Below, one piece after another: positions 1 to 64,000 of a stretch of DNA of 64,000 bases (its first letter is position 1; the number at the start of each line of letters is the position of its first letter). The notes under the pieces are model-generated. The model worked only from the letters and a program-made list of their open reading frames with translations, had not been told where the DNA came from and did no database searches. The translations under genes were made by a program, and so were the position numbers. Source of the stretch: Bradyrhizobium sp. WD16 (GTDB lineage: Bacteria; Pseudomonadota; Alphaproteobacteria; Rhizobiales; Xanthobacteraceae); NCBI RefSeq assembly GCF_024181725.1, contig NZ_CP028908.1:1178001-1242000 (forward strand). Reading direction: 5' to 3'.

Positions 1-894
1 GGCCGGACCGCGAAAGAAGGTCTCCTCGTCCACCTCCTCGGCTCGGTCGGTGTGACGGATGAAGACGATCTCGACATGGCGATAGCGCCGCGTGAGAAAG
101 ATGTAGAGCAGCATGTAGAAGCGCTTGGCGAGGTCCTTCATGTGCTCGGACATCGAGCCCGACACGTCCATCAGGCAGAACATCACCGCCTGGGCGATCG
201 GCTTCGGCACCGTCTCGAATCGACGATAGCGGATGTCGATCGGATCGATGAAGGGGATGCGCTTGACCTTGGCCTTCATCGATTCGATCTGGGCCAGCAG
301 CTGCGCTCGCTCGCCCTCGTCGCAGGTCTCGAGCCTCGCCTCGAGCTCTTCGATATCCTCCGGCCGAGGGCGCCTGAGGGCAACGCGTCGCGCCAGCGCC
401 AGGCGGACCGTGCGACTGACTGAAAGATTGGCAGGCGAGCCGCTCACGGCATAGCCGGCACGGCGCAACCCCTCGTGCTCGGCCTCCGCGAGGCTGCGCT
501 TGGCGAGGTCGGGTAATTCGAGATCGTCGAGGAAGAGATCGAGGAATTCCTCGCGGGTCAGCACGAAGCGGAAGGCGTCCTCGCTGTCGCCTTCGCCGGG
601 CTCCTGCGGCCTGCCGCCGGATTCGCCGGAGCGTGGCAGCACGTCGCCCTCGATGAATTCCTTGTTGCCGGGCAGGATGAGATCGCGCTTGCCGGAACCA
701 CGCCGCAGCCGGGGCTCGTGGGTGCCGTCGAGGGGGATCGAAACCTCCCCGCCCTCCATGACGTCACGGATGCCGCGACTCTGCGAGGTATCCTTGACCG
801 CGCGCTGGACCAATGCCTTGGCGCGACGCAGGAAACGCTGCCGGTTTTCCAGACTCTTGCTGCTCGGATTCAGCCGACGATCAACGATGTACAT
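1..894 (-). CDS. yeaH: YeaH/YhbH family protein (DUF444), 3' end off the window
   Basis: The reading frame runs from an ATG at 894 down through base 1 without a stop, giving the first 298 residues. It opens with MYIVDRRLNP, as DUF444 proteins do, and carries a von Willebrand A-type metal site (DVSGSMSE) near residue 245. Family members are about 400 residues, so roughly a quarter is missing beyond the edge. It lies 20 bases downstream of prkA on the same strand, the standard prkA-yeaH arrangement, in which YeaH works with the PrkA kinase in nutrient and stress adaptation. A spoVR-like gene usually follows and would be off-window. Family assignment is firm; the molecular role of YeaH is poorly defined. 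Confidence 0.9.
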   Translation of the reverse strand, partial: MYIVDRRLNPSSKSLENRQRFLRRAKALVQRAVKDTSQSRGIRDVMEGGEVSIPLDGTHEPRLRRGSGKRDLILPGNKEFIEGDVLPRSGESGGRPQEPGEGDSEDAFRFVLTREEFLDLFLDDLELPDLAKRSLAEAEHEGLRRAGYAVSGSPANLSVSRTVRLALARRVALRRPRPEDIEELEARLETCDEGERAQLLAQIESMKAKVKRIPFIDPIDIRYRRFETVPKPIAQAVMFCLMDVSGSMSEHMKDLAKRFYMLLYIFLTRRYRHVEIVFIRHTDRAEEVDEETFFRGPA

Positions 895-914
895 TGCGGC
901 CTTCCGCAGTCGCC

Positions 915-2858
915 TTAACCGGCCTGTTTCACCCGCATATACCACTCCACCAACCGGCGGACCTGGCGCTCGGTATAGCCGCGCGCCACCATGCGCGCGA
1001 CGAACTCACCGTGCTTCTTCTCGGTCTCGCCGTCCTTCTTCGAGCCGAAGGAGATGACCGGCAGCAGATCCTCGACCTGGGAGAAGATGCGCTTCTCGAT
1101 CACCTCGCGGATCTTCTCGTAGCTCGTCCAGGCCGGATTCTTGCCGCCGTTCTGGGCTCGCGAACGCAGCGAGAATTTGACGATCTCGTTGCGGAAGTCC
1201 TTGGGGTTGGCGATGCCGGCCGGCTTCTCGATCTTGGTCAGTTCCTGATTGATGAGTTCGCGGTTGAGCAGCTGCCCGGTGTCGGGGTCCTTGAAGTCCT
1301 GATCCTCGATCCAGGCGTCGGCATAGTCGACATAGCGGTCGAACAGGTTCTGGCCGTATTCGGAATACGATTCCAGATACGCCTTCTGGATTTCATGGCC
1401 GATGAATTCGGCATAGCGCGGCACCAGCTCCGCCTTGATGAATTCGAGATAACGTTTCTCGGTCTCCTCGGCGAGCTGCTCGCGCCGGATCGCCTGCTCC
1501 AGCGTATACATCAGATGGACCGGATCGGCGGCGATCTCGGCGGTGTCGTGATTGAAGGTTGCCGACAGCACCTTGAAGGCGAAACGGGTGGAAGCCCCGT
1601 CCATGCCCTCGTCGACGCCGGCCGCATCCTTGTATTCCTGGACGCTGCGCGCCTTGGGATCGGATTCCTTCAGGCTTTCGCCGTCATAAACCCTCATCTT
1701 GGCGAACAGCGTCGAATTCTCGTGCCTGCGCAGCCGCGACGTCACCGTGAATCGGGCCAGGGTTTCCAGCGTCGACGGCGCGCAAGGCGCGCTGGCGAGC
1801 TCCGAGTTCTGGATCAGCTTTTCGTAGATCTTCTGCTCCTCGGTGACCCGCAGGCAGTACGGCACCTTGATGACGCAGATCCGATCGATAAAGGCCTCGT
1901 TGTTCTTGTTGGCCTTGAAGCTCTGCCATTCGGCCTCGTTGGAATGCGCGAGAATGATGCCGCTGAAGGGGATCGCGCCGATGTTTTCCGTGCCGATATA
2001 GTTGCCCTCCTGTGTCGCCGTCAGCAGCGGATGCAGCATCTTGATCGGCGCCTTGAACATCTCGACGAATTCCAGGATGCCCTGGTTGGCACGATTGAGA
2101 CCGCCGGAATAGCTATAGGCGTCAGGATCGTTCTGGGCATAGGTCTCGAGCTTGCGGATGTCCACCTTGCCGACCAGCGAGGAGATGTCCTGGTTGTTCT
2201 CGTCGCCCGGCTCGGTCTTCGCGATCGCGATCTGGCGCAGGCGCGACGGCTGGATCTTGGCGACGCGGAAGCGGGAGATGTCACCGCCGAAGGATTCGAG
2301 CCGCTTGTAGCACCACGGGCTCATCAGCCCGGAAAGACGGCGCCGCGGAACATTGTAGCGCTCCTCCAGCATCGAGCCGAAGGTCTCGGGATCGAACAGA
2401 TTGAGCGGGCTTTCGAAAACCGGGCTGAGATCATCGCCGGCCTTGAGCACATAGATCGGATGCTCCTCCATCAGCGACTTCAATCGCTCGGCGAGTGAAG
2501 ACTTGCCGCCGCCGACCGGCCCCAGCAGGTAGAGAATCTGCTTGCGCTCTTCGAGGCCCTGCGCCGCATGCCGGAAGAACGAGACGATCCGCTCGATCGT
2601 CTCTTCCATGCCATGGAAGCCGGTGAAGGCCGGATAGACGCGAATGGTACGATTTAAAAAAATTCGGCCAAGGCGGGGGTCCTTGGCCGTGTCGATCATC
2701 TGAGGCTCACCGATCGCCGCTAGCAGTCGCTCCGCGGCGTTGGCATATCGCATGGGATCGTCGCGGCACGCCTCGAGATAGTCCGACATGGACATGTCCA
2801 CTTCGCTGCGCGCTTCGTAGGATCGCGCAAACGCATTGAACAGGGAATCGTTGTACAT
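915..2858 (-). CDS. prkA: PrkA family serine protein kinase
   Basis: This 647-residue protein has the full length and order of PrkA: an N-terminal AAA-type domain with a P-loop (GPVGGGKSS, about residues 113-121) and a C-terminal kinase-related domain. PrkA kinases are cytoplasmic and respond to starvation and stress. The start ATG at 2858 gives the usual N-terminus MYNDSLFNAF. The gene precedes yeaH by 20 bases on the same strand, so the two are very probably cotranscribed. A perfect 6-base inverted repeat (GTCACA-N4-TGTGAC, 3060-3075) lies about 200 bases upstream and could be an operator. Nothing in the protein looks broken. Confidence 0.95.
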   Translation of the reverse strand: MYNDSLFNAFARSYEARSEVDMSMSDYLEACRDDPMRYANAAERLLAAIGEPQMIDTAKDPRLGRIFLNRTIRVYPAFTGFHGMEETIERIVSFFRHAAQGLEERKQILYLLGPVGGGKSSLAERLKSLMEEHPIYVLKAGDDLSPVFESPLNLFDPETFGSMLEERYNVPRRRLSGLMSPWCYKRLESFGGDISRFRVAKIQPSRLRQIAIAKTEPGDENNQDISSLVGKVDIRKLETYAQNDPDAYSYSGGLNRANQGILEFVEMFKAPIKMLHPLLTATQEGNYIGTENIGAIPFSGIILAHSNEAEWQSFKANKNNEAFIDRICVIKVPYCLRVTEEQKIYEKLIQNSELASAPCAPSTLETLARFTVTSRLRRHENSTLFAKMRVYDGESLKESDPKARSVQEYKDAAGVDEGMDGASTRFAFKVLSATFNHDTAEIAADPVHLMYTLEQAIRREQLAEETEKRYLEFIKAELVPRYAEFIGHEIQKAYLESYSEYGQNLFDRYVDYADAWIEDQDFKDPDTGQLLNRELINQELTKIEKPAGIANPKDFRNEIVKFSLRSRAQNGGKNPAWTSYEKIREVIEKRIFSQVEDLLPVISFGSKKDGETEKKHGEFVARMVARGYTERQVRRLVEWYMRVKQAG

Positions 2859-3397
2859 CAGCCTTCTCCCTCACCCCGCGCCGGTGGCCGGTGCGGGTCG
2901 TCCGCGTAGCGGTCGAAGGGGCCGCACACGCTTGATGGCGAATCAGCAGCTCTCGGCTCAGTTCACACCCGCTCCTCGCGACTGCGCAACACCTGGATTG
3001 TGCAACCGCCTGAAAGAATATGCGGCAGTTGCAAAAAAGTTCAGCGCTTTGGACAGGAAGTCACACCGATGTGACCGGCCTAGCCTGATACCTCGAAATA
3101 AGCATTTGGAGGTTCGAAGGTTTCATCATCTGCCACAAAGGCGATTGGAAAGAACGGCGCACGCCGTTCATCTATGTTAAAAATGCGGGCGGACGGTCGC
3201 GGAAAGGTGAATGTTCCGCGCGACTCGCGCACAGCGCTGGGCGTCTTTAGCTCATTCCAACGTGAACGTGAACTGCCGCGGATCCGCGCGCCCCTCCGCC
3301 CTCTCGCAGGCGCGAAACGGCAACAGGGTTTGCTTTTCCGCTTTAGCGCTTTCTAATAGAAGGATTGCAGCGCACTGAACGATCGCGGGAGCACATC
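2859..3397. other. Divergent control region between prkA and the Blh-like gene
   Basis: This 539-base stretch contains no open frame with a credible start or homology. It separates the minus-strand prkA-yeaH pair from the plus-strand hydrolase, so it must carry both promoters. The centre (about 3000-3110) is less GC-rich than the flanks and holds the inverted repeat at 3060-3075. No terminator or RNA gene was recognised. Confidence 0.5.
3060..3075. promoter_or_regulatory. Inverted repeat GTCACA-N4-TGTGAC, possible operator
   Basis: The 16 bases form a perfect 6-base dyad with a 4-base centre in the relatively AT-rich part of the prkA upstream region. The symmetry is seen directly; that a regulator binds here is inference, and no particular family is indicated. 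Confidence 0.3.
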
Positions 3398-4279
3398 ATG
3401 GCCGGCCGGGCAATCGTCGAAGGGTTCTTCGATCCCGCCACCAACACCATCAGCTATCTCGTCGCCTGTCCGGCGACGAAGCAGGCGGCGGTGATCGACC
3501 CCGTGCTCGACTACGATCCGAAATCGGGCGAGGTCGACGGCAGTTCGGTCGACGCCGTTCTCGCCGCCGCGGGCCGCCACGGCTATGAGATCGTCTGGGC
3601 GCTGGAGACCCATGCTCATGCCGACCATCTCTCCGGCGCCCCCTTGATCAAGGCCCGGACCGGGGCGCGGATCGGCATCGGCGAGCACATCAAGGATGTG
3701 CAACGCATCTTCCGGCCGATCTTCAACATGACCGACCTCAAGACCGACGGCAGCGACTTCGACCAGTTGTTCGCCGATGGCGAGCGCTTCGCCGTCGGCG
3801 ATCTCGACGTCGAGGTCATGTATACGCCGGGTCATACGCCGGCCGATATCAGCTACCGGATCGGCGACACGGTCTTCGTCGGCGACACCCTGTTCATGCC
3901 CGATTACGGCACCGCCCGCACCGACTTCCCCGGCGGCGACGCACGCCAGCTCTACCGCTCGATCCAGCGCCTGCTGGCGCTGCCGCCGGAAACGCGGCTG
4001 TTCATGTGCCACGACTACAAGGCTCCGGGCCGCGACGCCTACGCCTGGGAGACGACCGTCGCGGCCGAGCGCGCCGGCAATGTCCATGTCGGCGCCGGCA
4101 AGAGCGAGGACGAATTCGTCGCCATGCGCAAGGAGCGCGATGCCACGCTGGCCGCGCCGCTGCTGCTGCTGCCTTCCATCCAGGTCAATATCCGCGCCGG
4201 CGCCTTTCCGCCGGCCGAGGACAACGGCGTTCGCTACCTGCGCATTCCTGTACGCTTCAAGGCCAACGCGGCGGCCTGA
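3398..4279 (+). CDS. MBL-fold metallo-hydrolase, Blh/persulfide dioxygenase-like
   Basis: This is a 293-residue metallo-beta-lactamase-fold protein. The metal-binding THAHADH motif is at about residues 71-77, with further ligands in YTPGHTPAD, VGDTLF and FMCHDY. The sequence resembles the Blh (BigR-operon) and ETHE1-type persulfide dioxygenase group, which act on glutathione persulfide in sulfide detoxification, though no fused rhodanese domain or BigR repressor is adjacent. The ATG at 3398 is preferred over one at 3365 because it follows a GGGAG ribosome site and removes an atypical N-terminal tail. It is a single-gene unit facing the minus-strand ABC operon. Family is certain, substrate is inferred. 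Confidence 0.85.
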   Translation: MAGRAIVEGFFDPATNTISYLVACPATKQAAVIDPVLDYDPKSGEVDGSSVDAVLAAAGRHGYEIVWALETHAHADHLSGAPLIKARTGARIGIGEHIKDVQRIFRPIFNMTDLKTDGSDFDQLFADGERFAVGDLDVEVMYTPGHTPADISYRIGDTVFVGDTLFMPDYGTARTDFPGGDARQLYRSIQRLLALPPETRLFMCHDYKAPGRDAYAWETTVAAERAGNVHVGAGKSEDEFVAMRKERDATLAAPLLLLPSIQVNIRAGAFPPAEDNGVRYLRIPVRFKANAAA

Positions 4280-4315
4280 CGGACCGGCCAGGCTGTGGGA
4301 ACGCCGCGACATTTA

Positions 4316-5626
4316 TCAGTTCGGATTTTCCAGGCTGAACGTTTCCGACTGCTCGTCATAGGCGAACAGCTCGGCGTAGCGGCCCCAGGAGACGATCGTC
4401 CTGAGCGTCTCGTCGGCATAGCTTTCGGACATGTAGTCCTCGAGCTCGTTGCGGAAGCGCGCCGCCGGCGCCGTATGCGAGGGCCGCTCGTCGAGCACGC
4501 GGCGGATCAGCCCGGTCAGCGGGACGTAGGCCGACAGGTGCTCGGCAAAGAGCTTCTTGCGGGCATCGGTATCGAGGGCGGCGAAGCGCCGGCCAGCTTC
4601 GGTGAGGGTGAGGTCACCTTCGCTCAACGTGGCGAAGCGCAGGAGTTGCAGGGCTTCGCCGAAATGAAACAGCTCGTCCGCCTCGAGGTGAAGCTGGCCG
4701 GCGAGAACCGGCAGGTCGGCGCGGCCACTATAGGGCGCCGCCGCCAGCGCCTCGATCAATCCGGACAGCACGTTGGACGAGACGTGATTGAGGATCACGC
4801 TGACGCCGGTGTTGAGATGGGCTTCGAGCGACGTCGATTTCGGCTCGGGGCGCTGTGTCATCCGCGCATAGATGCTGTCGACCAGTTGCCGGAAATTCGG
4901 ATCGAGGCGGTTGCGCGGATGCGGCAGCTCGACCTTGATTTCCGCCGCGACGCGGCCCGGATTGGACGAGAACACCAGGATGCGGTCGCACATCAGCACT
5001 GCTTCCTCGATGTTATGGGTCACCATCAGGACCGACTTGATCGGCAGGCGACGCTCCATCCACAGATCGATCAGGTCGGTGCGCAGGGTCTCCGCAGTCA
5101 GGACGTCGAGCGCGGAAAACGGCTCGTCCATCAGCAGCAGGTCCGGATGAACCACCAGCGCCCGCGCGAAGCCGACACGCTGGCGCATGCCGCCGGACAG
5201 TTCCTTGGGATAGGCCGACTCGTAACCGTCGAGACCGATCAGGTCGATGGCGGCGATGGCGCGCTGGCGACGCTCGGCGCGGTCGATCCCCTGGGCGTCG
5301 AGCCCGAATTCGACATTCTCCAGCACCGTCAGCCAGGGAAACAGCGCGAAGGACTGGAACACCATGGCGACGCCCTGGGGCGGCCCATTGATAGGGCGGC
5401 CGCGGCAGGTCGCCGAGCCTTCTGAAGGATCGAGCAGGCCGGCGATGACGCGCAGCAGAGTCGACTTGCCCGAACCGGATCGGCCGAGCAAGCCGACGAT
5501 CTCGCCGGACTTGATGGTGAGGTCGACGTTGTCGAGCACGAGCAGGTCCTCGCCGCTGCCCTTGGGAAAACGGCGGCAGACCTGGCGCACCTCGATCAGA
5601 GCTTCATTGGCGATGGTGGTCGGCAT
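4316..5626 (-). CDS. ABC transporter ATP-binding protein with C-terminal AAA-associated domain (nitrate/sulfonate/bicarbonate type)
   Basis: The 436-residue protein has an N-terminal ABC ATPase of the NrtD/SsuB/TauB class: Walker A GRSGSGKST, Q-loop region FQSFALFPW, signature LSGGMRQR and Walker B LLLMDEPFSALD. About 170 extra residues form a C-terminal domain of the AAA-associated type seen in a subset of these importers. The start (MPTTIANEAL, ATG at 5626) lies 14 bases after the permease stop, so the two genes form an operon. The frame stays open far upstream of this start, inside the permease gene, but that part is a shadow. No periplasmic binding protein is nearby, so the solute cannot be read from context. 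Confidence 0.9.
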   Translation of the reverse strand: MPTTIANEALIEVRQVCRRFPKGSGEDLLVLDNVDLTIKSGEIVGLLGRSGSGKSTLLRVIAGLLDPSEGSATCRGRPINGPPQGVAMVFQSFALFPWLTVLENVEFGLDAQGIDRAERRQRAIAAIDLIGLDGYESAYPKELSGGMRQRVGFARALVVHPDLLLMDEPFSALDVLTAETLRTDLIDLWMERRLPIKSVLMVTHNIEEAVLMCDRILVFSSNPGRVAAEIKVELPHPRNRLDPNFRQLVDSIYARMTQRPEPKSTSLEAHLNTGVSVILNHVSSNVLSGLIEALAAAPYSGRADLPVLAGQLHLEADELFHFGEALQLLRFATLSEGDLTLTEAGRRFAALDTDARKKLFAEHLSAYVPLTGLIRRVLDERPSHTAPAARFRNELEDYMSESYADETLRTIVSWGRYAELFAYDEQSETFSLENPN

Positions 5627-5640
5627 GCTCGTGGCTCCTG

Positions 5641-7374
5641 TCAGCCCAGGCGGAAGCGGCGCTCGCCGTAAGTGTAGAGCGGGCGCCAGACGAGGCGGTT
5701 GAACAGCGTGACGAAGATGCACATGATCGATACGCCAAGCACGACGCGGGGGAAGTCGCCGGCTTCGGTCGCCCTCGCGATATAGGAGCCGATGCCGGCG
5801 GCGCTGAGCCGCGTATCGCCCCAGGTGGCGACCTCGGCCACGATGCTGGCGTTCCATGAGCCGCCGGACGCAGTGATCGCGCCGGTGACGTAATAGGGAA
5901 AGATGCCGGGCAGCATTACGTCGCGCCACCACCGCCAGCCGCGGACGTGGAAGCTGCGCGCCGCCTCCTTGAGATCGCCCGGGAAGACGCTGGCGCCGGC
6001 GATGACGTTGAACAGGATGTACCATTGGGTGCCGAGGATCATCAGCGGCGACAGCCAGACGTCGGCATCCAGGCCATAATGGACGATGATGAAGACGAAG
6101 GCGGGAAAGGCGATGTTGGCGGGAAACGCGGCGAGGAATTGTGCCAGCGGCTGCACCAATTCGGCGAGGCGCGGCCGCAGGCCGACCCACACCCCGACCG
6201 GCACCCAGATCAGCGTCGCCAGCGCCATCAGGACGATAACGCGCAGCAGCGTCAGCACGGCGTCGCGCGCCGCCTCGCGGACATCGGCCAAGGTCAGCGT
6301 CGCGCCGACATAGTCCGCCGTCTTCCACACAGCAAAGAGGGCGCCGGCGACGACGAGGAGCAGCCAGATGGCGTCGATCAGGCGCGCCGTGCCCCTGCCC
6401 TCGAACGACAGTTCGAGCGCCGGCAGCCTCGGCAGCCGGATATCCAGCAGCGCGGTCAGGGCTCGGCGGATCGCCGCGGTCAATTCGCGCAACAGCCGGG
6501 TACGGCGGAACAGATCGAGCACCCAAGATCGCGGCGCGATCTCCGAGGCCGTCTGCTCGAAGCGAAACTTGTCGGCCCAGGCGACGATGGGACGAAACAG
6601 CAGCTGGTCATAGAGCAGGATGACGAACAGCATGGTGGCGAGCGCGTAGCCGACCGCCGCCAGATCGCGCTGCTGGATGGCGAGCGCGACATAGCCGCCG
6701 ACGCCGGGCAGCGTGACCGTGGTGTTGCCGACGGTGATCGCCTCGGAGGCGACAACGAAGAACCAGCCGCCCGACATGGACATCATCATGTTCCAGATCA
6801 GGCCCGGCATGGCGAAGGGCACATCGAGGCGCCAGAAGCGCTGCCATGCCGACAGATGGAAACTGAGGGTGGCCTCTTCCAGGTCCTTGGGCACGCTGCG
6901 CAGGGACTGGTAGAAGCTGAACGTCATGTTCCAGGCCTGGCTGGTGAAGATCACGAAGATCGCCGCGAGCTCGGCGCCAAGGATGCGACCGGGAAACAGT
7001 CCCATGAAATAGACGACCGTGAAGGTGAGGAAGCCGAGGATCGGGACCGACTGCAGAATGTCCAGAACCGGAATCAGCACCATCTCAGCCCGGCGGCTTT
7101 TGGCCGCCAGGGTCGCATAGATCATGGTGAAGGCGAGCGAGCAGACGATGGCCGCCAGCATGCGCAGCACCGTGCGCAGCGCGTACAGCGGCAGATCGCG
7201 CGGATCGAGGCTGACCGGCGTGAGGTCGAGGGTCGTCAGCGGCAGAGTCGTCTGCTCGGCGCCATAGGCCAGCAAGGCAAGGGCGCCGATGATCAGAATC
7301 AGGGCCGCGATATCCCAGACATTCGGGGTCCAGCCGCGGCCGAGCGCCAGCGGCGAAATGGTCGGATGAGGCAT
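5641..7374 (-). CDS. ABC transporter permease with two fused BPD-type membrane domains
   Basis: The 577-residue protein contains two consecutive binding-protein-dependent transport permease domains, each with several hydrophobic spans and an EAA-like loop (PKDLEEATLSFHLS in the first half, DLKEAARSFHVRG in the second). Single-domain permeases of this class are about 250-280 residues, so this is a tandem fusion supplying both membrane halves of the importer in one chain. It is the first gene of a two-gene unit with the ATPase. A TetR-type regulator ends 175 bases upstream on the same strand and may control the pair. Anion or sulfonate-like substrates are typical of the class, but the actual solute is unknown. 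Confidence 0.88.
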   Translation of the reverse strand: MPHPTISPLALGRGWTPNVWDIAALILIIGALALLAYGAEQTTLPLTTLDLTPVSLDPRDLPLYALRTVLRMLAAIVCSLAFTMIYATLAAKSRRAEMVLIPVLDILQSVPILGFLTFTVVYFMGLFPGRILGAELAAIFVIFTSQAWNMTFSFYQSLRSVPKDLEEATLSFHLSAWQRFWRLDVPFAMPGLIWNMMMSMSGGWFFVVASEAITVGNTTVTLPGVGGYVALAIQQRDLAAVGYALATMLFVILLYDQLLFRPIVAWADKFRFEQTASEIAPRSWVLDLFRRTRLLRELTAAIRRALTALLDIRLPRLPALELSFEGRGTARLIDAIWLLLVVAGALFAVWKTADYVGATLTLADVREAARDAVLTLLRVIVLMALATLIWVPVGVWVGLRPRLAELVQPLAQFLAAFPANIAFPAFVFIIVHYGLDADVWLSPLMILGTQWYILFNVIAGASVFPGDLKEAARSFHVRGWRWWRDVMLPGIFPYYVTGAITASGGSWNASIVAEVATWGDTRLSAAGIGSYIARATEAGDFPRVVLGVSIMCIFVTLFNRLVWRPLYTYGERRFRLG

Positions 7375-7549
7375 GCAGGAACGTCCGGGGAATCCGCGGC
7401 GGGGACGGGAGAGGCCAGCCTCTGGCTACCCGATGCGATCGGGGTGTCAACCCTTCTTGCCGAGCCGCACCGCATGAAAACCACACCGGCGTGTTCGCGC
7501 TCCGTTTTATGACTATCAGATGACAATCGCGGTCCGAGAGTGACTACCG

Positions 7550-8230
7550 TCAGCGCGCCCTGACGCCATCGAGGAAGAGCTTGACGGCCGCCTGCCGCTG
7601 ACCTTCCACGATCTTCGGATCCGCGGCGAGGCCGTGTAGCGCCATTCGCCATGTTTCCCCGACGACGAGATCGAGAAACATCGCCGCGGCCAGTTCCGGA
7701 TCCTGGATATTGATCTTGCCCTGCTTGCTGAACTGCCGGAGCAGGGCAGCGATCGCATGCACCGCGCGCAGCCAGCCTTCCTCACGGGCCAGTTTAGCCA
7801 ATTCGGGAAACTGCAGGGCCTGGGCCGCGACGATGCGGTTGAGGGCGGCACATTCGGGCAGCGCCGCGCTGCAAAGCATGTCGCGGCTGACCTGATGGAG
7901 GGTCGCCTCGACGTCCGAGTCCGGCACCAGTGCCTGCTGTTCAGCCGCCGCCGAAATTGGCGCCAGGCTACGGTGAACCATGTCTCTCAGCACCGCGCCG
8001 AAAAGCTCGCGCTTGTCGCGGTAACGCGCATAGAGAGTCGGTTTGCTGACGCCGGCCATTTCAGCGACGGCGTCCATGGTGGTCGCTTCGAATCCTCTGT
8101 CGATGAACAACCGCTTGGCGACTTCGAACAGCCGCGCATCGCGCCTGACCGCCTCTTCCCGGGTCGGCCGACCACCGCCGCGGCGCGATCGCGTCGACGT
8201 CTCCGGGAGATCAAGGTGCGGTCTGGTCAC
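7550..8230 (-). CDS. TetR/AcrR family transcriptional regulator
   Basis: This 226-residue protein has a TetR N-terminal helix-turn-helix at about residues 35-80 (TTMDAVAEMAGVSKPTLYARY) following a basic leader, and a helical ligand-binding C-terminal domain of the AefR-like kind. It is encoded immediately upstream of, and in the same direction as, the ABC permease/ATPase pair, so local control of that transporter is the simplest hypothesis. The recognition helix and overall length are normal. No inducer can be read from the sequence. Confidence 0.88.
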   Translation of the reverse strand: MTRPHLDLPETSTRSRRGGGRPTREEAVRRDARLFEVAKRLFIDRGFEATTMDAVAEMAGVSKPTLYARYRDKRELFGAVLRDMVHRSLAPISAAAEQQALVPDSDVEATLHQVSRDMLCSAALPECAALNRIVAAQALQFPELAKLAREEGWLRAVHAIAALLRQFSKQGKINIQDPELAAAMFLDLVVGETWRMALHGLAADPKIVEGQRQAAVKLFLDGVRAR

Positions 8231-8302
8231 GTCGCTCGGCTCATCAGGACTAGCCTCATCGGAAGCGGCTCACGCCGCGGCTGCCCGCAACGCAGGTGGC
8301 AA

Positions 8303-8728
8303 TCAATTTCCTCCCAGGATGCTCCTGTACTCGTCGAGCACACTCTGGACCCTGTAGCATTCGGATTCGTCCGCAGTGCTGTCGATCCAGCCGCGCTCCG
8401 GGATGAAGACCTTCGATGTCTTCAGGCCCTTGTCAAATCCGTCCTTCAGCCACCTTTTATTCCTGGCCGACAGGTACTTGTCCAGATCGGTCATGATCGT
8501 CGCGATCTGGCCCTGGCCGATCAGGTCGTGGCGCTCACAGGCCAGTCCCGCCGCGAAGAACGAGCCGGCGCTCAAAGACACCGGCCGCGTCATCTCCGCG
8601 GAGGATTCACCCAGCGACAACAGCAACACCACGATCGCCGTTCCGAGCAGGAGCAAGCCGGATCCGAACGCCGTTCGGGTTGCCGAACTCCGGGAGGAGC
8701 ACGGCGAGTCAGACGCAGTTGGCATCAT
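8303..8728 (-). CDS. Hypothetical exported protein, 141 aa
   Basis: I do not recognise this gene. The product has one strongly hydrophobic segment (GSGLLLLGTAIVVLLLSLG, about residues 22-40) followed by an SSAEM-like possible cleavage site, which indicates export or a single membrane anchor. The remaining roughly 95 residues are soluble-looking with two cysteines (in ACERHD and ECYRVQ) that could pair in the periplasm. The ATG at 8728 (or 8725) is chosen because the upstream extension is arginine-rich and runs into the neighbouring gene. It sits 7 bases downstream of another small unknown gene on the same strand and may be cotranscribed with it. Confidence 0.6.
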   Translation of the reverse strand: MMPTASDSPCSSRSSATRTAFGSGLLLLGTAIVVLLLSLGESSAEMTRPVSLSAGSFFAAGLACERHDLIGQGQIATIMTDLDKYLSARNKRWLKDGFDKGLKTSKVFIPERGWIDSTADESECYRVQSVLDEYRSILGGN

Positions 8729-8735
8729 CGATCCT

Positions 8736-9053
8736 TCACCTGTCCGCTCCCTCCGGCCGCGACGGCGACAGGGCTGATCTGGCAAAGACCGGGCGCTCCG
8801 GCCGCGTTGCCGATCGCGCCGGCACATCGATTTTCTCCAGATAATTCCGATGCAGGGCCTGGATGGACTTTCGTTCGTCGAACTTCACGCGCAGGCTGCT
8901 CGGCAGCGCGCCGCGCGCCACCACCACCCCCTGCCGGTCACCGTATTTGGGATGCCGCGCGAGCCCCTGCGGGCTCATTCGCACCCGGTCCCCCGGACCG
9001 ATTTCGTTGTCGGAGGCCCGGTCGCCGTCAGATTCATATCTCATCTGTCCCAT
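8736..9053 (-). CDS. Hypothetical small protein with an SH3/KOW-like segment, 105 aa
   Basis: The product begins MGQMRYESDGD and contains a stretch IGPGDRVRMSPQGL...GVVVARG...LRVKFDERKS that resembles small beta-barrel (SH3/KOW-like) proteins found as uncharacterised genes in rhizobia. Start at 9053 or 9044 (both ATG) cannot be separated; the longer frame to 9161 is unlikely. Upstream (9121-9175) are two inverted repeats in AT-rich DNA that look like a regulated promoter. No function can be assigned. Confidence 0.55.
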   Translation of the reverse strand: MGQMRYESDGDRASDNEIGPGDRVRMSPQGLARHPKYGDRQGVVVARGALPSSLRVKFDERKSIQALHRNYLEKIDVPARSATRPERPVFARSALSPSRPEGADR

Positions 9054-9120
9054 CCCAGATCCGTCACGATGCGCAAGGCACAGCGCCGAATGGCACGGCA
9101 GCCAGCTTGCAGAAAATACA

Positions 9121-9175
9121 TAAACTATACGGTTTAGTATTGTTATGCCAGCCAATTGCATAACTGATATGCAAT
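9121..9175. promoter_or_regulatory. Two adjacent inverted repeats in an AT-rich promoter region
   Basis: TAAAC-N6-GTTTA (9121-9136) and ATTGCATA-N5-TATGCAAT (9155-9175, perfect 8-base arms) lie within a strikingly AT-rich island 70-120 bases upstream of the small gene at 8736-9053. The dyads are seen directly; their role as operators is inference. Confidence 0.35.
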
Positions 9176-9202
9176 AGAGTACTGGCGGCTGGCGAACGCC
9201 GA

Positions 9203-9216
9203 GGGGGGGGGGGGGG
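9203..9216. repeat. Homopolymer of 14 G
   Basis: A run of 14 G on the plus strand lies 17 bases beyond the stop codon of the minus-strand acyl-CoA synthetase. It is non-coding here, and its exact length may be uncertain for technical reasons. Confidence 0.6.
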
Positions 9217-9233
9217 CGAGCCAGAGCCGAGGC

Positions 9234-11117
9234 TCAGCCCTGCGCTTGCGCCGCCGATCCCGCAGCCGTCACTGCCCCTTGCGGCCGCTTGGCGTAGAGG
9301 GCCGCGATCTCATCGGCGAAGCGACGCTCCAGAGCCCCCCGCTTGTTCTTCAGGGTTGGCGTCAGCAATCCCGCTTCGATGGTCCACGGCTCGGTCGACC
9401 ACCACACCGCGCGGGGCGTCGCGTAGGCGGGGTACATCTTCACGGCGCCGGCGATCCGCTCGATCAGAAAAGCCGACTGCGCGGCGGATGGATCGCCGGC
9501 CATCACGGCGGCGGCCAGCCGGCTTCGTTCCGTTTCCCAGGCGCGCGGATTGAGCACGGCCAGCACCGCGAGAAACGGGCGGTCGTCGCCGACGACCATG
9601 GCCTGCTCGAACAGCGGATCGGCAAGGATCGCGGTCTCGAGATCGACCGGCCCGATCTTTTCGCCGGTCGACGTCACCAGAATGTCCTTGATCCTTCCGG
9701 TAATGAAGATCCGGCCATTCTCGAAGCGCGCCTGATCGCCACTGTGCAGCCAGCCATCGCCTCCTTTCACCCGCAGCGTCTCCTCGGGCTTGCCCCAGTA
9801 ACCCATCATCACCGTGGCCCCCCAGATCAGGAGTTCCTGATCGTCGCTGAGTTTCACCTCAACGCCCTCCAGCGCCCGACCGACCGATCGCGGATCGTTG
9901 TCGTCCGGAAGATTGACACAGACCACCGGCGAGGTTTCGGTCATGCCGTAGCCCTGCAGCAGGTCGAGCCCCAGCGCGAGGAACAGGCGGATCACCGGTT
10001 CGGCGATCGGCGCACCGCCGCTGACGGCAAGACGCAGCCGTCCGCCGAACTCGCCCAGCACCTTGTCGGCGACCAGCGCTTTCAGCAGCGGCCAGGCGAG
10101 ACGGTCGAACATCGATACGCGCGTTCGCTGCTGCCGCGCCTCAAAGCGGCGGCTTCCGACCGACAGCGTCAGGTCCAGCAGCGTGCGATCGAGGCGCCCC
10201 GCCCTCGCCCGATGCTCCATCACCTTGGCGTAGACCCGCTCGTAGATTCGCGGCACGGATACCAGCACCGTCGGCCGCACCTCCTTCAGATCCTCGGGAA
10301 GCAGGCGAACCGATCGCGCATAGGCGACGCAGCCGCCGGCAGCGATGGCGCCGTAATATCCGACGGTCCGCTCGAAGGTGTGCGACAGCGGCAGGAAAGA
10401 GAGCAGAACGTCATGCTCGCCGGTCAGCATGCGCCGGGCGCAGGCCTTGACGTCGGAGAGAATGTTGTCGTGGGAAAGCATCACGCCCTTCGGCCTGCCG
10501 GTGGTGCCGGAGGTGTAGACGATCGCTGCGAGATCATCGGGTCGAACCGCGACCTCTCTCGGCCTTGCGCCGGCTCCGGACTGCAGCCAGCTGTCGAGCG
10601 CCACGATGCGGCGGTCGTTCCCGGCGAGATCCGCAACGCCGTTGGTGGCGCAGACCACCCGCTTGAGCTGATCGCCGGGATCACCCGCCGCCAGAATAGA
10701 CTGCCACCGCTCGACGGAATCGACCAGCAGCAGCGATGCGCCGCAGTCGCGCAGGATGTAGACGACGCTGTCGGGATTATCGACCGCATGCAGCGGCACC
10801 GGAACGTGACCGCGCGACAGCGCGGCCTGGTCCATGGCGATGTGCTCGATGCCGTTGGGCATCAGGATCGCGATCCGTGCGCCTCTCTCGAAGCCTTCCG
10901 CAGCGAGGGCATTTCGCCACGGCTCGCAATGTTCGTCGAACCCCTGCCAGGAAAACCGCGTCCACCGTCCGGCAGCCGGATCGAAGCGCCGATAGGCTTC
11001 CGCACGCGGCGTCTGCACCACGCGCCAATGCAGCAGTGCCGGCAAGGTCTCCACCTCCATCAGACCGGCGGGAAGCACCGCGTCTGGGGCGTGGGGCGAA
11101 GTCGACGGATCACTCAA
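9234..11117 (-). CDS. Long-chain acyl-CoA synthetase (AMP-forming, FadD/FAA1 type)
   Basis: The protein (627 residues from a TTG at 11117, 608 from ATG 11060) is an ANL-superfamily enzyme that activates fatty acids with ATP and CoA. It has the P-loop-like [11 protein letters not shown], the LPLSHTFER segment, the GYGMTETSP motif and the WLHSGDQ/ITGRIKDI adenylate-binding region. The TTG is preceded by AGGGA at 7 bases; the ATG has no obvious ribosome site but begins right at the conserved METLP-like start, so the start is unsettled. The open frame extends upstream to 11645, but that part is antisense to the next gene and not real. It lies about 165 bases from a coiled-coil gene on the same strand. 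Confidence 0.87.
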   Translation of the reverse strand: MSDPSTSPHAPDAVLPAGLMEVETLPALLHWRVVQTPRAEAYRRFDPAAGRWTRFSWQGFDEHCEPWRNALAAEGFERGARIAILMPNGIEHIAMDQAALSRGHVPVPLHAVDNPDSVVYILRDCGASLLLVDSVERWQSILAAGDPGDQLKRVVCATNGVADLAGNDRRIVALDSWLQSGAGARPREVAVRPDDLAAIVYTSGTTGRPKGVMLSHDNILSDVKACARRMLTGEHDVLLSFLPLSHTFERTVGYYGAIAAGGCVAYARSVRLLPEDLKEVRPTVLVSVPRIYERVYAKVMEHRARAGRLDRTLLDLTLSVGSRRFEARQQRTRVSMFDRLAWPLLKALVADKVLGEFGGRLRLAVSGGAPIAEPVIRLFLALGLDLLQGYGMTETSPVVCVNLPDDNDPRSVGRALEGVEVKLSDDQELLIWGATVMMGYWGKPEETLRVKGGDGWLHSGDQARFENGRIFITGRIKDILVTSTGEKIGPVDLETAILADPLFEQAMVVGDDRPFLAVLAVLNPRAWETERSRLAAAVMAGDPSAAQSAFLIERIAGAVKMYPAYATPRAVWWSTEPWTIEAGLLTPTLKNKRGALERRFADEIAALYAKRPQGAVTAAGSAAQAQG

Positions 11118-11281
11118 GACGAAGTCCCTGTGGCCGTACCGGACGCAAGCCCGCCGCAGTCTCGCGCCGCTCGGCCGAACACCCGTCGCCGCCGGCACGG
11201 GCGGCGAGACGGCACAGCTATCCTGCGCGAGGGCGCCGATCAAGCCGCGGAGATCACGGCCGGACGCAGCGCGCCTCGTCC

Positions 11282-11884
11282 TCAGGCGCCCGGACGGGTG
11301 CGCTTGAGCGCATCCCACGCCGCCTGATTGGCGCGATCGAAGGCCGCACGGGATTCCGTCAGAGCGGCGTTGAGCGCCGCCCAGGATTCGGTCCCCGCCT
11401 GCTTCAGCTTCTGGAAATTGGCCTCCGCCTCGGATGCCTCGGCCTTCATCTGCGCAACGGTGGTGTCGAGATCGGCCCGGCGGTCGGCCGCGAAATCCGC
11501 CGCGGCGGCATTGAACTTGTCGGCCGCCTCGCGCCAAGCCTTCAGCTGGGCGGCCGCGACGTCCTGAAAAGTCGCCTGCTGCTGCTTGAGCTGCTGGCCG
11601 ACGACGTCGACATAACGTTTGACCTCGGTCTGAAAGCCGTTCCACTCGGCTTCGAGCTGGGTCTTACCGCGCTCCCACGCGGCTTCGCCCGCCTGGGTCT
11701 GCTGCTTCAGGGTTTCGTCGAACTCGGCGCGCTTCTTGCGCAGATCGGCCATGAGCTGATCGGCAGCGGCGCGGGACTCGGCCTTGACCTCATTCGCCCT
11801 GCTTTCCAGCGACGCCAGCAGGGCGTCCATCTCGTCGATCCGCTCCTTGGCCCAGTTGAGATAGACATGCATGCTGCTGGCCAT
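11282..11884 (-). CDS. Hypothetical alanine-rich coiled-coil protein, 200 aa
   Basis: The product is almost entirely predicted helix: long heptad-rich stretches of A, E, K, Q and D, with regularly spaced W/F residues (WAKERIDEMD, EAAWERGKTQ, ESWAALNAAL), no signal peptide and no cysteine. This resembles phasin-like or apolipoprotein-like amphipathic proteins, but I cannot place it in a named family. The start at 11884 is supported by GGAGG six bases upstream; an ATG at 11929 is rejected. It precedes the acyl-CoA synthetase on the same strand, which would suit a role at a lipid or polymer surface, but that is speculation. Confidence 0.7.
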   Translation of the reverse strand: MASSMHVYLNWAKERIDEMDALLASLESRANEVKAESRAAADQLMADLRKKRAEFDETLKQQTQAGEAAWERGKTQLEAEWNGFQTEVKRYVDVVGQQLKQQQATFQDVAAAQLKAWREAADKFNAAAADFAADRRADLDTTVAQMKAEASEAEANFQKLKQAGTESWAALNAALTESRAAFDRANQAAWDALKRTRPGA

Positions 11885-12116
11885 GATCGCCTCCGGTGTG
11901 ACAAGGGAGGAATTCATTGGCACGGTCACACGTTCCGGGTTTGACGTGAATCAAGCAGAAGAACGCCGGCCCGCCCCCATGAACAATCATGGTGTCTCCC
12001 GCGCCGATCGCTGCCGTGGCATGGCCTTCTGTCTCGCCCTCGTCCCAGAACTGAATCGCTCCCTTGCCGAGTGGTTTCACGACAGGTTACATGTAACCTG
12101 TCCGAAGGACCGAGTC

Positions 12117-12341
12117 ATGACATCGGCGAGAGGCGTCAAGCCCACCAAGGTGAAGGTTTAGGAACACCGCGCCCGACTGCGCGCCCAGGGCCTGCGGCCG
12201 ATCCAGATCTGGGTGCCTGACGTGCGCGCCTCGTCCTTCCGGGCGGAGGCGCACAGGCAATCGCTGGCGGTGGCGGCGAGCGTCCATGCGGCCGAGGATC
12301 AGGCGTTCATCGACGCGGTCTCCGACCGGGATGATGAATGA
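12117..12341 (+). pseudogene. MazE-family antitoxin with an in-frame stop
   Basis: The frame starts MTSARGVKPTKVKV, then hits TAG at 12159-12161. Beyond it the same frame continues with RARLRAQGLRPIQIWVPD, then RQSLAVAAS and DQAFIDAVSD, which is the body of alphaproteobacterial MazE-like antitoxins. In relatives the interrupted position is usually Tyr, so TAC/TAT to TAG is the likely lesion. The end overlaps the toxin start by four bases (ATGA), as in intact modules. Internal reinitiation at a downstream GTG or CTG cannot be excluded. With the toxin frameshift beside it, the module appears inactivated. Confidence 0.75.
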
Positions 12342-12693
12342 GACGGGGGGAGATCCGGACCGTCTCCGGCGGCAAGGACGATGCGCGCAAGCCGCGCCCT
12401 GTCGTCATCGTGCAGGACGACTCCTTCGATGCGACCGACTCGATCATGATCTGCGCCTTCACCACCAATCCGACCGAAGCGCCCCTGTTCCGGCTGCTGG
12501 TAGAGCCGAACGAGCGCGACGGCTGCGCTCTCCCTCCCGGCGGATGGTGGACAAGATCACCACCGTCCCGAAGTCCAAGGTCGGCGAGAGGATCGGGCGG
12601 CTGGACGACGAGGACGTGGTCCGGCTCAACCAGGCCGTGATGGTGTTCGTCGGCCTGGCGGTGTCGCCGAGAACGGACCGGAAAGAGGAATGA
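12338..12693 (+). pseudogene. MazF/PemK-type toxin with a frameshift
   Basis: The first frame reads MRRGEIRTVSGGKDDARKPR and continues through VVIVQDDSFDATDSIMICAF to about base 12523, matching the N-terminal half of MazF/PemK ribonuclease toxins. The C-terminal half (MVDKITTVPKSKVGERIGRL and onward to VFVGLA) is in another frame, and the two join if one C is restored in GGC-TGCGC near 12523 (expected GGC-CTG-CGC, for LRSPSR). The protein as written would lose the conserved DKITTVPK segment, so it should be inactive. A sequencing error could mimic this, but the antitoxin carries an independent lesion. Confidence 0.8.
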
Positions 12694-12778
12694 TGGGAAG
12701 CCCCGCGACCAAGGTGAATTCTGGCGCGGCGAAAACATGGGCTATTCTGCCCGTCCGGCGCCCGCGCGATACTGCGGA

Positions 12779-13350
12779 GATGCCCCGGCCGTCCTCGACC
12801 GAAGGCAGGAGCGATCCGAGCGCCAGCGCCAGCACATTGTCGAACTGAACAGGCGTGCGGCGGCTCCGAAGCGCGCCTTAAGCGCCTCGACGCCGCCATC
12901 GAGGCGGGCGTCGCCGATCTGGACGACCCGGCGCTCAAGGACAGGATCGACGGCCTCAAGGCCATCTGCGATCAGGCGAAGGCTGACGCCGAGCGAGCGC
13001 AGGCAATGCTTCAGAACTCAGGGAGCCGGGCGGTTACGCCGGAGATGCTCAGCAAGTTCGCCCGCGCCGCGCGCCAGCGTATCCGCCTTGAAGGTGGTGG
13101 CTATCGCCGCGACTATCCGCGCGCCCTCGCGCAGCGGGTCGAGGTCGATACCGGCGAGGTCAAGATTATGGGATCGAAGTCCCGGCTGCTTCAGGCGCTG
13201 GTGGCAGGCTCTGGCGTAAACGCGGTGCCCGCTTGGGGACTGAAATGGCGGAGAGAGCGGGATTCGAACCCGCGATACGGTTTCCCGTATACACACTTTC
13301 CAGGCGTGCGCCTTCAACCACTCGGCCACCTCTCCGTGCGCCCTGTCTAG
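12779..13350 (+). pseudogene. 3' remnant of a serine site-specific recombinase
   Basis: Only the C-terminal third of a large serine recombinase survives. Residues like VLDRRQERSERQRQHIVELN are in one frame, then from about 12865 EARLKRLDAAIEAGVADLDD and the rest follow in another, so there is a frameshift as well as loss of the catalytic N-terminus. The second frame runs to LLQALVAGSGVNAVPAWG and through the antisense of tRNA-Ser. Recombinases of this type commonly sit with their 3' end against a tRNA-Ser gene, so this is probably the scar of an element integrated there. It could not catalyse recombination. Confidence 0.75.
13246..13335 (-). tRNA. tRNA-Ser(GGA)
   Basis: The reverse strand folds as a long-variable-arm tRNA: acceptor GGAGAGG paired with TCTCTCC, discriminator G, encoded CCA (13246-13248), a D arm, an anticodon arm CACGC-CTGGAAA-GTGTG with GGA at 13299-13301, a long variable arm and a GCGGG-TTCGAAT-CCCGC T arm. 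Its 3' end is the likely attachment site for the decayed element to its left. Confidence 0.97.
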
Positions 13351-13553
13351 GCGGGGTCTGGCGGGTTTTGCAAGAGACCACGGCAACCCGGCCCGATATT
13401 TCCACAACCCCATGATAAACAAGATTAATTTTCGTCCGCCCGACGAGGAGCCGCCGCGAGCTTGATTTTGCCGGCTATCCCGGCGACACCTGCAGCCAGT
13501 CCGCTCCGCCAACTTCCGCTCCGCCGAGCCCCGTCATCCGCCGCCGGTCAACG

Positions 13554-13793
13554 ATGCCCTCCTCCGCCGCGCCCGAGATCGTGCTCGCCCTCCAGGGGCT
13601 GAAGTGCCCCCTGCCGGTCCTGCGCACCCGCAAGGCCCTCGGCCGGGTTCGCCGCGGCGCGGTCGTCATCGTCGAGTGCACCGATCCGCTGGCGGCCGTC
13701 GACATCCCGGCCCTGGTGCAGGAGACCGGCGATATCCTGGAAACCGCCGACCGCTCCGGCGAGGTGCTGAGCTTCCGCATCCGCAAGCGCTGA
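13554..13793 (+). CDS. TusA-family sulfurtransferase (SirA-like)
   Basis: This 79-residue protein has the TusA-family signature CPLPVLRTRKAL with the reactive cysteine at residue 18, followed by the short alpha/beta fold ending FRIRKR. TusA-like proteins carry persulfide sulfur on that cysteine for tRNA thiolation, molybdenum cofactor formation or sulfur trafficking. It stands alone between tRNA-Ser and convergent otsA. Length and motif are normal; which sulfur pathway it serves cannot be told from context. Confidence 0.9.
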   Translation: MPSSAAPEIVLALQGLKCPLPVLRTRKALGRVRRGAVVIVECTDPLAAVDIPALVQETGDILETADRSGEVLSFRIRKR

Positions 13794-13925
13794 ACGGGCC
13801 CGGCAACGGCCCGACCACAATGGTCACGTGTTCGTCGCTCAGGAATGCGGGATGGTGCCGCCGGAAGATCGCGACGCCTCGAACAGGTGCTGTGCGCCCT
13901 GCGCGGTGCGAATCAATCCGGTCGG

Positions 13926-15416
13926 TTACGGCATCCTGCCGGCGCCCATCGAATAGAGCGGCCGGACGGCGGGGATGTGGTAGTCGACGCGCTGGTTGCG
14001 GGCGCTGTGCGCCTCCTCCAGCGCGGCAACGAAATCGGTCGACCATTTCTGGATCGTGCCGCCGCGCAGTTTCTTCATCATGGCGTTCCAGCGCAGCGAC
14101 CGCTCCGGCAGCGGCATGGCGACCGCGGTAGCGATCGCGCGTGCGACGGCGTCGATATCGTGCGGGTTGACCAGCAGCGCGGCATCGAGCTCGTTGGCAG
14201 CGCCGGCGAATTTGGACAGCACCAGCACGCCAGGGTCAGACGGATTCTGTGCGGCAACATATTCCTTGGCGACCAGATTCATGCCGTCGTGCAGCGGCGT
14301 GACGACGCCGACCTGGGCGACGCGATAGAAGCCGGCGAGCATGGTCTGACTGAAGCCCTTGCTGAGATAGCGGATCGGCGTCCAATCGACCTCGCCATGG
14401 CGGCCGTTGACGTCGGTGACCATCCGCGCCAGCTGGTTCTGCAACCTGCCATAGGCCTCGATGGTGCCGCGTGATGGCGTCGCGATCTGCAGCAGCGAAA
14501 TGCACCGCTTGAGCTCGGGCCGGCGGGTGAAGAGATGGTCGAAGGCATCAATGCGGTTGACGAGACCCTTGGAGTAGTCGATGCGGTCGACGCCGATGGC
14601 GAGCTTGGCGCCATGCAGGCTCTGGCGCAGGCGCGTCACGTCGGGATGGGCCGCGGCGCGGGCGGCATGCTGGGTGAACCCCTCGACGTCGATCCCGATC
14701 GGGAAGACCGCGAGGCGCGACGCGCCGTAGCGCGAGACCACCACACCGTTCTGCACCGGCAGACGCATCTCGGTCTCGAGATAGGCGATGAAGTTGTCGC
14801 AATCCTCCTCGGTCTGAAAGCCGATGAGATCGTAGGCCAGCATGGCGCCGATCAGGTCGCGGTGGTTGGGCACTCCCAGCACGACCCCACGTTCCGGCCA
14901 CGGCGTATGCAGAAAGAAACCGATCGGCTCGCGCACGCCGAGCTCGCGCAGCTCGGCGCCGAGCGCGAGGAAGTGGTAATCCTGGATCCAGAAGGCGCTG
15001 TCCGGCTTGCGGAAGCGCAACAGCGCCCGCGCCATGAAGGCATTCACCGAACGATACGAGGAATAATCCTCGGCGGCGACGCGGATCAGGTCGGGCCGCG
15101 AATGCAGCGCCGGCCACAGTGCCGAGTTGGCGAAACCTTCGTAGTAGCCGCCGTAGCAATCCGCCGGCAGATCGACCATGGCCAGTGCACCGTTACCGAG
15201 CGCCTCAATACGCGGAAACGGTTCCTTCTGCGCGCCGTCGCGAACGCGGCCGCTCGAACCGACCCAGATGGCGCCCGACTTCTCCACGACAGGAAGCAGC
15301 GCAGCTGCGAGCCCACCAGTCATCGGTTCGTTCGGTTTGATGCGCGCGACGCGGTTCGACACCACCACCAGATTCACAGGCCGCTCTCCGGATTTGTTCG
15401 CCAGATAAACCGCCAT
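13926..15416 (-). CDS. otsA: Alpha,alpha-trehalose-phosphate synthase (UDP-forming)
   Basis: The 496-residue protein is a GT20 glycosyltransferase making trehalose 6-phosphate from UDP-glucose and glucose 6-phosphate in the cytoplasm. It has the early VVVSNRVAR motif, the WIQDYHFLALG segment, GVDRIDYSKGL, and the nucleotide-binding LHDGMNLVAKEYVAAQ region, all in the usual order. The start MAVYLANKSGERP lies just ahead of the conserved core. The phosphatase gene otsB is 325 bases upstream on the same strand, so the two may be one pathway unit, with a possible separate promoter in the AT-richer gap. Confidence 0.97.
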   Translation of the reverse strand: MAVYLANKSGERPVNLVVVSNRVARIKPNEPMTGGLAAALLPVVEKSGAIWVGSSGRVRDGAQKEPFPRIEALGNGALAMVDLPADCYGGYYEGFANSALWPALHSRPDLIRVAAEDYSSYRSVNAFMARALLRFRKPDSAFWIQDYHFLALGAELRELGVREPIGFFLHTPWPERGVVLGVPNHRDLIGAMLAYDLIGFQTEEDCDNFIAYLETEMRLPVQNGVVVSRYGASRLAVFPIGIDVEGFTQHAARAAAHPDVTRLRQSLHGAKLAIGVDRIDYSKGLVNRIDAFDHLFTRRPELKRCISLLQIATPSRGTIEAYGRLQNQLARMVTDVNGRHGEVDWTPIRYLSKGFSQTMLAGFYRVAQVGVVTPLHDGMNLVAKEYVAAQNPSDPGVLVLSKFAGAANELDAALLVNPHDIDAVARAIATAVAMPLPERSLRWNAMMKKLRGGTIQKWSTDFVAALEEAHSARNQRVDYHIPAVRPLYSMGAGRMP

Positions 15417-15741
15417 TCATCAATATGGTTCCTGAGCGGCACGGTGTTTCCTCCGGTGCATCGCCGTGACGAATTGATATCACGTGCGAAATTCACTCCC
15501 CCGGCGATCGGGCGCGCGGCTTCTACAAAGTAAAATTCACAAAGCCAGTGAAAGTCAGGCGTCGATGTGGCGACGCTGCGGCAACAGGAACCGGTGAATG
15601 ATTGAGAAAAACTCCGGCCGTACCTGCGCGAAAATGCGCACCGGCTTTCCGATAAGATCACGCGGCATGAAAAGTTGGAGCGCGATTGCGTCGTGATTTG
15701 ACGCTGTCGCGTCTGACGACGAGCGCGCAGCCGCGCGAGCC
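15417..15741. other. Gap between otsA and otsB
   Basis: These 325 bases contain no gene I can support. A less GC-rich stretch (about 15520-15560, TACAAAGTAAAATTCACAAAG) could hold an otsA promoter; nothing more specific is visible. Confidence 0.4.
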
Positions 15742-16548
15742 TCAGCTGGCACCCGTCGCCAATTGCTGCAGCCAGTTGCGCACGTGAGCCGGGCCCTCGA
15801 AATGCCCCGCGACTCCACGGGCAGGGCGTCCGACCGAAAAAGCAAAGCCGCGCAGATCCGGCATGATGTCGAACACAGTTTCGTCCGTGACATCGTCACC
15901 CAAGAATACTGGGGTACGCCCACGAAACGGCGACTGCGCCATCAGCGCCCGCACGCCGCTCGCCTTGTTGAATCCTGCCGGCTTGATCTCGCACACCGCC
16001 TTTCCAGGCAGCACCTCGATCGGCGCGTCGGGCAGGTCGGCGCGGAGCTGCGCCACCGCAGCGAAGATCGCATGCTCGGCATCCGGCGCCAGCCGGAAAT
16101 GAAGCGCCAGCGAATAGCCCTTGTCCTCGAGCAGAATGCCGGGGCTGAGATCGGCGATCCTGGCGATGCGGCGCTTGAGATGAGCGTCGATCGGCGGCAC
16201 CGGCGACGGCAGGCGATCGTCGCCTGCCGCGAGCCGCATCTCTGCGCCGTGGCCGCCGACGGCCGGATACTGCGCCGGCGCGAAAATCCGGTCGATATCG
16301 TCGATCGCACGCCCGCTCACCAGCGCCATCGCGCCGCCCGTGCGGGCCAACAGGCCCTGCATCGTCTCCGGCAAGTCATCGGGCACCACGACCTCGCTGG
16401 GCGTCGGCGCAAGCTCGAGCAGCGTACCGTCGATGTCGAGCAGCAGCGCGCAGTCGGCCAGCGGCGGAATCAGCGTGCTCATCACCGGCGCGGCGTCCCA
16501 CGGCAACAATTGCGAGGTCGACAGCGCGGCGCCTCGTACGTCATCCAT
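15742..16548 (-). CDS. otsB: Trehalose-6-phosphate phosphatase
   Basis: A 268-residue HAD-superfamily phosphatase converting trehalose 6-phosphate to trehalose. The nucleophile motif LLLDIDGTLLEL and the distal acid motif GDDVTDETVF are intact, with the family's VGGHGAEMR segment between. The ATG at 16548 is preferred to one at 16575 because of a GGAG ribosome site about ten bases upstream and because the longer form would overlap the MFS gene end. It lies between an MFS transporter gene (27 bases upstream) and otsA, suggesting a trehalose-linked cluster. Confidence 0.95.
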   Translation of the reverse strand: MDDVRGAALSTSQLLPWDAAPVMSTLIPPLADCALLLDIDGTLLELAPTPSEVVVPDDLPETMQGLLARTGGAMALVSGRAIDDIDRIFAPAQYPAVGGHGAEMRLAAGDDRLPSPVPPIDAHLKRRIARIADLSPGILLEDKGYSLALHFRLAPDAEHAIFAAVAQLRADLPDAPIEVLPGKAVCEIKPAGFNKASGVRALMAQSPFRGRTPVFLGDDVTDETVFDIMPDLRGFAFSVGRPARGVAGHFEGPAHVRNWLQQLATGAS

Positions 16549-16575
16549 TCTCGATCTACTCCGTTCGCGAACCAC

Positions 16576-18051
16576 TCAATCCGGTGTCGCAGCCAATGGC
16601 CGCGCCACATCTTCCAACGTACGACGCTCGGCGGCGATGGAGAAGCGCCACGCGATCAACGCGGCGGCGACCATCAGGGCCGCGCCGAAAAGATAGCCGG
16701 CGAACAGACTGGTGCGCGAGCCTGAATCGATCAAGGCGCCGAACAGCGCGGGACCGGCGACACCACCCAGCGTCGTGCCGATGGCATAGAACAGCGCGAT
16801 GGCAAAGGCCCGCACCTCCAGCGGAAAATTCTCGCTGACGGTCAGATAGGCCGCGCTCGCCGCCGGCGAGGCGAAGAAGAAGATGATCGTCCAGGCGACG
16901 GTCTGGCCGGTTGCGCCGAGCGCGCCGATCGCGAACAGATAGCCGGACACCGCGAGCAGGATTCCGGACACGCCATAGGTGAACGTGATCATCATTCGCC
17001 GGCCGAGCGTGTCGAACAGGCGGCCGAGCAGCAGCGGCCCGAGGAAATTCCCGGCGGCAAAGGGCAGGATGTACCAGCCGACCTGGTCGGCGGCGATACC
17101 GAAGAAATCGGTCAGCACCAGGGCATAGGTGAAGAAGATGGCGTTGTAGAAGAAGGCCTGGGCCGCCATCAGCGTCAGGCCGACCAGCGCGCGCTGGCGA
17201 TAGGTCCTGAGCAGCGTCAGGCCGACCTCGGCGAGCGGCGTCGCGCGTCGCATGGTGAGGCGGATGCGTGGCAATCGCGCGGCCTGCTCGGCCGCGATCG
17301 GCTGGGCGGATCCCGCCTCGATGTCGGCGACGATGACGCGTGCTTGTTCCGGGCGGCCATGGATCATCAGCCAGCGCGGGCTCTCCGGAATCCACAGCCG
17401 CATCACGAAGATGACGAGACCAAGCGACGCCCCGATGAAGAAGGCGAACCGCCAGCCCAATTCGGGATCGATCACCGCCGGATCGAGCAGTACGATCGCC
17501 GCCGCGGCGCCGATCGCCGCGCCGATCCAGAAGCTGCCGTTGATGACGAGGTCGGTCCAGCCGCGGTAGCGCGCCGGAACGAGTTCCTGGATCGTGGAGT
17601 TGATCGCGGTGTATTCGCCGCCGATACCGGCGCCGGTGAGGAATCGGAACAGGACGAAGCTCGTCATATTCCAGGAGAAGGCGGTCGCCGCGGTGGCGAG
17701 GAGGTAAAGCGCCAGCGTCACGAAGAACAGCTTGCGGCGGCCGATGCGGTCGGTCAGCCAGCCAAAGCCGATGGCGCCGAGCACCGCGCCGGCGAGATAG
17801 AAGCTGGAGGCGATGCCGACATCGAGATTGCTGAGGTGCAGAACCGGGCTCGCTTTCAGCGCCCCGGACACGGCGCCCGCCAGCGTCACCTCAAGCCCAT
17901 CGAGGATCCAGGTGATGCCGAGCGCGATGACGACCAGGGTATGAAACCGGCTCCAGGTCAGTCGATCGAGCCGCGCCGGGATGTCGGTCTCCACGATCCG
18001 CGCCGGCGTTGCGACGCGCACGATGGCCAACCCATCGACATCCACGGCCAT
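16576..18051 (-). CDS. MFS transporter, sugar-porter-like
   Basis: The 491-residue protein has 12 hydrophobic spans, the MFS loop motif WLTDRIGRRKLFF between spans 2 and 3, the RFLTGAGIGGEYTAINS segment in span 4, the PESPRWL motif before the central loop, and LFDTLGRR in the second half. These are hallmarks of the sugar-porter/AAHS branch. The start MAVDVDGLAIV at 18051 follows an AAAGG-type ribosome site. It is 27 bases upstream of otsB and probably cotranscribed, so it may move a sugar or an osmolyte connected with trehalose metabolism; the substrate is not determined by sequence. Confidence 0.88.
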   Translation of the reverse strand: MAVDVDGLAIVRVATPARIVETDIPARLDRLTWSRFHTLVVIALGITWILDGLEVTLAGAVSGALKASPVLHLSNLDVGIASSFYLAGAVLGAIGFGWLTDRIGRRKLFFVTLALYLLATAATAFSWNMTSFVLFRFLTGAGIGGEYTAINSTIQELVPARYRGWTDLVINGSFWIGAAIGAAAAIVLLDPAVIDPELGWRFAFFIGASLGLVIFVMRLWIPESPRWLMIHGRPEQARVIVADIEAGSAQPIAAEQAARLPRIRLTMRRATPLAEVGLTLLRTYRQRALVGLTLMAAQAFFYNAIFFTYALVLTDFFGIAADQVGWYILPFAAGNFLGPLLLGRLFDTLGRRMMITFTYGVSGILLAVSGYLFAIGALGATGQTVAWTIIFFFASPAASAAYLTVSENFPLEVRAFAIALFYAIGTTLGGVAGPALFGALIDSGSRTSLFAGYLFGAALMVAAALIAWRFSIAAERRTLEDVARPLAATPD

Positions 18052-18216
18052 GTCCGCACCTTTCGTCTGGCGTTCCGCGGCCGTGCCAAACGTCAACCCC
18101 CGGAGCGAGCCCCGGGGGCAATGGGTGGATGCTGGTCAGTCCGCGTTGCGGCAGGATCAACGCCGGTGCAGCCGGCGAGTTCCGTCTGCCAAGCGAGTGC
18201 GCCGGTGCGAGCCGCC

Positions 18217-18546
18217 CTAGTGTCCCGTTTCCAACGTTCGTATTCCTTGCAGCAGGCGCTCACACGAACGTTGGAAACAATGGGACACTAGCAATGATCA
18301 TGATCCTAGTGCGGTCTTGGATCTGACGCTCGTATGAAGAGCCCGCTGCAATGCTGAAACAAGCGTCAGATCCACCGCACTAGTGTGGCGTCTCGCAATT
18401 GCCTACCGCCTTTGCGGCCAGTCTCTCGTAGGCAATTGCGAGACATAAGCCACACTAGCTTTTTGATTTTGCTAGTGTCCCGATGTCTCCGAATTACCGT
18501 GCGAGGCTGAGACAAATGAAGCGGTAATTCGGAGACAGGACACTAG
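18217..18546. repeat. Array of four CTAG-bounded palindromic elements
   Basis: Four imperfect palindromes of about 75-79 bases follow one another: 18217-18291, 18306-18383, 18380-18458 and 18472-18546. Each begins and ends with CTAG and would fold into a long hairpin with a roughly 20-35-base loop. The second and third share a CTAG; a 13-base linker (CTTTTTGATTTTG) separates the third and fourth. The third and fourth types recur at 51.05-52.63 kb. They resemble REP/MITE-type dispersed elements with TA-flanked ends. The last CTAG supplies the TAG stop codon of the chemoreceptor gene. Confidence 0.85.
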
Positions 18547-20597
18547 GCGGCCCTGATATTGGCCATGAAGCGGTCGAGTTCCTGACGCAGCCGCGTGCTC
18601 TCGACCGACAGCGTCTGCGCGGAGTTGAACACCTCGCCGGACGCCGAACCGGTCTCGCTGGCGCCACGGTTGACCTCGGTGATGCTGCCGGCGACTTCCT
18701 GGGTGCCCTGGGCGACGTTCTGCACGTTGCGGGCGATCTCCTGGGTCGCCGAGCTCTGCTGCTCCACCGCGCTGGCGATGGTGGCGGCGATGCGCGAGAT
18801 CTGGTCGATGGTCTCGCTGATCTCCTTGATGGCGGCGACCGATTCCTGGGTTGCCTCCTGCATGCCGGAGATATGCGAGGAGATCTCGTCGGTCGCTTTT
18901 GCCGTCTGGCTGGCCAGCGACTTGACCTCGGTGGCGACCACGGCGAAGCCGCGGCCCGCCTCGCCGGCACGGGCCGCTTCGATGGTGGCGTTGAGCGCCA
19001 GGAGATTGGTCTGCTCGGCAATGGCGGTGATCAGCTTGACGACGTCGCCGATCTGCTGCGCGGCCCGTGACAGCTTGCCGATGCGCGCATCGGTGGCCTG
19101 CGCCTGCGCCACCGCGGCAGCGGCGATACGGCTCGATTCCTGGGCCTGACGGCCGATCTCATTGACCGAGGCCGAGAGCTCCTCGGTGGCCGAGGCCACC
19201 GACTGGACATTGGAGGAGGCCGCCTCCGAAGCACCGGCGACACGGCCGGACAACTCCTGGGTGGTCTCGACGGTACGGGTCAAGGTCGACGCGGCGCTCT
19301 CGAGCTGTCCCGCCGAGGAGGATACATTGGCGACGATGCCGCCCACCGCGGCTTCGAAGCTGTCGGCGAATTTGTGAAGCTCGGCGCGGCGGGCGTCATT
19401 GGCGGCGCGGTTGTGCGATTCCCGCTCCGAGGCGTCATGCTCCGCCTTGGTAATCGCCTGCAGCTTGAACTCCTCGACGGCACCGGCCATCAGGCCGATC
19501 TCGTCCTTGCGTCCGAGTCCCGGCAGTACCACGTCGAAATTGCCGCCGGCCAGTTCGCGCATGGCCTTGCACATGCCGACCATCGGGCGCGAAATGCCCT
19601 GGCCGAGCACGAAGGCGAGGATGGCGCCGAAGGCGAGCCCGCCCACACCGAGCAGCGTGACGAAGTTCCGGGTGTCGCGGGCGACGGCCATGGCCTGGTT
19701 CGACACCTGCTGCTGCTGCTCCAGCAGGGTCTCCTTGATGGCGCTGGCCTGCTTGGTGATCGCCTCGGCAGCGCCGGCCATCTTTGCCGTCAGTTCGTCG
19801 ACCTTGGCGGCGTTCTGCACGAATTTGGCGAAGGCGCCCTGGTAGACGGCGAGCTGGTCGGTGATCTCCTTGATCTTGGCGGTGAGCTTCTCGTCGCTCG
19901 AGGTCAGTGAGGAAAAGCTGTTCTTGAGCAGATGAATGCGCGCGCTGGCGCTGTTGGCGACCGCCTGGTCCGGCCGGATGATGAAGTTGCCGACGCTGGC
20001 GCTGACTGCTGCCGACTGCATCGCCATCTCCTTCACGCTCGATTGGAACGCGGTCTGGCCGGCCAGCGCGGCGCTGTCGCCGAGATCCTCGAGGCGATAA
20101 CGGAAGAAGTTGCCGAGCCGCAGCAGCTGATTGGAGGCGATGTTGGCGTTGTCGGATTTGATCTCGACCACCTGCGCGAACTGGCGGGTGAACTCGGCGA
20201 ACTTCGCGGACAGCTCGGCGATCTTCTGCCGGTTGGCACCGGTGGTGACGCTTTCGGCATGCTTGATCGCCTTGCCGAGCGCTTCCTCGGCGCCGCGGGC
20301 CGCGGTCTCGTCGCTGGCAAAGCCGGTCAGCGCGTAATAGCGCACCAGCGTCTGGTAGGCGGCGAGTTCACGATCGATGTCGCGTGCCGCCTCGCTCTCG
20401 GTGATGATGTCGTGATAGGAGGCAACCCCAGCCGAAATCCGTTCGAAACCGAAATAGGCCACGCCCATGCTGATGGCCGACAGGCCGAGCACCACGACGA
20501 AGCCGATCAGGATCTTGGTGCGAAAGCGGATATTCTCCCATAGCCTCGGCTTCCTTGCCTTCGGCGTTTGACCCTTGGCGCCCGTGAACAAGCCCAT
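18543..20597 (-). CDS. Methyl-accepting chemotaxis protein
   Basis: The 684-residue protein has an N-terminal membrane span ([20 protein letters not shown]), a helical extracytoplasmic sensor of about 260 residues, a second span ([18 protein letters not shown]), a HAMP domain, and a C-terminal signalling domain with the conserved hairpin tip region [19 protein letters not shown]. It would relay a periplasmic signal to CheA/CheW. The ATG at 20597 (MGLFTGAKG) is preferred; an upstream ATG at 20633 is possible. Its stop codon TAG is formed by the outer CTAG of a palindromic element, so the C-terminus was either trimmed or defined by that insertion. No che genes are adjacent. Confidence 0.92.
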
Positions 20598-20794
20598 CTG
20601 CAAGACCCCCACCCCCTCGCGAACGGCCATGCCAGGCCGAACGACAGACCCCGGCGCAAGGCCGGTCAACCCACGGTGGAGCGTAGGGGGAAACAATAAA
20701 AAGGGTGTAAATTACAGTTCCCCGACGGTGGCTTGGTAGGGGCGAACGCGCCGCAGTGCAGCAGAACCGGCTCGCGGCGGCAACGGCCCCCAAA

Positions 20795-21499
20795 TCAGGC
20801 GACCGCTTCCGCCGGCGACGGCGCCGGACTGAGAGCGGGCGCGATCAGTTCGAGGCAGTCCGGCGCCAGCCGCAACGGCGGCTCTGTCAGGGTCTGCAGC
20901 CGCGCCAGATCGAGACCCGGCACCATCTCGCGGACCATGAGCCCCGCGGCGGTGACATCGATCACCGCAAGATTGGTGTAGATGCGCTTGACCACCCCCG
21001 GTGCGGTCAGCGGCAGCGAACAGCGGTTGAGGATGCGCGGCCCGCCCTTCTTGCTGGTGTGCTCCATCAGGACCCGGATCTCGCGGGCCCCGACCGCGAG
21101 ATCCATGGCGCCGCCGACACCCGGCGGGAAGCTCGGATCCTCCGTGGTCCAGTTGGCGAGATCGCCCGAAACCGACACCTCGAACGCGCCGAGCAGGCTG
21201 ACGTCGAGATGGCCGCCGCGGATCATAAGAAAGGCATCGGCGTGGTGCACATAACAGCCGCCGGTGACCAGGGTCGTGAGATTCTTGCCGGCATCGATCA
21301 GGTATTCGTCCTCCTCGCCGGGGCGGGGCTTGGGGCCGAGGCCGAGCACGCCATTCTCGCTATGGAAGATCACCTCGCGATCGGAAGGGACATAGCTCGC
21401 CGTCAGGGTCGGAATGCCGATGCCGAGATTGACATAGGCGCCCTCCTGCAGGTCCTGGGCGGCACGCCAGGCGATCTGGTGACGGGTCAGCGGGATCAT
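20795..21499 (-). CDS. CoA transferase subunit B (3-oxoacid/ScoB-like)
   Basis: This 234-residue protein is the small-type beta subunit of class I CoA transferases, with the catalytic glutamate in HSENGVLGLGP and the preceding NLGIGIPTL segment. It overlaps the A subunit by four bases (ATGA at 21496-21499), indicating tight co-translation. Such enzymes move CoA between succinyl-CoA or acetyl-CoA and a 3-oxoacid such as acetoacetate or 3-oxoadipate. No catechol-pathway or ketone-body genes flank it, so the acid is not identified. Confidence 0.92.
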   Translation of the reverse strand: MIPLTRHQIAWRAAQDLQEGAYVNLGIGIPTLTASYVPSDREVIFHSENGVLGLGPKPRPGEEDEYLIDAGKNLTTLVTGGCYVHHADAFLMIRGGHLDVSLLGAFEVSVSGDLANWTTEDPSFPPGVGGAMDLAVGAREIRVLMEHTSKKGGPRILNRCSLPLTAPGVVKRIYTNLAVIDVTAAGLMVREMVPGLDLARLQTLTEPPLRLAPDCLELIAPALSPAPSPAEAVA

Positions 21500-22212
21500 G
21501 CGGCGGCTCCGGCGAGTTTGGCATACATGGGATGGTTGCGGGGCGGCAGCGGCCCGACCTCGACGAGCCGGTCGACGAAGATTCCCGGCGTCACGATCGC
21601 TTCCGGATCGAGGCTGCCGAGCTCGACCATCGCTTCGGTCTCGACGATGGTGACATCGGCGGCCATGGCGCAGACCGGATTGAAGTTGCGCGCCGACTTT
21701 CGATAGACGAGGTTGCCCCAGCGATCGGCCCGGGCCGCCTTGACCAGCGCGACGTCGCCGCGCAGCGGCGTTTCGAAGACGTGCAGCCGGCCGTCGATCA
21801 TCCGGGTTTCCTTGCCCTCGGCAAGCTTCGTCCCGGCCGAGACCGGCGAGAAGAAGCCTCCCAATCCTGCCGCAGCGCAGCGCATGCGCTCGCTGATGGT
21901 GCCCTGCGGCACGAGCTCAAGCTCCAGCGTCCTGGCCCGGTACGCATTGAGAAAGGCCTTGTAGTCGCCGGAGCGGGGATAGGAGCAGATCACCTTGCGC
22001 ACCCGGCCGAGATTGATCAGCCGCGCCAGGCCATGCTCGTCATTGCCGGCGTTGTTGGCGACGATGGTGAGGTCGCGCGCGCCCTGGTCGCACAGCGCTT
22101 CGAGCAGGTGATCGGCTATTCCCACCGCGCCGAAACCGGGCACCAGCACCACTGCGCCGTCGCGGATGCCGGCCACCGCCTCCCTGATGTCATCGACTTG
22201 TTTATTGATCAC
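21496..22212 (-). CDS. CoA transferase subunit A (3-oxoacid/ScoA-like)
   Basis: The 238-residue alpha subunit carries the glycine-rich VLVPGFGAVGIADHLLEAL region typical of class I CoA transferases and the QGTISERMRCAAAGLGGF segment. The start is taken as GTG at 22212 (VINKQVDDI), with GGAGG ten bases upstream; an ATG at 22296 would add an arginine-rich tail atypical for the family. It heads the two-gene A-B operon and is divergent from coxS. Confidence 0.9.
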   Translation of the reverse strand: MINKQVDDIREAVAGIRDGAVVLVPGFGAVGIADHLLEALCDQGARDLTIVANNAGNDEHGLARLINLGRVRKVICSYPRSGDYKAFLNAYRARTLELELVPQGTISERMRCAAAGLGGFFSPVSAGTKLAEGKETRMIDGRLHVFETPLRGDVALVKAARADRWGNLVYRKSARNFNPVCAMAADVTIVETEAMVELGSLDPEAIVTPGIFVDRLVEVGPLPPRNHPMYAKLAGAAA

Positions 22213-22522
22213 GCTGACAAAGCCTCCCGGATGATGACGAGTGCCCCGAGCCGAAGTTCGCCCGATTTTGCCGCACCTTTCAGCGAAGGCGGTCATGTTG
22301 CATCGTCATCCCGGCCCGGCAAGTGCGGCGGCCGCGCGGCGGCCTGCGGCGGCGTCATATCTCGCCATGCCTGGCCGCCACGCCGCATTGTGGCCGCAGG
22401 TCATGGCCCGCGCCGCCCGCGTGACGCCGCTGTGACCACCCTCGGCAAAATCCTGGTTGCCAAGTCGCTGGCGGCGGGCCTTAATTGGACCAATTCAAAA
22501 CGAATACTGAGGGAGGATCGGC
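22213..22522. other. Divergent control region, CoA transferase versus coxSLM
   Basis: These 310 bases have no supported gene. They must contain promoters in both directions. The coxS ribosome site GGGAGGA (about 22510-22516) lies at the right end, and AATTGGACCAATT (22483-22495) is a short near-perfect dyad about 30 bases before the GTG that could be part of the coxS promoter or an operator. Confidence 0.4.
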
Positions 22523-23008
<486 letters not shown>

Positions 23009-23127
23009 GCCGCTGCCGTTGCCGAGCCTGCATCGCGAGGCAGGTCGCGACACCGACCAGCCATTCACCGAATCAAGTGCGAGGCGCGGCCAGCATCGGC
23101 CGGACGCCCGCCGACAGGGAGAGCACC

Positions 23128-25482
23128 ATGGGAGTTGACGGAATCGGCGCCAGCGTCGTGCGCAAGGAAGACAGGCGCTTCATCACCGGCAAAGGCCGTT
23201 ATGTCGACGACATCCGCCTTCACGGCATGACCTATGCGGCCTTCGTCCGCAGTCCCCATGCCCATGCCAAGGTCAAGGGCGTCGACACCTCCGAGGCACT
23301 GAAGATGCCCGGCGTGGTCGCGGTGCTGACCGGCCGCGAGCTGGTCGACGACAAGATCGGCAATCTGATCTGCGGCTGGATGATCCATTCGAAGGACGGC
23401 TCACCCATGAAGATGGGTGCCTGGCCCGCCATGGCCCCGGAGACCGTGCGCTTTGGCGGTCAGGCGGTGGCGGTGGTGATCGCCGAGACCCGCAACCAGG
23501 CCAAGGACGGCGCCGAGGCGGTGCAGGTCACCTACGAGGAACTGCCTGCGGTGGTCGACGTCAAGTCGGCGATCGCCCCGGGCGCGCCGCAGCTTCACCC
23601 GGAGGCCCCCGGCAACATCATCTATGACTGGCAGATCGGCGATCAGGCGGCGACCGAGGCAGCGTTCAAGTCGGCGGCGAATATCGTCGGCATGGACCTG
23701 ATCAACAACCGCCTGGTGCCGAACGCCATGGAGCCCCGGGCGGCGGTCGCCGATTACGACGCGGCGGAGGACCACTACACCCTCTACACCACGTCGCAGA
23801 ATCCGCATGTGGCGCGTCTCGTGCTCTCGGCCTTCTACAACATCGCACCGGAGCACAAGCTGCGGGTGATCGCACCCGACGTCGGCGGCGGCTTCGGCTC
23901 GAAGATCTACATCTATCCCGAGGAGATGGTGGCGCTGTGGGCGTCCAAGAAAGTCGGCAGGCCGGTGAAATGGACCGCTGACCGCACCGAATCTTTCCTC
24001 ACTGACGCCCATGGCCGCGACCACGTCAGCCATGCGGAAATGGCCTTCGACAAGGATAACAGGATCACCGGCCTGCGGGTGACGACCCACGCCAATCTCG
24101 GCGCCTATATGTCGCTGTTCTCGTCCTCGGTGCCGACTTATCTCTATGCGACGCTGCTGTCAGGCCAGTATGTCATCCCGAGCATCTATGCCGAGGTGAT
24201 CACGGTCTACACCAACACCACCCCGGTGGACGCCTATCGCGGCGCCGGTCGGCCGGAGGCGAGCTTCCTGCTCGAACGGATGATGGAAACGGCGGCGCGC
24301 CAGCTCAAGGTCGACCCCGCCGAGCTGCGGCGCAAGAACTTCATCACCCAGTTCCCCTACCAGACGCCAGTGATCATGGCCTATGACACCGGCGACTTTA
24401 ACGCCTCGCTCGACGCGGCGATGCGGGCGATCGACTACGCCGGCTTCCCCGCGCGCAAGGAGAAGGCGCGCCAGGCAGGCAAGCTGCGCGGCATCGGCAT
24501 CTCCTGCTACATCGAGGCCTGCGGCATCGCTCCGTCCAAGGCGGTAGGCAGTCTCGGCGCCGGCGTCGGCCTGTGGGAATCCGCCGAGGTGCGCGTCAAC
24601 CCGGTCGGCACCATCGAGATCCTGACCGGCTCGCACAGCCACGGCCAGGGGCACGAGACCACCTTCGCCCAGGTGGTGGCCGACCGCCTCGGCATCGGCA
24701 TCGACCAGGTGTCGATCGTCCACGGCGACACCGACAAGGTGCAGTTCGGCATGGGGACCTACGGCTCGCGCTCCGGCGCGGTCGGGCTTTCTGCCATCGT
24801 CAAGGCCATGGAAAAGGTCGAGGCCAAGGCCAAGAAGATCGCCGCCCATCAGCTCGAGGCGTCCGAGGGCGACATCGTCATCGAGGGCGGCCAGTTCAAG
24901 GTCGCCGGCACCGACAAGGCGCTGGCGCTGCCGATGGTGGCGCTCGCGGCCTACACTGCCCACAACCTGCCGGACGGCATGGAGCCGGGATTGAAGGAGA
25001 GCGCCTTCTACGATCCCACCAACTTCACCTTCCCGGCCGGCGCCTATATCTGCGAACTCGAGGTCGATCCTGCGACCGGCCGAACGACGTTCGTCAACTT
25101 CGTCGCCGCCGACGACTTCGGCCGCCTGATCAACCCGATGATCGTCGAGGGCCAGGTTCACGGCGGCCTCGCCCAGGGCATCGGCCAGGCGCTGCTCGAA
25201 GGCACGGTCTACGACAAGAACGGCCAGCTCATGACCGCGTCGTTCATGGACTACACCATGCCGCGCGCCGACGATCTGCCGTCCTTCAAGCTGTCGCACA
25301 CCACAACGCTGTGCCCGGGCAACCCGCTCGGCATCAAGGGCTGCGGCGAGGCCGGCGCCATCGGCTCCTCCGCGGCGGTGATCAACGCCATCACCGACGC
25401 AATCGGCAACAACCGCCTGGAAATGCCGGCGACCCCAGACCGGGTCTGGCACGCCGCGCATCAGCAGCAAGCCGCAGAGTAA
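23128..25482 (+). CDS. Molybdenum hydroxylase large subunit, form II CoxL type
   Basis: This 784-residue xanthine-oxidase-family protein carries GGGFGSK and the catalytic glutamate motif GCGEAGAIG. At the active-site loop it reads AYRGAGR, the form II signature; true aerobic CO dehydrogenase (form I) has AYXCSFR with the copper-binding cysteine, which is absent here. CO oxidation is therefore unlikely or weak, and another substrate (aldehyde or N-heterocycle) should be considered. ATG 23128 follows a GGGAG site; the frame is open upstream to 22816 only as a shadow. Gene order S-L-M also agrees with form II. Automated annotation as CO dehydrogenase would be misleading. Confidence 0.92.
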
Positions 25483-25495
25483 GGGAGCACGCGCC

Positions 25496-26296
25496 ATGTA
25501 TCAGACGACCTATCACCGCGCGGGAAGCATCGACGAAGCCGCCGGCCTGTTCGCCAAGGGATCGGAGGCCCGCTATCTTGCCGGCGGCCACACCCTGCTC
25601 CCCGTCATGAAGCAGCGCCTCGCCGCGCCTTCGGACGTCATCGATATCGCCAGGATCAAGGATCTCGTCGGCATCGAGGTCTCGGCGGACACGCTCACCA
25701 TCCGGGCAGCGACCACCCATTACGACGTGGCGCAGAGCGCGGACGTGCGCAAGGCGATCCCGGCGCTGGCCGACCTCGCGTCCATGATCGGCGATCCGGC
25801 GGTGCGCCATCGCGGCACGATCGGGGGCTCGCTCGCCAACAATGATCCTGCCGCGGACTACCCCGCGGCGGTGCTGGGGCTCGGCGCGACGATCAGGACC
25901 AACAAGCGGACGATCGCGGCGGACGACTTCTTCCAGGGGTTGTTCACCACGGCGCTGGACGAAGGCGAGCTGATCACGGCGATCGCCTTCCCGATCCCGG
26001 CCAAGGCGGCCTATGCCAAGTTCCGCCACCCGGCGTCGCGCTTCGCCCTCACCGGCGTCTTGGTCGCCAAGACCAGATCGGGCGATGTCCGCGTCGCGGT
26101 CACCGGCGCCTCGCAAAGCGGTGTGACGCGCCTGCCCGACATGGAGGCCGCGCTCAAGGCCAACTGGTCGGCGACGGCGCTCGATTCCATCACCGTCTCG
26201 CCCGGCGGGCTGATGGGCGACATCCACGGCTCGGCCGATTATCGCGCCAACCTCGTCAAGGTGATGGCACAGCGCGCGGTGACGGCGGCCGGGTGA
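25496..26296 (+). CDS. coxM: FAD-binding medium subunit of the molybdenum hydroxylase
   Basis: The 266-residue flavoprotein has the two FAD contacts of the family: AGGHTLLPVMKQRL near residue 29 and TIGGSLANNDPAADYPA near residue 109. It starts 13 bases after coxL, completing the S-L-M operon. It would carry electrons from the iron-sulfur subunit to quinone or another acceptor. Maturation genes such as coxD, E, F or G are not in the window immediately downstream, so they must be elsewhere if needed. Confidence 0.92.
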   Translation: MYQTTYHRAGSIDEAAGLFAKGSEARYLAGGHTLLPVMKQRLAAPSDVIDIARIKDLVGIEVSADTLTIRAATTHYDVAQSADVRKAIPALADLASMIGDPAVRHRGTIGGSLANNDPAADYPAAVLGLGATIRTNKRTIAADDFFQGLFTTALDEGELITAIAFPIPAKAAYAKFRHPASRFALTGVLVAKTRSGDVRVAVTGASQSGVTRLPDMEAALKANWSATALDSITVSPGGLMGDIHGSADYRANLVKVMAQRAVTAAG

Positions 26297-26491
26297 ACCG
26301 CACCACCCCGGAGCCCCATGCGGCAAGGGCCGGCGCCTGGCGCCGACCCTTGTGCATCCGACTTATGCGTCATCCCGCGGTGTGCGCCGCCCGACCTGGG
26401 GGATCCGAGCCTCGAAGACGCACCTCACCATGGCGGCGGAAGCGGTTATACTTGCGCTCCTACTTGGCCGAAACGCTCCGGAGCTCCGACC

Positions 26492-27094
26492 ATGACCGAT
26501 GCCCGCCGTTCGGCGCCGGCCGCCCTGCGCAACCGTGGCCCGATCCTCGACGTCCTGCGCGAGGAACTTCCCGCGCGGGGGCTCGTGCTGGAAATCGCAA
26601 GCGGCACCGGCGAACACGTCACGCATTTTGCCGCCAACCTGCCGGCCCTCACCTTTCAACCCTCGGACATGGATGCAGGGGCCCGCGCCAGCGTCGCGGC
26701 GTGGACGGCCGACCTCGGCCTCGCCAACGTGCGCCCGCCGCTGACGCTCGATGCCGCGGCCGAGAGCTGGCCGATCACAGCTGCCGACGCCATCATCTGC
26801 ATCAACATGATCCACATCTCGCCGTGGACTTCGACGCAGGGGCTGATGCGGGGCGCCGCACGCATCCTGCCGCAGGGCGCGCCGCTCTGCCTATATGGCC
26901 CCTACCGACGTGATGGCGTCGCCACCGCAGCGAGCAACGAGGAATTCGATGCGAGCCTAAAGGCGCGCCACCCGGCCTGGGGCCTTCGCCGCCTGGAGGA
27001 CGTCGCCGCGCTCGCCGCCACCCATGGCCTTTCCCTCACCCGTGTCGCCGAAATGCCGGCCAACAACCTGACCGTGGTGTTTCGAAAGCGGTGA
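26492..27094 (+). CDS. DUF938 family SAM-dependent methyltransferase-like protein
   Basis: The 200-residue protein has a Rossmann SAM-binding core beginning VLEIASGTGEHVTHFA and the DUF938 features QPSDMDAGA and INMIHISPW. The substrate of this family is not known. The start at 26492 follows CGGAGC; the frame is open for 58 more codons upstream, but without homology. It is 195 bases downstream of coxM and convergent with hppD (38 bases apart), so it is probably its own unit. Confidence 0.88.
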   Translation: MTDARRSAPAALRNRGPILDVLREELPARGLVLEIASGTGEHVTHFAANLPALTFQPSDMDAGARASVAAWTADLGLANVRPPLTLDAAAESWPITAADAIICINMIHISPWTSTQGLMRGAARILPQGAPLCLYGPYRRDGVATAASNEEFDASLKARHPAWGLRRLEDVAALAATHGLSLTRVAEMPANNLTVVFRKR

Positions 27095-27132
27095 GCGACA
27101 AGGGCAGAGACAGCGGCCGACGGCCCATCGCC

Positions 27133-28257
27133 TCACGCCGCGCTGCGACCGTCGACGTGAAGAACGCCGCGGCGGATCTGGTCCTCTTCGATCGATTCGA
27201 ACAGCGCCTTGAAATTGCCTTCGCCGAAGCCCTCGTCACCCTTACGCTGGATGAACTCGAAGAAGATCGGGCCGATGGCGTTGGCCGAGAAAATCTGCAG
27301 CAGCACCCTGGTATGGCCGCCGTCGACCACGCCTTCGCCGTCGATCAGGATGCCGTTCTTTTGCAGCCGTGCGAGATCCTCGCCATGGCCGGGCAGCCGG
27401 GCGTCGATGCGTTCGAAATAGGTGTCGGGCGGCGAGGGCATGAAGGACAGGCCCTCAGCACGCAGCCGCTCAATGGTGCCATAGATGTCGCCCACGCCGC
27501 AGGCGATGTGCTGGATACCTTCGCCGCGATAAAGGCTGAGATATTCCTCGATCTGGCCGGAATCGCCGGCGTCCTCGTTGATCGGAATCCGGATCTTGCC
27601 GTCAGGACTGGTCAGCGCCCGGGAGAACAGGCCCGAGGCGCGGCCCTCGATATCGAAGAAGCGGATCTGGCGGAAGTTGAACAGCTTCGCATAGAAATCG
27701 GTCCACACATCCATGCGGCCGCGATGGACGTTATGGGTGAGGTGATCGATGTAATAGAGCCCGGCGCCCTCGGGCCGCGGATCCGCCGCGCCGAGCCATT
27801 CGAATTCAGCCGCGTAAGGTGACCCCTTGGCGCCGTAACGATCGACGAAATACAACAGGCTGCCGCCGATCCCCTTGATCGCCGGCACGTCCAGCGCCTT
27901 CTGGGCCGCGCTCGCCTCCGCCGGCTCGGCGCCGAGCTTGATGGCCCGCTCATAGGCCTTCTGCGCGTCGGCCACGCGGAACGCCATCGACGGCGCGCAC
28001 GGACCATGCTCGGCGACGAACCGCCCGGCATGGCTGCCCGGCTCGGCATTGACGAGATAATTGACGTCGCCCTGCCGATAAAGCGTGATCGCCTTGCAGC
28101 GATGTCTCGCCACCGCGACAAAGCCCATCAGCTTGAACAGCGCATGGAGCTGTGCAGGCTCAGGATGTGCGAACTCGACGAATTCAAAGCCGTCGGCGCC
28201 CATGGGATTGGATTCGGAAATCACCGCGGCTGGCGCGTCGTGCGGAAACGGACCCAT
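27133..28257 (-). CDS. hppD: 4-hydroxyphenylpyruvate dioxygenase
   Basis: This 374-residue enzyme has two vicinal-oxygen-chelate domains and converts 4-hydroxyphenylpyruvate to homogentisate in tyrosine breakdown. The iron ligands are visible: His172 in YIDHLTHNV, His250 in GIQHIACGV and Glu334 in FFEFIQRKGD. The ATG at 28257 has a GGGAGAG ribosome site; an upstream ATG at 28356 is rejected. It is divergent from an Lrp-family gene, whose product is the obvious candidate regulator. Homogentisate dioxygenase is not adjacent. Confidence 0.96.
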   Translation of the reverse strand: MGPFPHDAPAAVISESNPMGADGFEFVEFAHPEPAQLHALFKLMGFVAVARHRCKAITLYRQGDVNYLVNAEPGSHAGRFVAEHGPCAPSMAFRVADAQKAYERAIKLGAEPAEASAAQKALDVPAIKGIGGSLLYFVDRYGAKGSPYAAEFEWLGAADPRPEGAGLYYIDHLTHNVHRGRMDVWTDFYAKLFNFRQIRFFDIEGRASGLFSRALTSPDGKIRIPINEDAGDSGQIEEYLSLYRGEGIQHIACGVGDIYGTIERLRAEGLSFMPSPPDTYFERIDARLPGHGEDLARLQKNGILIDGEGVVDGGHTRVLLQIFSANAIGPIFFEFIQRKGDEGFGEGNFKALFESIEEDQIRRGVLHVDGRSAA

Positions 28258-28350
28258 GGTCTCTCCCTGGGCTGTGGCGATCATTGCAGCAAATGATTGC
28301 GCGAGACCGCCGCAATGTTCATGCAAAATGAGGCTCAATATGCCATTCTT

Positions 28351-28367
28351 ATGCACGTTTCGTGCAT
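28351..28367. promoter_or_regulatory. Perfect palindrome ATGCACG-TTT-CGTGCAT, probable Lrp-type operator
   Basis: A 7-base perfect dyad with a 3-base centre lies in the hppD/lrp divergent region, 94 bases from the hppD start. It covers an alternative ATG (28362) of the regulator gene, so autoregulation plus control of hppD is likely. The symmetry is observed, the binding is inferred. Confidence 0.5.
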
Positions 28368-28385
28368 GAACAGGACCTCGTACGC

Positions 28386-28859
28386 ATGATCCATCTCGAC
28401 AGCTTCGACCTGAAGATTCTCGCGGCGCTGCAGGCGGAGGGCCGGCTCACCAACCAGGAGCTCGCCGATGTCGCCAGGCTGTCGGCATCGCAATGCTCGC
28501 GGCGACGCGCCCGCCTCGAGGAGGAGAAGATCATCCAGGGTTATTACGCCGATCTCTCCGCCGATGCGCTGGGCTTCAACGTCATCGCCCTGGTGCAGAT
28601 CACCCTCGCCACCCACTCGCCCAACAACGCCAAGCGCTTCCGCGACCTGGTGCGGCGGGTCGATGCGATCCAGGAGGCCTATGCCCTGACCGGCGACGCC
28701 GACTATCTGCTCAAGATCGCCCTGCGCGATCTCAAGAGCCTGTCCGACATCGTCAACAACGTGCTGATGCCGCACGAGAGCGTCGCCCATGTGCGCTCCT
28801 CGATCGTGCTCGACTGCCTCAAGACGACGCGCCGGCTGCCGATCGGCAAAGCCGGATGA
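28386..28859 (+). CDS. Lrp/AsnC family transcriptional regulator
   Basis: The 157-residue protein has an N-terminal helix-turn-helix (LTNQELADVARLSASQCSRR) and a C-terminal RAM/ligand domain (YALTGDADYLLKIALRDLKS). I place the start at ATG 28386 because AGGACC precedes it at a suitable distance and the protein then begins at the conserved DSFDLKIL; the ATG at 28362 falls inside a palindrome and has no ribosome site. Divergent from hppD, it probably controls tyrosine catabolism in response to an aromatic amino acid. Confidence 0.9.
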   Translation: MIHLDSFDLKILAALQAEGRLTNQELADVARLSASQCSRRRARLEEEKIIQGYYADLSADALGFNVIALVQITLATHSPNNAKRFRDLVRRVDAIQEAYALTGDADYLLKIALRDLKSLSDIVNNVLMPHESVAHVRSSIVLDCLKTTRRLPIGKAG

Positions 28860-28914
28860 GGACACGCTCGCGCGTTAACCTGTTGTGCGATCGCCGGCCG
28901 AGTTGCCGAACCCA

Positions 28915-29440
28915 TTTTGTGTCTCGCGACGGGTGCGGGCACCACATCGAGCATGACTCAACGAACGCGAATCACTTCTCGCCGATTCGTCCCTGCTTCG
29001 TTCCTCGACTGTTCGAAAGATTAACGCGACACGGAACATGCGTCGCATTGTGGGACGATGCCGGTAACGCCCATTCATCACAGGCGGACGAGGCACGCGT
29101 TAACCACTGATGAGCGCCACGCGATCAGGCGCCGCTGCCATCTTGTGCTTCTCTCTCGGTGTACGCACCACATCGAGCATGCTGCGCGCTGCGCGAATCG
29201 CATTTCGCTGATTCGGACCCGCTTCGTTCCACCGGTGTTCGAGAAGTTAACGGCACGACGACCGACGTCCTCCGCTGGCACAGTGGTGTTAACGCGTCTC
29301 ACAACACAGATCACACGCCTCATCGCCATCTTGTGTCTGTCTCGCACAGGCAGCACCACATGGCGCACGGCTTCGCCTGCGCGAATCGCTGTTCGCCGAT
29401 TCGGGCCCGGTTCGTTCCACCCGCGTTCTGATCGTTAACG
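28915..29440. repeat. Three diverged tandem non-coding repeats (about 190-225 bases apart)
   Basis: Three copies of one block lie at about 28915-29035, 29142-29255 and 29325-29440. Shared anchors in order are TTGTG followed by a CTCGC-like piece, CACCACATCGAGCATG (degenerate in the third), GCGCGAATCGC, CGATTCG, CTTCGTTCC (28996-29004, 29222-29230, about 29410-29418) and GTTAACG. Spacing is 226 then 188 bases. No credible protein is encoded on either strand. The blocks fill the gap between the Lrp gene and the cobalamin riboswitch. They might be duplicated small RNA genes or regulatory modules; this is not established. Confidence 0.6.
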
Positions 29441-29520
29441 GAGCGAGCACGAACGTCGCATTCCGGCACAACAGGCCGTCGCCTTGACTCCCGTCGTTAA
29501 CAAACCCTAACGTCGATTCG

Positions 29521-29725
29521 ACGGTTCCCTTCGGGGATCAAAAGGGAATGCGGTGGGGACACCACCAGACAAGCTCGCCGCAGGCGAGGTCAGGGTGTCC
29601 GATTCCGCAGCTGCCCCCGCAACTGTCAGCGACGAGCCTGCTGTCCAGCGCCACTGGGAAATTCGGTCCCGGGAAGGCGACATCAGGTGATGACCCGCGA
29701 GCCAGGAGACCTGCCGTCGATCGTG
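29521..29725 (+). ncRNA. Cobalamin riboswitch
   Basis: The sequence shows the class features in order: a GGTTCCC...AAAAGGGAAT P2-P3-type opening (29523-29549), the GCTGCCCCCGCAACTGT core (about 29609-29625), and the B12 box GCCAGGAGACCTGCC (29701-29715). It sits about 110 bases upstream of btuB. Binding of adenosylcobalamin is expected to shut down expression of the uptake genes when B12 is plentiful. Confidence 0.95.
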
Positions 29726-29836
29726 GTCACACGCGGCAATGTCGGTCGGGGAGTACAGGCATTGGTTTCATCGACGCATCCTGCGTCATGAACCTCGGTC
29801 GCGGTGACGTGCCACCGACGTCAACCGAGGCCATTC

Positions 29837-31972
29837 ATGCCCGCCGTCTTTGTTTCCGCAGGGACTCGCCGCACCCGCTGGCTCGCCACCAGCTGTCTTG
29901 TGTCCTGTCTTGCATCCTGCCCTGCAATCCCCGTTCTCATCGCCACCGCGGCCGACGCCCAGCAGGCCACCCCACTGCCGGCGATCACGGTCGCCGCAAG
30001 CCGGCTCGACAGCGCCACCAACACCATCGTCGGCGCCTCGAGCACGGTCATCTCCGCCGCCGAGATCGCACGCTCGCCGGCGCAGTCGCTGCAGGACATC
30101 ATCGCCCAGACCCCCGGCGTGCAGGTGCAGTCCACCTTCGGCATCGCCAACGGCGCCTACACCGCGGTCGACCTGCGTGGCTTCGGCGCCTTCGCCAGCG
30201 CCAACACCCTGGTCCTGATCAACGGCCGCCGCGTCAACGACCTCGACCTCATGGGGGTCGACTTCTCGACCATCCCGCGCGATTCCATCGAACGCATCGA
30301 GATCACCCGCGGCAATTCCGGCGCGGTGCTCTATGGCGACAACGCCGTCGGCGGCGTCATCAACATCGTCACCAAGACCGCCGTCGATGGTCCGCCGGCG
30401 AGCATGAAGGCGGAAGCCGGCACCGGCTCCTTCAACCAGCGCCAGGGCGTGGTCTCCGCCGCCGTCAATCAGGGGCCGTGGTCCTCGTCGGCCTTTGGCA
30501 ATGTCTTTTCATCGGGCGGCTGGCGCACCAACAACGCCATCAACCAGGTCAACGGCGTCGGCGACCTCCGCTACACGACGCCGGACTTCACCGCCTTCCT
30601 GAACCTCGCCGGCGACAACCAGCACATCGGCTTTCCCGGCGGACGCCGGGTCGATCCCACCACCGGAGCCAGCCAGATCGCGACCGATCCGCGCGGCTCC
30701 TCGACACCGTTCGACCATGGCGACAAGCAGGGCATCAATGCCACCGCCGGATTCACCACGACCTTGCGGGACGGCGTCGACCTGATCGTCGACGGCGGTG
30801 TCCGCGTCAAGAAACAGCAATCCGCCTTCTTCGGCGACGTGCCGCTGTCGAGCTTCAACGCGAGCTTCAGCGACAGTCACCTCAGCACCTGGTCGTTGAC
30901 ACCTCGGCTGTCGATCAAATCGGTCCTGTTCGGCCTGCCCTCCACCGTTCTGACCGGGGTCGACTTCCACGACGCGACCTACCATTCCAGCCGCTCGCAA
31001 TATCGCAGCTCCGCACCGGTCCACGTCTATGATCTCGGCCAGCAGACCCTCGCGGCCTATTACCAGCAGACCGTGAGTGTTCTGCCGACCACCGACCTGA
31101 CTTTGGGTGGCCGCATCCAGCGCACCCTGGTGACCGCGCGCGACACGCTCGATCCGACCGCGCCGAATTACTTCGGTGACGCCCAGCAACTGCCGCTCGA
31201 TCAGGCGCAGACCAACACCGCCGTCCTCGGCGGCCTCGAACATCGCTTCAACGAGGTGTTCACCGGCTTCGCCCGCGCTGCCAGCGCCTTCCGCACGCCC
31301 AATGTCGACGAGCGGGTCAGTTCCGGGCCGATGTTCGACGCCTTCTTCAACCCGGTGGCCAACAATTTCGACATCAAGACCCAGACCTCGTATGACGTCG
31401 AGACCGGCCTGCGCGTCAACGCCGGTCGCTTCGAGATGCAATCCAGCGTCTACGACATGGAGCTGACCAACGAGATCCATTACAATCCGGTCAGCTTCTA
31501 CAACTACAACCTCGACCCGACCCGCCGTTACGGCAGCGAGACCAGCGCCAGCTATCGCATCAATGACAGCCTGCAACTACGCGGCGGCTTCACCTATACC
31601 CGCGCCGTGTTCCGCGAAGGCCAATATGCCGGCAGCGACGTGCCGCTGGTGTCGCGCTATTCCGGCAGCGCCGGCGTCAGCTGGGACATCTTCGACAAGT
31701 ATCTGGTGTTCGACGCCACGTTGCGGGCCTGGTCGAGCCGCCGCATGGACAACGATCAGCAGAACCTCCAGCCGAAGATCCCGGCCAATGCCACCGTGGA
31801 CGTCAAGCTGAGCGGGGCCTATGAGCGCTACTTCTGGTCGGCCGGCATCAACAATCTGTTCAACGTCGCCTATTACGACTACGCCATCGCCAGCGCGACG
31901 ACCCGGGGCGTGTTCAACGCCTATCCGCTTCCGGGCCGCACCTATATGGTGAAGGCCGGGGCGACATTCTGA
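29837..31972 (+). CDS. btuB: TonB-dependent vitamin B12 receptor
   Basis: The 711-residue outer-membrane protein has a long N-terminal signal (about residues 1-43, ending in TAADAQQA), a plug domain (LQDIIAQTPGVQVQS, RIEITRGNSGAVLYGDNAVG) and a 22-strand type barrel ending TYMVKAGATF with the terminal phenylalanine. It brings cobalamin or cobinamide through the outer membrane using TonB energy. Placement directly behind a cobalamin riboswitch and before btuCDF-type genes supports the substrate. The start at 29837 follows GAGG; an ATG at 29804 is possible but less likely. Confidence 0.93.
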   Translation: MPAVFVSAGTRRTRWLATSCLVSCLASCPAIPVLIATAADAQQATPLPAITVAASRLDSATNTIVGASSTVISAAEIARSPAQSLQDIIAQTPGVQVQSTFGIANGAYTAVDLRGFGAFASANTLVLINGRRVNDLDLMGVDFSTIPRDSIERIEITRGNSGAVLYGDNAVGGVINIVTKTAVDGPPASMKAEAGTGSFNQRQGVVSAAVNQGPWSSSAFGNVFSSGGWRTNNAINQVNGVGDLRYTTPDFTAFLNLAGDNQHIGFPGGRRVDPTTGASQIATDPRGSSTPFDHGDKQGINATAGFTTTLRDGVDLIVDGGVRVKKQQSAFFGDVPLSSFNASFSDSHLSTWSLTPRLSIKSVLFGLPSTVLTGVDFHDATYHSSRSQYRSSAPVHVYDLGQQTLAAYYQQTVSVLPTTDLTLGGRIQRTLVTARDTLDPTAPNYFGDAQQLPLDQAQTNTAVLGGLEHRFNEVFTGFARAASAFRTPNVDERVSSGPMFDAFFNPVANNFDIKTQTSYDVETGLRVNAGRFEMQSSVYDMELTNEIHYNPVSFYNYNLDPTRRYGSETSASYRINDSLQLRGGFTYTRAVFREGQYAGSDVPLVSRYSGSAGVSWDIFDKYLVFDATLRAWSSRRMDNDQQNLQPKIPANATVDVKLSGAYERYFWSAGINNLFNVAYYDYAIASATTRGVFNAYPLPGRTYMVKAGATF

Positions 31973-32025
31973 AGGAGGCAAGGCAATTTGGCCGAATTCC
32001 TGGCTCAGTCTCTGCATCACGCACA

Positions 32026-32120
32026 TCGTCGTGGCCGGGCATGTCCCGGCCATCGACGTCCTGCCTTGATCAATCGCTGCAAAGGCATCGATGCCCGGCA
32101 TCAGGCCGGACATGACGAAA
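32026..32120. repeat. REP-like palindromic element
   Basis: GGCCGGG-CATGT-CCCGGCC (32033-32051), flanked by GTCGT and ATCGAC, forms a strong hairpin, followed by a second partial arm set (GCCCGGCATCAGGCCGGAC). It lies between btuB and btuC and could attenuate or stabilise the transcript. Such elements are dispersed in related genomes. Confidence 0.6.
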
Positions 32121-32154
32121 GTGGTCTAAAGATCACCTTGGCCCCCACCCTCCC

Positions 32155-33168
32155 ATGACCACCCGCCTCTCGCCGCTCACCGCCAGCCTCCTGCTCGCCA
32201 CGCTCGCGACCACCCTTGCGATCGTCTCGCTTGGCATCGGTCCGGTGCGGCTATCGCCGGAGGCCGTTCTCGCCGGGCTGCTCGGCGACGGCAGCGACAT
32301 CAAGGCGATCATCGTCCGCGAGATCCGCCTGCCGCGCACCATCCTCGCGCTCGCCATCGGCGGCATGCTCGGCCTCGCCGGCGCGGCGCTGCAGGGCCTG
32401 CTGCGCAATCCGCTGGCCTCGCCCTCGCTGTTCGGCGCACCGCAATCGGCGGCTTTCGGCGCCGTGCTGATGATCGCGCTCGGCCTTGCCGACGTGCGCT
32501 CCTTCACGCTGCCGCTCGCCGCCATTGCCATGGCCTTCGTCTCGGTCTTCGTGCTGCTGGCGATCGCCGGCCGCAATGCCGGCCTCCTGCTCCTGATCCT
32601 TGCCGGGCTGGCGATCTCGAGCTTCGCCGGCGCCCTCACCGCGCTGGTGATGAACCTGTCGCCGAATCCCTTCGCCGCGCTGGAGATCGCCTTCTGGCTG
32701 CTCGGCTCGCTCGACGACCGCAGCTTCCAGCATGTCGCCATGGCGCTGCCGTTCATGGTGGCCGGCAGCATCGTGCTGATGCGCCGGCGCCATGCCTATC
32801 GGGTGCTGAGCCTCGGCGAGGAGGCGGCGCAGTCGCTCGGCATCGACGTGGCGCGGCTGCGGCTCGAGACGATCATCGGCGTCGCCCTAGGCGTCGGCGG
32901 CGCCGTGGCGGTCGCCGGCACCATCGGCTTTGTCGGGCTTGTCGCCCCGCATCTGGTGCGGCCGCTGATCGGCGCAGATCCAGGACGCCTGATGCTGCCT
33001 TCGGCGCTCGCCGGCGCCTGCCTGCTCGTCGCCTCCGACATCGCCGTGCGGCTGATTCCCGCGACCAGCGATCTCAAGGTCGGGGTGCTGACCGCGATCA
33101 TCGGCGTACCGTTCTTCCTCTGGCTGATCGTACGCGAACGCCGCGCCCTGTCCGGGAGCGCCGCATGA
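32155..33168 (+). CDS. btuC: FecCD/BtuC-type ABC transporter permease
   Basis: The 337-residue membrane protein has the 10-span FecCD fold with the family motif LRLPRTILA, GAALQGLLRNPLASP near the N-terminal third, and GFVGLVAPHLVRPLIGADP in the second half. It is the inner-membrane channel of a corrinoid or siderophore importer. It overlaps the ATPase gene by four bases (ATGA at 33165-33168). Neighbours with cobalamin functions on both sides make corrinoid the likely cargo. Confidence 0.92.
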   Translation: MTTRLSPLTASLLLATLATTLAIVSLGIGPVRLSPEAVLAGLLGDGSDIKAIIVREIRLPRTILALAIGGMLGLAGAALQGLLRNPLASPSLFGAPQSAAFGAVLMIALGLADVRSFTLPLAAIAMAFVSVFVLLAIAGRNAGLLLLILAGLAISSFAGALTALVMNLSPNPFAALEIAFWLLGSLDDRSFQHVAMALPFMVAGSIVLMRRRHAYRVLSLGEEAAQSLGIDVARLRLETIIGVALGVGGAVAVAGTIGFVGLVAPHLVRPLIGADPGRLMLPSALAGACLLVASDIAVRLIPATSDLKVGVLTAIIGVPFFLWLIVRERRALSGSAA

Positions 33169-33962
33169 CCGACGCCTTTCTCGTCGTCGAGCATCTTTGC
33201 ATCGCGCTCGCCGGCCGGCCGGTGCTCGACGACATCTCCTTCGCACTGCCGCAGCGCGGTCTCGTCGCCCTCGTCGGCCCCAACGGCGCCGGCAAGACGA
33301 CCCTGCTCCGCGCCCTCGCCCGGCTTCTGACGCCGCGCGACGAGATGCGCGGCGCGATCCGGTTCGACGGCCGCGATCTTGCCGCCATGCCGCTCGCCGA
33401 GCGGGCGCTTCGCATCGCCTACCTGCCCCAGGGGCACCAGGTCCACTGGCCGCTGCCGGCGCGCGACGTGGTGGCGCTCGGCCGCACGCCCCACGGCGCC
33501 ACTGATCCGTCGCGGCTCGTCAAGGCCGATGCCGCAGCGGTGGACCGCGCCATCGCCGCGGCCGAGGTCGCGGCCTTTGCCGACCGGCCGGTGACCGAAC
33601 TCTCGGGCGGCGAGCGCAGCCGCGTGGCGCTCGCCCGCGTGCTGGCGGCCGAAGCCGGGGTGATCCTCGCCGACGAGCCGATCGCCTCGCTCGACCCGCG
33701 CTGGCAGATCGAGGTGATGAGCGTGCTGGCGCGCGTCGCCCGCGTCGATAGTCTCGTGGTGGTGGTGACGCACGATCTCGGCCTTGCCGCGCGCTTCGCC
33801 GATCGCGTGCTGGTGCTCGATCACGGCCGGCTCGCCGCCAGCGGCCCGGCCGAAACTGCGCTCAATGACGCGACGCTGCGCCAGGTGTTCAACATCGAGG
33901 TGTTTCGTGGCGCGCGCGACGGCGCTGCGGTCATCGTGCCCTGGGCGGGATCGAAGCCGTGA
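33165..33962 (+). CDS. btuD: ABC transporter ATP-binding protein, BtuD/FecE type
   Basis: A 265-residue ATPase with Walker A GPNGAGKTTLL, signature LSGGERSRVALAR and Walker B VILADEPIASLDP. It powers the BtuC-like permease. Four-base overlaps at both ends (ATGA with btuC, GTGA with btuF) show a tightly coupled operon. Length and motifs are normal. Confidence 0.93.
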   Translation: MTDAFLVVEHLCIALAGRPVLDDISFALPQRGLVALVGPNGAGKTTLLRALARLLTPRDEMRGAIRFDGRDLAAMPLAERALRIAYLPQGHQVHWPLPARDVVALGRTPHGATDPSRLVKADAAAVDRAIAAAEVAAFADRPVTELSGGERSRVALARVLAAEAGVILADEPIASLDPRWQIEVMSVLARVARVDSLVVVVTHDLGLAARFADRVLVLDHGRLAASGPAETALNDATLRQVFNIEVFRGARDGAAVIVPWAGSKP

Positions 33963-34813
33963 GGACGGCCTGGCGCGCAACCCTTGGCTCCGTCCTTGTG
34001 CTGGCCGCGCTCATCGCGCCATCCACTGCGGCGGAGGCGCCTCGCCGCGTCGTCTCGATCAATCTATGCACCGACCAGCTTTTGCTGGCGCTCGCCGATC
34101 CGTCCCAGATCGCCGGGCTCGGCCCCTATGCGCGCGATCCCGAACGCTCGTTCTTTGCCGCGCGCGCAATGCCCTTTCCGTCGCTGTCGGGCAAGGCCGA
34201 AGACGTGCTGGTGCGGCATCCCGATCTCGTGCTCGCCGGGCGTTTCACCAGGCGCGAGACGCGCGACCTCCTTGCCGCCAAGGGACTGACACTGATGACC
34301 CTGGCGCCGGCGCGCTCCATCGCCGAGACCGAGGCGCATATCCGCATGATCGGCGACGCCCTTGGTCATCCCGAGCGGGCGGCGGCCGAGATCGCGCACA
34401 TCGAGGCGGCGCTGGCCCGCGCCCGCGCTGCCGCGGCCAAGCGGCCATTGCGCGTGCTCGGCGTCTCGCGCCGCGGCTGGATCAGCGGCACCGACAGCCT
34501 CAGCGCTTCGCTGCTATCGGCGGTCGGCCTCGCCAACGCGGCGCGCGATCTCGGCATCGGCACCGGCGGTTTCGCTTCGCTGGAGCAGATCGTCGCGGCC
34601 GGGCCCGATCTGCTGCTGATGGAGGAACACACCACCGCGGCGGAGGACCAGGGCCAGGCCTTCCTGCTGCATCCGGCCTTGATGCGGCTCTATCCGCCGG
34701 ACAAGCGCATCCTGCTGCCGGAGCGGCTGATCACCTGCGGCGGCCCGATGCTGGCCGAGGCGATCGACCGGCTGACGACAGAACTGAAGCGGGTGGAAGG
34801 GCAGGAGAAATAG
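33959..34813 (+). CDS. btuF: Periplasmic corrinoid-binding protein, BtuF-like
   Basis: The 284-residue product begins with a signal peptide (TLGSVLVLAALIAPSTAAEA) followed by the BtuF-type core RRVVSINLCTDQLLLAL and IAGLGPYARD. The start codon is GTG, overlapping the btuD stop. It completes the receptor-permease-ATPase-binding protein set for B12 or cobinamide uptake. A siderophore-binding role is formally possible for the family, but the riboswitch and cob genes argue for corrinoids. Confidence 0.9.
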   Translation: MRTAWRATLGSVLVLAALIAPSTAAEAPRRVVSINLCTDQLLLALADPSQIAGLGPYARDPERSFFAARAMPFPSLSGKAEDVLVRHPDLVLAGRFTRRETRDLLAAKGLTLMTLAPARSIAETEAHIRMIGDALGHPERAAAEIAHIEAALARARAAAAKRPLRVLGVSRRGWISGTDSLSASLLSAVGLANAARDLGIGTGGFASLEQIVAAGPDLLLMEEHTTAAEDQGQAFLLHPALMRLYPPDKRILLPERLITCGGPMLAEAIDRLTTELKRVEGQEK

Positions 34814-34823
34814 GGTCTTTCGT

Positions 34824-34860
34824 CATCCTGAGGCGCGAGCGAAGCCAGCCTCGAAGGATG
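34824..34860. repeat. REP-like palindrome after btuF
   Basis: CATCCTGAGGC...GCCTCGAAGGATG forms a near-perfect hairpin in the gap between convergent btuF and cobU. It resembles a dispersed rhizobial palindrome and may serve as a bidirectional transcript end; a partial version occurs at about 45730-45760. Confidence 0.6.
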
Positions 34861-34898
34861 GCGCGGGGACAGCTTTCACTGCCGGCCACCACACGCTC

Positions 34899-35420
34899 CT
34901 ACATCACCCCGCCCTTCAGCCATAGCGGCAGGCCGGCGGCGATGAAGGCGACGCGGACCGCCACCTCGGCGACGGCCTGGTTGAGCCGGCCCTGGGCGTC
35001 GCGGAAGGCGCGCCCGAGCGACGTTTCGGGCACGAGGCCAAGACCGACCTCGTTGGAGACCAGCACGATGTCGCCGGGCGCCTGGCGCAGCACCGCAACC
35101 AGCCGCGCCGTCTCGTCGTCGACCTCCCTGCCGGCGTGCATCAGATTCGACAGCCACAGCGTAAGACAATCGACCAGCAGCGCGCTGTCGGCAGCGGCAT
35201 TGTGTGCGACGGTCTCGCCCAGCGCCAGCGGTGCCTCGATCGTCTGCCAAACGGCTGGGCGCCGCGCCCGATGATGGGCGATGCGTTCCGCCATTTCGGT
35301 ATCGCCCGCCGTCGCGGTGGCGAGATAGATCCGCCGCGTCGCGGTGCTCTCGGCGATCAGTCTTTCGGCGAAATTCGACTTGCCCGAACGGGCGCCGCCG
35401 AGCACGAGCGTAACCGTCAT
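34899..35420 (-). CDS. cobU: Adenosylcobinamide kinase/adenosylcobinamide-phosphate guanylyltransferase
   Basis: The 173-residue bifunctional enzyme has the P-loop GGARSGKSN at its N-terminus, IYLATATAGDTEM and the VSNEVGLGLVPE motif. It phosphorylates adenosylcobinamide and adds GMP, a step in building the nucleotide loop of B12. It is the last gene of a cobS-cobC-cobU operon, with a four-base overlap with the upstream phosphatase gene. Also called CobP in alphaproteobacteria. Confidence 0.95.
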   Translation of the reverse strand: MTVTLVLGGARSGKSNFAERLIAESTATRRIYLATATAGDTEMAERIAHHRARRPAVWQTIEAPLALGETVAHNAAADSALLVDCLTLWLSNLMHAGREVDDETARLVAVLRQAPGDIVLVSNEVGLGLVPETSLGRAFRDAQGRLNQAVAEVAVRVAFIAAGLPLWLKGGVM

Positions 35421-35995
35421 GTTGGCGCTCCCACGCGCTGATTGACCCCACTGATCCGCCAGTTGCCGGCGAGGCGGTCGATGCGCGTCAGTGACAAGGG
35501 ATCGACGACAAAACGCAGCGCCGCGGCGGGATCGAGATCGAGCGCCACCGCGAGCGCGGCCCGCACGGTGCCCGAATGCACCACCAGCACGACGTCGCCG
35601 ATCGGCACCGCACCGAGCCCGGCGCGCACCCGGGCGATCTGGCCGACGAAACTTTCGCCGCCGGGCGGCGCATTGGTGGCGGCGGCCGCCCAGAACGCGC
35701 GATAGGTTTCGCCGCCCTCCGCCTCCAGATCACGATGGCGTCGCCCGGTCCAGGCGCCGAAATCCTGTTCGCGAAAGGCCGGTTCGGGGATCGCCGCGAG
35801 TCCGAGCGCCGCGGCCGTATCGCGGGTGCGCCGGGCCGGGCTGGCGAAGCTCGGCGCGCCGGCCGGCAGCATGGCGGCCAGCGCCGCGAACGCAGCCATG
35901 TCACTGACGTCGGCCGGTGCATCCGGCGCGTGGATGATGCCGCGGCCGCCGGCTACCGGAGCATGACGGATCAGCCACAAGCGACTCTCGCTCAT
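35417..35995 (-). CDS. cobC: Histidine phosphatase family protein, CobC-like
   Basis: The 192-residue protein belongs to the phosphoglycerate-mutase-like phosphatases: catalytic histidine in WLIRHAPVAGG and a second histidine in VVLVVHSGTVRAAL. The first motif has Ala rather than the common Gly after RH. Located between cobS and cobU with four-base overlaps at both ends, it is best read as alpha-ribazole phosphatase (CobC), which removes the 5'-phosphate from alpha-ribazole phosphate or cobalamin phosphate. Confidence 0.85.
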   Translation of the reverse strand: MSESRLWLIRHAPVAGGRGIIHAPDAPADVSDMAAFAALAAMLPAGAPSFASPARRTRDTAAALGLAAIPEPAFREQDFGAWTGRRHRDLEAEGGETYRAFWAAAATNAPPGGESFVGQIARVRAGLGAVPIGDVVLVVHSGTVRAALAVALDLDPAAALRFVVDPLSLTRIDRLAGNWRISGVNQRVGAPT

Positions 35996-36738
35996 GACAG
36001 CCTCGCCGCCACGACCAGCAGCACCAGGATCTCCGCCACCTGTTCAGCGCCGCCGAGCACGTCGCCGGTGACGCCGCCGATCTGCCATCTGGCGACGGCG
36101 CCCATGACCGCAACGCCGAGGCCCGCGACGATGACGGCCAGCAAGGCTGTGGCGAACGGCAGCATGAGCAGCGCGATGACGACGCCGAACAGCGCGGCGA
36201 GCGCGACGCTGCCTTGACCGGGCCGGCCGGCGGTCGCGGCAAGGCCATCCTGGCGTGCCGAAGGCAGCGCCAGGGCGAGGGCCGGAATCGCGGCCCGCCC
36301 CAGTGCGTGGGCGGCGACCAGAGCGCCGATCAACGCGCCCGACGGCAGCGCCGCCAGCACCGCTGCCCTGGCGCCGAAACTCGTGAGCAGGGCAAGGCCG
36401 CCATAGGTGCCGAGCCGGCTGTCGCGCATGATGGCGAGCTTGGCCTCGCGGTCGCGGCCGCCGCCGAAGCCGTCGCAGACGTCGGCGAAGCCGTCCTCAT
36501 GCAGGGCACCGGTGAGCAGAGCGGTGGCGCCGAGGGCCAGCACGGCGCTGGCGAGCGGCGGCACCGAGAGCCGCAACAAGGCGAGTTGCACCAGCGCGGC
36601 AACAAGGCCGATGGCGGCGCCGACTACAGGCAGCACCCGCATCGCCCTCGCCATGTTGACAGCCTGCGCCGAATGCGGAATGGGCAGACGGGTCGCAAAG
36701 GTGATGGCGGTCCAGAGATCGTCGAGCCAGGCGGTCAT
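35992..36738 (-). CDS. cobS: Adenosylcobinamide-GDP ribazoletransferase (cobalamin synthase)
   Basis: The 248-residue integral membrane protein has the CobS signature GALHEDGFADVCDGFGGGRD and multiple hydrophobic spans. It joins adenosylcobinamide-GDP to alpha-ribazole. The start is ATG 36738 (MTAWLDDLW) or ATG 36756; neither has a strong ribosome site. It heads the cobS-cobC-cobU operon and is divergent from cobT 59 bases away, so both halves of nucleotide-loop assembly share one control region. Confidence 0.93.
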   Translation of the reverse strand: MTAWLDDLWTAITFATRLPIPHSAQAVNMARAMRVLPVVGAAIGLVAALVQLALLRLSVPPLASAVLALGATALLTGALHEDGFADVCDGFGGGRDREAKLAIMRDSRLGTYGGLALLTSFGARAAVLAALPSGALIGALVAAHALGRAAIPALALALPSARQDGLAATAGRPGQGSVALAALFGVVIALLMLPFATALLAVIVAGLGVAVMGAVARWQIGGVTGDVLGGAEQVAEILVLLVVAARLS

Positions 36739-36797
36739 GCCGAACCATTCGCCCAAATCGGCGCCGCGCGCCAGTCGTGATTTTCAGGATCCTGGAC

Positions 36798-37811
36798 ATG
36801 GAATTCGACAGCCTCGATGCCATTCGCGCGGTTTGCCGCGACCTGCCGCAGGGTAACGCCAAGGCGCAGGCCGCCGCCGAAATGCGCGAGGGCCAGCTCA
36901 CCAAGCCGCCGGGCAGTCTCGGCGAACTGGAAGCCCTCGCCGCCTGGCTGGCGCTGTGGCAGGGCCGCGCGGAGCCCCGCCTCGACAACGTCACCATCGC
37001 GGTCTTCGCCGGCAATCACGGCGTCGCCGCGCGCGGCGTCTCGGCCTTTCCAGCCGACGTGACCGCGCAGATGGTGCAGAATTTTGCCCATGGCGGCGCC
37101 GCCATCAACCAGTTGGCCAAAGCCGCCGGCGCCGAGCTGAAGGTGACGCCGCTGTCGCTCGAGACATCGACCGCGGACTTCACCGCCGAGCCCGCCATGA
37201 GCGAGGGCGACTTCCTCTCCTGCGTCAACCAGGGCGCCGCAACCGTCGCGCTCGCCTGCGACCTGCTGGTGGTCGGCGAAATGGGCATCGGCAATACCTG
37301 CGTCGCCGCAGCGCTGTGCGCGGCGCTGCTCGGCGGCGGTGCGGCGCACTGGACCGGCCGGGGCACCGGCGTCGACGACGCCGGGCTGGCGCGCAAGCAG
37401 ACGGCGATCGAGCTGGGCCTGGCCCGCCATCGCGACGTCCTTGCCGATCCCTTGAGCGTCGCCCGCGCCCTCGGCGGCCGCGAGCTCGCCGCCATTTTCG
37501 GCGCAGTTCTGGCCGCGCGGCTGCGCCGCGTCCCGGTTCTGCTCGACGGTTTCGTCACCGCCGCGGCGGTGCTGCCGCTGGCGAAGCTGGCGCCGGACGC
37601 CCTCGGCCATTGCCGCGCTGGCCATGTCTCAGCCGAAGCCGGCCACCGCCTGCTGCTGCGGGAATTGGGATTGAAGCCGCTGCTCGATCTCGGCCTGCGG
37701 CTCGGCGAAGCCTCCGGCGCGGCGCTGGCGATCCCGCTGCTCCGCGGCGCCCTCGCCTGCCACGCCGGCATGGCGACGTTCGCCGAGGCCGGGGTCAGCG
37801 ACAAGAACTGA
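36798..37811 (+). CDS. cobT: Nicotinate-nucleotide-dimethylbenzimidazole phosphoribosyltransferase
   Basis: The 337-residue enzyme makes alpha-ribazole phosphate from nicotinate mononucleotide and dimethylbenzimidazole. Visible motifs are TKPPGSLGELEALA near the N-terminus, VFAGNHGVAARGVSAFP, GEMGIGNTCVAAAL and the C-terminal GRLG-like GLRLGEASGAALA region. The ATG at 36798 follows AGGA at 8 bases; a GTG at 36777 is less likely. Together with cobS, cobU and cobC this completes salvage of imported cobinamide. Confidence 0.95.
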   Translation: MEFDSLDAIRAVCRDLPQGNAKAQAAAEMREGQLTKPPGSLGELEALAAWLALWQGRAEPRLDNVTIAVFAGNHGVAARGVSAFPADVTAQMVQNFAHGGAAINQLAKAAGAELKVTPLSLETSTADFTAEPAMSEGDFLSCVNQGAATVALACDLLVVGEMGIGNTCVAAALCAALLGGGAAHWTGRGTGVDDAGLARKQTAIELGLARHRDVLADPLSVARALGGRELAAIFGAVLAARLRRVPVLLDGFVTAAAVLPLAKLAPDALGHCRAGHVSAEAGHRLLLRELGLKPLLDLGLRLGEASGAALAIPLLRGALACHAGMATFAEAGVSDKN

Positions 37812-37823
37812 CACCCGCACTTC

Positions 37824-38075
37824 CTACTTGGCGACGAGCTTCGCGGCCAGATAGGCGGCGGCGCGATCGAGCGTGACGAGCTTGGGATAGTCGATCTCGG
37901 GGATGTCGATGCCGAGGCGACGGGTGAGCGCGGTGACGAAATTGAGAAAATCGATCGAATCGATGTCAAGTGCATCACGCAGGTCGGCACCGGCATCGAT
38001 CGATGCCGGATCGGCCTCCGGCGCGATCTTGCCGAGCTCTTCGATCACCAGCTTGCGAATTTCAAGGTCGTTCAT
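37824..38075 (-). CDS. Acyl carrier protein
   Basis: The 83-residue acidic protein has the phosphopantetheine attachment motif DIDSIDF with Ser40. Most housekeeping ACPs read DSLD, so this is a specialised paralogue. Its start overlaps the E2 gene stop by four bases (ATGA), making it the last gene of the acyl-CoA ligase-E1-E2 operon. The pairing suggests that an acyl or branched-acyl group made by the dehydrogenase complex is loaded on this ACP, but the chemistry is inferred. Confidence 0.9.
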   Translation of the reverse strand: MNDLEIRKLVIEELGKIAPEADPASIDAGADLRDALDIDSIDFLNFVTALTRRLGIDIPEIDYPKLVTLDRAAAYLAAKLVAK

Positions 38076-39259
38076 AATCGCTCCGGCTGTTGCAGCAGCT
38101 TGCCGATCTCGCTCAGGAACAGAGCCCCGCCATGGCCGTCGCTCACCCTGTGATCGGCTGACAGGGTGATGGTGACGATCGAGCGCGGTCCGACGGACCC
38201 GTCGACGACCCACGGTCGCGCCACAACCTTGCCGAAGCCGATGATGGCGACCTGCGGCGGATAGATGACGCCGTAGAGGACCTCGACGCCGCGTTCGCCG
38301 AGGCTCGAGACCGTGATCGTCGGATCGGAAATCTCCGAGCTGCGGATCCGCCCCAGCCGGGTCCGCTGCACGAGGTCACGCATGCGGCTCATCAGCGCAT
38401 CGACCGGCAATTGGTCGACGTCATGCAGCGCGGGCGCCGCGAGACCGCCGCCGCGAATCGCGATCGCCACGCCGACGTGGATGCTCGGCGACGGTTCGTA
38501 ACGGCCGTCGCGATAGAACCCGTTGAAGGCGGGGAAGCGCCGCGCGGCGATGGCCGTCGCCTTGAGCGCCAGAGCGCCCAGCAGCAGCCGGCGGTCGGGC
38601 GGCAGCGTCGCGTTCTGCTGCGCCAGCCATGCCTCGCAGCCGGTGACGTCGACCTCATGGGCGAGATAGTAATGCGGAATCTCCCGCTTGGACCTCGCCA
38701 TCGCCGCGGCGATGGCGAGGCGCATGGCGTCGAGATCGATGCCCGGGGCCCGCTTCATCTCCGGAGCTGGACCGACGGCAAGACTCCGCTCGACATCGGC
38801 ATGGGTGATCGCCCCCTCCGGACCGCTGCCGGCCACGGCGGCGAGATCGAGCCCGTGCTCCGCGGCGAGCTTCCGCGCCGCCGGCGAGGCCCGTACGCGC
38901 GCCGCACCGGCAGGGACCATGATCGACGGCGCCGCGACGATTTTTGCCGGTACAACAGGCGGAGCCGCGGCCGGCGGCGCAGGCGGCTGCGGCACGGCCT
39001 CCCCGGCGCCGGGCTTGGCCTCGTCCGCAGTCCGGATCCGCGCCAGCACGGTGCCGACGGGCACCTTGGTCTTCACATCGATCAGGATCCGTTCGATCTC
39101 GCCCGCCTGGAACGTCTCGATCTCGATGGCGCCCTTCTGGGTTTCGACGATGGCGACAATATCGCCGTGCTTGACCCGGTCGCCCGGCTTGACGAGCCAT
39201 TCCACCAGTGTGCCCGCTTCCATGTCAGCGCCGAGCGAGGGCATGCGGAAGTCGGCCAC
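38072..39259 (-). CDS. 2-oxoacid dehydrogenase E2 (dihydrolipoamide acyltransferase)
   Basis: The 395-residue protein has one N-terminal lipoyl domain (lipoyl Lys42 in ETQKGAIEI; the family more often has DK at this position), a proline/alanine linker, a peripheral subunit-binding domain (VRASPAARKLAAEHGLDL, about residues 120-155) and a C-terminal acyltransferase domain with DHRVSDGHGG. It transfers an acyl group from E1 to CoA, or possibly to the ACP encoded next. A dihydrolipoamide dehydrogenase (E3) gene is not in the operon. It is nine bases downstream of E1 beta. Confidence 0.92.
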   Translation of the reverse strand: MADFRMPSLGADMEAGTLVEWLVKPGDRVKHGDIVAIVETQKGAIEIETFQAGEIERILIDVKTKVPVGTVLARIRTADEAKPGAGEAVPQPPAPPAAAPPVVPAKIVAAPSIMVPAGAARVRASPAARKLAAEHGLDLAAVAGSGPEGAITHADVERSLAVGPAPEMKRAPGIDLDAMRLAIAAAMARSKREIPHYYLAHEVDVTGCEAWLAQQNATLPPDRRLLLGALALKATAIAARRFPAFNGFYRDGRYEPSPSIHVGVAIAIRGGGLAAPALHDVDQLPVDALMSRMRDLVQRTRLGRIRSSEISDPTITVSSLGERGVEVLYGVIYPPQVAIIGFGKVVARPWVVDGSVGPRSIVTITLSADHRVSDGHGGALFLSEIGKLLQQPERL

Positions 39260-39268
39260 GGCGCCCCC

Positions 39269-40273
39269 CTATTCACGGCCAAGCGCGGCCTTGGCGGCCG
39301 CGACAATGCGGGGCACCTGCGGAATTGCCGCCTCCTCGAGATGGCGCGGATAAGGAATCGGTACTTCCGCGCTGCAGACCCGGCGGATCGGCGCGTCGAG
39401 CTCCCAGAACGCCTGCTCGACGATCCGCATCCCGATTTCCGCCGACAGGCTGCCGCTCCGCCAACCTTCGTCGACGATGACCGCCCGGCGCGTCTTGGCC
39501 ACCGAAGCCATGATGGCCGCATCGTCGAGCGGGCGCAGGCTGCGCAGATCGATCACCTCGGCCTCGATCTTGTCGCCGGCAAGCGCGGCCGCGGCCTCGA
39601 GCGTCTTCCACAACGAGCCGCCATAGGTGATGAGGGAGATGTCGCGCCCGGCACGCCGCACTGCCGCCTTGTCGATCTCGACCGCTCCGGCATCGGCGGC
39701 GAGTCTACCCGTCATGTTGTAGAGCATGACATTTTCGAAGATCAGCACCGGGTCGGGCTGCTCCAGCGCCGTCCACAGCATGCCGCGAGCATCCTCGAGG
39801 GTCGCCGGCGCCAGCACCTTGATGCCTGGAATATGCGCGTACCAGCCCTCGAGGCTGTGCGAGTGCTGGGCCGCGACCTGGCGGCCAGCCCCGGTCGCCA
39901 TGCGAATGACCAGCGGCACACCGAACTGATTGCCCGACATGTGGCGGATCGTTGCCGCGGTGTTGAGGATCTGGTCGAGCGCCAACAGGCTGAAATTCAC
40001 CGTCATCAATTCGACGATCGGACGCATGCCGGCCATCGCCGCGCCGATGCCGGCGCCGGTGAAGCCGGATTCCGATAGCGGCGTGTCGCGGATCCGGTCG
40101 GGACCGAATTCGGCCAAAAGGCCCTTGCTCACCGCATAACAGCCGCCATAGCGCCCGACGTCCTCGCCCATCAAAAATACGGCCGGGTCGCGGTGCAGCG
40201 CCTCCCGGATCGCCTCGCGCACGGCATCGCGGTAGGTGGTCTCGACGGTCCCGGGCTGCGAAGGTTGCGACAT
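39269..40273 (-). CDS. 2-oxoacid dehydrogenase E1 beta subunit
   Basis: The 334-residue protein matches the beta subunit of pyruvate/branched-chain/acetoin-type dehydrogenases: [34 protein letters not shown] and [20 protein letters not shown] 40273 is chosen for its AGGTGAG ribosome site; a GTG at 40282 would give a four-base overlap with E1 alpha and is an alternative. With E1 alpha it forms the thiamine diphosphate decarboxylase. Pyruvate, acetoin and branched 2-oxoacids are all possible substrates. Confidence 0.93.
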
Positions 40274-40278
40274 CGATC

Positions 40279-41279
40279 TCACCTATTGGCTGTCGCGACC
40301 GGCTCGGCATAGGTGAAGCGCGTCAACTGCCCGATCGGCTCCCAGCTTGCAGCCTCGGCGAATGCGACCGCATCGGCAATCTCGGCCGCCACGCCCGCCT
40401 CGATGCGGGCAAGCTCATCCGCATGGATCAGGTGGTTGGACTCGAGCCAGGTCGTCAAGCGCAGGATCGGATCTTTCTGCCGCCATGTCTCGACCTCGGC
40501 CTTGTCGCGATAGAGCTGGGCGTCGAACATCGAATGCGCGCGCAGCCGGTAGGTGCGGCATTCGAGGAAATAGGGCTTGCCGGTCTCACGAACCTGATGC
40601 ACCGCGCGGCGGGCGGCCGCCTCGACGGCGACCACATCCATGCCGTCGACCGCTTCGGCGGCGATGCGGTAGCACGCCGCCTTGCGCTGGAGATCGGTCT
40701 CCGATTCCGACAGTGCCAGCGCCGTTCCCATGGCGTAGAGATTATTCTCGCAGACGAACAGGACGGGCAGGCCCCACAGCGCGGCCAGATTCAGGCTTTC
40801 GTGGAATTCGCCTTCGGCGACGGCGCCGTCGCCGAAGAAGCAGGCGGTGACGATGCCGGCGCCGCGCATGTGGTCGGCAAGGGCAAGGCCGACCGCCAGC
40901 GGCAGTCCGCCGCCGACGATGGCATTGCCGCCGTAGAAATTCTTTGCGCGGTCGAACAGGTGCATGGAGCCGCCGCGGCCGTGGCTGCAGCCTTCCTGCT
41001 TGCCGAACATCTCGGCCAGCGCCGCGGTCATCGGCACGCCGCGGACCAGCGCCTGGCCGTGCTCGCGATAGGTGGCGACGATCCGGTCGCGGCTTTCCAG
41101 CACCGGGATGACCCCGACGGCAACTGCCTCCTCGCCGTCATAGAGGTGCAGGAAGCCCCGGATCTTCTCCTGCGTGTAGAGTTCGGCGCATTTGTCCTCG
41201 AAGCGGCGGATCCGGATCATCTGCCGCAAGAGTTCCAGCATGTGCTCGCGCGACAGGCGCGGCTTGTCGGCGGCGATAG

Positions 41280-41283
<4 letters not shown>
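40279..41283 (-). CDS. 2-oxoacid dehydrogenase E1 alpha subunit (TPP-binding)
   Basis: The 334-residue subunit has the thiamine diphosphate motif [17 protein letters not shown] ending in CENN about 30 residues from its start, and the phosphorylation-loop-like [17 protein letters not shown]. Its N-terminus ([19 protein letters not shown]) and [12 protein letters not shown] are typical of the PdhA/AcoA branch. It overlaps the acyl-CoA ligase gene by four bases (ATGA at 41280-41283). The order ligase-E1a-E1b-E2-ACP is unusual and separate from a housekeeping pyruvate dehydrogenase operon. Confidence 0.94.
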
Positions 41284-43037
<1,754 letters not shown>

Positions 43038-43093
43038 CGCCGACCTCATGGCTCCACGTCGGCGACACGGTACCGGCGAAGGCTCAGACAAAC

Positions 43094-43107
43094 TTGACGT
43101 GGGTCAA
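43094..43107. promoter_or_regulatory. FixK/FNR-type box TTGAC-GTGG-GTCAA
   Basis: A perfect dyad match to TTGAY-N4-RTCAA, centred about 63 bases before the acyl-CoA ligase start. That distance fits an activator at about -41 with a short leader. Box seen, regulator inferred. Confidence 0.8.
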
Positions 43108-43234
43108 CTTCGCGCCCTGCCGGCACGCTGCACCGCAGCGCAATCAGCCGGGACACGGTCGCCCGGTGCGTTCAGCGCCATTTGTTTCGACCCGCGACCC
43201 GCATTGGGGCCGCATCGGCGCGGCACCTTGGAGC

Positions 43235-43248
43235 TTGATCAAGATCAG
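43235..43248. promoter_or_regulatory. FixK/FNR-type box TTGAT-CAAG-ATCAG
   Basis: Nine of ten conserved positions match TTGAY-N4-RTCAA. It is centred about 72 bases before the nrdJ start, in the same 276-base divergent region as the box serving the acyl-CoA ligase operon. Confidence 0.7.
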
Positions 43249-43313
43249 ACCCGATCGCCGCGACTGCGGGAAGCTTGTGCTTGTTCCGCAGCCCTGCAGC
43301 AAGCGAGGGGGGA

Positions 43314-45128
43314 ATGGAACAGTCCCTGGCCAACGTCTCCCGCCGCGTCTGGGAGATGAAATATCGCTACACCGACGACAAGGCCGACGAGGCCACGATC
43401 GCCGACAGCTGGCGGCGCATCGGCCGCGCCCTCGCCGCTGTCGAGACCGCCGATGCGCCGAGCTGGCAGGCGCGCTTCGAGGGCATTCTGCAGGATTTCA
43501 GGTTTCTTCCCGGCGGGAGGATCCAGGCCGGCGCCGGCGTGCGACGCGACGTGACGCTGTTCAATTGCTTCGTCATGGGGCCGATCGAAGACTCCATTCC
43601 CGGCATCTTCCGCGCGCTGGAGGAGGCCGCAGTCACGATGCAGAAGGGCGGCGGCATCGGCATCGACTTTTCGACGCTGCGTCCGCGCGGCACGCGCGCC
43701 CGCGACACCGGCACCGTCGCCTCGGGCCCTCTTCCCTTCATGCAGATCTGGGACGCCATGTGCGGCACCATTCTGTCCACCGGCGCCCGCCGCGGCGCCA
43801 TGATGGCAACGCTGCGATGCGACCATCCGGACATCGGCGAATTCGTCGACGCCAAACGGCAGGCCGGCCAGCTGCGGCGCTTCAATCTGTCGGTCCTGGT
43901 GTCCGACGCCTTCATGGCGGCGGTGCGCGGCGACGCCGAATGGCTGCTGGTGTTTCCGGCCACAGCCTTCGCGGGCAGCGGCGAGACGCTGGACCGCCAA
44001 TGGTCCGGCGCCAGGGAGCCGGTGCCGTGCCGCGTGGTCCGGCGCGTTGCGGCCCGCGACCTGTGGCGGGCCATCCTGCGCGCCGCCTATGACGTCGCCG
44101 AGCCGGGCGTGCTGTTCATCGACCGCATCAACCGCGCCAACAATCTCAATTACCGGGAGGAGATCAGCGCCACCAATCCCTGCGGTGAAATTCCCCTGCC
44201 GGCCTATGGCGCCTGCGATCTCGGTTCGATCAATCTGACACGCTTGGTGCGCGCGCCCTTCACGCCGCAGGCCCGGATCGATGCGCAGAAACTCGCCGAG
44301 ACGGCAACGCTCGCGGTGCGGCTGCTGGACAACGTGATCGATGCCTCGCGCTTCCCCCTGCCGCAGCAGGCGGAGCGCGCCCGCGGCTCGCGCCGCATCG
44401 GCCTCGGCATCACCGGTCTCGCCGACGCCCTGGTAATGCTCGGATTGACCTATGGAGACGATGTTGCGCTGGAATTCGCAAGGGATTTGATGCGCACGAT
44501 CTGTCACAGCGCCTATCGCGCCTCCATCGCGCTGGCCCGGGAAAAAGGGAGTTTTCCTCAATTCGAGCGCGACAGATATCTTCAGGGCGAATTCATCCGG
44601 AGCCTGCCCGGCGACATCCGCGACGGCATCGCCCGGCACGGCATCCGCAACAGCCACCTGCTGGCCATCGCGCCGACCGACACCATCAGCCTGCTGGCGG
44701 GAAATGTCTCGAGCGGGCTGGAACCGATCTTCGCCCCGTCCTACCGGCGCCAGCTGCTCGAAGCCGACGGGAGGTTGACCGAATACGAGCTGACCGATTA
44801 TGCGCTGACCTTGTGGCGCGCCACCGCCGGTACCGAAACTGGGCAACCGGATCATTTCGTCACGACCGGCGGCCTCAGCCCGCGCGCGCATCTCGACACC
44901 CAGGCCGCGCTGCAGCCTTTCGTCGACAACTCCATCTCCAAGACCATCAACATTCCCGAAAGCTGCCCTTTCGCGGACTTCGAGACCGTTTACGACCTCG
45001 CCTATGACCTGAAGCTGAAGGGCTGCACCACCTTCCGTCCCAATCCTGTCACCGGCAGCGTCCTGAGCGAGACGGGCGCCGGTGACAACGCGCCGCATTG
45101 TTGCGTGCTCGAACGCGAGGCGGACTGA
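43314..45128 (+). CDS. nrdJ: Adenosylcobalamin-dependent (class II) ribonucleotide reductase, short form
   Basis: The 604-residue protein contains the 10-stranded barrel signatures LFNCFVMGP, STGARRGAMMATL, SATNPCGEIPL and the C-terminal redox cysteine pair (PHCCVLEREAD). Class II enzymes reduce ribonucleotides with B12 and need no oxygen. Many class II NrdJ proteins are 700-1200 residues; this is a compact form without an ATP cone. The ATG at 43314 follows a GAGGGGGG tract. A FixK/FNR-type box upstream and the B12 genes at 29.5-37.8 kb fit a role in DNA synthesis under low oxygen. The ThpR-like gene follows after 7 bases. Confidence 0.93.
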   Translation: MEQSLANVSRRVWEMKYRYTDDKADEATIADSWRRIGRALAAVETADAPSWQARFEGILQDFRFLPGGRIQAGAGVRRDVTLFNCFVMGPIEDSIPGIFRALEEAAVTMQKGGGIGIDFSTLRPRGTRARDTGTVASGPLPFMQIWDAMCGTILSTGARRGAMMATLRCDHPDIGEFVDAKRQAGQLRRFNLSVLVSDAFMAAVRGDAEWLLVFPATAFAGSGETLDRQWSGAREPVPCRVVRRVAARDLWRAILRAAYDVAEPGVLFIDRINRANNLNYREEISATNPCGEIPLPAYGACDLGSINLTRLVRAPFTPQARIDAQKLAETATLAVRLLDNVIDASRFPLPQQAERARGSRRIGLGITGLADALVMLGLTYGDDVALEFARDLMRTICHSAYRASIALAREKGSFPQFERDRYLQGEFIRSLPGDIRDGIARHGIRNSHLLAIAPTDTISLLAGNVSSGLEPIFAPSYRRQLLEADGRLTEYELTDYALTLWRATAGTETGQPDHFVTTGGLSPRAHLDTQAALQPFVDNSISKTINIPESCPFADFETVYDLAYDLKLKGCTTFRPNPVTGSVLSETGAGDNAPHCCVLEREAD

Positions 45129-45135
45129 GGCGGCG

Positions 45136-45726
45136 ATGACGGAGAGCAACGACAGTGCGCCTGACCTATCGCGCGACGAGGCTCCGTCGGTCCGCGTCTT
45201 TGTCGCGCTGAAAATCCATGAAGCCATCGCGCGCGATCTCGCCGTCGTCGCCCGGGAACTCGACGATCCCGCCGTTCGCCGCATTGCCATCGAGGACATT
45301 CACCTCACTCTGGTGCCGCCCTGGGCGGAACCGGCGCCGGCCAAGGCGATCGAGACTCTGGCGAGCGTCGCCGGCCGCTTCGGTCCCTTCCCGCTCGCCA
45401 TCGAACACGTCGGCTACGGCCCCCAGCGCCGCGAGCCGAGGCTGCTCTGGGCCGACTGCGCCGACACCGAAGCGCTGGCATCGCTGCGGGCGGCGCTGCT
45501 CGCCGCCTTCGGCGGGAGTGACGACAGACCGTTCCGGCCGCACATCACCCTGGTGCGCATCCGCGGCAACGGCCGCGCCGTCGCGAAGCGCCATCCGCTC
45601 GACCGACGGCTGGCGCTGACGCAACAGATCAATTCGGTCGAACTGTTTCAGTCGCCTGCTCCTGGAGCGCACGGCTACAAGGTGCTGGCATCAGCGGCCT
45701 TGAGCAGTCAGGCCTTGCGGCTGTAG
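45136..45726 (+). CDS. thpR: 2'-5' RNA ligase/RNA 2',3'-cyclic phosphodiesterase (ThpR/LigT)
   Basis: The 196-residue protein has the two HxT motifs of the 2H phosphoesterase family: DIHLTLVP near residue 55 and RPHITLVRI near residue 135. ThpR proteins act on RNA ends with 2',3'-cyclic phosphates. The ATG at 45136 follows GAGG at 5 bases and lies 7 bases beyond nrdJ, so the two are almost certainly cotranscribed and would share low-oxygen control. Why an RNA-end enzyme is paired with ribonucleotide reductase is not clear. Confidence 0.9.
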   Translation: MTESNDSAPDLSRDEAPSVRVFVALKIHEAIARDLAVVARELDDPAVRRIAIEDIHLTLVPPWAEPAPAKAIETLASVAGRFGPFPLAIEHVGYGPQRREPRLLWADCADTEALASLRAALLAAFGGSDDRPFRPHITLVRIRGNGRAVAKRHPLDRRLALTQQINSVELFQSPAPGAHGYKVLASAALSSQALRL

Positions 45727-45763
45727 GCTCGCGCAGGAGCGAAGTCAGCCGTCCTTCGAGCTT

Positions 45764-45777
45764 TTGATCGGCATCAA
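45764..45777. promoter_or_regulatory. FixK/FNR-type box TTGAT-CGGC-ATCAA
   Basis: A perfect 5+5 dyad in the gap after thpR, centred about 80 bases before the unknown gene at 45851. Confidence 0.8.
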
Positions 45778-45850
45778 GGCCCGCGACCGGTCCATACGAA
45801 AAATGGAACCGAGGCACATAGCCGGGACGCCGCTCCGGAGGACGTCAGCC

Positions 45851-46339
45851 ATGGAACGCTATCCTGTCGATCTTGATCCCGGACAGGTCGTTCGCTGGAT
45901 CAAGGCCGAATGCGAGGCCACACCTCTGGCCTTCCGCACGAGCGTGCGCTGCATGCGGGAAATGCGAACGCTGAACGGCAACGACGGCGTCGCACTGGAC
46001 GACGAGGACCGCGGGGATCTCAGCGAGGTCGCCACCATCATCACACTCGAGATCGCGCCCGTGCACGCGAGAGACGGCTGGACGCTCAGCGTCGTTGTCG
46101 AGGACGAGCTCGGTCATCACTCGCTCGGCACCGGCACCATTGGCGAGGAAGTCCAGCTCGATCCGGACTATTTCTACCGCATGTTCATCCGGCGCGGCCG
46201 GGGCAACGCCATCGTCTCCGCCGAGGTCGACGATCCCTCGGCCCGGCAGCGGCTGAACTGGCTGTTGCACCTGATCGAGACCGACCACCATGCGCCCGAC
46301 GGCCATGCGCCGCCCACGCGCAAGCGGAAGGCCGGATGA
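45851..46339 (+). CDS. Hypothetical protein, 162 aa, FixK-box-linked
   Basis: I do not recognise this protein. It is acidic, has no signal peptide or membrane span, contains two cysteines (AECEATP, SVRCMREM) and a likely alpha/beta core (EVATIITLEIAPVHA, WTLSVVVEDELG), and ends in a basic tail PPTRKRKAG. The ATG at 45851 has GGAGG ten bases upstream. A perfect FixK/FNR box lies just upstream and the DUF2267 gene starts 140 bases downstream, so all may respond to low oxygen. Confidence 0.7.
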   Translation: MERYPVDLDPGQVVRWIKAECEATPLAFRTSVRCMREMRTLNGNDGVALDDEDRGDLSEVATIITLEIAPVHARDGWTLSVVVEDELGHHSLGTGTIGEEVQLDPDYFYRMFIRRGRGNAIVSAEVDDPSARQRLNWLLHLIETDHHAPDGHAPPTRKRKAG

Positions 46340-46478
46340 AGGTTCTGACGGAGAATTCGCCGGCGAATGGCCCCCGGCCAGCGTCCGATCGATTGCTATC
46401 GATCTGCCCGATTATCAGACCCCAAGCGAAACACGCGCGGAGAGTGAAGTTGTCCGCAGAAGTCGATAGGAGCCAGTC

Positions 46479-46916
46479 GTGAGTATAACCAGCGTCACCG
46501 CGCTCGATCACACCATTCAGAAAACCAATGTCTGGCTGCGTGATATCTCCGAGGAACTAAGCCTGGAGGACCGCCACCGCGCCTACGAGGCCTTGCGCGC
46601 CGTGCTCCACGCGATGCGCGACCGGCTGCCCCCGGACGTCGCGGTGCATTTCGGCGCCCAGCTCCCCATTCTGGTGCGCGGCATCTATTACGAAGGCTGG
46701 CACATGGCCGGAACGCCGACGAGGGAGCGCACCGTCCAGCACTTCGTTGACCGCGTGATCGCCAGCCTGCCTCCTGCCTTTCCGCTCGATCCGCTCGCCG
46801 TGACCCGCGGGGTATTCGAGGTGCTTTGGGAGCGGCTCGATCCGGACGCCTTCGACAAGCTGATGGAACATCTGCCGGAGCCGATCAGGACTTTGCGCAC
46901 CGGCCCTCGCGCCTGA
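46479..46916 (+). CDS. DUF2267 domain protein
   Basis: The 145-residue protein consists of a single DUF2267 domain: RHRAYEALRAVLHAMRDRLP, then HFGAQLPILVRGIYYEGWH, then TPTRERTVQHFVDRV. The function of this small helical family is not known; members occur near low-oxygen and stress genes. The start is GTG with AGGAG seven bases upstream. No FixK box of its own is seen, so it may be read from the promoter of the 45851 gene. A close paralogue follows. Confidence 0.88.
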   Translation: MSITSVTALDHTIQKTNVWLRDISEELSLEDRHRAYEALRAVLHAMRDRLPPDVAVHFGAQLPILVRGIYYEGWHMAGTPTRERTVQHFVDRVIASLPPAFPLDPLAVTRGVFEVLWERLDPDAFDKLMEHLPEPIRTLRTGPRA

Positions 46917-46955
46917 CCGCCCAACTCCCTCCAACCTGCCGCAGATTGTCGATGC

Positions 46956-46969
46956 TTGATCGGGATCAA
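46956..46969. promoter_or_regulatory. FixK/FNR-type box TTGAT-CGGG-ATCAA
   Basis: A perfect dyad in the gap between the two DUF2267 genes, centred about 113 bases before the second. An AT-rich AAATAAT stretch about 30 bases downstream of the box could be the -10 element. Confidence 0.82.
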
Positions 46970-47075
46970 CACGGGCGTTTCGCTTCTGTCTTGAAATAAT
47001 AGTCGGTCGCGCCGAGGCGACGTGTGTCGCGCTCCGGTTCCGTCCGGCGATCGACATGGACAGATGGAGGCGACG

Positions 47076-47504
47076 ATGAGCGCAACCGGCGTCACTGCCC
47101 TGGATCACAGCATTCAGCAAACCAATGTCTGGCTCAAGAGCGTCTGCGACGAACTCGACCTCGAGGATCGGCATGACGCCTACAGCGCGCTGCGCGCCGT
47201 GCTCCATGTGCTACGCGACCGCCTGCCGCCGGAGGTCGCGACCCATTTCGGCGCCCAGCTGCCGATGGTGCTGCGCGGGCTCTTTTACGAAGGCTGGCAT
47301 ATGGCGGGAACGCCGACGAGGGAGCGCACCGTCGCGCAGTTCGCCGACCGCGTGCTGGCGCAGCTGCCGGCCGGCTTCCCGCTCGATCCGGTGACCGTGA
47401 CCAGCGGGGTTTTCGAGATCCTGTGGCAACGGCTCGATCCCGGCGCCTTCAGCAAACTCATCGAGCTCCTGCCCGAGGAGATCCGGACGATGGCGGGGCG
47501 ATGA
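47076..47504 (+). CDS. DUF2267 domain protein (tandem paralogue)
   Basis: The 142-residue protein is highly similar throughout to the gene at 46479 (shared VTALDH-IQ-TNVWL start, ALRAVLH-LRDRLPP, HFGAQLP, YEGWHMAGTPTRERTV), so the pair arose by duplication. It begins at ATG 47076 behind GGAGG. It has its own perfect FixK/FNR box. It lies between that box and the one serving the topoisomerase VI operon. Confidence 0.88.
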   Translation: MSATGVTALDHSIQQTNVWLKSVCDELDLEDRHDAYSALRAVLHVLRDRLPPEVATHFGAQLPMVLRGLFYEGWHMAGTPTRERTVAQFADRVLAQLPAGFPLDPVTVTSGVFEILWQRLDPGAFSKLIELLPEEIRTMAGR

Positions 47505-47529
47505 GGCCGCCATCAGCGGCCCTTCCGGC

Positions 47530-47543
47530 TTGATCCTCGTCAA
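47530..47543. promoter_or_regulatory. FixK/FNR-type box TTGAT-CCTC-GTCAA
   Basis: All ten conserved positions fit TTGAY-N4-RTCAA. The site is centred about 88 bases before the topoisomerase VI B start, in the 120-base gap after the second DUF2267 gene. Confidence 0.75.
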
Positions 47544-47624
47544 GCGCGCGGTCGTTCGTCTCGGCCACAATTCTTGATCGAGCGGCAATGAGGGAGGCGC
47601 CACGGTCGGCGCGGCGGTTCAATC

Positions 47625-49307
47625 GTGTCTGACAGGCCATCACCGCCCGCCACCGCGCTACAGATGGCGGGCCGCCAGCGCGACATCTCCGTGTCCGAGT
47701 TCTTTCTCAAGAACCGGCATCTGCTCGGCTTCGACACTCCGGCCAAGGCCCTCGTCACCGCCGTCAAGGAGGCGGTGGACAATGCGCTCGATGCCTGCGA
47801 GGAGGCCGGCATCCTACCCGAGATCCGCGTCGAAGTCAGCGAACGGGGCGGCCATGCCCGCGTCGCCGTCGAGGACAACGGCCCCGGCATTGTCGAAAAC
47901 CAGATCGCCCGGATCTTCGGCAAGCTGCTCTACGGCTCGAAATTCCACAAGCTCAGCCAGTCGCGCGGCCAGCAGGGCATGGGCATCTCGGCCGCTGGCA
48001 TGTACGGCCAGCTCACCCTTGGCAAGCCGCTGCACATCATCAGCCGCGTCAAGGGCGACAAGCTCGCCTCCGAGATGACGGTGTCGATCGACACCGCCCG
48101 GAACCAGCCCGACATCCACAGGAAGGCGCACCGGACGTGGGACCGGCCCCACGGCACACGGGTCGAGATGGAGATGGAAGGCCACCATCAGCTGGGGCCG
48201 CATTCGGTCGAGGTCTATCTCAAGGAGACCGCCATCGCCAATCCGCACCTCGCCATCACCTATCGTGACCCGCGGGGCGCAGAGATCCGCTTCGAGCGCA
48301 GCACGAAGACGCTGCCGCCGCGTCCGGCGGAGATCAAGCCACACCCCTACGGCATCGAACTCGGCCGCCTGATCCAGATGCTTGAGAATTCGAAGAGCCG
48401 CACGCTGCTGCGCTTCCTCGTCGACGAGTTCTCCTGCGTCGGCAAGACGACCGCGGGCAGGATCATCGCCCTCGCCGCCAGGATGTCGGATCGCAGGCTC
48501 AGCGACCGTTCGCACCCCAGACACATCGCCCATGTCCAGGCGACGGCGCTGCACAAGGCGATCCAGAAAACCAAGATCCTGGCGCCGCGCACCGACTGCA
48601 TCGTTCCGATCGGCGAGCAGCAACTGCTCGACGGACTGCACAAGGAAATCGCTGCGAAATTCTACACCGTCACGACGCGGCCGGCCGCGGCCTATCGCGG
48701 CAATCCGTTCCAGGTGGAAGTCGCCATCGCCTATGGCCGCCCCGACGACAACACCGTCGAAGTCGACGCCACCGGCCGCCTGCACAGGACGCAAAATGCC
48801 GAGCCGCATGCGGCGGAGAACCTGATCGCGCCCAAGGATGAGCCGGTGCGGCTGTTGCGCTTCGCCAACCGCGTGCCATTGCTCTATCAGCAATCGAGTT
48901 GCGCCATCACCAAGGCGATGATCCAGACCAACTGGCGCGGCTATGGCCTGCACCAGCCGAAAGGCGCCCTGCCGGTCGCCCCGATGGCAATCCTGGTCCA
49001 CGTCGCTTCGGTGTGGGTGCCCTACACCTCGGAATCCAAGGAGGCGATCGAGCCCTATCCGGAGATCCTGAAGGAAATCAGGCTTGGCCTGCAGCACTGC
49101 GCCCGCCAGCTCGCGCACTATCTGCGCCACGAGAGCCAGCTCACGGCAGAATTCGACCGCCGGACCTATATCGAGACCTATCTGCCGCATATCGGCGCCG
49201 CCCTGCAGGAGATCCTCGGCTTGAGTGACGCCGAACGCGACACCACCCTGCACCGGCTCGACGACGTGCTTCACGTCAGCCGCAGACCGCTACGGGCCGC
49301 CTCATGA
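47625..49307 (+). CDS. top6B: DNA topoisomerase VI subunit B
   Basis: The 560-residue protein has all parts of Top6B in order: a GHKL ATPase with KEAVDNALDA (catalytic Glu49, Mg-binding Asn53), DNGPGI (84-89) and GQQGMGISAAGMYGQL (115-130), a helix-two-turn-helix segment (FLVDEFSCVGKTTAGRI) and a transducer domain with the ATP-contacting lysine in PYTSESKEAIEPYP. Archaeal Top6B is about 530 residues. The start is GTG 47625 with only a weak ribosome site; ATG 47664 is an alternative. It overlaps the A subunit by four bases. Topoisomerase VI is typical of archaea and plants and uncommon in bacteria. Confidence 0.95.
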   Translation: MSDRPSPPATALQMAGRQRDISVSEFFLKNRHLLGFDTPAKALVTAVKEAVDNALDACEEAGILPEIRVEVSERGGHARVAVEDNGPGIVENQIARIFGKLLYGSKFHKLSQSRGQQGMGISAAGMYGQLTLGKPLHIISRVKGDKLASEMTVSIDTARNQPDIHRKAHRTWDRPHGTRVEMEMEGHHQLGPHSVEVYLKETAIANPHLAITYRDPRGAEIRFERSTKTLPPRPAEIKPHPYGIELGRLIQMLENSKSRTLLRFLVDEFSCVGKTTAGRIIALAARMSDRRLSDRSHPRHIAHVQATALHKAIQKTKILAPRTDCIVPIGEQQLLDGLHKEIAAKFYTVTTRPAAAYRGNPFQVEVAIAYGRPDDNTVEVDATGRLHRTQNAEPHAAENLIAPKDEPVRLLRFANRVPLLYQQSSCAITKAMIQTNWRGYGLHQPKGALPVAPMAILVHVASVWVPYTSESKEAIEPYPEILKEIRLGLQHCARQLAHYLRHESQLTAEFDRRTYIETYLPHIGAALQEILGLSDAERDTTLHRLDDVLHVSRRPLRAAS

Positions 49308-50440
49308 GCGCGAACGATGCCGACAAGCCGCGCGAAGCGCTCGCCAGCAAGACCATCGCCCTGATCGAATCGATCGCGCGTGCGGTGCGCGCCCGGATCG
49401 ACAACGGCGAGCTGCCGCAGATTGAATTTCCGGTCCGCGGCCTCGACAATGTCACCTATGATGCCGGCAAAGGCTGGTTCGAGCTCGGCGACGCGAGGAA
49501 GCTGCGCACCTTGACGGTGACCGCGGCGCGCTCCTTCGCCCAGACTTTGCGCATGATGGCGACCTCGCGCACCATGGTCGCCCACGACGACTTCGCCACC
49601 AAGCGCGAGGTCTACTACATCAGCAAGAACTGGGGCGCCTGCCGCTTCGAGGAGCAGACCGAATCCGATGCCATCATGGACGACATCGAGGCCCTTGCCT
49701 CGATGCACGGCCTCTCCCGCGAGCAGTTGCGCTTCTATCCGGAATCCCACGGCGGCGCAGTCGCCGGCCGGCTTACCGTAATCGACAGAAATCCAGCAAC
49801 CGGAGAAACCATCGAAATCGACTGCACCAGGCTCGGCAGCGGCGCCTACAGCATTCCAAGGTCAGCCGAACATCTCGCCTTCCGCACCGATGCGAAGTTC
49901 ATCCTCGCCATCGAGACCGGCGGCATGTTCCAGCGCCTCAATCACCACCGTTTCTGGGACAAGGCGAGCTGCATCATCGTCGAGATGGGCGGGGTGCCGA
50001 CCCGCGCCACGCGGCGCTTCGTCCGCCTCCTCGCGGATCACAAGGAGCTGCCGGTCTACTGCTTCGTCGATTGCGACCCTTACGGTTTCACCAACATCTA
50101 TCGCACGCTGAAGGTGGGCTCCGGCAACGCCGCCCACGTCAACCGCTTCCTCTGCGTGCCGCAGGCGCGCTTTCTCGGCGTCACGCCGCAGGACATCGTC
50201 GATTTCGGCCTCGAGGACGCCACCCACAAGCTGACCGAGACCGACATCAAGCGCGCCGAGGACGCGCTCAAGAACGACCCCTTCATCTCGGCCCACCCGC
50301 AATGGATCGCCGCGATCCGGCAGCAGCTGGCCATGGGCGTGCGGGCCGAACAGCAGGCCCTGGCGAAATGGGGGCTCAACTACGTCATCGACGAATACCT
50401 GCCGAAGAAGCTGGCGAAGCCGGAGAGCTTTTTGCCGTAG
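49304..50440 (+). CDS. top6A: DNA topoisomerase VI subunit A (Spo11-like)
   Basis: The 378-residue protein has the winged-helix catalytic tyrosine in KREVYYISKN (Tyr105, the second of the pair, by analogy with Spo11) and a Toprim metal site: Glu204 in AIETGGMFQRL and DxD at 256-258 in VDCDPYG. These residues are all intact, so an active DNA cleavage subunit is expected. It forms an A2B2 enzyme with the overlapping upstream B subunit and relaxes or decatenates DNA by ATP-dependent double-strand passage. This is full length, not a viral or mini-A form. Confidence 0.95.
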   Translation: MSANDADKPREALASKTIALIESIARAVRARIDNGELPQIEFPVRGLDNVTYDAGKGWFELGDARKLRTLTVTAARSFAQTLRMMATSRTMVAHDDFATKREVYYISKNWGACRFEEQTESDAIMDDIEALASMHGLSREQLRFYPESHGGAVAGRLTVIDRNPATGETIEIDCTRLGSGAYSIPRSAEHLAFRTDAKFILAIETGGMFQRLNHHRFWDKASCIIVEMGGVPTRATRRFVRLLADHKELPVYCFVDCDPYGFTNIYRTLKVGSGNAAHVNRFLCVPQARFLGVTPQDIVDFGLEDATHKLTETDIKRAEDALKNDPFISAHPQWIAAIRQQLAMGVRAEQQALAKWGLNYVIDEYLPKKLAKPESFLP

Positions 50441-50446
50441 GGCCGC

Positions 50447-50643
50447 GCTGCTCGCCTCAACCGCCGTGCTGGCACAATCCTCCGGCGGCGGGAGCGGCGG
50501 AACCAGCGGCGCCGCCGCGGGACCGCGCTGTCACCCAAGGCTCTGCCAACAGCGATACGGCCGCGAACCAGGCCGACGAAACCGTCAGGACGGAGGAGCG
50601 GCGGCTCGACGCCAAGGTCAAGAACATCTGCCGGGGCTGCTGA
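50447..50643 (+). pseudogene. Remnant of a small exported protein gene
   Basis: Just after the top6A stop, one frame reads LLASTAVLAQSSGGGSGG, like the end of a signal peptide and a Gly/Ser spacer. After about 50520 another frame reads QGSANSDTAANQADETVR and then EERRLDAKVKNICRGC to a stop at 50643. The two halves together resemble small secreted proteins common in this bacterial group. No start codon or ribosome site survives and a frameshift separates the halves, so this is probably a broken gene. Recognition rests on memory of the family pattern. Confidence 0.4.
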
Positions 50644-50724
50644 AGGGCCGCCGGCCTGCGATCGTCGTCTTGATGCCCGGACGCCGCCGGCGGAACTTGC
50701 CCGCGGGGGCAGCGTTGAGGCACC

Positions 50725-51006
50725 ATGAGGATGACCGCCATGGACCAGGACCGCATTCAAGACGCCATTCACGATCTCGACGCTCGGCCCGAGCACCTGC
50801 TCGCCCATGCCCGCGAGGTCACCAAGGAGGCGCGGCACATGCCGCGCGGCGCGCGCCGCGACCAGATGCGCCGCGTAGCCCGGGTCTATCACCTGCTCGC
50901 CCGCCAGAGCGGCTGGATCAGCCCGTTGGAATATTGGGAGGATTACCGCATCGCCCGCCGCGCCGAATTGCAGCTCAAGGCCAACCGCGATCACTGGCAG
51001 GGCTGA
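50725..51006 (+). CDS. Hypothetical protein, 93 aa
   Basis: I do not recognise this small gene. The product is charged and mostly helical (EHLLAHAREVTKEARHMPRG, RRVARVYHLLARQSGW) with no membrane span or cysteine. GAGG five bases before ATG 50725 supports the start; ATG 50740 is possible. It ends 44 bases before the second palindrome array. Codon use matches its neighbours. Confidence 0.65.
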   Translation: MRMTAMDQDRIQDAIHDLDARPEHLLAHAREVTKEARHMPRGARRDQMRRVARVYHLLARQSGWISPLEYWEDYRIARRAELQLKANRDHWQG

Positions 51007-51050
51007 ACCGCCGCCGAGCCTGCTCCACCGGACTGACGAGAGACGCCGCG

Positions 51051-51292
51051 CTAGTGTGGCGTCTCGCAATTGCCTACCGCCTTCGCGGCAACCCTCTCGT
51101 AGGCAATTGCGAGACATAAGCCACACTAGCACTTTGATTTTGCTAGTGTCCTTATGTCTCCGAATGACCGTGCGAGCATGAGGCAAAGGGAGCGGTCATT
51201 CGGAGACAGGACACTAGTGTGGCGTCTCGCAATTGCCTGCCGCCTTTGCGGCCAGTCTCTCGTAGGCAATTGCGAGACATAAGCCACACTAG
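51051..51292. repeat. CTAG-bounded palindromes, second array (left part)
   Basis: Three palindromes: 51051-51129, 51143-51217 and 51214-51292. The first and third are near-identical to the element at 18380-18458, and the second to 18472-18546, with the same kind of linker (CACTTTGATTTTG) between. The array is a tandem duplication of one composite unit, and its second copy is interrupted at the end of the third palindrome by the IS630 element. The remaining palindrome is at 52554-52628. Confidence 0.88.
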
Positions 51293-51305
51293 TCGCCCGA
51301 TTCAT

Positions 51306-51926
51306 TCAGATTGAAGGGTAAAGGTGCTTGAGTTTGATGCGAGCATTGGGAGTTGTGAAGTGCCAGTTTGCCTTGGTGTGGTTGGCATTGCGGTCTTTCT
51401 CCCAGGCGGCGATTTCCTCGGCGAGGGTCTGTTTGTCGGGAATCCGTCGATCGAGGCATTGGGACGATAGGACGCCGAGTTCGGACTCGGCGAGATCAAG
51501 CCAACTGCCGTGCTTTGGTGTGTAATGCCATTCAAAGCGCTCGACCAGCCGCCTGGCCTCAGGGGCCGGAAAGGCTTCATAGAGTGACGCCTTGCTGTGG
51601 ATGTTGAGATTGTCCTGGATCAGAACGATGGTCTTGGCGCCGGCGAAGTGGACATCGGCCAAGTCCTTCAGGACGTGAGCATAATCCACGGCGGTATGGC
51701 GATCGGTGACTTTGACATGGCGCCAGCCTTCGAGCGGAGCAAACATCATGAAGAGATTGGCGGTGCCGTTGCGTTTGTACTCGTAATCGCAACGAGCCGG
51801 GCGCCCACGCTTCATCGGAATCGGCATGCGCGTCTCGGCGAGGAGTTGCTTTGAGCTCTCGTCCAGGCAAACCAGCGGGTAGTCGGGATCGCGTGGCCGG
51901 GTGTAGACGGCCAGCACGTCCTCCAT
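51306..51926 (-). CDS. IS630 transposase, catalytic DDE part (orfB)
   Basis: This frame encodes the DDE nuclease domain: first Asp in LVCLDESSKQ, second in VLIQDNLNIHS and the Glu in LDLAESELGVLSSQ. It is normally made as a fusion with orfA by a -1 shift; the frame is in fact open upstream of the ATG at 51926 to the slippery site near 52010, reading TLQPHRRQCWVIPPKANSAF across the gap. Expression as a separate protein from 51926 is possible but would lack the DNA-binding part. Confidence 0.85.
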   Translation of the reverse strand: MEDVLAVYTRPRDPDYPLVCLDESSKQLLAETRMPIPMKRGRPARCDYEYKRNGTANLFMMFAPLEGWRHVKVTDRHTAVDYAHVLKDLADVHFAGAKTIVLIQDNLNIHSKASLYEAFPAPEARRLVERFEWHYTPKHGSWLDLAESELGVLSSQCLDRRIPDKQTLAEEIAAWEKDRNANHTKANWHFTTPNARIKLKHLYPSI

Positions 51927-51931
51927 GGCGG

Positions 51932-52456
51932 CTACGAACGCACTATTGGCTTTCGGCGGGATGACCCAGCACTGTCGGCGATGGGGCTGGAGAGTGTTTT
52001 TTTTAGTGCCCGCCCGATCGTCGAGTCGCTGGCACGATCAACAATATGGAGTTCTACGACTTTTTGCTCCAGTAGCCGCAGGGTCCAGCGTGTGCGTCCC
52101 TTGGGAGGTTTGGAACAAGCCAGGGCAATCAGTTTGGCTTCCTTCTCACCGTCAAAAATCCGCGCAACCCCCGGTGTTGCGCGCTGCTTACGGCTCAATA
52201 CCGCCTCGAAGCCTTCTTCCACCAGTTGCTTCCGCACTCGGTAAACCATGGAAACGCTTGTATCGAACGCCTTAATGATCCGGCTGTCACTCCAACCTTC
52301 GCCGGCTTCCGAGACATCGGCCTTCAACAATATTCGCGCCTTCAGCAGTTTTTGAGCTGCGCTCTTGCCCTTCCGTATCAGCGTTTCAAGCTGTTCGCGT
52401 TCCTCGCCGCTCAGCCGCACAACATACTTCTTTACCGAAATTTCCGTCGCAGCCAT
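51932..52456 (-). CDS. IS630 transposase, DNA-binding N-terminal part (orfA)
   Basis: The 174-residue frame begins MAATEISVKKYVVRLSGEER and contains two helix-turn-helix segments (GWSDSRIIKAFDTSVSMVYR and the winged-helix region near GRTRWTLRLLEQKVVE). After a run of eight A (complement of about 52007-52014) the frame continues with unrelated residues and stops, while the -1 frame continues into the catalytic domain. This is the expected programmed frameshift of IS630 elements rather than decay. Confidence 0.85.
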   Translation of the reverse strand: MAATEISVKKYVVRLSGEEREQLETLIRKGKSAAQKLLKARILLKADVSEAGEGWSDSRIIKAFDTSVSMVYRVRKQLVEEGFEAVLSRKQRATPGVARIFDGEKEAKLIALACSKPPKGRTRWTLRLLEQKVVELHIVDRASDSTIGRALKKTLSSPIADSAGSSRRKPIVRS

Positions 52457-52553
52457 GATCCTCTCCGGCGCTCGCGTCGAGACGATCGAATCGAATCACA
52501 AATTCTCCATCCTTTCAAATTATTTGAAGCGAGCGACTAGCACTTTGATTTTG

Positions 52554-52628
52554 CTAGTGTCCCTATGTCTCCGAATGACCGTGCGAGCATGAGGCAAAGG
52601 GAGCGGTCATTCGGAGACAGGACACTAG
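52554..52628. repeat. CTAG-bounded palindrome, right of the IS630 element
   Basis: This 75-base palindrome is almost identical to the one at 51143-51217. It closes the array that the insertion sequence split. Its final CTAG provides the TAG stop codon (complement 52625-52627) of the following ABC transporter gene, just as the array at 18.5 kb does for the chemoreceptor. Confidence 0.88.
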
Positions 52629-54502
52629 GAACGGGCAAGAGCGCCGCGAAGGCGCTTGCGCCGCCGTGCCGGCAGGTTCTTCCGAAGCCACGACGTCAGG
52701 TCGATCTCCCGCACCAGCCGGGCGCCGCCCGGCCGCGACTCCATCACCAGTTCGCGATCGTGAAAGGCCTCGAGCTCCGGCCGATGGCCGATACTGATCA
52801 GAGTCGTCCTGGGCAGTCGCTCGGTAACCAGTTTCATCATCTGCGCCTGGCTCGCCTGGTCGAGCGCGGAGGTCGCCTCGTCGAGCACGGCGATGGATGG
52901 ACGATGAATCAGCAGGCGCACAAAGGAGAGGCGCTGCTTCTCACCGCCCGAAAGGACGTGGTCCCAGGCGAACTCCGTTTCGTCGAGGCGGCTGCGCAGC
53001 TGGCCGAGCCCCACGGCTTCGAGCAATTCCTGCAGTACACCGCTGTCCACCGAATCCGGCGGAGCTGGATATGTCGCGGCGCGACGCAGGGTGCCGAGCG
53101 GGATGTAGGGATGCTGCGGCAGCAGAAACATTTTCCCGACAGGCCCGAAAAGAATCTCGCCCTGTCCCCACGGCCACAATCCGGCGATGGCGCGGACCAA
53201 CGTGCTCTTGCCGGTGCCGGATTCGCCGACCACCAGCACCTTCTCGCCGGGCGCAATGGTGACGTCGGTGTCGTTGACGACCGAGGTGCCGTCGTCGGTG
53301 GTGACCGAGAGGTCGCGCAGCCGCAGAGCCGCCTCCTCGGTCACGCCGCGGCTGATGTGTCCGACGCCGGTCTGCTCGGCGGCGGCCAGCACATCCAGCG
53401 ACGTCATGAGCGAAGCGACGCGATGAGCCGATGCGGTCCACTCGGCGAACTGCGGATAGTTGTCGACGATCCACCCGAACGCCTTCTGCACGATGACGAA
53501 GGCCGAGGCCGCCTGCATCACCTCGCCGAGCGTGATGGAGCCATCGAGATATTTCGGCGCCGCCAGAAGCACAGGCGCCGTCCAGACGACGAGACCGCTC
53601 GCATGGGATACGGCCGCCGTCCGCATGTTCTGAAAGCACAGTTCTCGCCACTGCCGGATGACCTCCACGAACGAGAGATCGAGACCGGCGCGCTCCTCCT
53701 TCTCGCCGCCCAGCAGGGCGATGCTCTCGCCGTTCTCCCGAAGCCGCTGCAGGATGGCGCGGTATTCAGCCTCCAGCTGGTTCTTTCGCTCGGAGACCGC
53801 GATGAAGCGGCGGCCCACCAGCACCATCGCTCCGCTTCCCGCAACGGAATAGACAAGTGCGCCGATGACCAGGAAACCGGGTATGGTGATGTTGGCGCCG
53901 AACAGCGAGAAGGTGAGCGAACCGCCGATCCTCCACAGCACGATGATGAATGCCAGGGCGGACACCACCGCAATGACGAGCCCGACGGCAAAATCGATGG
54001 GCGCCAGCGTCGCGATCCGCAAGTCCTCGGCGATCCGGAACTCGGGATTCTGGTGGGCGCCACGCACGAGGTTGAGCTGGTAATAGCGATCGTGCGCCAG
54101 CCATTGATCGAGCAGCCGATCGTTCATCCACGCACGCCATCGGCGCTGGAGCGTCATCCGCAGATAGACCCCGGAGACGCCCATGAGGACGCTTCCGGTC
54201 GCGATCGGCACAAAAAATGCAGCCTGTTTGACCACCTCATTGAGGTCTTTGCGCTCGAGCGCATCGAAGAACCATCTGTTCCAGCGATTGAACACCAGGT
54301 CGACGCCGAGATTGGCAATGACGAGGAGGCCGATCGCCAGCGTCAGCCCCCACGCCACCCTTGGTCCACCGCGGCCCCAGAAGCCGGAAGCGCTCATCCA
54401 GAACCGGCGCGTCAGGCTGCGACGACGGTCGGCGAGCTGAAGTTCCGGCTCGCCCGAACCGTCGTCGCGAACCGTGCCGCCTTGATGATCGATCGCGCTC
54501 AT
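52625..54502 (-). CDS. SbmA/BacA/YddA-like ABC transporter (fused permease and ATPase)
   Basis: The 625-residue protein has an N-terminal six-span membrane domain of the SbmA/BacA-related type (VFNRWNRWFFDALERKDL, LDQWLAHDRYYQL) and a C-terminal ATPase with Walker A GESGTGKSTLVRAIAGLWP, signature LSGGEKQRLSFVR and Walker B IAVLDEATSALD. Relatives move peptides, very-long-chain fatty acids or B12-like molecules. ATG 54502 follows GGAG at 6 bases. A near-consensus FixK/FNR site is about 113 bases upstream. The stop codon lies within a palindromic repeat. B12 transport is annotated for some homologues, which is of interest given the B12 genes here. Confidence 0.9.
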   Translation of the reverse strand: MSAIDHQGGTVRDDGSGEPELQLADRRRSLTRRFWMSASGFWGRGGPRVAWGLTLAIGLLVIANLGVDLVFNRWNRWFFDALERKDLNEVVKQAAFFVPIATGSVLMGVSGVYLRMTLQRRWRAWMNDRLLDQWLAHDRYYQLNLVRGAHQNPEFRIAEDLRIATLAPIDFAVGLVIAVVSALAFIIVLWRIGGSLTFSLFGANITIPGFLVIGALVYSVAGSGAMVLVGRRFIAVSERKNQLEAEYRAILQRLRENGESIALLGGEKEERAGLDLSFVEVIRQWRELCFQNMRTAAVSHASGLVVWTAPVLLAAPKYLDGSITLGEVMQAASAFVIVQKAFGWIVDNYPQFAEWTASAHRVASLMTSLDVLAAAEQTGVGHISRGVTEEAALRLRDLSVTTDDGTSVVNDTDVTIAPGEKVLVVGESGTGKSTLVRAIAGLWPWGQGEILFGPVGKMFLLPQHPYIPLGTLRRAATYPAPPDSVDSGVLQELLEAVGLGQLRSRLDETEFAWDHVLSGGEKQRLSFVRLLIHRPSIAVLDEATSALDQASQAQMMKLVTERLPRTTLISIGHRPELEAFHDRELVMESRPGGARLVREIDLTSWLRKNLPARRRKRLRGALARS

Positions 54503-54614
54503 GAGCTTCTCCGCGATAGCGAGCTTTGACGAGCTGGTTCGGCGTCGACGAAGTGGGGTCAGGGTCGATGCCGCCCGCTGCGAAACAATCTGTGACCGAG
54601 CGGGCGTCACCTCC

Positions 54615-54628
54615 CTGATCTTGATCAA
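54615..54628. promoter_or_regulatory. FixK/FNR-like box CTGAT-CTTG-ATCAA
   Basis: Nine of ten conserved positions match TTGAY-N4-RTCAA. It lies about 113 bases upstream of the SbmA/YddA-like gene start. It is a weaker case than the boxes at 43-47.5 kb because of the mismatch and distance. Confidence 0.5.
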
Positions 54629-54781
54629 GGGAGGCGAAAGAGAGCAAGGCTGGCGAAAGACGGCCACCAGGGGCTTGCAACCAGACGGGGACCCGCCCGG
54701 CGGTGCGCGCAGGGCGGTCGGGACCGGGGGACGTTCACCTTTGACAGGCTACCAGCCACCGCCGGCGGTGCTAAGACGGGC

Positions 54782-55525
54782 TCAGTGGCCACCCGCCTCC
54801 AGCAGCAGGTCTGCTGTTCGTTGAGGCTCAACCACCATCATCGCGTGGCCGCAGGCGATCTCGCGATAGCACCATTCGCCGCCCTGCCTGGCCCGTTCGC
54901 CATGAAGCGGATAGCCCATGACGGCCGTCGGCGGCCTGGTCGCAAGAACATAGGTCTTGGCGATCCCCTGATGACCCTTGCCGCGGAAATGAATGGGATC
55001 GAGCCAGCTGCGGAGCGGATGCGGGGTCGAAAGCCGATTGATCCAGGCGATGTCCTGCGGGTCGCTGACGCCGGCCCGTTCGGCGGGAAACGGCGGCAGC
55101 CAGAGGCCATCGGGCGACATGGCTCGAAACGTATCCCGCCGCCGCTCGATCTCGGCCGGCGTCAGCCCTGGAATCTGCGAAGCGAAATCGTCGCCATCGT
55201 CAGGAACGGCGGCGTCCAGATAGACGAGCCTTGAAATTCGGCTTTTGATCCGATCGGCAACGCCGGTGATCACCATGCCCGCATAGGAGTGTCCGACCAG
55301 GACGACACGCTCGCGGTTCTCCGCCTCGATCACGCGCACCACATCATCGATGTGCGTATCGAGACCAGGCACCGGGCTCACGGCACCGGCGCGCTCGCCC
55401 AAGCCACTCAGGGTTGGTGTGACGACGCGCGCACCGGCGACTTCCAAACCGGCCCGTACCCGCGCCCATATCCAGCCGCCGAGCGAGGCGCCGTGGACCA
55501 GCACGTAGCAAATCTTCGCTGTCAT
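54782..55525 (-). CDS. Alpha/beta-fold hydrolase (esterase-like)
   Basis: The product (247 residues from ATG 55525; ATG 55543 is an alternative) is an alpha/beta hydrolase of the salicylate-esterase/hydroxynitrile-lyase-like group: oxyanion region VLVHGASLGGWIW, nucleophile elbow GHSYAGM with Ser, an acid in LDAAVPDDG or nearby, and catalytic His in IACGHAMMVV. The substrate is unknown. It stands alone; downstream are decayed gene pieces, suggesting an accessory region. Confidence 0.87.
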   Translation of the reverse strand: MTAKICYVLVHGASLGGWIWARVRAGLEVAGARVVTPTLSGLGERAGAVSPVPGLDTHIDDVVRVIEAENRERVVLVGHSYAGMVITGVADRIKSRISRLVYLDAAVPDDGDDFASQIPGLTPAEIERRRDTFRAMSPDGLWLPPFPAERAGVSDPQDIAWINRLSTPHPLRSWLDPIHFRGKGHQGIAKTYVLATRPPTAVMGYPLHGERARQGGEWCYREIACGHAMMVVEPQRTADLLLEAGGH

Positions 55526-55570
55526 GATTGGATCGCGCGCCATTCAGAAATAAATCGCACCCACACGTTA

Positions 55571-55975
55571 TTGAAGTTTGATGTGTTCCGGCGAGAGCAA
55601 GCGTCTGCCGACGAACGAGGAAATCGGTTGGCTGCTGCCCATTTGACAGCTCGCCGGACGAGCCGCGGCAAGCCGTGCATCAGGGGAGTCGGATCGTTCA
55701 GCGTGTCGGATACAGACGAGTGGAAGGCCTACGCGTTCGCCAATCGAAAGTATGTCGGTATCGATCTGGAAACAAGCGATAGGGACGACTTGCCGAATAT
55801 ACGTCGTCGGCTCGGCCACATCGTGGTTGGCGAAGACAATGTCGAGGTCGACTTTCTCACCAGGTGGGTCGTCAAGGAGGCCTGCCTGAAGGCGCTGGGC
55901 CTCGGGGTATGGCCATGGATCCGCAAGGTCCGGCTGTTATCCCGGCAGGGGCCCGAGGGACGCAACCCGGCGTAA
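55571..55975 (+). pseudogene. Phosphopantetheinyl transferase (Sfp-type) remnant
   Basis: One frame reads TSRGKPCIRGVGSFSVSDTD, then YVGIDLETSDRDD and then RWVVKEACLKALGLG to a stop at 55975. GIDLE and WxxKEAxxKAxG are the magnesium- and CoA-binding motifs of 4'-phosphopantetheinyl transferases. The normal N-terminal half is missing and no convincing start is present (a GTG at 55703 has a poor ribosome site). I therefore call it a truncated gene. Its presence beside a lost partner suggests deletion in this region. Confidence 0.5.
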
Positions 55976-56188
55976 CGGCGTTCGAAACGTCGATTGCTCG
56001 GATCCGAATGCGCGCGGTGACCATGGAGGTCGGGCCATGCCTGCTCGGAATTGCCTTTACAAGCAGCATCGAGCTCGCCGCGATTCGACTGCATCACGAT
56101 GGCGCGGTCGCCGTCATCGAAAGCGTGTAGCTGTGCGGCAGCTCCTGAGCCGGACTGATGAAATCGCATCAGGGAGGCGCAGTCGTGA

Positions 56189-56712
56189 TCAGGTCTTCTT
56201 GCCTCGATGTTGCAGCGCCGGCAGCTCCGCCTTGGGGGATCGCCGCGGTTTTTCCCGCAAGGGACCACCGGCAGGCGCAGGCCGCGGCGCTGAGCCTGCG
56301 CCTCCGGATTGCGATAGCAGTTCTTCGAGGCGCCTGGCTTCAGCCTGCAAGGACGGGACCAGGATGCGCTGTCGCGCGTCGTCCAGCCGCTGCTCCACCG
56401 CGGCGAGCGACAGGGCGCCGACCACATGCCCGTCGCCATCCCTGACTGGAACCCCAATTCCCCCGATCCCTGCATGAGCAGGCCGGGGTTGAGCGCGTAG
56501 CTGCGCTTTCGGGTTTGCTCAATCAGACTACGCAGCAGGCGGGACGAGAAGTTCGGATATTGCTCGGCAATGAGGCTGGCGTTCGCGCGGAGGATGGTGT
56601 CGATTTCATCGTCGTCGAGTGCAGACAGCAAGGCGAGGCTGCCGGCGCCCAACGGATGGCGGTCGCCGACCTTGAACCCGTCAGAAACTGAAGCGCTGTC
56701 CTCCGCAGGCAC
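56189..56712 (-). pseudogene. IclR-type regulator, effector-domain remnant with frameshift
   Basis: The first frame (from 56712) reads VGDRHPLGAGSLALLSALDD through RSYALNPGLLMQGSG, typical of the IclR effector domain. At about 56460 the match moves to another frame, GIGVPVRDGDGHVVGALSLA through RLEELLSQSG. One base is missing in a G5 run. The N-terminal helix-turn-helix is absent altogether, so this cannot be a working repressor. It adds to the evidence that 55.6-56.9 kb is decaying DNA. Confidence 0.6.
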
Positions 56713-56960
56713 GCTCGGATTCAGTCACCGGTCTTTGAAAGATCCGATAGCGGAAGGCAGCACCGCGGCTTTCGGCCCGGGGGATACTGATCACATTCGC
56801 CATGGCGCACCGCGCCGGGTGATGATGAGAACTATGTCTACGCTGTAGCCCTCACTTTGGGTCGAATGTAACGCCCGCGCAATCGATCGCGTCGGAAGCC
56901 GGCGCGGCCACCCGCTGGGGTGTTGTGCAAATGGCGGCGACTCGATTGAATACGTAAACG

Positions 56961-57605
56961 TCATGCCCTTTCGGGAGACGCTCTGACGGCTTCGAGATAA
57001 GCTTTGCACATCATGACAAGCTGACCTTGGACGGCACGGTCGCCGGCCTTGGTCAGATTGCGCTCGAAGACGTTGCGGACAGTGCCGAAGATCGTTGCAA
57101 GCAGCGTCAGGGTGACGGTCGGCAGTTCCGCGAATGTTGCGTCTGACGCGCTTGCCAACATGGCGGCCGTCGCCGCGTCGACACGCGCGGCGAACGCCTC
57201 GATCAGAGCCTCGTTGTCGAGTTCGACGACCGACCGGTAGAGGGCTCGCGTGATATCGGGACGCTCCGTCTTGGCGTCCCAATAGGTCGTCACCAGCGCC
57301 TCGATCATCTGGCTGATGGGGGCTCCTGTCTGCGACCGGCAGGCGGCCTCGATTTTCCGCGCCAACGTGTCGAGGTAGCGATCGTTCAGCGCGTAGAACA
57401 GCGCCTGCTTGTGTGGGAAATACTGGTACATGGTGCCAACCGAGACGCCTGCTCGTTCCGCGACGCGCGTCGTCGTCAGCCGATGGGGTCCATCGGTCAC
57501 CAAAACCTGAATGGTTGCCTCGAACACGGCGGCCAGCGTTGCCATCGCACGCGCCTGACGCGGGATTTTGCGCGGTTTTAGATGGGCTGGCTCCCCCGAA
57601 GTCAT
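56961..57605 (-). CDS. TetR/AcrR family transcriptional regulator
   Basis: The 214-residue protein has a TetR helix-turn-helix at about residues 40-85 (LTTTRVAERAGVSVGTMYQY) after a basic leader, and a helical C-terminal ligand domain. It is divergent from an SDR gene with a 73-base gap, the classical arrangement for a repressor of that gene and of itself. Start ATG 57605. Confidence 0.9.
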   Translation of the reverse strand: MTSGEPAHLKPRKIPRQARAMATLAAVFEATIQVLVTDGPHRLTTTRVAERAGVSVGTMYQYFPHKQALFYALNDRYLDTLARKIEAACRSQTGAPISQMIEALVTTYWDAKTERPDITRALYRSVVELDNEALIEAFAARVDAATAAMLASASDATFAELPTVTLTLLATIFGTVRNVFERNLTKAGDRAVQGQLVMMCKAYLEAVRASPERA

Positions 57606-57678
57606 ACGCGAATCCCCAAACTGAATGATTCGTCATATCTCAAGGCGCCGCAGAAGCGAACCCCTGGAGAATATCGAT

Positions 57679-58410
57679 ATGACCGACATCACCCGCATCG
57701 CCCTCATCACCGGCGCCAACAAGGGCATAGGCCTGGAGATTGCCCGCCAGCTCGCTCAGGCCGGTGTCTCCGTTATCATTGGTGCCCGCCATGCCGATCG
57801 CGCCAGTGCCGCCGTGACGGGGCTTTCGGCCGCAGGATTGCAGGTAACATCAGTGAAGATTGATCTGAACGACCACACCAGCATTGCAGCGGCGGCCGAG
57901 AGCATCCGCGCCCGCCACGGGCGGCTCGATATTCTCGTCAACAATGCCGGGATCGTCGATGCTGAGGACGGGCCACCGTCTGCAGGTTCTCCCGAAGCCG
58001 CCCGGCGCATTATGGACACCAATTTCGTCGGCACGCTTGCGGTGACGCGGGCCATGCTGCCCCTCCTGCGAAAATCCGCCGCCGCCCGCATCGTCAATCT
58101 GTCCAGCTCGCTCGGTTCGCTGACGCTGAATGGCGATCCCGGCTCGCCCTACTACGCGGCTCGCCTGATCGGCTACAATGCATCCAAGGCCGCGCTGAAC
58201 ATGCTGACGGTGCAGCTTGCCGAGGAGCTGCGCGGCACGCCACATGTCGTCAACTCGGTCAGCCCCGGCTTCGTAAAAACCGACCTGACCGGCCAGGCCG
58301 GCTTCATGACGCCGGAGGAAGGGGCGAGGCTGCCGGTCCGATACGCGCTGCTGGGTGACGAAGCCGTATCCGGCAGGTTCGTGGAAGCAAGCGGCGAGAC
58401 GCCGTGGTAA
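57679..58410 (+). CDS. Short-chain dehydrogenase/reductase (SDR)
   Basis: The 243-residue classical SDR has the NAD(P)-binding TGANKGIG motif, NNAG (LVNNAGIVD), catalytic Ser in LSSSLGSL, and YNASK with the catalytic Tyr and Lys. The pattern resembles plant-type carbonyl reductase-like SDRs. ATG 57679 follows GGAGA at 8 bases. Its expression is probably controlled by the divergent TetR. The substrate is unknown. Confidence 0.92.
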   Translation: MTDITRIALITGANKGIGLEIARQLAQAGVSVIIGARHADRASAAVTGLSAAGLQVTSVKIDLNDHTSIAAAAESIRARHGRLDILVNNAGIVDAEDGPPSAGSPEAARRIMDTNFVGTLAVTRAMLPLLRKSAAARIVNLSSSLGSLTLNGDPGSPYYAARLIGYNASKAALNMLTVQLAEELRGTPHVVNSVSPGFVKTDLTGQAGFMTPEEGARLPVRYALLGDEAVSGRFVEASGETPW

Positions 58411-58748
58411 ACATGTTCAACGCGGCCTGCCACGTCATCATCGGCTCTGCTTGTTGGTTTCCGCCGAGAACTGACCCGGGATTTCCACTGAGAATTCTCG
58501 ATGGAAGTATCCCGACCAAACGGGTCAGTTCTCAGTGGAACTCAACACCGAACAGCAGCACATAACTGCCATTCGAAAGCCGACGCCTGCGTAGGATCAA
58601 AATTGACCAATCGACCGTAAGCGATTTGAACTTTTTCACTGCCAAACGCCGCCGTTTCTACACTTCTTCACGCACAGGCAATCTCCCGCTCTTCGCACGG
58701 GCGTGGTTTCGCGGCTATAGCGTACTATGGATGGCAATCGGCAGTATT
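58411..58748. other. Gap between SDR and tRNA-Arg with an inverted-repeat block
   Basis: The stretch has no credible gene. Its left half holds the inverted-repeat block at 58466-58540, possibly an insertion-sequence end; the right half (58560-58740) is relatively AT-rich and shows nothing recognisable. Confidence 0.4.
58466..58540. repeat. Nested inverted repeats, possible insertion-sequence end remnant
   Basis: GAGAACTGACCCG (58466-58478) is perfectly complementary to CGGGTCAGTTCTC (58521-58533), and TTCCACTGAGAA (58483-58494) to TTCTCAGTGGAA (58529-58540). On the minus strand the right arm reads TTCCACTGAGAACTGACCCG in one piece. No transposase is left. Confidence 0.5.
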
Positions 58749-58825
58749 TGGCGCGCCCGAAAGGATTCGAACCTCTGACCCCCAGATTCGTAGTCTGGTG
58801 CTCTATCCAGCTGAGCTACGGGCGC
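58749..58825 (-). tRNA. tRNA-Arg(ACG)
   Basis: The reverse strand folds into a standard cloverleaf: acceptor GCGCCCG/CGGGCGC, discriminator G, encoded CCA (58749-58751), D arm GCTCAGCTGGATAGAGC, anticodon arm CAGA-CTACGAA-TCTG with anticodon ACG, and T arm AGAGG-TTCGAAT-CCTTT. Confidence 0.97.
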
Positions 58826-59224
58826 GTTTGTCGCGAACGCTGCATGATCACCGGCTTTAAAGCCGGGGTGAGCGCGCGAAGCCGGCGGCGGAAGGCCGCC
58901 GAAAGCGCGCCATAGCTACCGGTTCGGGGAGCGCTTTGCAAGCGCGCAAGCGAGAGGAATTGGGGGAGATTTCGCGGCGCTGGGCCGGGTTCGGGGCGGG
59001 GCTTGGCCGATTCGGCCCCGTTTGCGCGGTTTTGGCGAAAATGTCCGGTCGGCCCAATGGCCGATCGGGGTGCTCCGGCCGAGCCTCGGGCGCCAAAAAC
59101 GTGTCCGTGGCGCTCCCGAACACCTGCCGGCGATGCGCCTGAACCACCGGCAGGCAGGCGGCGGCCTGGCCGTCGATCCTTGGCGGCCGCAGTCTGGGGC
59201 CAGCCGCTCAGGGGGGGGGGGGCG
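58826..59224. other. Gap between tRNA-Arg and the histidine kinase, with a 12-G run
   Basis: No gene is supported on either strand. The region is very GC-rich, has a short hairpin around 58880-58905 (GCCGGCGGCGG...CCGCCGAAAGC) and ends in a run of 12 G at 59211-59222, directly beyond the stop codon of the minus-strand kinase. Confidence 0.4.
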
Positions 59225-60694
59225 TCACGCCCGCTTTGCGCTCCGCACGGTCTGCAGCTCCACCGGCCGGTCGGGGATGGAGACGCGGAAGGTGGCGCCG
59301 ATGGTGCCTTCGACGAGCTTGAGCTCACCGTCATGGGCGCGGATGAGTTCGCTGGCGATCGCCAGGCCGAGCCCGGTGCCGCCGTCGCGCGAGACGCCCT
59401 GGAACGGCTCGAACAGGTGCTCGCGGGCCTTGGCCGGCAGGCCGGGGCCGGTGTCGGAGACCTCGATGATGGCCACCGCGCCCTCGCGCCGGCCGGTAAT
59501 GCGGATCTGGCCGCCACCACCATCCTCGCTGCGCAGCGCCTGGGCGGCGTTGCGCACGAGATTGAGCAGCACGCGGAAGAGCTGGTCCGGATCGGCGTCG
59601 ATCAACAGGCCGCGGTCGATGGCAGTGACCCAGGCAATGGCCGGATCGTCGGCGAGGTTGGCGGAATCGCGCACCTCGGTGACAATCGGCTCGACCGCCA
59701 CCACCCGCCGCTCCGGCGGCGCCTCCTGGGCGCGGCCATAGGACAAGGTCGACTGGCACAGCGCGATGGCGCGCTCGAGCGAGCGCATCAGTTTCGGCGC
59801 GAAACGCTGTACCCGCGGGTCCGGCACATGGGCGAGCTGGTCGGAGATCAGCTGCGAGGAAGCCAGCAGGTTGCGCAGATCGTGGTTAATCTTGGAGACC
59901 GCGAGGCCAAGCGCCGCGAGCCGGCTCTTCTGATGCAGCATCGAGACAAGGTCACGCTGCAGGTCGGAGAGTTCGCGCTCGGCGACGCCGATCTCGTCGC
60001 CGCGGTCGGACGGCACGATCACGCGTGACGGGCTCTCCGGATCGGCATGAAAGGCGACGAGGCTCGCAGTCAGCCGCCGCATCGGTCGCACGAAGAGATA
60101 ATGCAAGGCGGCATAGACCAGCGCCGTGGTCAGGATGGCGATCACCAGCGAGACCAGCACAAGATTGCGCGAAAAGCGCACCATGGCGAGGCGCAGCGGC
60201 TTTTCGTCCACCACCACTTCGAGGAACTGGCCGCGATTGCGGGGGGCCGGACCGACGATGCGGATCACCTGGTTGCCGGTGGAGAACATGGTGGTGAAGG
60301 CGCCGGTGATCGCCTCCCAATAGGTCATGTCCCGCATGTCGACGTCTTCGTCGATGGCCGGCGGCATGTCGGCGATGGCCAGCAGACGGCGCTGCTGGCC
60401 CGTCTTGATGGCCACGGCGCGGGCGCCGATCGAGGACAGGATCTCGCGCGCAAGCGAATCCGGCACCATGCCCGAGGGCGCGGCGTTGAGCACCAGCGCC
60501 GCGGTGTTGGCGGCAGCCAGACGGTCGTTGAGGCGGTTGACGCGGTAATTGGCGATCGAAGGCACATAGATCGCGACTTCCGCGATCAGCACCAGCGGAA
60601 GGGTGAGCAGCAGCAGCTTGGCCGACAGGCCAAAGCGCGGCGGAACGAGCCGCCGGCGAAGCCGGTCCGTCACGAGGTCCTGTCCCTGCGCCAT
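59225..60694 (-). CDS. Two-component sensor histidine kinase
   Basis: The 489-residue membrane kinase has an N-terminal span (LLLLTLPLVLIAEVAIYV), a periplasmic sensor of about 140 residues, a second span (LVLVSLVIAILTTALVYAAL), a HAMP linker, an H-box with INHDLRNLLASSQ, an N-box NLVRNAAQAL, and DTGPGLPA plus GTGLGLAIA ATP-binding motifs. No response regulator is adjacent, so it is an orphan sensor in this window. ATG 60694 is preferred; the frame is open to 60997 without homology. It is transcribed away from rpmH. Confidence 0.92.
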   Translation of the reverse strand: MAQGQDLVTDRLRRRLVPPRFGLSAKLLLLTLPLVLIAEVAIYVPSIANYRVNRLNDRLAAANTAALVLNAAPSGMVPDSLAREILSSIGARAVAIKTGQQRRLLAIADMPPAIDEDVDMRDMTYWEAITGAFTTMFSTGNQVIRIVGPAPRNRGQFLEVVVDEKPLRLAMVRFSRNLVLVSLVIAILTTALVYAALHYLFVRPMRRLTASLVAFHADPESPSRVIVPSDRGDEIGVAERELSDLQRDLVSMLHQKSRLAALGLAVSKINHDLRNLLASSQLISDQLAHVPDPRVQRFAPKLMRSLERAIALCQSTLSYGRAQEAPPERRVVAVEPIVTEVRDSANLADDPAIAWVTAIDRGLLIDADPDQLFRVLLNLVRNAAQALRSEDGGGGQIRITGRREGAVAIIEVSDTGPGLPAKAREHLFEPFQGVSRDGGTGLGLAIASELIRAHDGELKLVEGTIGATFRVSIPDRPVELQTVRSAKRA

Positions 60695-60959
60695 TCCCCA
60701 GTCACTTATTGTCTGGCGTGGTTCATTGTGGCTTGGACGCCTGCCCTCCGGGCCCGAGCCGGCCAAAGCAGAGAGCTGCCATGGAGATGCCGGTTCCAGC
60801 CCGCCGCACACTATACACCCGCAGCGGCCGGCGGCTCCTGAAGAAATGGTAAGGTTGGGGGTGCGCGGGGCGGCCCTCTCGTGGCCGGACTCGTCCCAGC
60901 CCGGCTTGTTCTTACGGATCGAGAAGCGCGGGCATGACCAATCCAGCGCGCGGCCCCAA

Positions 60960-60988
60960 TTGACGAAACGGGGCCTGTCCCGTATAAG
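60960..60988 (+). promoter_or_regulatory. Sigma-70-type promoter for rpmH-rnpA
   Basis: TTGACG (60960-60965), a 17-base spacer and TATAAG (60983-60988) make a near-ideal housekeeping promoter about 185 bases upstream of rpmH. The rest of the 60695-61173 gap holds no gene. Confidence 0.65.
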
Positions 60989-61173
60989 CCGCGCCAACTG
61001 TCTCCGGGGTGCGGCTTCGCGCCCGGGCGGGTCATTGTGGGGCCCAAACGGCGCCTTTCTGACCCTTTCGGAGGCATTTTAACCTGAATTTTCACGTCAT
61101 GCCCGGCTTTCCGCCGGTTCTGGCGATGCCAACGCGGGCGGCTCAAGACCGGCCCGCAAGCGGAGAATGAACC

Positions 61174-61308
61174 GTGAAACGGACCTATCAACCCTCGAAG
61201 CTGGTGCGCAAGCGCCGTCACGGTTTCCGTGCCCGTCTGGCCACCACCGGCGGCCGCAAGGTTCTCGCCGCCCGTCGTGCCCGTGGCCGCAAGCGCCTGA
61301 GCGCCTGA
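61174..61308 (+). CDS. rpmH: 50S ribosomal protein L34
   Basis: The 44-residue basic protein reads [20 protein letters not shown] through GRKRLSA, the invariant L34 pattern. The start codon is GTG at 61174, with GGAGA 8 bases upstream. It begins the conserved rpmH-rnpA-yidC-engB cluster found near the origin in many bacteria, which is useful for placing the window. Confidence 0.97.
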
Positions 61309-61349
61309 CACCCTTTCAGTTCCAGCCCGCCATGAACCGGTAAGATCCT

Positions 61350-61733
61350 ATGGACCGGTTGCGGCAGCGGGCCGATTTCCTCGCCGCGGCCAAGGGGCCG
61401 CGGGCGCCCTCGGTTGCCTTCGTGGTGCAGAGCCGGACGCGCGACGACGAGGGCTCCCCCCGGATCGGCTTTACCGTCTCGCGCAAGGTCGGCAGCGCCA
61501 CCGAGCGCAATCGCGTCCGCCGCAGGCTTCGCGAAGCGGTGAAACACGTCGACGGCACTTTGTTGCGACGGGGACGTGATTATGTGCTAGTCGGCCGGCG
61601 CGCGGCGCTGAGCCGCGATTTCCAGGCTTTGCTCGACGATCTGCGCGCCGCGCTAAGGCGGCTCGAGCGCCGGCCGGCACCAGAAAACTCCCGCGAGAAT
61701 TCGTCACCGAATTCCCGACAAGACTCCCGATAA
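61350..61733 (+). CDS. rnpA: Ribonuclease P protein component
   Basis: The 127-residue basic protein binds RNase P RNA for tRNA 5'-end maturation. It has the RNR-type motif [13 protein letters not shown] and the typical N-terminus [13 protein letters not shown]. It starts 41 bases after rpmH. The C-terminal tail ([15 protein letters not shown]) is a low-complexity extension. Confidence 0.95.
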
Positions 61734-61779
61734 CGCGACACCTTCCGCCAACCGATCGAACGGCGAGACCCAAGAGCCG

Positions 61780-63636
61780 ATGACCGACAATCGCAACACC
61801 ATCATCGCCGTGATCCTGTCCGGGCTCGTGCTGCTCGGCTGGCAGTACTTCTTCAACATTCCGCAGATGGAGAAGCAGCGCGCCGCCCAGCAGGCGCAGC
61901 AACAGACCCATCAGGCCACGCCGGGCCAGGGCAGCGCGCCGGCGCAGCCCTCTTCCTCGGCGACGCCCTCCGCCACCCCCTCGACGACCCCGGGTGCGGC
62001 GCCGGCCGCCACGACACAGAGCCGCGAGGCGGTCCTGGCCGCGGGTCCACGCATCAAGATCGATACCCCGCAGGTCGCGGGCAGCATCGCGCTCAAGGGC
62101 GGCCGCATCGACGACGTCGCGCTGGTGAAGTACCGCGAGACGGTGGACCCGAATTCGCCGGCGGTGGTGCTGTTCTCGCCGTCGGGCACGCCCGATCCCT
62201 ATTACGCCGAATTCGGCTGGGTGGGCGCCAGCGGCACCACGGCGAAGCTGCCCGATGCCAACACCGTGTGGACGCAGGTCGGCAGCAATGCGCTGACACC
62301 CTCGACGCCGGTGACCCTGACCTGGGACAATGGTGGCGGACTGAGCTTCAAGCGCACCATCTCGGTCGACGAGCACTATCTCTTCTCGCTCAAGGACGAC
62401 GTGACCAACGGCGGCGGCGCGCCGGTCACCCTCTATCCTTACGCGCTGATCTCGCGCCACGGCACGCCCCAAGTCGCGGGCTACTACATCCTGCATGAAG
62501 GCCTGATCGGCGTGCTCGGCGACCAGGGCCTGCAGGAGTTCAACTACAAGAAGATCGACGAGGAGAAGAAGAAGGAATTCAAGGTCACCAACGCCTGGCT
62601 CGGCATCACCGACAAATACTGGGCGGCGACGCTGCTGCCGCCGACCGACGCCCAGGTCCAGGCGCGCTTCGCGTCCAACGATGTGGGAGGCGTAAAGACC
62701 TATCAGACCGACTACCTGATGGACCCGCAGACCATCGCCGCGAACGCCACCGGCACGGCGCAGGCGCGTCTGTTCGCCGGCGCCAAGGAGAGCAAGCTGG
62801 TCGACGCCTATGACAAGGCGCTGCATCTCAACCGCTTCGAACTCCTGATCGACTGGGGCTGGTTCTACTTCATCACCAAGCCGATGTTCTGGGTGATCGA
62901 CTTCCTGTTCCGCCTGGTCGGCAATTTCGGCGTCGCCATCCTGCTCGTCACCGTGCTGGTGAAGGCGATCTTCTTCCCGCTCGCCAACAAATCCTATGCG
63001 TCGATGGCGAAGATGAAGGCGCTGCAGCCCAAGCTCGCCGAGCTCAAGGAGCGCTATCCCGACGACAAGATGAAGCAGCAGCAGGAGATGATGGAGCTCT
63101 ACAAGAAGGAGAAGATCAATCCTCTTGCGGGCTGCCTGCCAATCGCCATCCAGATCCCGGTGTTCTTCTCGCTCTACAAGGTGCTGTTTGTCACCATCGA
63201 GATGCGCCACGCGCCGTTCTTCGGCTGGATCAGGGATCTCTCGGCGCCGGACCCGACCAACCTGTTCACCCTGTTCGGGCTGTTCGCCTTCGATCCGACC
63301 CAGCTGCCGCTGTTCGGGCATTACCTCCATCTCGGCATCTGGCCCATCATCATGGGCATCACCATGTGGTTCCAGATGAAGCTGAACCCGACGCCGCCGG
63401 ATCCGACCCAGAAGATGATCTTCGACTGGATGCCGCTGATCTTCACCTTCATGCTGGCCGGCTTCCCGGCAGGCCTCGTGATCTACTGGGCCTGGAACAA
63501 TACCCTGTCGGTCATCCAGCAGAGCGTGATCATGCGGCGACATGGCGCCGAGTTCCACCTGTTCGACAACATCAAGTCGACCTTCAGCGGCAAGAAGGAC
63601 AAGTCCGACAGCGCCAAGGCCGGGACCAAGGCCTGA
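61780..63636 (+). CDS. yidC: Membrane protein insertase YidC
   Basis: The 618-residue insertase has the Gram-negative layout: an N-terminal span ([18 protein letters not shown]), a long periplasmic domain with a Thr/Ala/Pro-rich linker (about residues 45-85), and a C-terminal core with five spans, including [19 protein letters not shown] and the basic cytoplasmic loop [20 protein letters not shown]. It inserts and folds inner-membrane proteins alone or with SecYEG. It is 46 bases after rnpA. Confidence 0.97.
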
Positions 63637-63752
63637 CAGGACCTCGGAGCAACGTCGTGCCCCATGCAGCGTCACGGCGCAGTGGATCGCCCGGTCAAGC
63701 TGGGCGACGACAACGAAACCCTGGCTGCGAGAGGCCGCCCCTCACATTCTGC

Positions 63753-63782
63753 TGTCATCGCCCGCCAAAGCGGGCGATGACA
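63753..63782. repeat. Perfect hairpin between yidC and engB
   Basis: TGTCATCGCCCGC-CAAA-GCGGGCGATGACA is a perfect 13-base stem with a 4-base loop. No U tract follows, so it is more likely a REP-type element or processing signal than a classical terminator. Confidence 0.65.
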
Positions 63783-63834
63783 GTACTCCGAGCCGTCGAC
63801 GCAATTGGCGACGCCGAGCTCTTGAAAGCCCCCC

Positions 63835-64000
63835 ATGCCCGCCGCTGACGACGCCGAACTGATCGAAGCCGGACGAAAGGCCTTCGCCGGCGACTGGGGC
63901 TTCATCTGGGCCGCGAGTTCGGTCGAGACGCTGCCGCCAATGAAGGGCGTCGAGGTCGCCTTCGCCGGCCGCTCAAATGTCGGCAAATCGAGCCTGATCA
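63835..64000 (+). CDS. engB: Ribosome biogenesis GTP-binding protein EngB/YsxC, 5' part
   Basis: The first 55 codons are present, cut by the window edge. They include the family's N-terminal region and the P-loop AGRSNVGKSSLI. EngB helps 50S subunit assembly. It follows yidC as in other alphaproteobacteria. ATG 63835 is the only sensible start. Confidence 0.93.
   Translation, partial: MPAADDAELIEAGRKAFAGDWGFIWAASSVETLPPMKGVEVAFAGRSNVGKSSLI

Follow-up and report, generated by a model that had tools for sequence, protein, structure and literature searches.

Topoisomerase VI is best known from archaea and plants. The window considered here, a stretch of 64,000 nucleotides from Bradyrhizobium sp. 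WD16, contains a candidate operon for this enzyme, top6BA, in a genome that also encodes GyrA and ParC. Why bacteria with gyrase and topoisomerase IV also keep topoisomerase VI is stated to be an open question in the available portion of a 2024 survey (PMC11302465). We ask whether this operon encodes a genuine enzyme, where it came from, and when it may be used.

The first gene, top6B (47625..49307, plus strand, 560 aa, GTG start), encodes the GHKL ATPase and transducer subunit. The second, top6A (49304..50440, plus strand, 378 aa, ATG start), encodes the subunit with the catalytic Tyr105 and the Toprim residues E204, D256 and D258. The genes overlap by four bases. Conservation of the N-terminal codons in the related loci L009, L010, L016 and L035 favours the GTG codon at 47625 as the start of top6B. 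Top6B matches the Pfam domains Topo-VIb_trans (176.5 bits, cut-off 24) and HATPase_c (49.6, cut-off 26.4), exceeds the cut-offs of the NCBIfam models NF003218 (628.5 vs 274) and TIGR01052 (505.5 vs 380.7), and matches Top6B of Methanosarcina mazei in PDB with 454 bits, split in two stretches. Top6A matches TOP6A-Spo11_Toprim (193.9 bits, cut-off 24.1), Topo_VI_alpha (50.8, cut-off 23.6) and TP6A_N (48.5, cut-off 26), and residues 71-378 match Top6A of Methanocaldococcus jannaschii in PDB with 351 bits. Six NCBIfam models match Top6A, all below their cut-offs (best 426.7 vs 675).

The catalytic residues listed in the earlier note, E49, N53 and the transducer lysine in B, and Y105, E204 and the DxD motif (D256, D258) in A, are all in place. 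Y105, E204, D256 and D258 do not vary among the 27 A rows of the Pseudomonadota clade described below, nor do E49 and N53 among the 26 clade B rows with letters at these positions, and the lysine of the SESK motif is constant in 27; the broken copy L074 was left out of this set. G118 of Top6B is replaced by R in one clade B row. The features of a type IIB enzyme are present in both subunits: the catalytic Tyr domain and the Toprim E and DxD in A; the GHKL ATPase with its E, N and G boxes, the H2TH region (judged solely from its aligning without a break to M. mazei B) and the transducer with its lysine in B. The A and B genes stand together in 35 of 36 clustered loci, L074 being the exception; in this clustering L011 and L020 are one contig, and the B gene of L030 is cut by the contig end. 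Sequence comparison thus confirms an intact, full-length topoisomerase VI operon at 47625-50440, for which ATP-dependent strand passage is predicted.

Top6A has Spo11 and JetD among its relatives. This kinship, together with a weak PADLOC match to JetD (21.7 bits, residues 185-269 only), could be taken to mean that the protein is a DNA-breaking or defence nuclease, Spo11-like or Wadjet-like, instead of a topoisomerase. However, the ATPase-transducer partner is complete and conserved, and has neither the degenerate GHKL domain nor the loss of H2TH that would mark a Spo11 or topo VIB-like system. The other 7 local proteins tested match no PADLOC model, and among the eight local proteins the JetD-beside-JetABC arrangement of Wadjet was not found. 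A nuclease role is thus very improbable.

The operon is chromosomal, as claimed earlier, the genome being one contig of 5.95 Mb. The claim of host-like codon use is also borne out, with correlations to host genes of 0.96 for top6B and 0.94 for top6A (0.92-0.98 for seven host genes, 0.79 for the IS630 transposase). Both genes are under purifying selection (dN/dS 0.056-0.203 in 16 comparisons, 8 pairs for each of the two genes). That Top6 is uncommon in bacteria holds in one respect, since 4 genomes out of the 391 sampled in the family have it; the weak matches G300 and G407, with E values of 9e-4 and 5e-4 and an identity of 30-33% across some 90 residues, are left out. However, it is known in print, having been reported for 17 bacterial families, Nitrobacteraceae among them, in the part of PMC11302465 available. 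Most of the examined genomes of the genus and family lack Top6, and thus it is not essential for low-oxygen life in general.

One relative has top6 on a 68-kb repABC plasmid-like contig with RepA and RepC, and in Methylocystis L019 the VirB4 gene lies 2.8 kb downstream of top6A. The patchy distribution and the plasmid-like contig indicate that gene transfer is part of the history of Top6. The same observations would fit Top6 as cargo that spreads with plasmids or integrative elements, serving their own decatenation or maintenance, with chromosomal copies as remnants. However, only 3 of 72,556 plasmid records match Top6, all of them haloarchaeal, and no match was found in phage and viral contigs, which speaks against a phage or common plasmid as the vehicle. 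The window copy has the chromosomal location and codon use just described, and the sole mobility gene within about 4 kb, a high-copy IS630, interrupts a repeat and spares the operon. Such cargo is decidedly improbable.

Trees of both subunits, a check proposed in the earlier note, were built from the best 80 of 187 relatives found in a scan of genome contigs, and thus distant Top6 are under-sampled. The B tree contains 77 of 82 B rows, chosen by length. Neither the trees nor the counts include L020, whose contig is that of L011 (equal length, 43,197). In both trees there is one Pseudomonadota clade, and what adjoins it among these best 80 of 187 is Planctomycetota, not archaea. Of the 19 B rows aligned, 16 (14 from the Pseudomonadota clade, 2 from Planctomycetota) have an insert of about 28 residues in the Top6B transducer; the single Woesearchaeota, deltaproteobacterial and haloarchaeal rows lack it. 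On the adjacency of Planctomycetota in both trees and the common insert, a direct archaeal donor is rejected as the nearest source among these relatives. The term "archaeal-type" stands as a family name, but does not describe the nearest of the 80 relatives. The deeper root of the trees is uncertain, with a very long branch leading to the haloarchaeal outgroup in the A tree.

The upstream region of top6B contains a FixK/FNR-type box, TTGATCCTCGTCAA (47530..47543, plus strand), whose first base lies 95 bp from the start codon. It matches the consensus TTGA-N6-TCAA exactly, which upholds the claim that the operon has a FixK-type box of its own. A weak -10-like hexamer, CACAAT (47566..47571, plus strand, 4/6), follows 22 bp after the box, and transcription of top6BA is predicted to start at about 47577. 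The distance of 22 bp from box to -10 is the class II FNR promoter spacing. In nine non-redundant loci, one of which (L026) has an imperfect box, it is the best of 47 tested spacings, with a mean hexamer score of 3.44/6 against 2.44 for the next one and 0 of 2000 shuffles doing as well. Single loci vary, the best hexamer within the 20-24 bp range being at 21 bp in L011, L018 and L023 and at 24 bp in L009.

The window contains five exact TTGA-N6-TCAA sites (0.32 expected; 0 of 100 shuffles reach five). Four, at 43094, 45764, 46956 and 47530, lie close together within 4.5 kb near top6BA, and one, at 11941, is far away. The genome has 146 such sites in 5.95 Mb and 12 matches to the reversed-pattern control, and thus about 8% of the sites are expected to be chance matches. 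Since shuffles and reversed-pattern controls (0 in three scans, 12 vs 146 in the genome) speak against it, chance is rejected as the origin of the boxes. Candidate regulators in the genome are the FnrN-like L110 with an N-terminal Cys cluster and the FixK-like L111, both under the NCBIfam equivalog cut-offs; the frames L109 and L115 look antisense and were left out. The fetched gyrA and parC loci contain no FixK/FNR box.

Several neighbours of the operon have boxes as well. An exact box (43094..43107, plus strand) separates the acetate--CoA ligase gene acs (41280..43091, minus strand; NF003313, 903.2 bits vs cut-off 729) from the divergent nrdJ/nrdZ (43314..45128, plus strand; TIGR02504, 551.6 bits vs 399.95). 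The latter encodes an adenosylcobalamin-dependent class II ribonucleotide reductase, an oxygen-independent type of enzyme; its start was chosen by script, and the longest frame begins at 43275. A FixK-like box with one mismatch (43235..43248, plus strand) and a poor -10-like hexamer (2/6) precede it. Next are a gene of the 2'-5' RNA ligase / RNA 2',3'-cyclic phosphodiesterase family (45136..45726, plus strand; Pfam PF13563 and PF02834; TIGR02258 65.2 bits, slightly below the cut-off 65.7), and an exact box, TTGATCGGCATCAA (45764..45777, plus strand), upstream of a gene for a 162-aa protein (45851..46339, plus strand). This protein, cluster C6, has no match in Pfam or NCBIfam and has relatives in loci L010, L016, L017 and L074. 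Two DUF2267 genes follow (46479..46916, PF10025, 111.2 bits, and 47064..47504, PF10025, 111.0 bits; both plus strand). The second, cluster C3, occurs also near top6 in L009, L010, L016 and L017, and is preceded by the exact box TTGATCGGGATCAA (46956..46969, plus strand), one of 32 exact TTGATN4ATCAA sites in the 5.95 Mb genome (reversed-pattern control 0).

Among 25 Pseudomonadota-clade loci, 12 have the exact box conserved at top6B; of the 291 other genes in these loci, 24 have it (Fisher p 1.4e-6, with no correction for phylogeny). It was found before none of 27 top6A genes, and the reversed-pattern control gave 0/343. Outside five loci with FixK islands, 4 of 207 other genes have it. The count leaves out L029 (17 bp upstream), L030 (no B start), L074 and L020. 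The box-bearing loci span alpha- and gammaproteobacteria, and the neighbour survey, also suggested earlier, demonstrates that the box recurs where neighbours differ: several of these loci do not resemble the FixK-rich island of the window, and L011, L018, L023, L035 and L031-L034 have no DUF2267 gene in the available DNA (the L023 contig spans just 4.1 kb, and for L018 and L033 little upstream sequence is available). In the other 13 of the 25 loci the exact box is missing. These are Methylocystis L019; L012, which is plasmid-like; the Rhodobacterales-type L021, L022 and L024; L025, L027, L028, L036, L037 and L038; and L016 and L026, which are one base short of it. The state of the box changes at least four times on the tree, and independent box lineages are few because the four gammaproteobacterial loci are close relatives. 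In Planctomycetota (seven loci, one with too little upstream DNA) the exact box was observed in 0/6 cases at top6B and in 0/102 at other genes.

The box-less loci and the patchy presence of Top6 would agree with a general backup: a spare decatenase, expressed constitutively or under loose regulation and retained where it is of use against inhibitors or a shortage of topoisomerase IV or gyrase, the box having merely come along with insertion into FixK-rich surroundings. Unpublished data of Allen and Maxwell, mentioned in the available portion of PMC11302465, point the same way: M. mazei topoisomerase VI complements an E. coli parE-ts mutant. However, the box and the 22-bp spacing recur amid other neighbours and in gammaproteobacteria, and we consider this reading unlikely. 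Nor are the relatives only random recent transfers without the box, as the 12 of 25 loci demonstrate; these boxes and the class II spacing support, at the level of sequence, the claim that Top6 appears integrated into low-oxygen control and did not simply stray in.

The recurrence of the promoter box in distant relatives suggests production of the enzyme upon oxygen depletion. We propose, with a probability of roughly two in three, that Top6 of the Pseudomonadota clade is controlled by FixK/FnrN and is a low-oxygen-induced third type II topoisomerase, a decatenase. For top6BA we infer regulator binding, induction at low oxygen, enzyme activity and physiological role as follows. A genuine A2B2 type IIB topoisomerase VI of a Pseudomonadota-specific clade would have been placed under Crp/Fnr-family control. 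When oxygen drops, FixK or FnrN would bind the box, whose centre lies about 41 bp ahead of the predicted start of transcription, and activate a sigma-70 promoter, and top6BA would be made. Neighbours with boxes, the DUF2267 and stress genes and probably the oxygen-independent NrdJ, may be co-expressed. The enzyme would carry a DNA duplex through a transient double-strand break, spending ATP. Its main activities, beside gyrase and topoisomerase IV, would be decatenation and the relaxation of positive supercoils, aiding chromosome (or plasmid) segregation during slow, energy-poor growth at low oxygen.

The chances seem evenly balanced for a broader generalization, that Top6 in Pseudomonadota is anaerobiosis-induced and joined the FNR/FixK regulons of alphaproteobacteria and, perhaps independently, those of gammaproteobacteria, as part of a low-oxygen DNA-replication kit. 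Such a kit, if real, would combine a class II ribonucleotide reductase with a dedicated decatenase, and the cell would switch its set of type II topoisomerases with oxygen. Oxygen would here control a type II topoisomerase directly. The recurring candidate low-oxygen promoter is the first concrete lead found to when Top6 is used.

What appears to be new is the FixK/FNR wiring of top6B; the enzyme itself is already known in bacteria. The literature search yielded no paper joining "topoisomerase VI" with "FixK", and in the microoxia study PMC6515984 the word "topoisomerase" is absent from the main text. Bacterial carriers of Top6 named in the available portion of Allen and Maxwell 2024 (PMC11302465) include Bradyrhizobium sediminis, Methylocystis NLS-7 (our L019), Actibacterium MT2.3-13A (L022) and Roseibium aggregatum (L024, strain PHM038); the Top6 of L019, L022 and L024 fall in the same clade as the window copy. 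That portion gives the distribution of Top6 and the gyrase and topoisomerase IV complement, calls the role open, and does not mention regulation. It also reports topoisomerase IV to be missing in groups such as Planctomycetota. The Planctomycetota Top6, the nearest clade in both trees (best 80 of 187 relatives), show the transducer insert in both rows aligned, as does the window copy, but, unlike it, have no FixK box at top6B in the six loci counted. The topoisomerases VI of M. mazei and M. jannaschii have the same two subunits, domains and catalytic residues, with long alignments, and the M. mazei enzyme is a preferential decatenase according to the available text of PMC8837201. The window copy differs from them in its bacterial clade and Crp/Fnr-type promoter, and from M. 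mazei Top6B in extra transducer residues, where the alignment breaks at query 372-402. The FixK2 targets named in the available part of PMC5582078 are denitrification genes, unlike top6B. However, the FixK2 box consensus given there for Bradyrhizobium diazoefficiens is TTG(A/C)-N6-(T/G)CAA, and the FixK2-activated nosR and napEDABC promoters of that species share with the top6B promoter the same consensus and a compatible spacing.

The top6BA operon (47625-50440, forward strand) encodes topoisomerase VI subunits B (560 aa) and A (378 aa) in genes overlapping by four bases. Sequence searches (Pfam, NCBIfam, PDB) identified both subunits; for Top6A, of which the WD16 genome has a single copy, the NCBIfam models all score under their own cut-offs. 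The catalytic residues named in an earlier note are all present in Top6B and Top6A; they do not vary across the 27 A rows compared, nor across those B rows that have letters at the sites. The codon usage matches that of host genes, as the same note held, and the operon is under purifying selection, since dN/dS is 0.056-0.203 (eight pairs for each gene). The genome also encodes GyrA (1199.8 bits, cut-off 902) and ParC (879.2 bits, cut-off 628.9). With GyrA and ParC alongside Top6, the WD16 cell is very probably equipped with three type II topoisomerases; seven bacterial species with three such enzymes are mentioned in PMC11302465.

The FixK-type box proposed earlier at top6B was confirmed: TTGATCCTCGTCAA (47530-47543) matches the FixK consensus TTGA-N6-TCAA exactly. 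For FixK2, the box is given as TTG(A/C)-N6-(T/G)CAA (PMC5582078). The window contains five exact sites versus 0.32 expected, four of them in 43094-47543, and the genome contains 146 versus 12 for the reversed pattern. The stricter TTGAT-N4-ATCAA occurs 32 times genome-wide versus none reversed, and two of these sites lie less than 2 kb upstream of top6B. No box was observed in the gyrA (4.4 kb) and parC (4.3 kb) loci, including about 1.4 kb upstream of each.

In WD16 an exact box lies near a 162-aa gene, near the second of the DUF2267 genes, near top6BA, and near acs (acetate--CoA ligase) and nrdJ (class II, oxygen-independent ribonucleotide reductase), which are divergently oriented; a further box at nrdJ has one mismatch. 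Genes for a TonB receptor and a FecCD-type ABC transporter adjoin cobU, cobS and cobT homologues at 29900-37811, near the B12-dependent nrdJ. In Bradyrhizobium-type loci, top6 lies near genes for DUF2267, a LonB-like protease, Hsp20, a universal stress protein and a PRPP synthetase-like protein, and several of these neighbours carry boxes. A microoxia study (PMC6515984) tabulates differential expression in B. diazoefficiens, and its table includes universal stress proteins and subunits of the cbb3 oxidase. Downstream of the operon lies an IS630-type element (51289-52540), whose transposase is split between two frames (51306-51926, 51932-52456) and which has nine more near-identical genome copies among the matches listed. 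It splits a member (51040-51292 / 52536-52629) of a repeat family found in tens of places, with some copies about 163 bp apart.

A scan of GTDB species genomes, with the best 80 of 187 relatives retained, yielded trees of 85 (A) and 77 (B) rows. In both, the Pseudomonadota copies form a single clade (support 100/100) that adjoins or nests in Planctomycetota. The Top6 of a metagenome bin labelled Planctomycetaceae (L037, RYN_440) falls deep within this clade, probably a binning error. The Top6B transducer has about 28 extra residues (approximately 372-402) in 14 of 14 aligned rows of the clade and in both Planctomycetota rows, and lacks them in the Woesearchaeota, deltaproteobacterial and Natrinema rows (16 rows with, 3 without). 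The tree position and the common insert thus make a bacterial Top6 lineage the immediate source; any archaeal origin of the clade is deeper.

Top6A is rare. Counts with Top6A as the query, each including the WD16 genome and made on overlapping samples drawn, above genus level, from larger groups, were 1/3 genomes in the genus, 4/391 in the family (two weak Toprim-type matches discarded), 3/397 in the order, 1/385 in the class and 2/398 in the phylum; in the first set of relatives it was 1/60. Top6A was found in 3 of 72,556 plasmid records, all haloarchaeal, in none of 50,697 phage records, and had no match in viral contigs. In G620, a genome of the same order, top6 resides on a 68-kb contig also bearing RepA and RepC, and thus on a repABC plasmid or similar replicon. 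The same contig (L012-L015) further encodes a membrane subunit of hydrogenase-4 type, a P-type ATPase and two-component proteins. The top6A of Methylocystis suflitae (L019) is followed, 2.8 kb further downstream, by a VirB4 gene. Together these findings make transfer of top6 between alphaproteobacteria likely. L074 is probably an instance of loss: an apparently decayed top6A (10001-11019), whose match falls into two pieces that overlap, sits there among relatives of the FixK-island genes (the box-rich neighbourhood with DUF2267 and stress genes), and top6B gave no match in the locus.

The box recurs at top6B of relatives. Among 27 loci of the Pseudomonadota clade, 25 had sufficient upstream sequence, and 12 of these carry an exact box at top6B, versus 24/291 at other genes of the same loci, or 4/207 when five FixK-island loci are excluded. 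None was found at top6A (0/27), and the reversed pattern gave 0/343. The exact boxes belong to alphaproteobacteria (the window, L009, L010, L011, L017, L018, L035), gammaproteobacteria (L031-L034) and L023, recorded only as Proteobacteria and grouping with alpha copies in the trees. In L016 and L026 the box is one base off; an exact box is missing at top6B of L012, L019, L021, L022, L024, L025, L027, L028, L036, L037 and L038, and a box is absent from six of six Planctomycetota loci. In three of the Pseudomonadota-clade loci lacking the exact box (Rhodobacterales/Stappiaceae; L021 7391-8245, L022 7463-8320, L024 7434-8288) a gene immediately upstream of top6B, apparently in the same operon, encodes a helix-hairpin-helix protein of 284-285 aa resembling the N-terminal part of PolX, possibly an accessory DNA-binding factor. 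On the joined tree the box state requires at least four changes, which fits one Hyphomicrobiales-type gain, one gamma gain and two losses; an older gain with more losses fits as well. The box is present in the gamma loci, L011, L018 and L035 though the neighbours differ (the L023 contig is too short to judge), and therefore it accompanies top6, not the FixK island alone.

Little of the upstream DNA aligns between alpha and gamma loci apart from the box. A -10-like hexamer exactly 22 bp past it averages 3.44/6 matches over nine non-redundant rows; the next-best spacing averages 2.44, and none of 2000 shuffles reaches the 22-bp result. In single loci the spacing shifts by one or two bases. In class II FNR promoters of E. 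coli the box is centred at -41.5 and the -10 element occupies -12 to -7, which needs 22 bp. At B. diazoefficiens nosR, the distance between the box axis and one start is 40.5 bp (PMC5582078). This geometry is strong evidence for a functioning Crp/Fnr-type promoter at top6B. The genome encodes nine HTH_Crp_2 proteins above threshold (16 matches in total). Two of them, L110 and L111, at 5.589 and 5.603 Mb, lie about 20 kb or less from four exact boxes and score under NCBIfam equivalog cut-offs. L110 has an N-terminal cysteine cluster like that of FnrN/AadR, and L111 is FixK-like; both have ETVSR in the recognition helix, a motif that reads TTGA.

Most likely, low oxygen would make FixK/FnrN active at the top6BA promoter, and top6BA would then be made to yield an A2B2 decatenase. 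The literature searched, with few subscription papers covered, held no link of topoisomerase VI to FixK or to Fnr/anaerobic control, and for topoisomerase VI with Bradyrhizobium or alphaproteobacterial plasmids no link to a low-oxygen promoter. Top6 is a known enzyme and its host group is known but rare; the low-oxygen promoter of top6B, recurrent in relatives, is apparently unreported. Topoisomerase VI of M. mazei prefers decatenation and relaxes slowly (PMC8837201), and therefore a role in segregation during slow growth fits better than relief at the fork.
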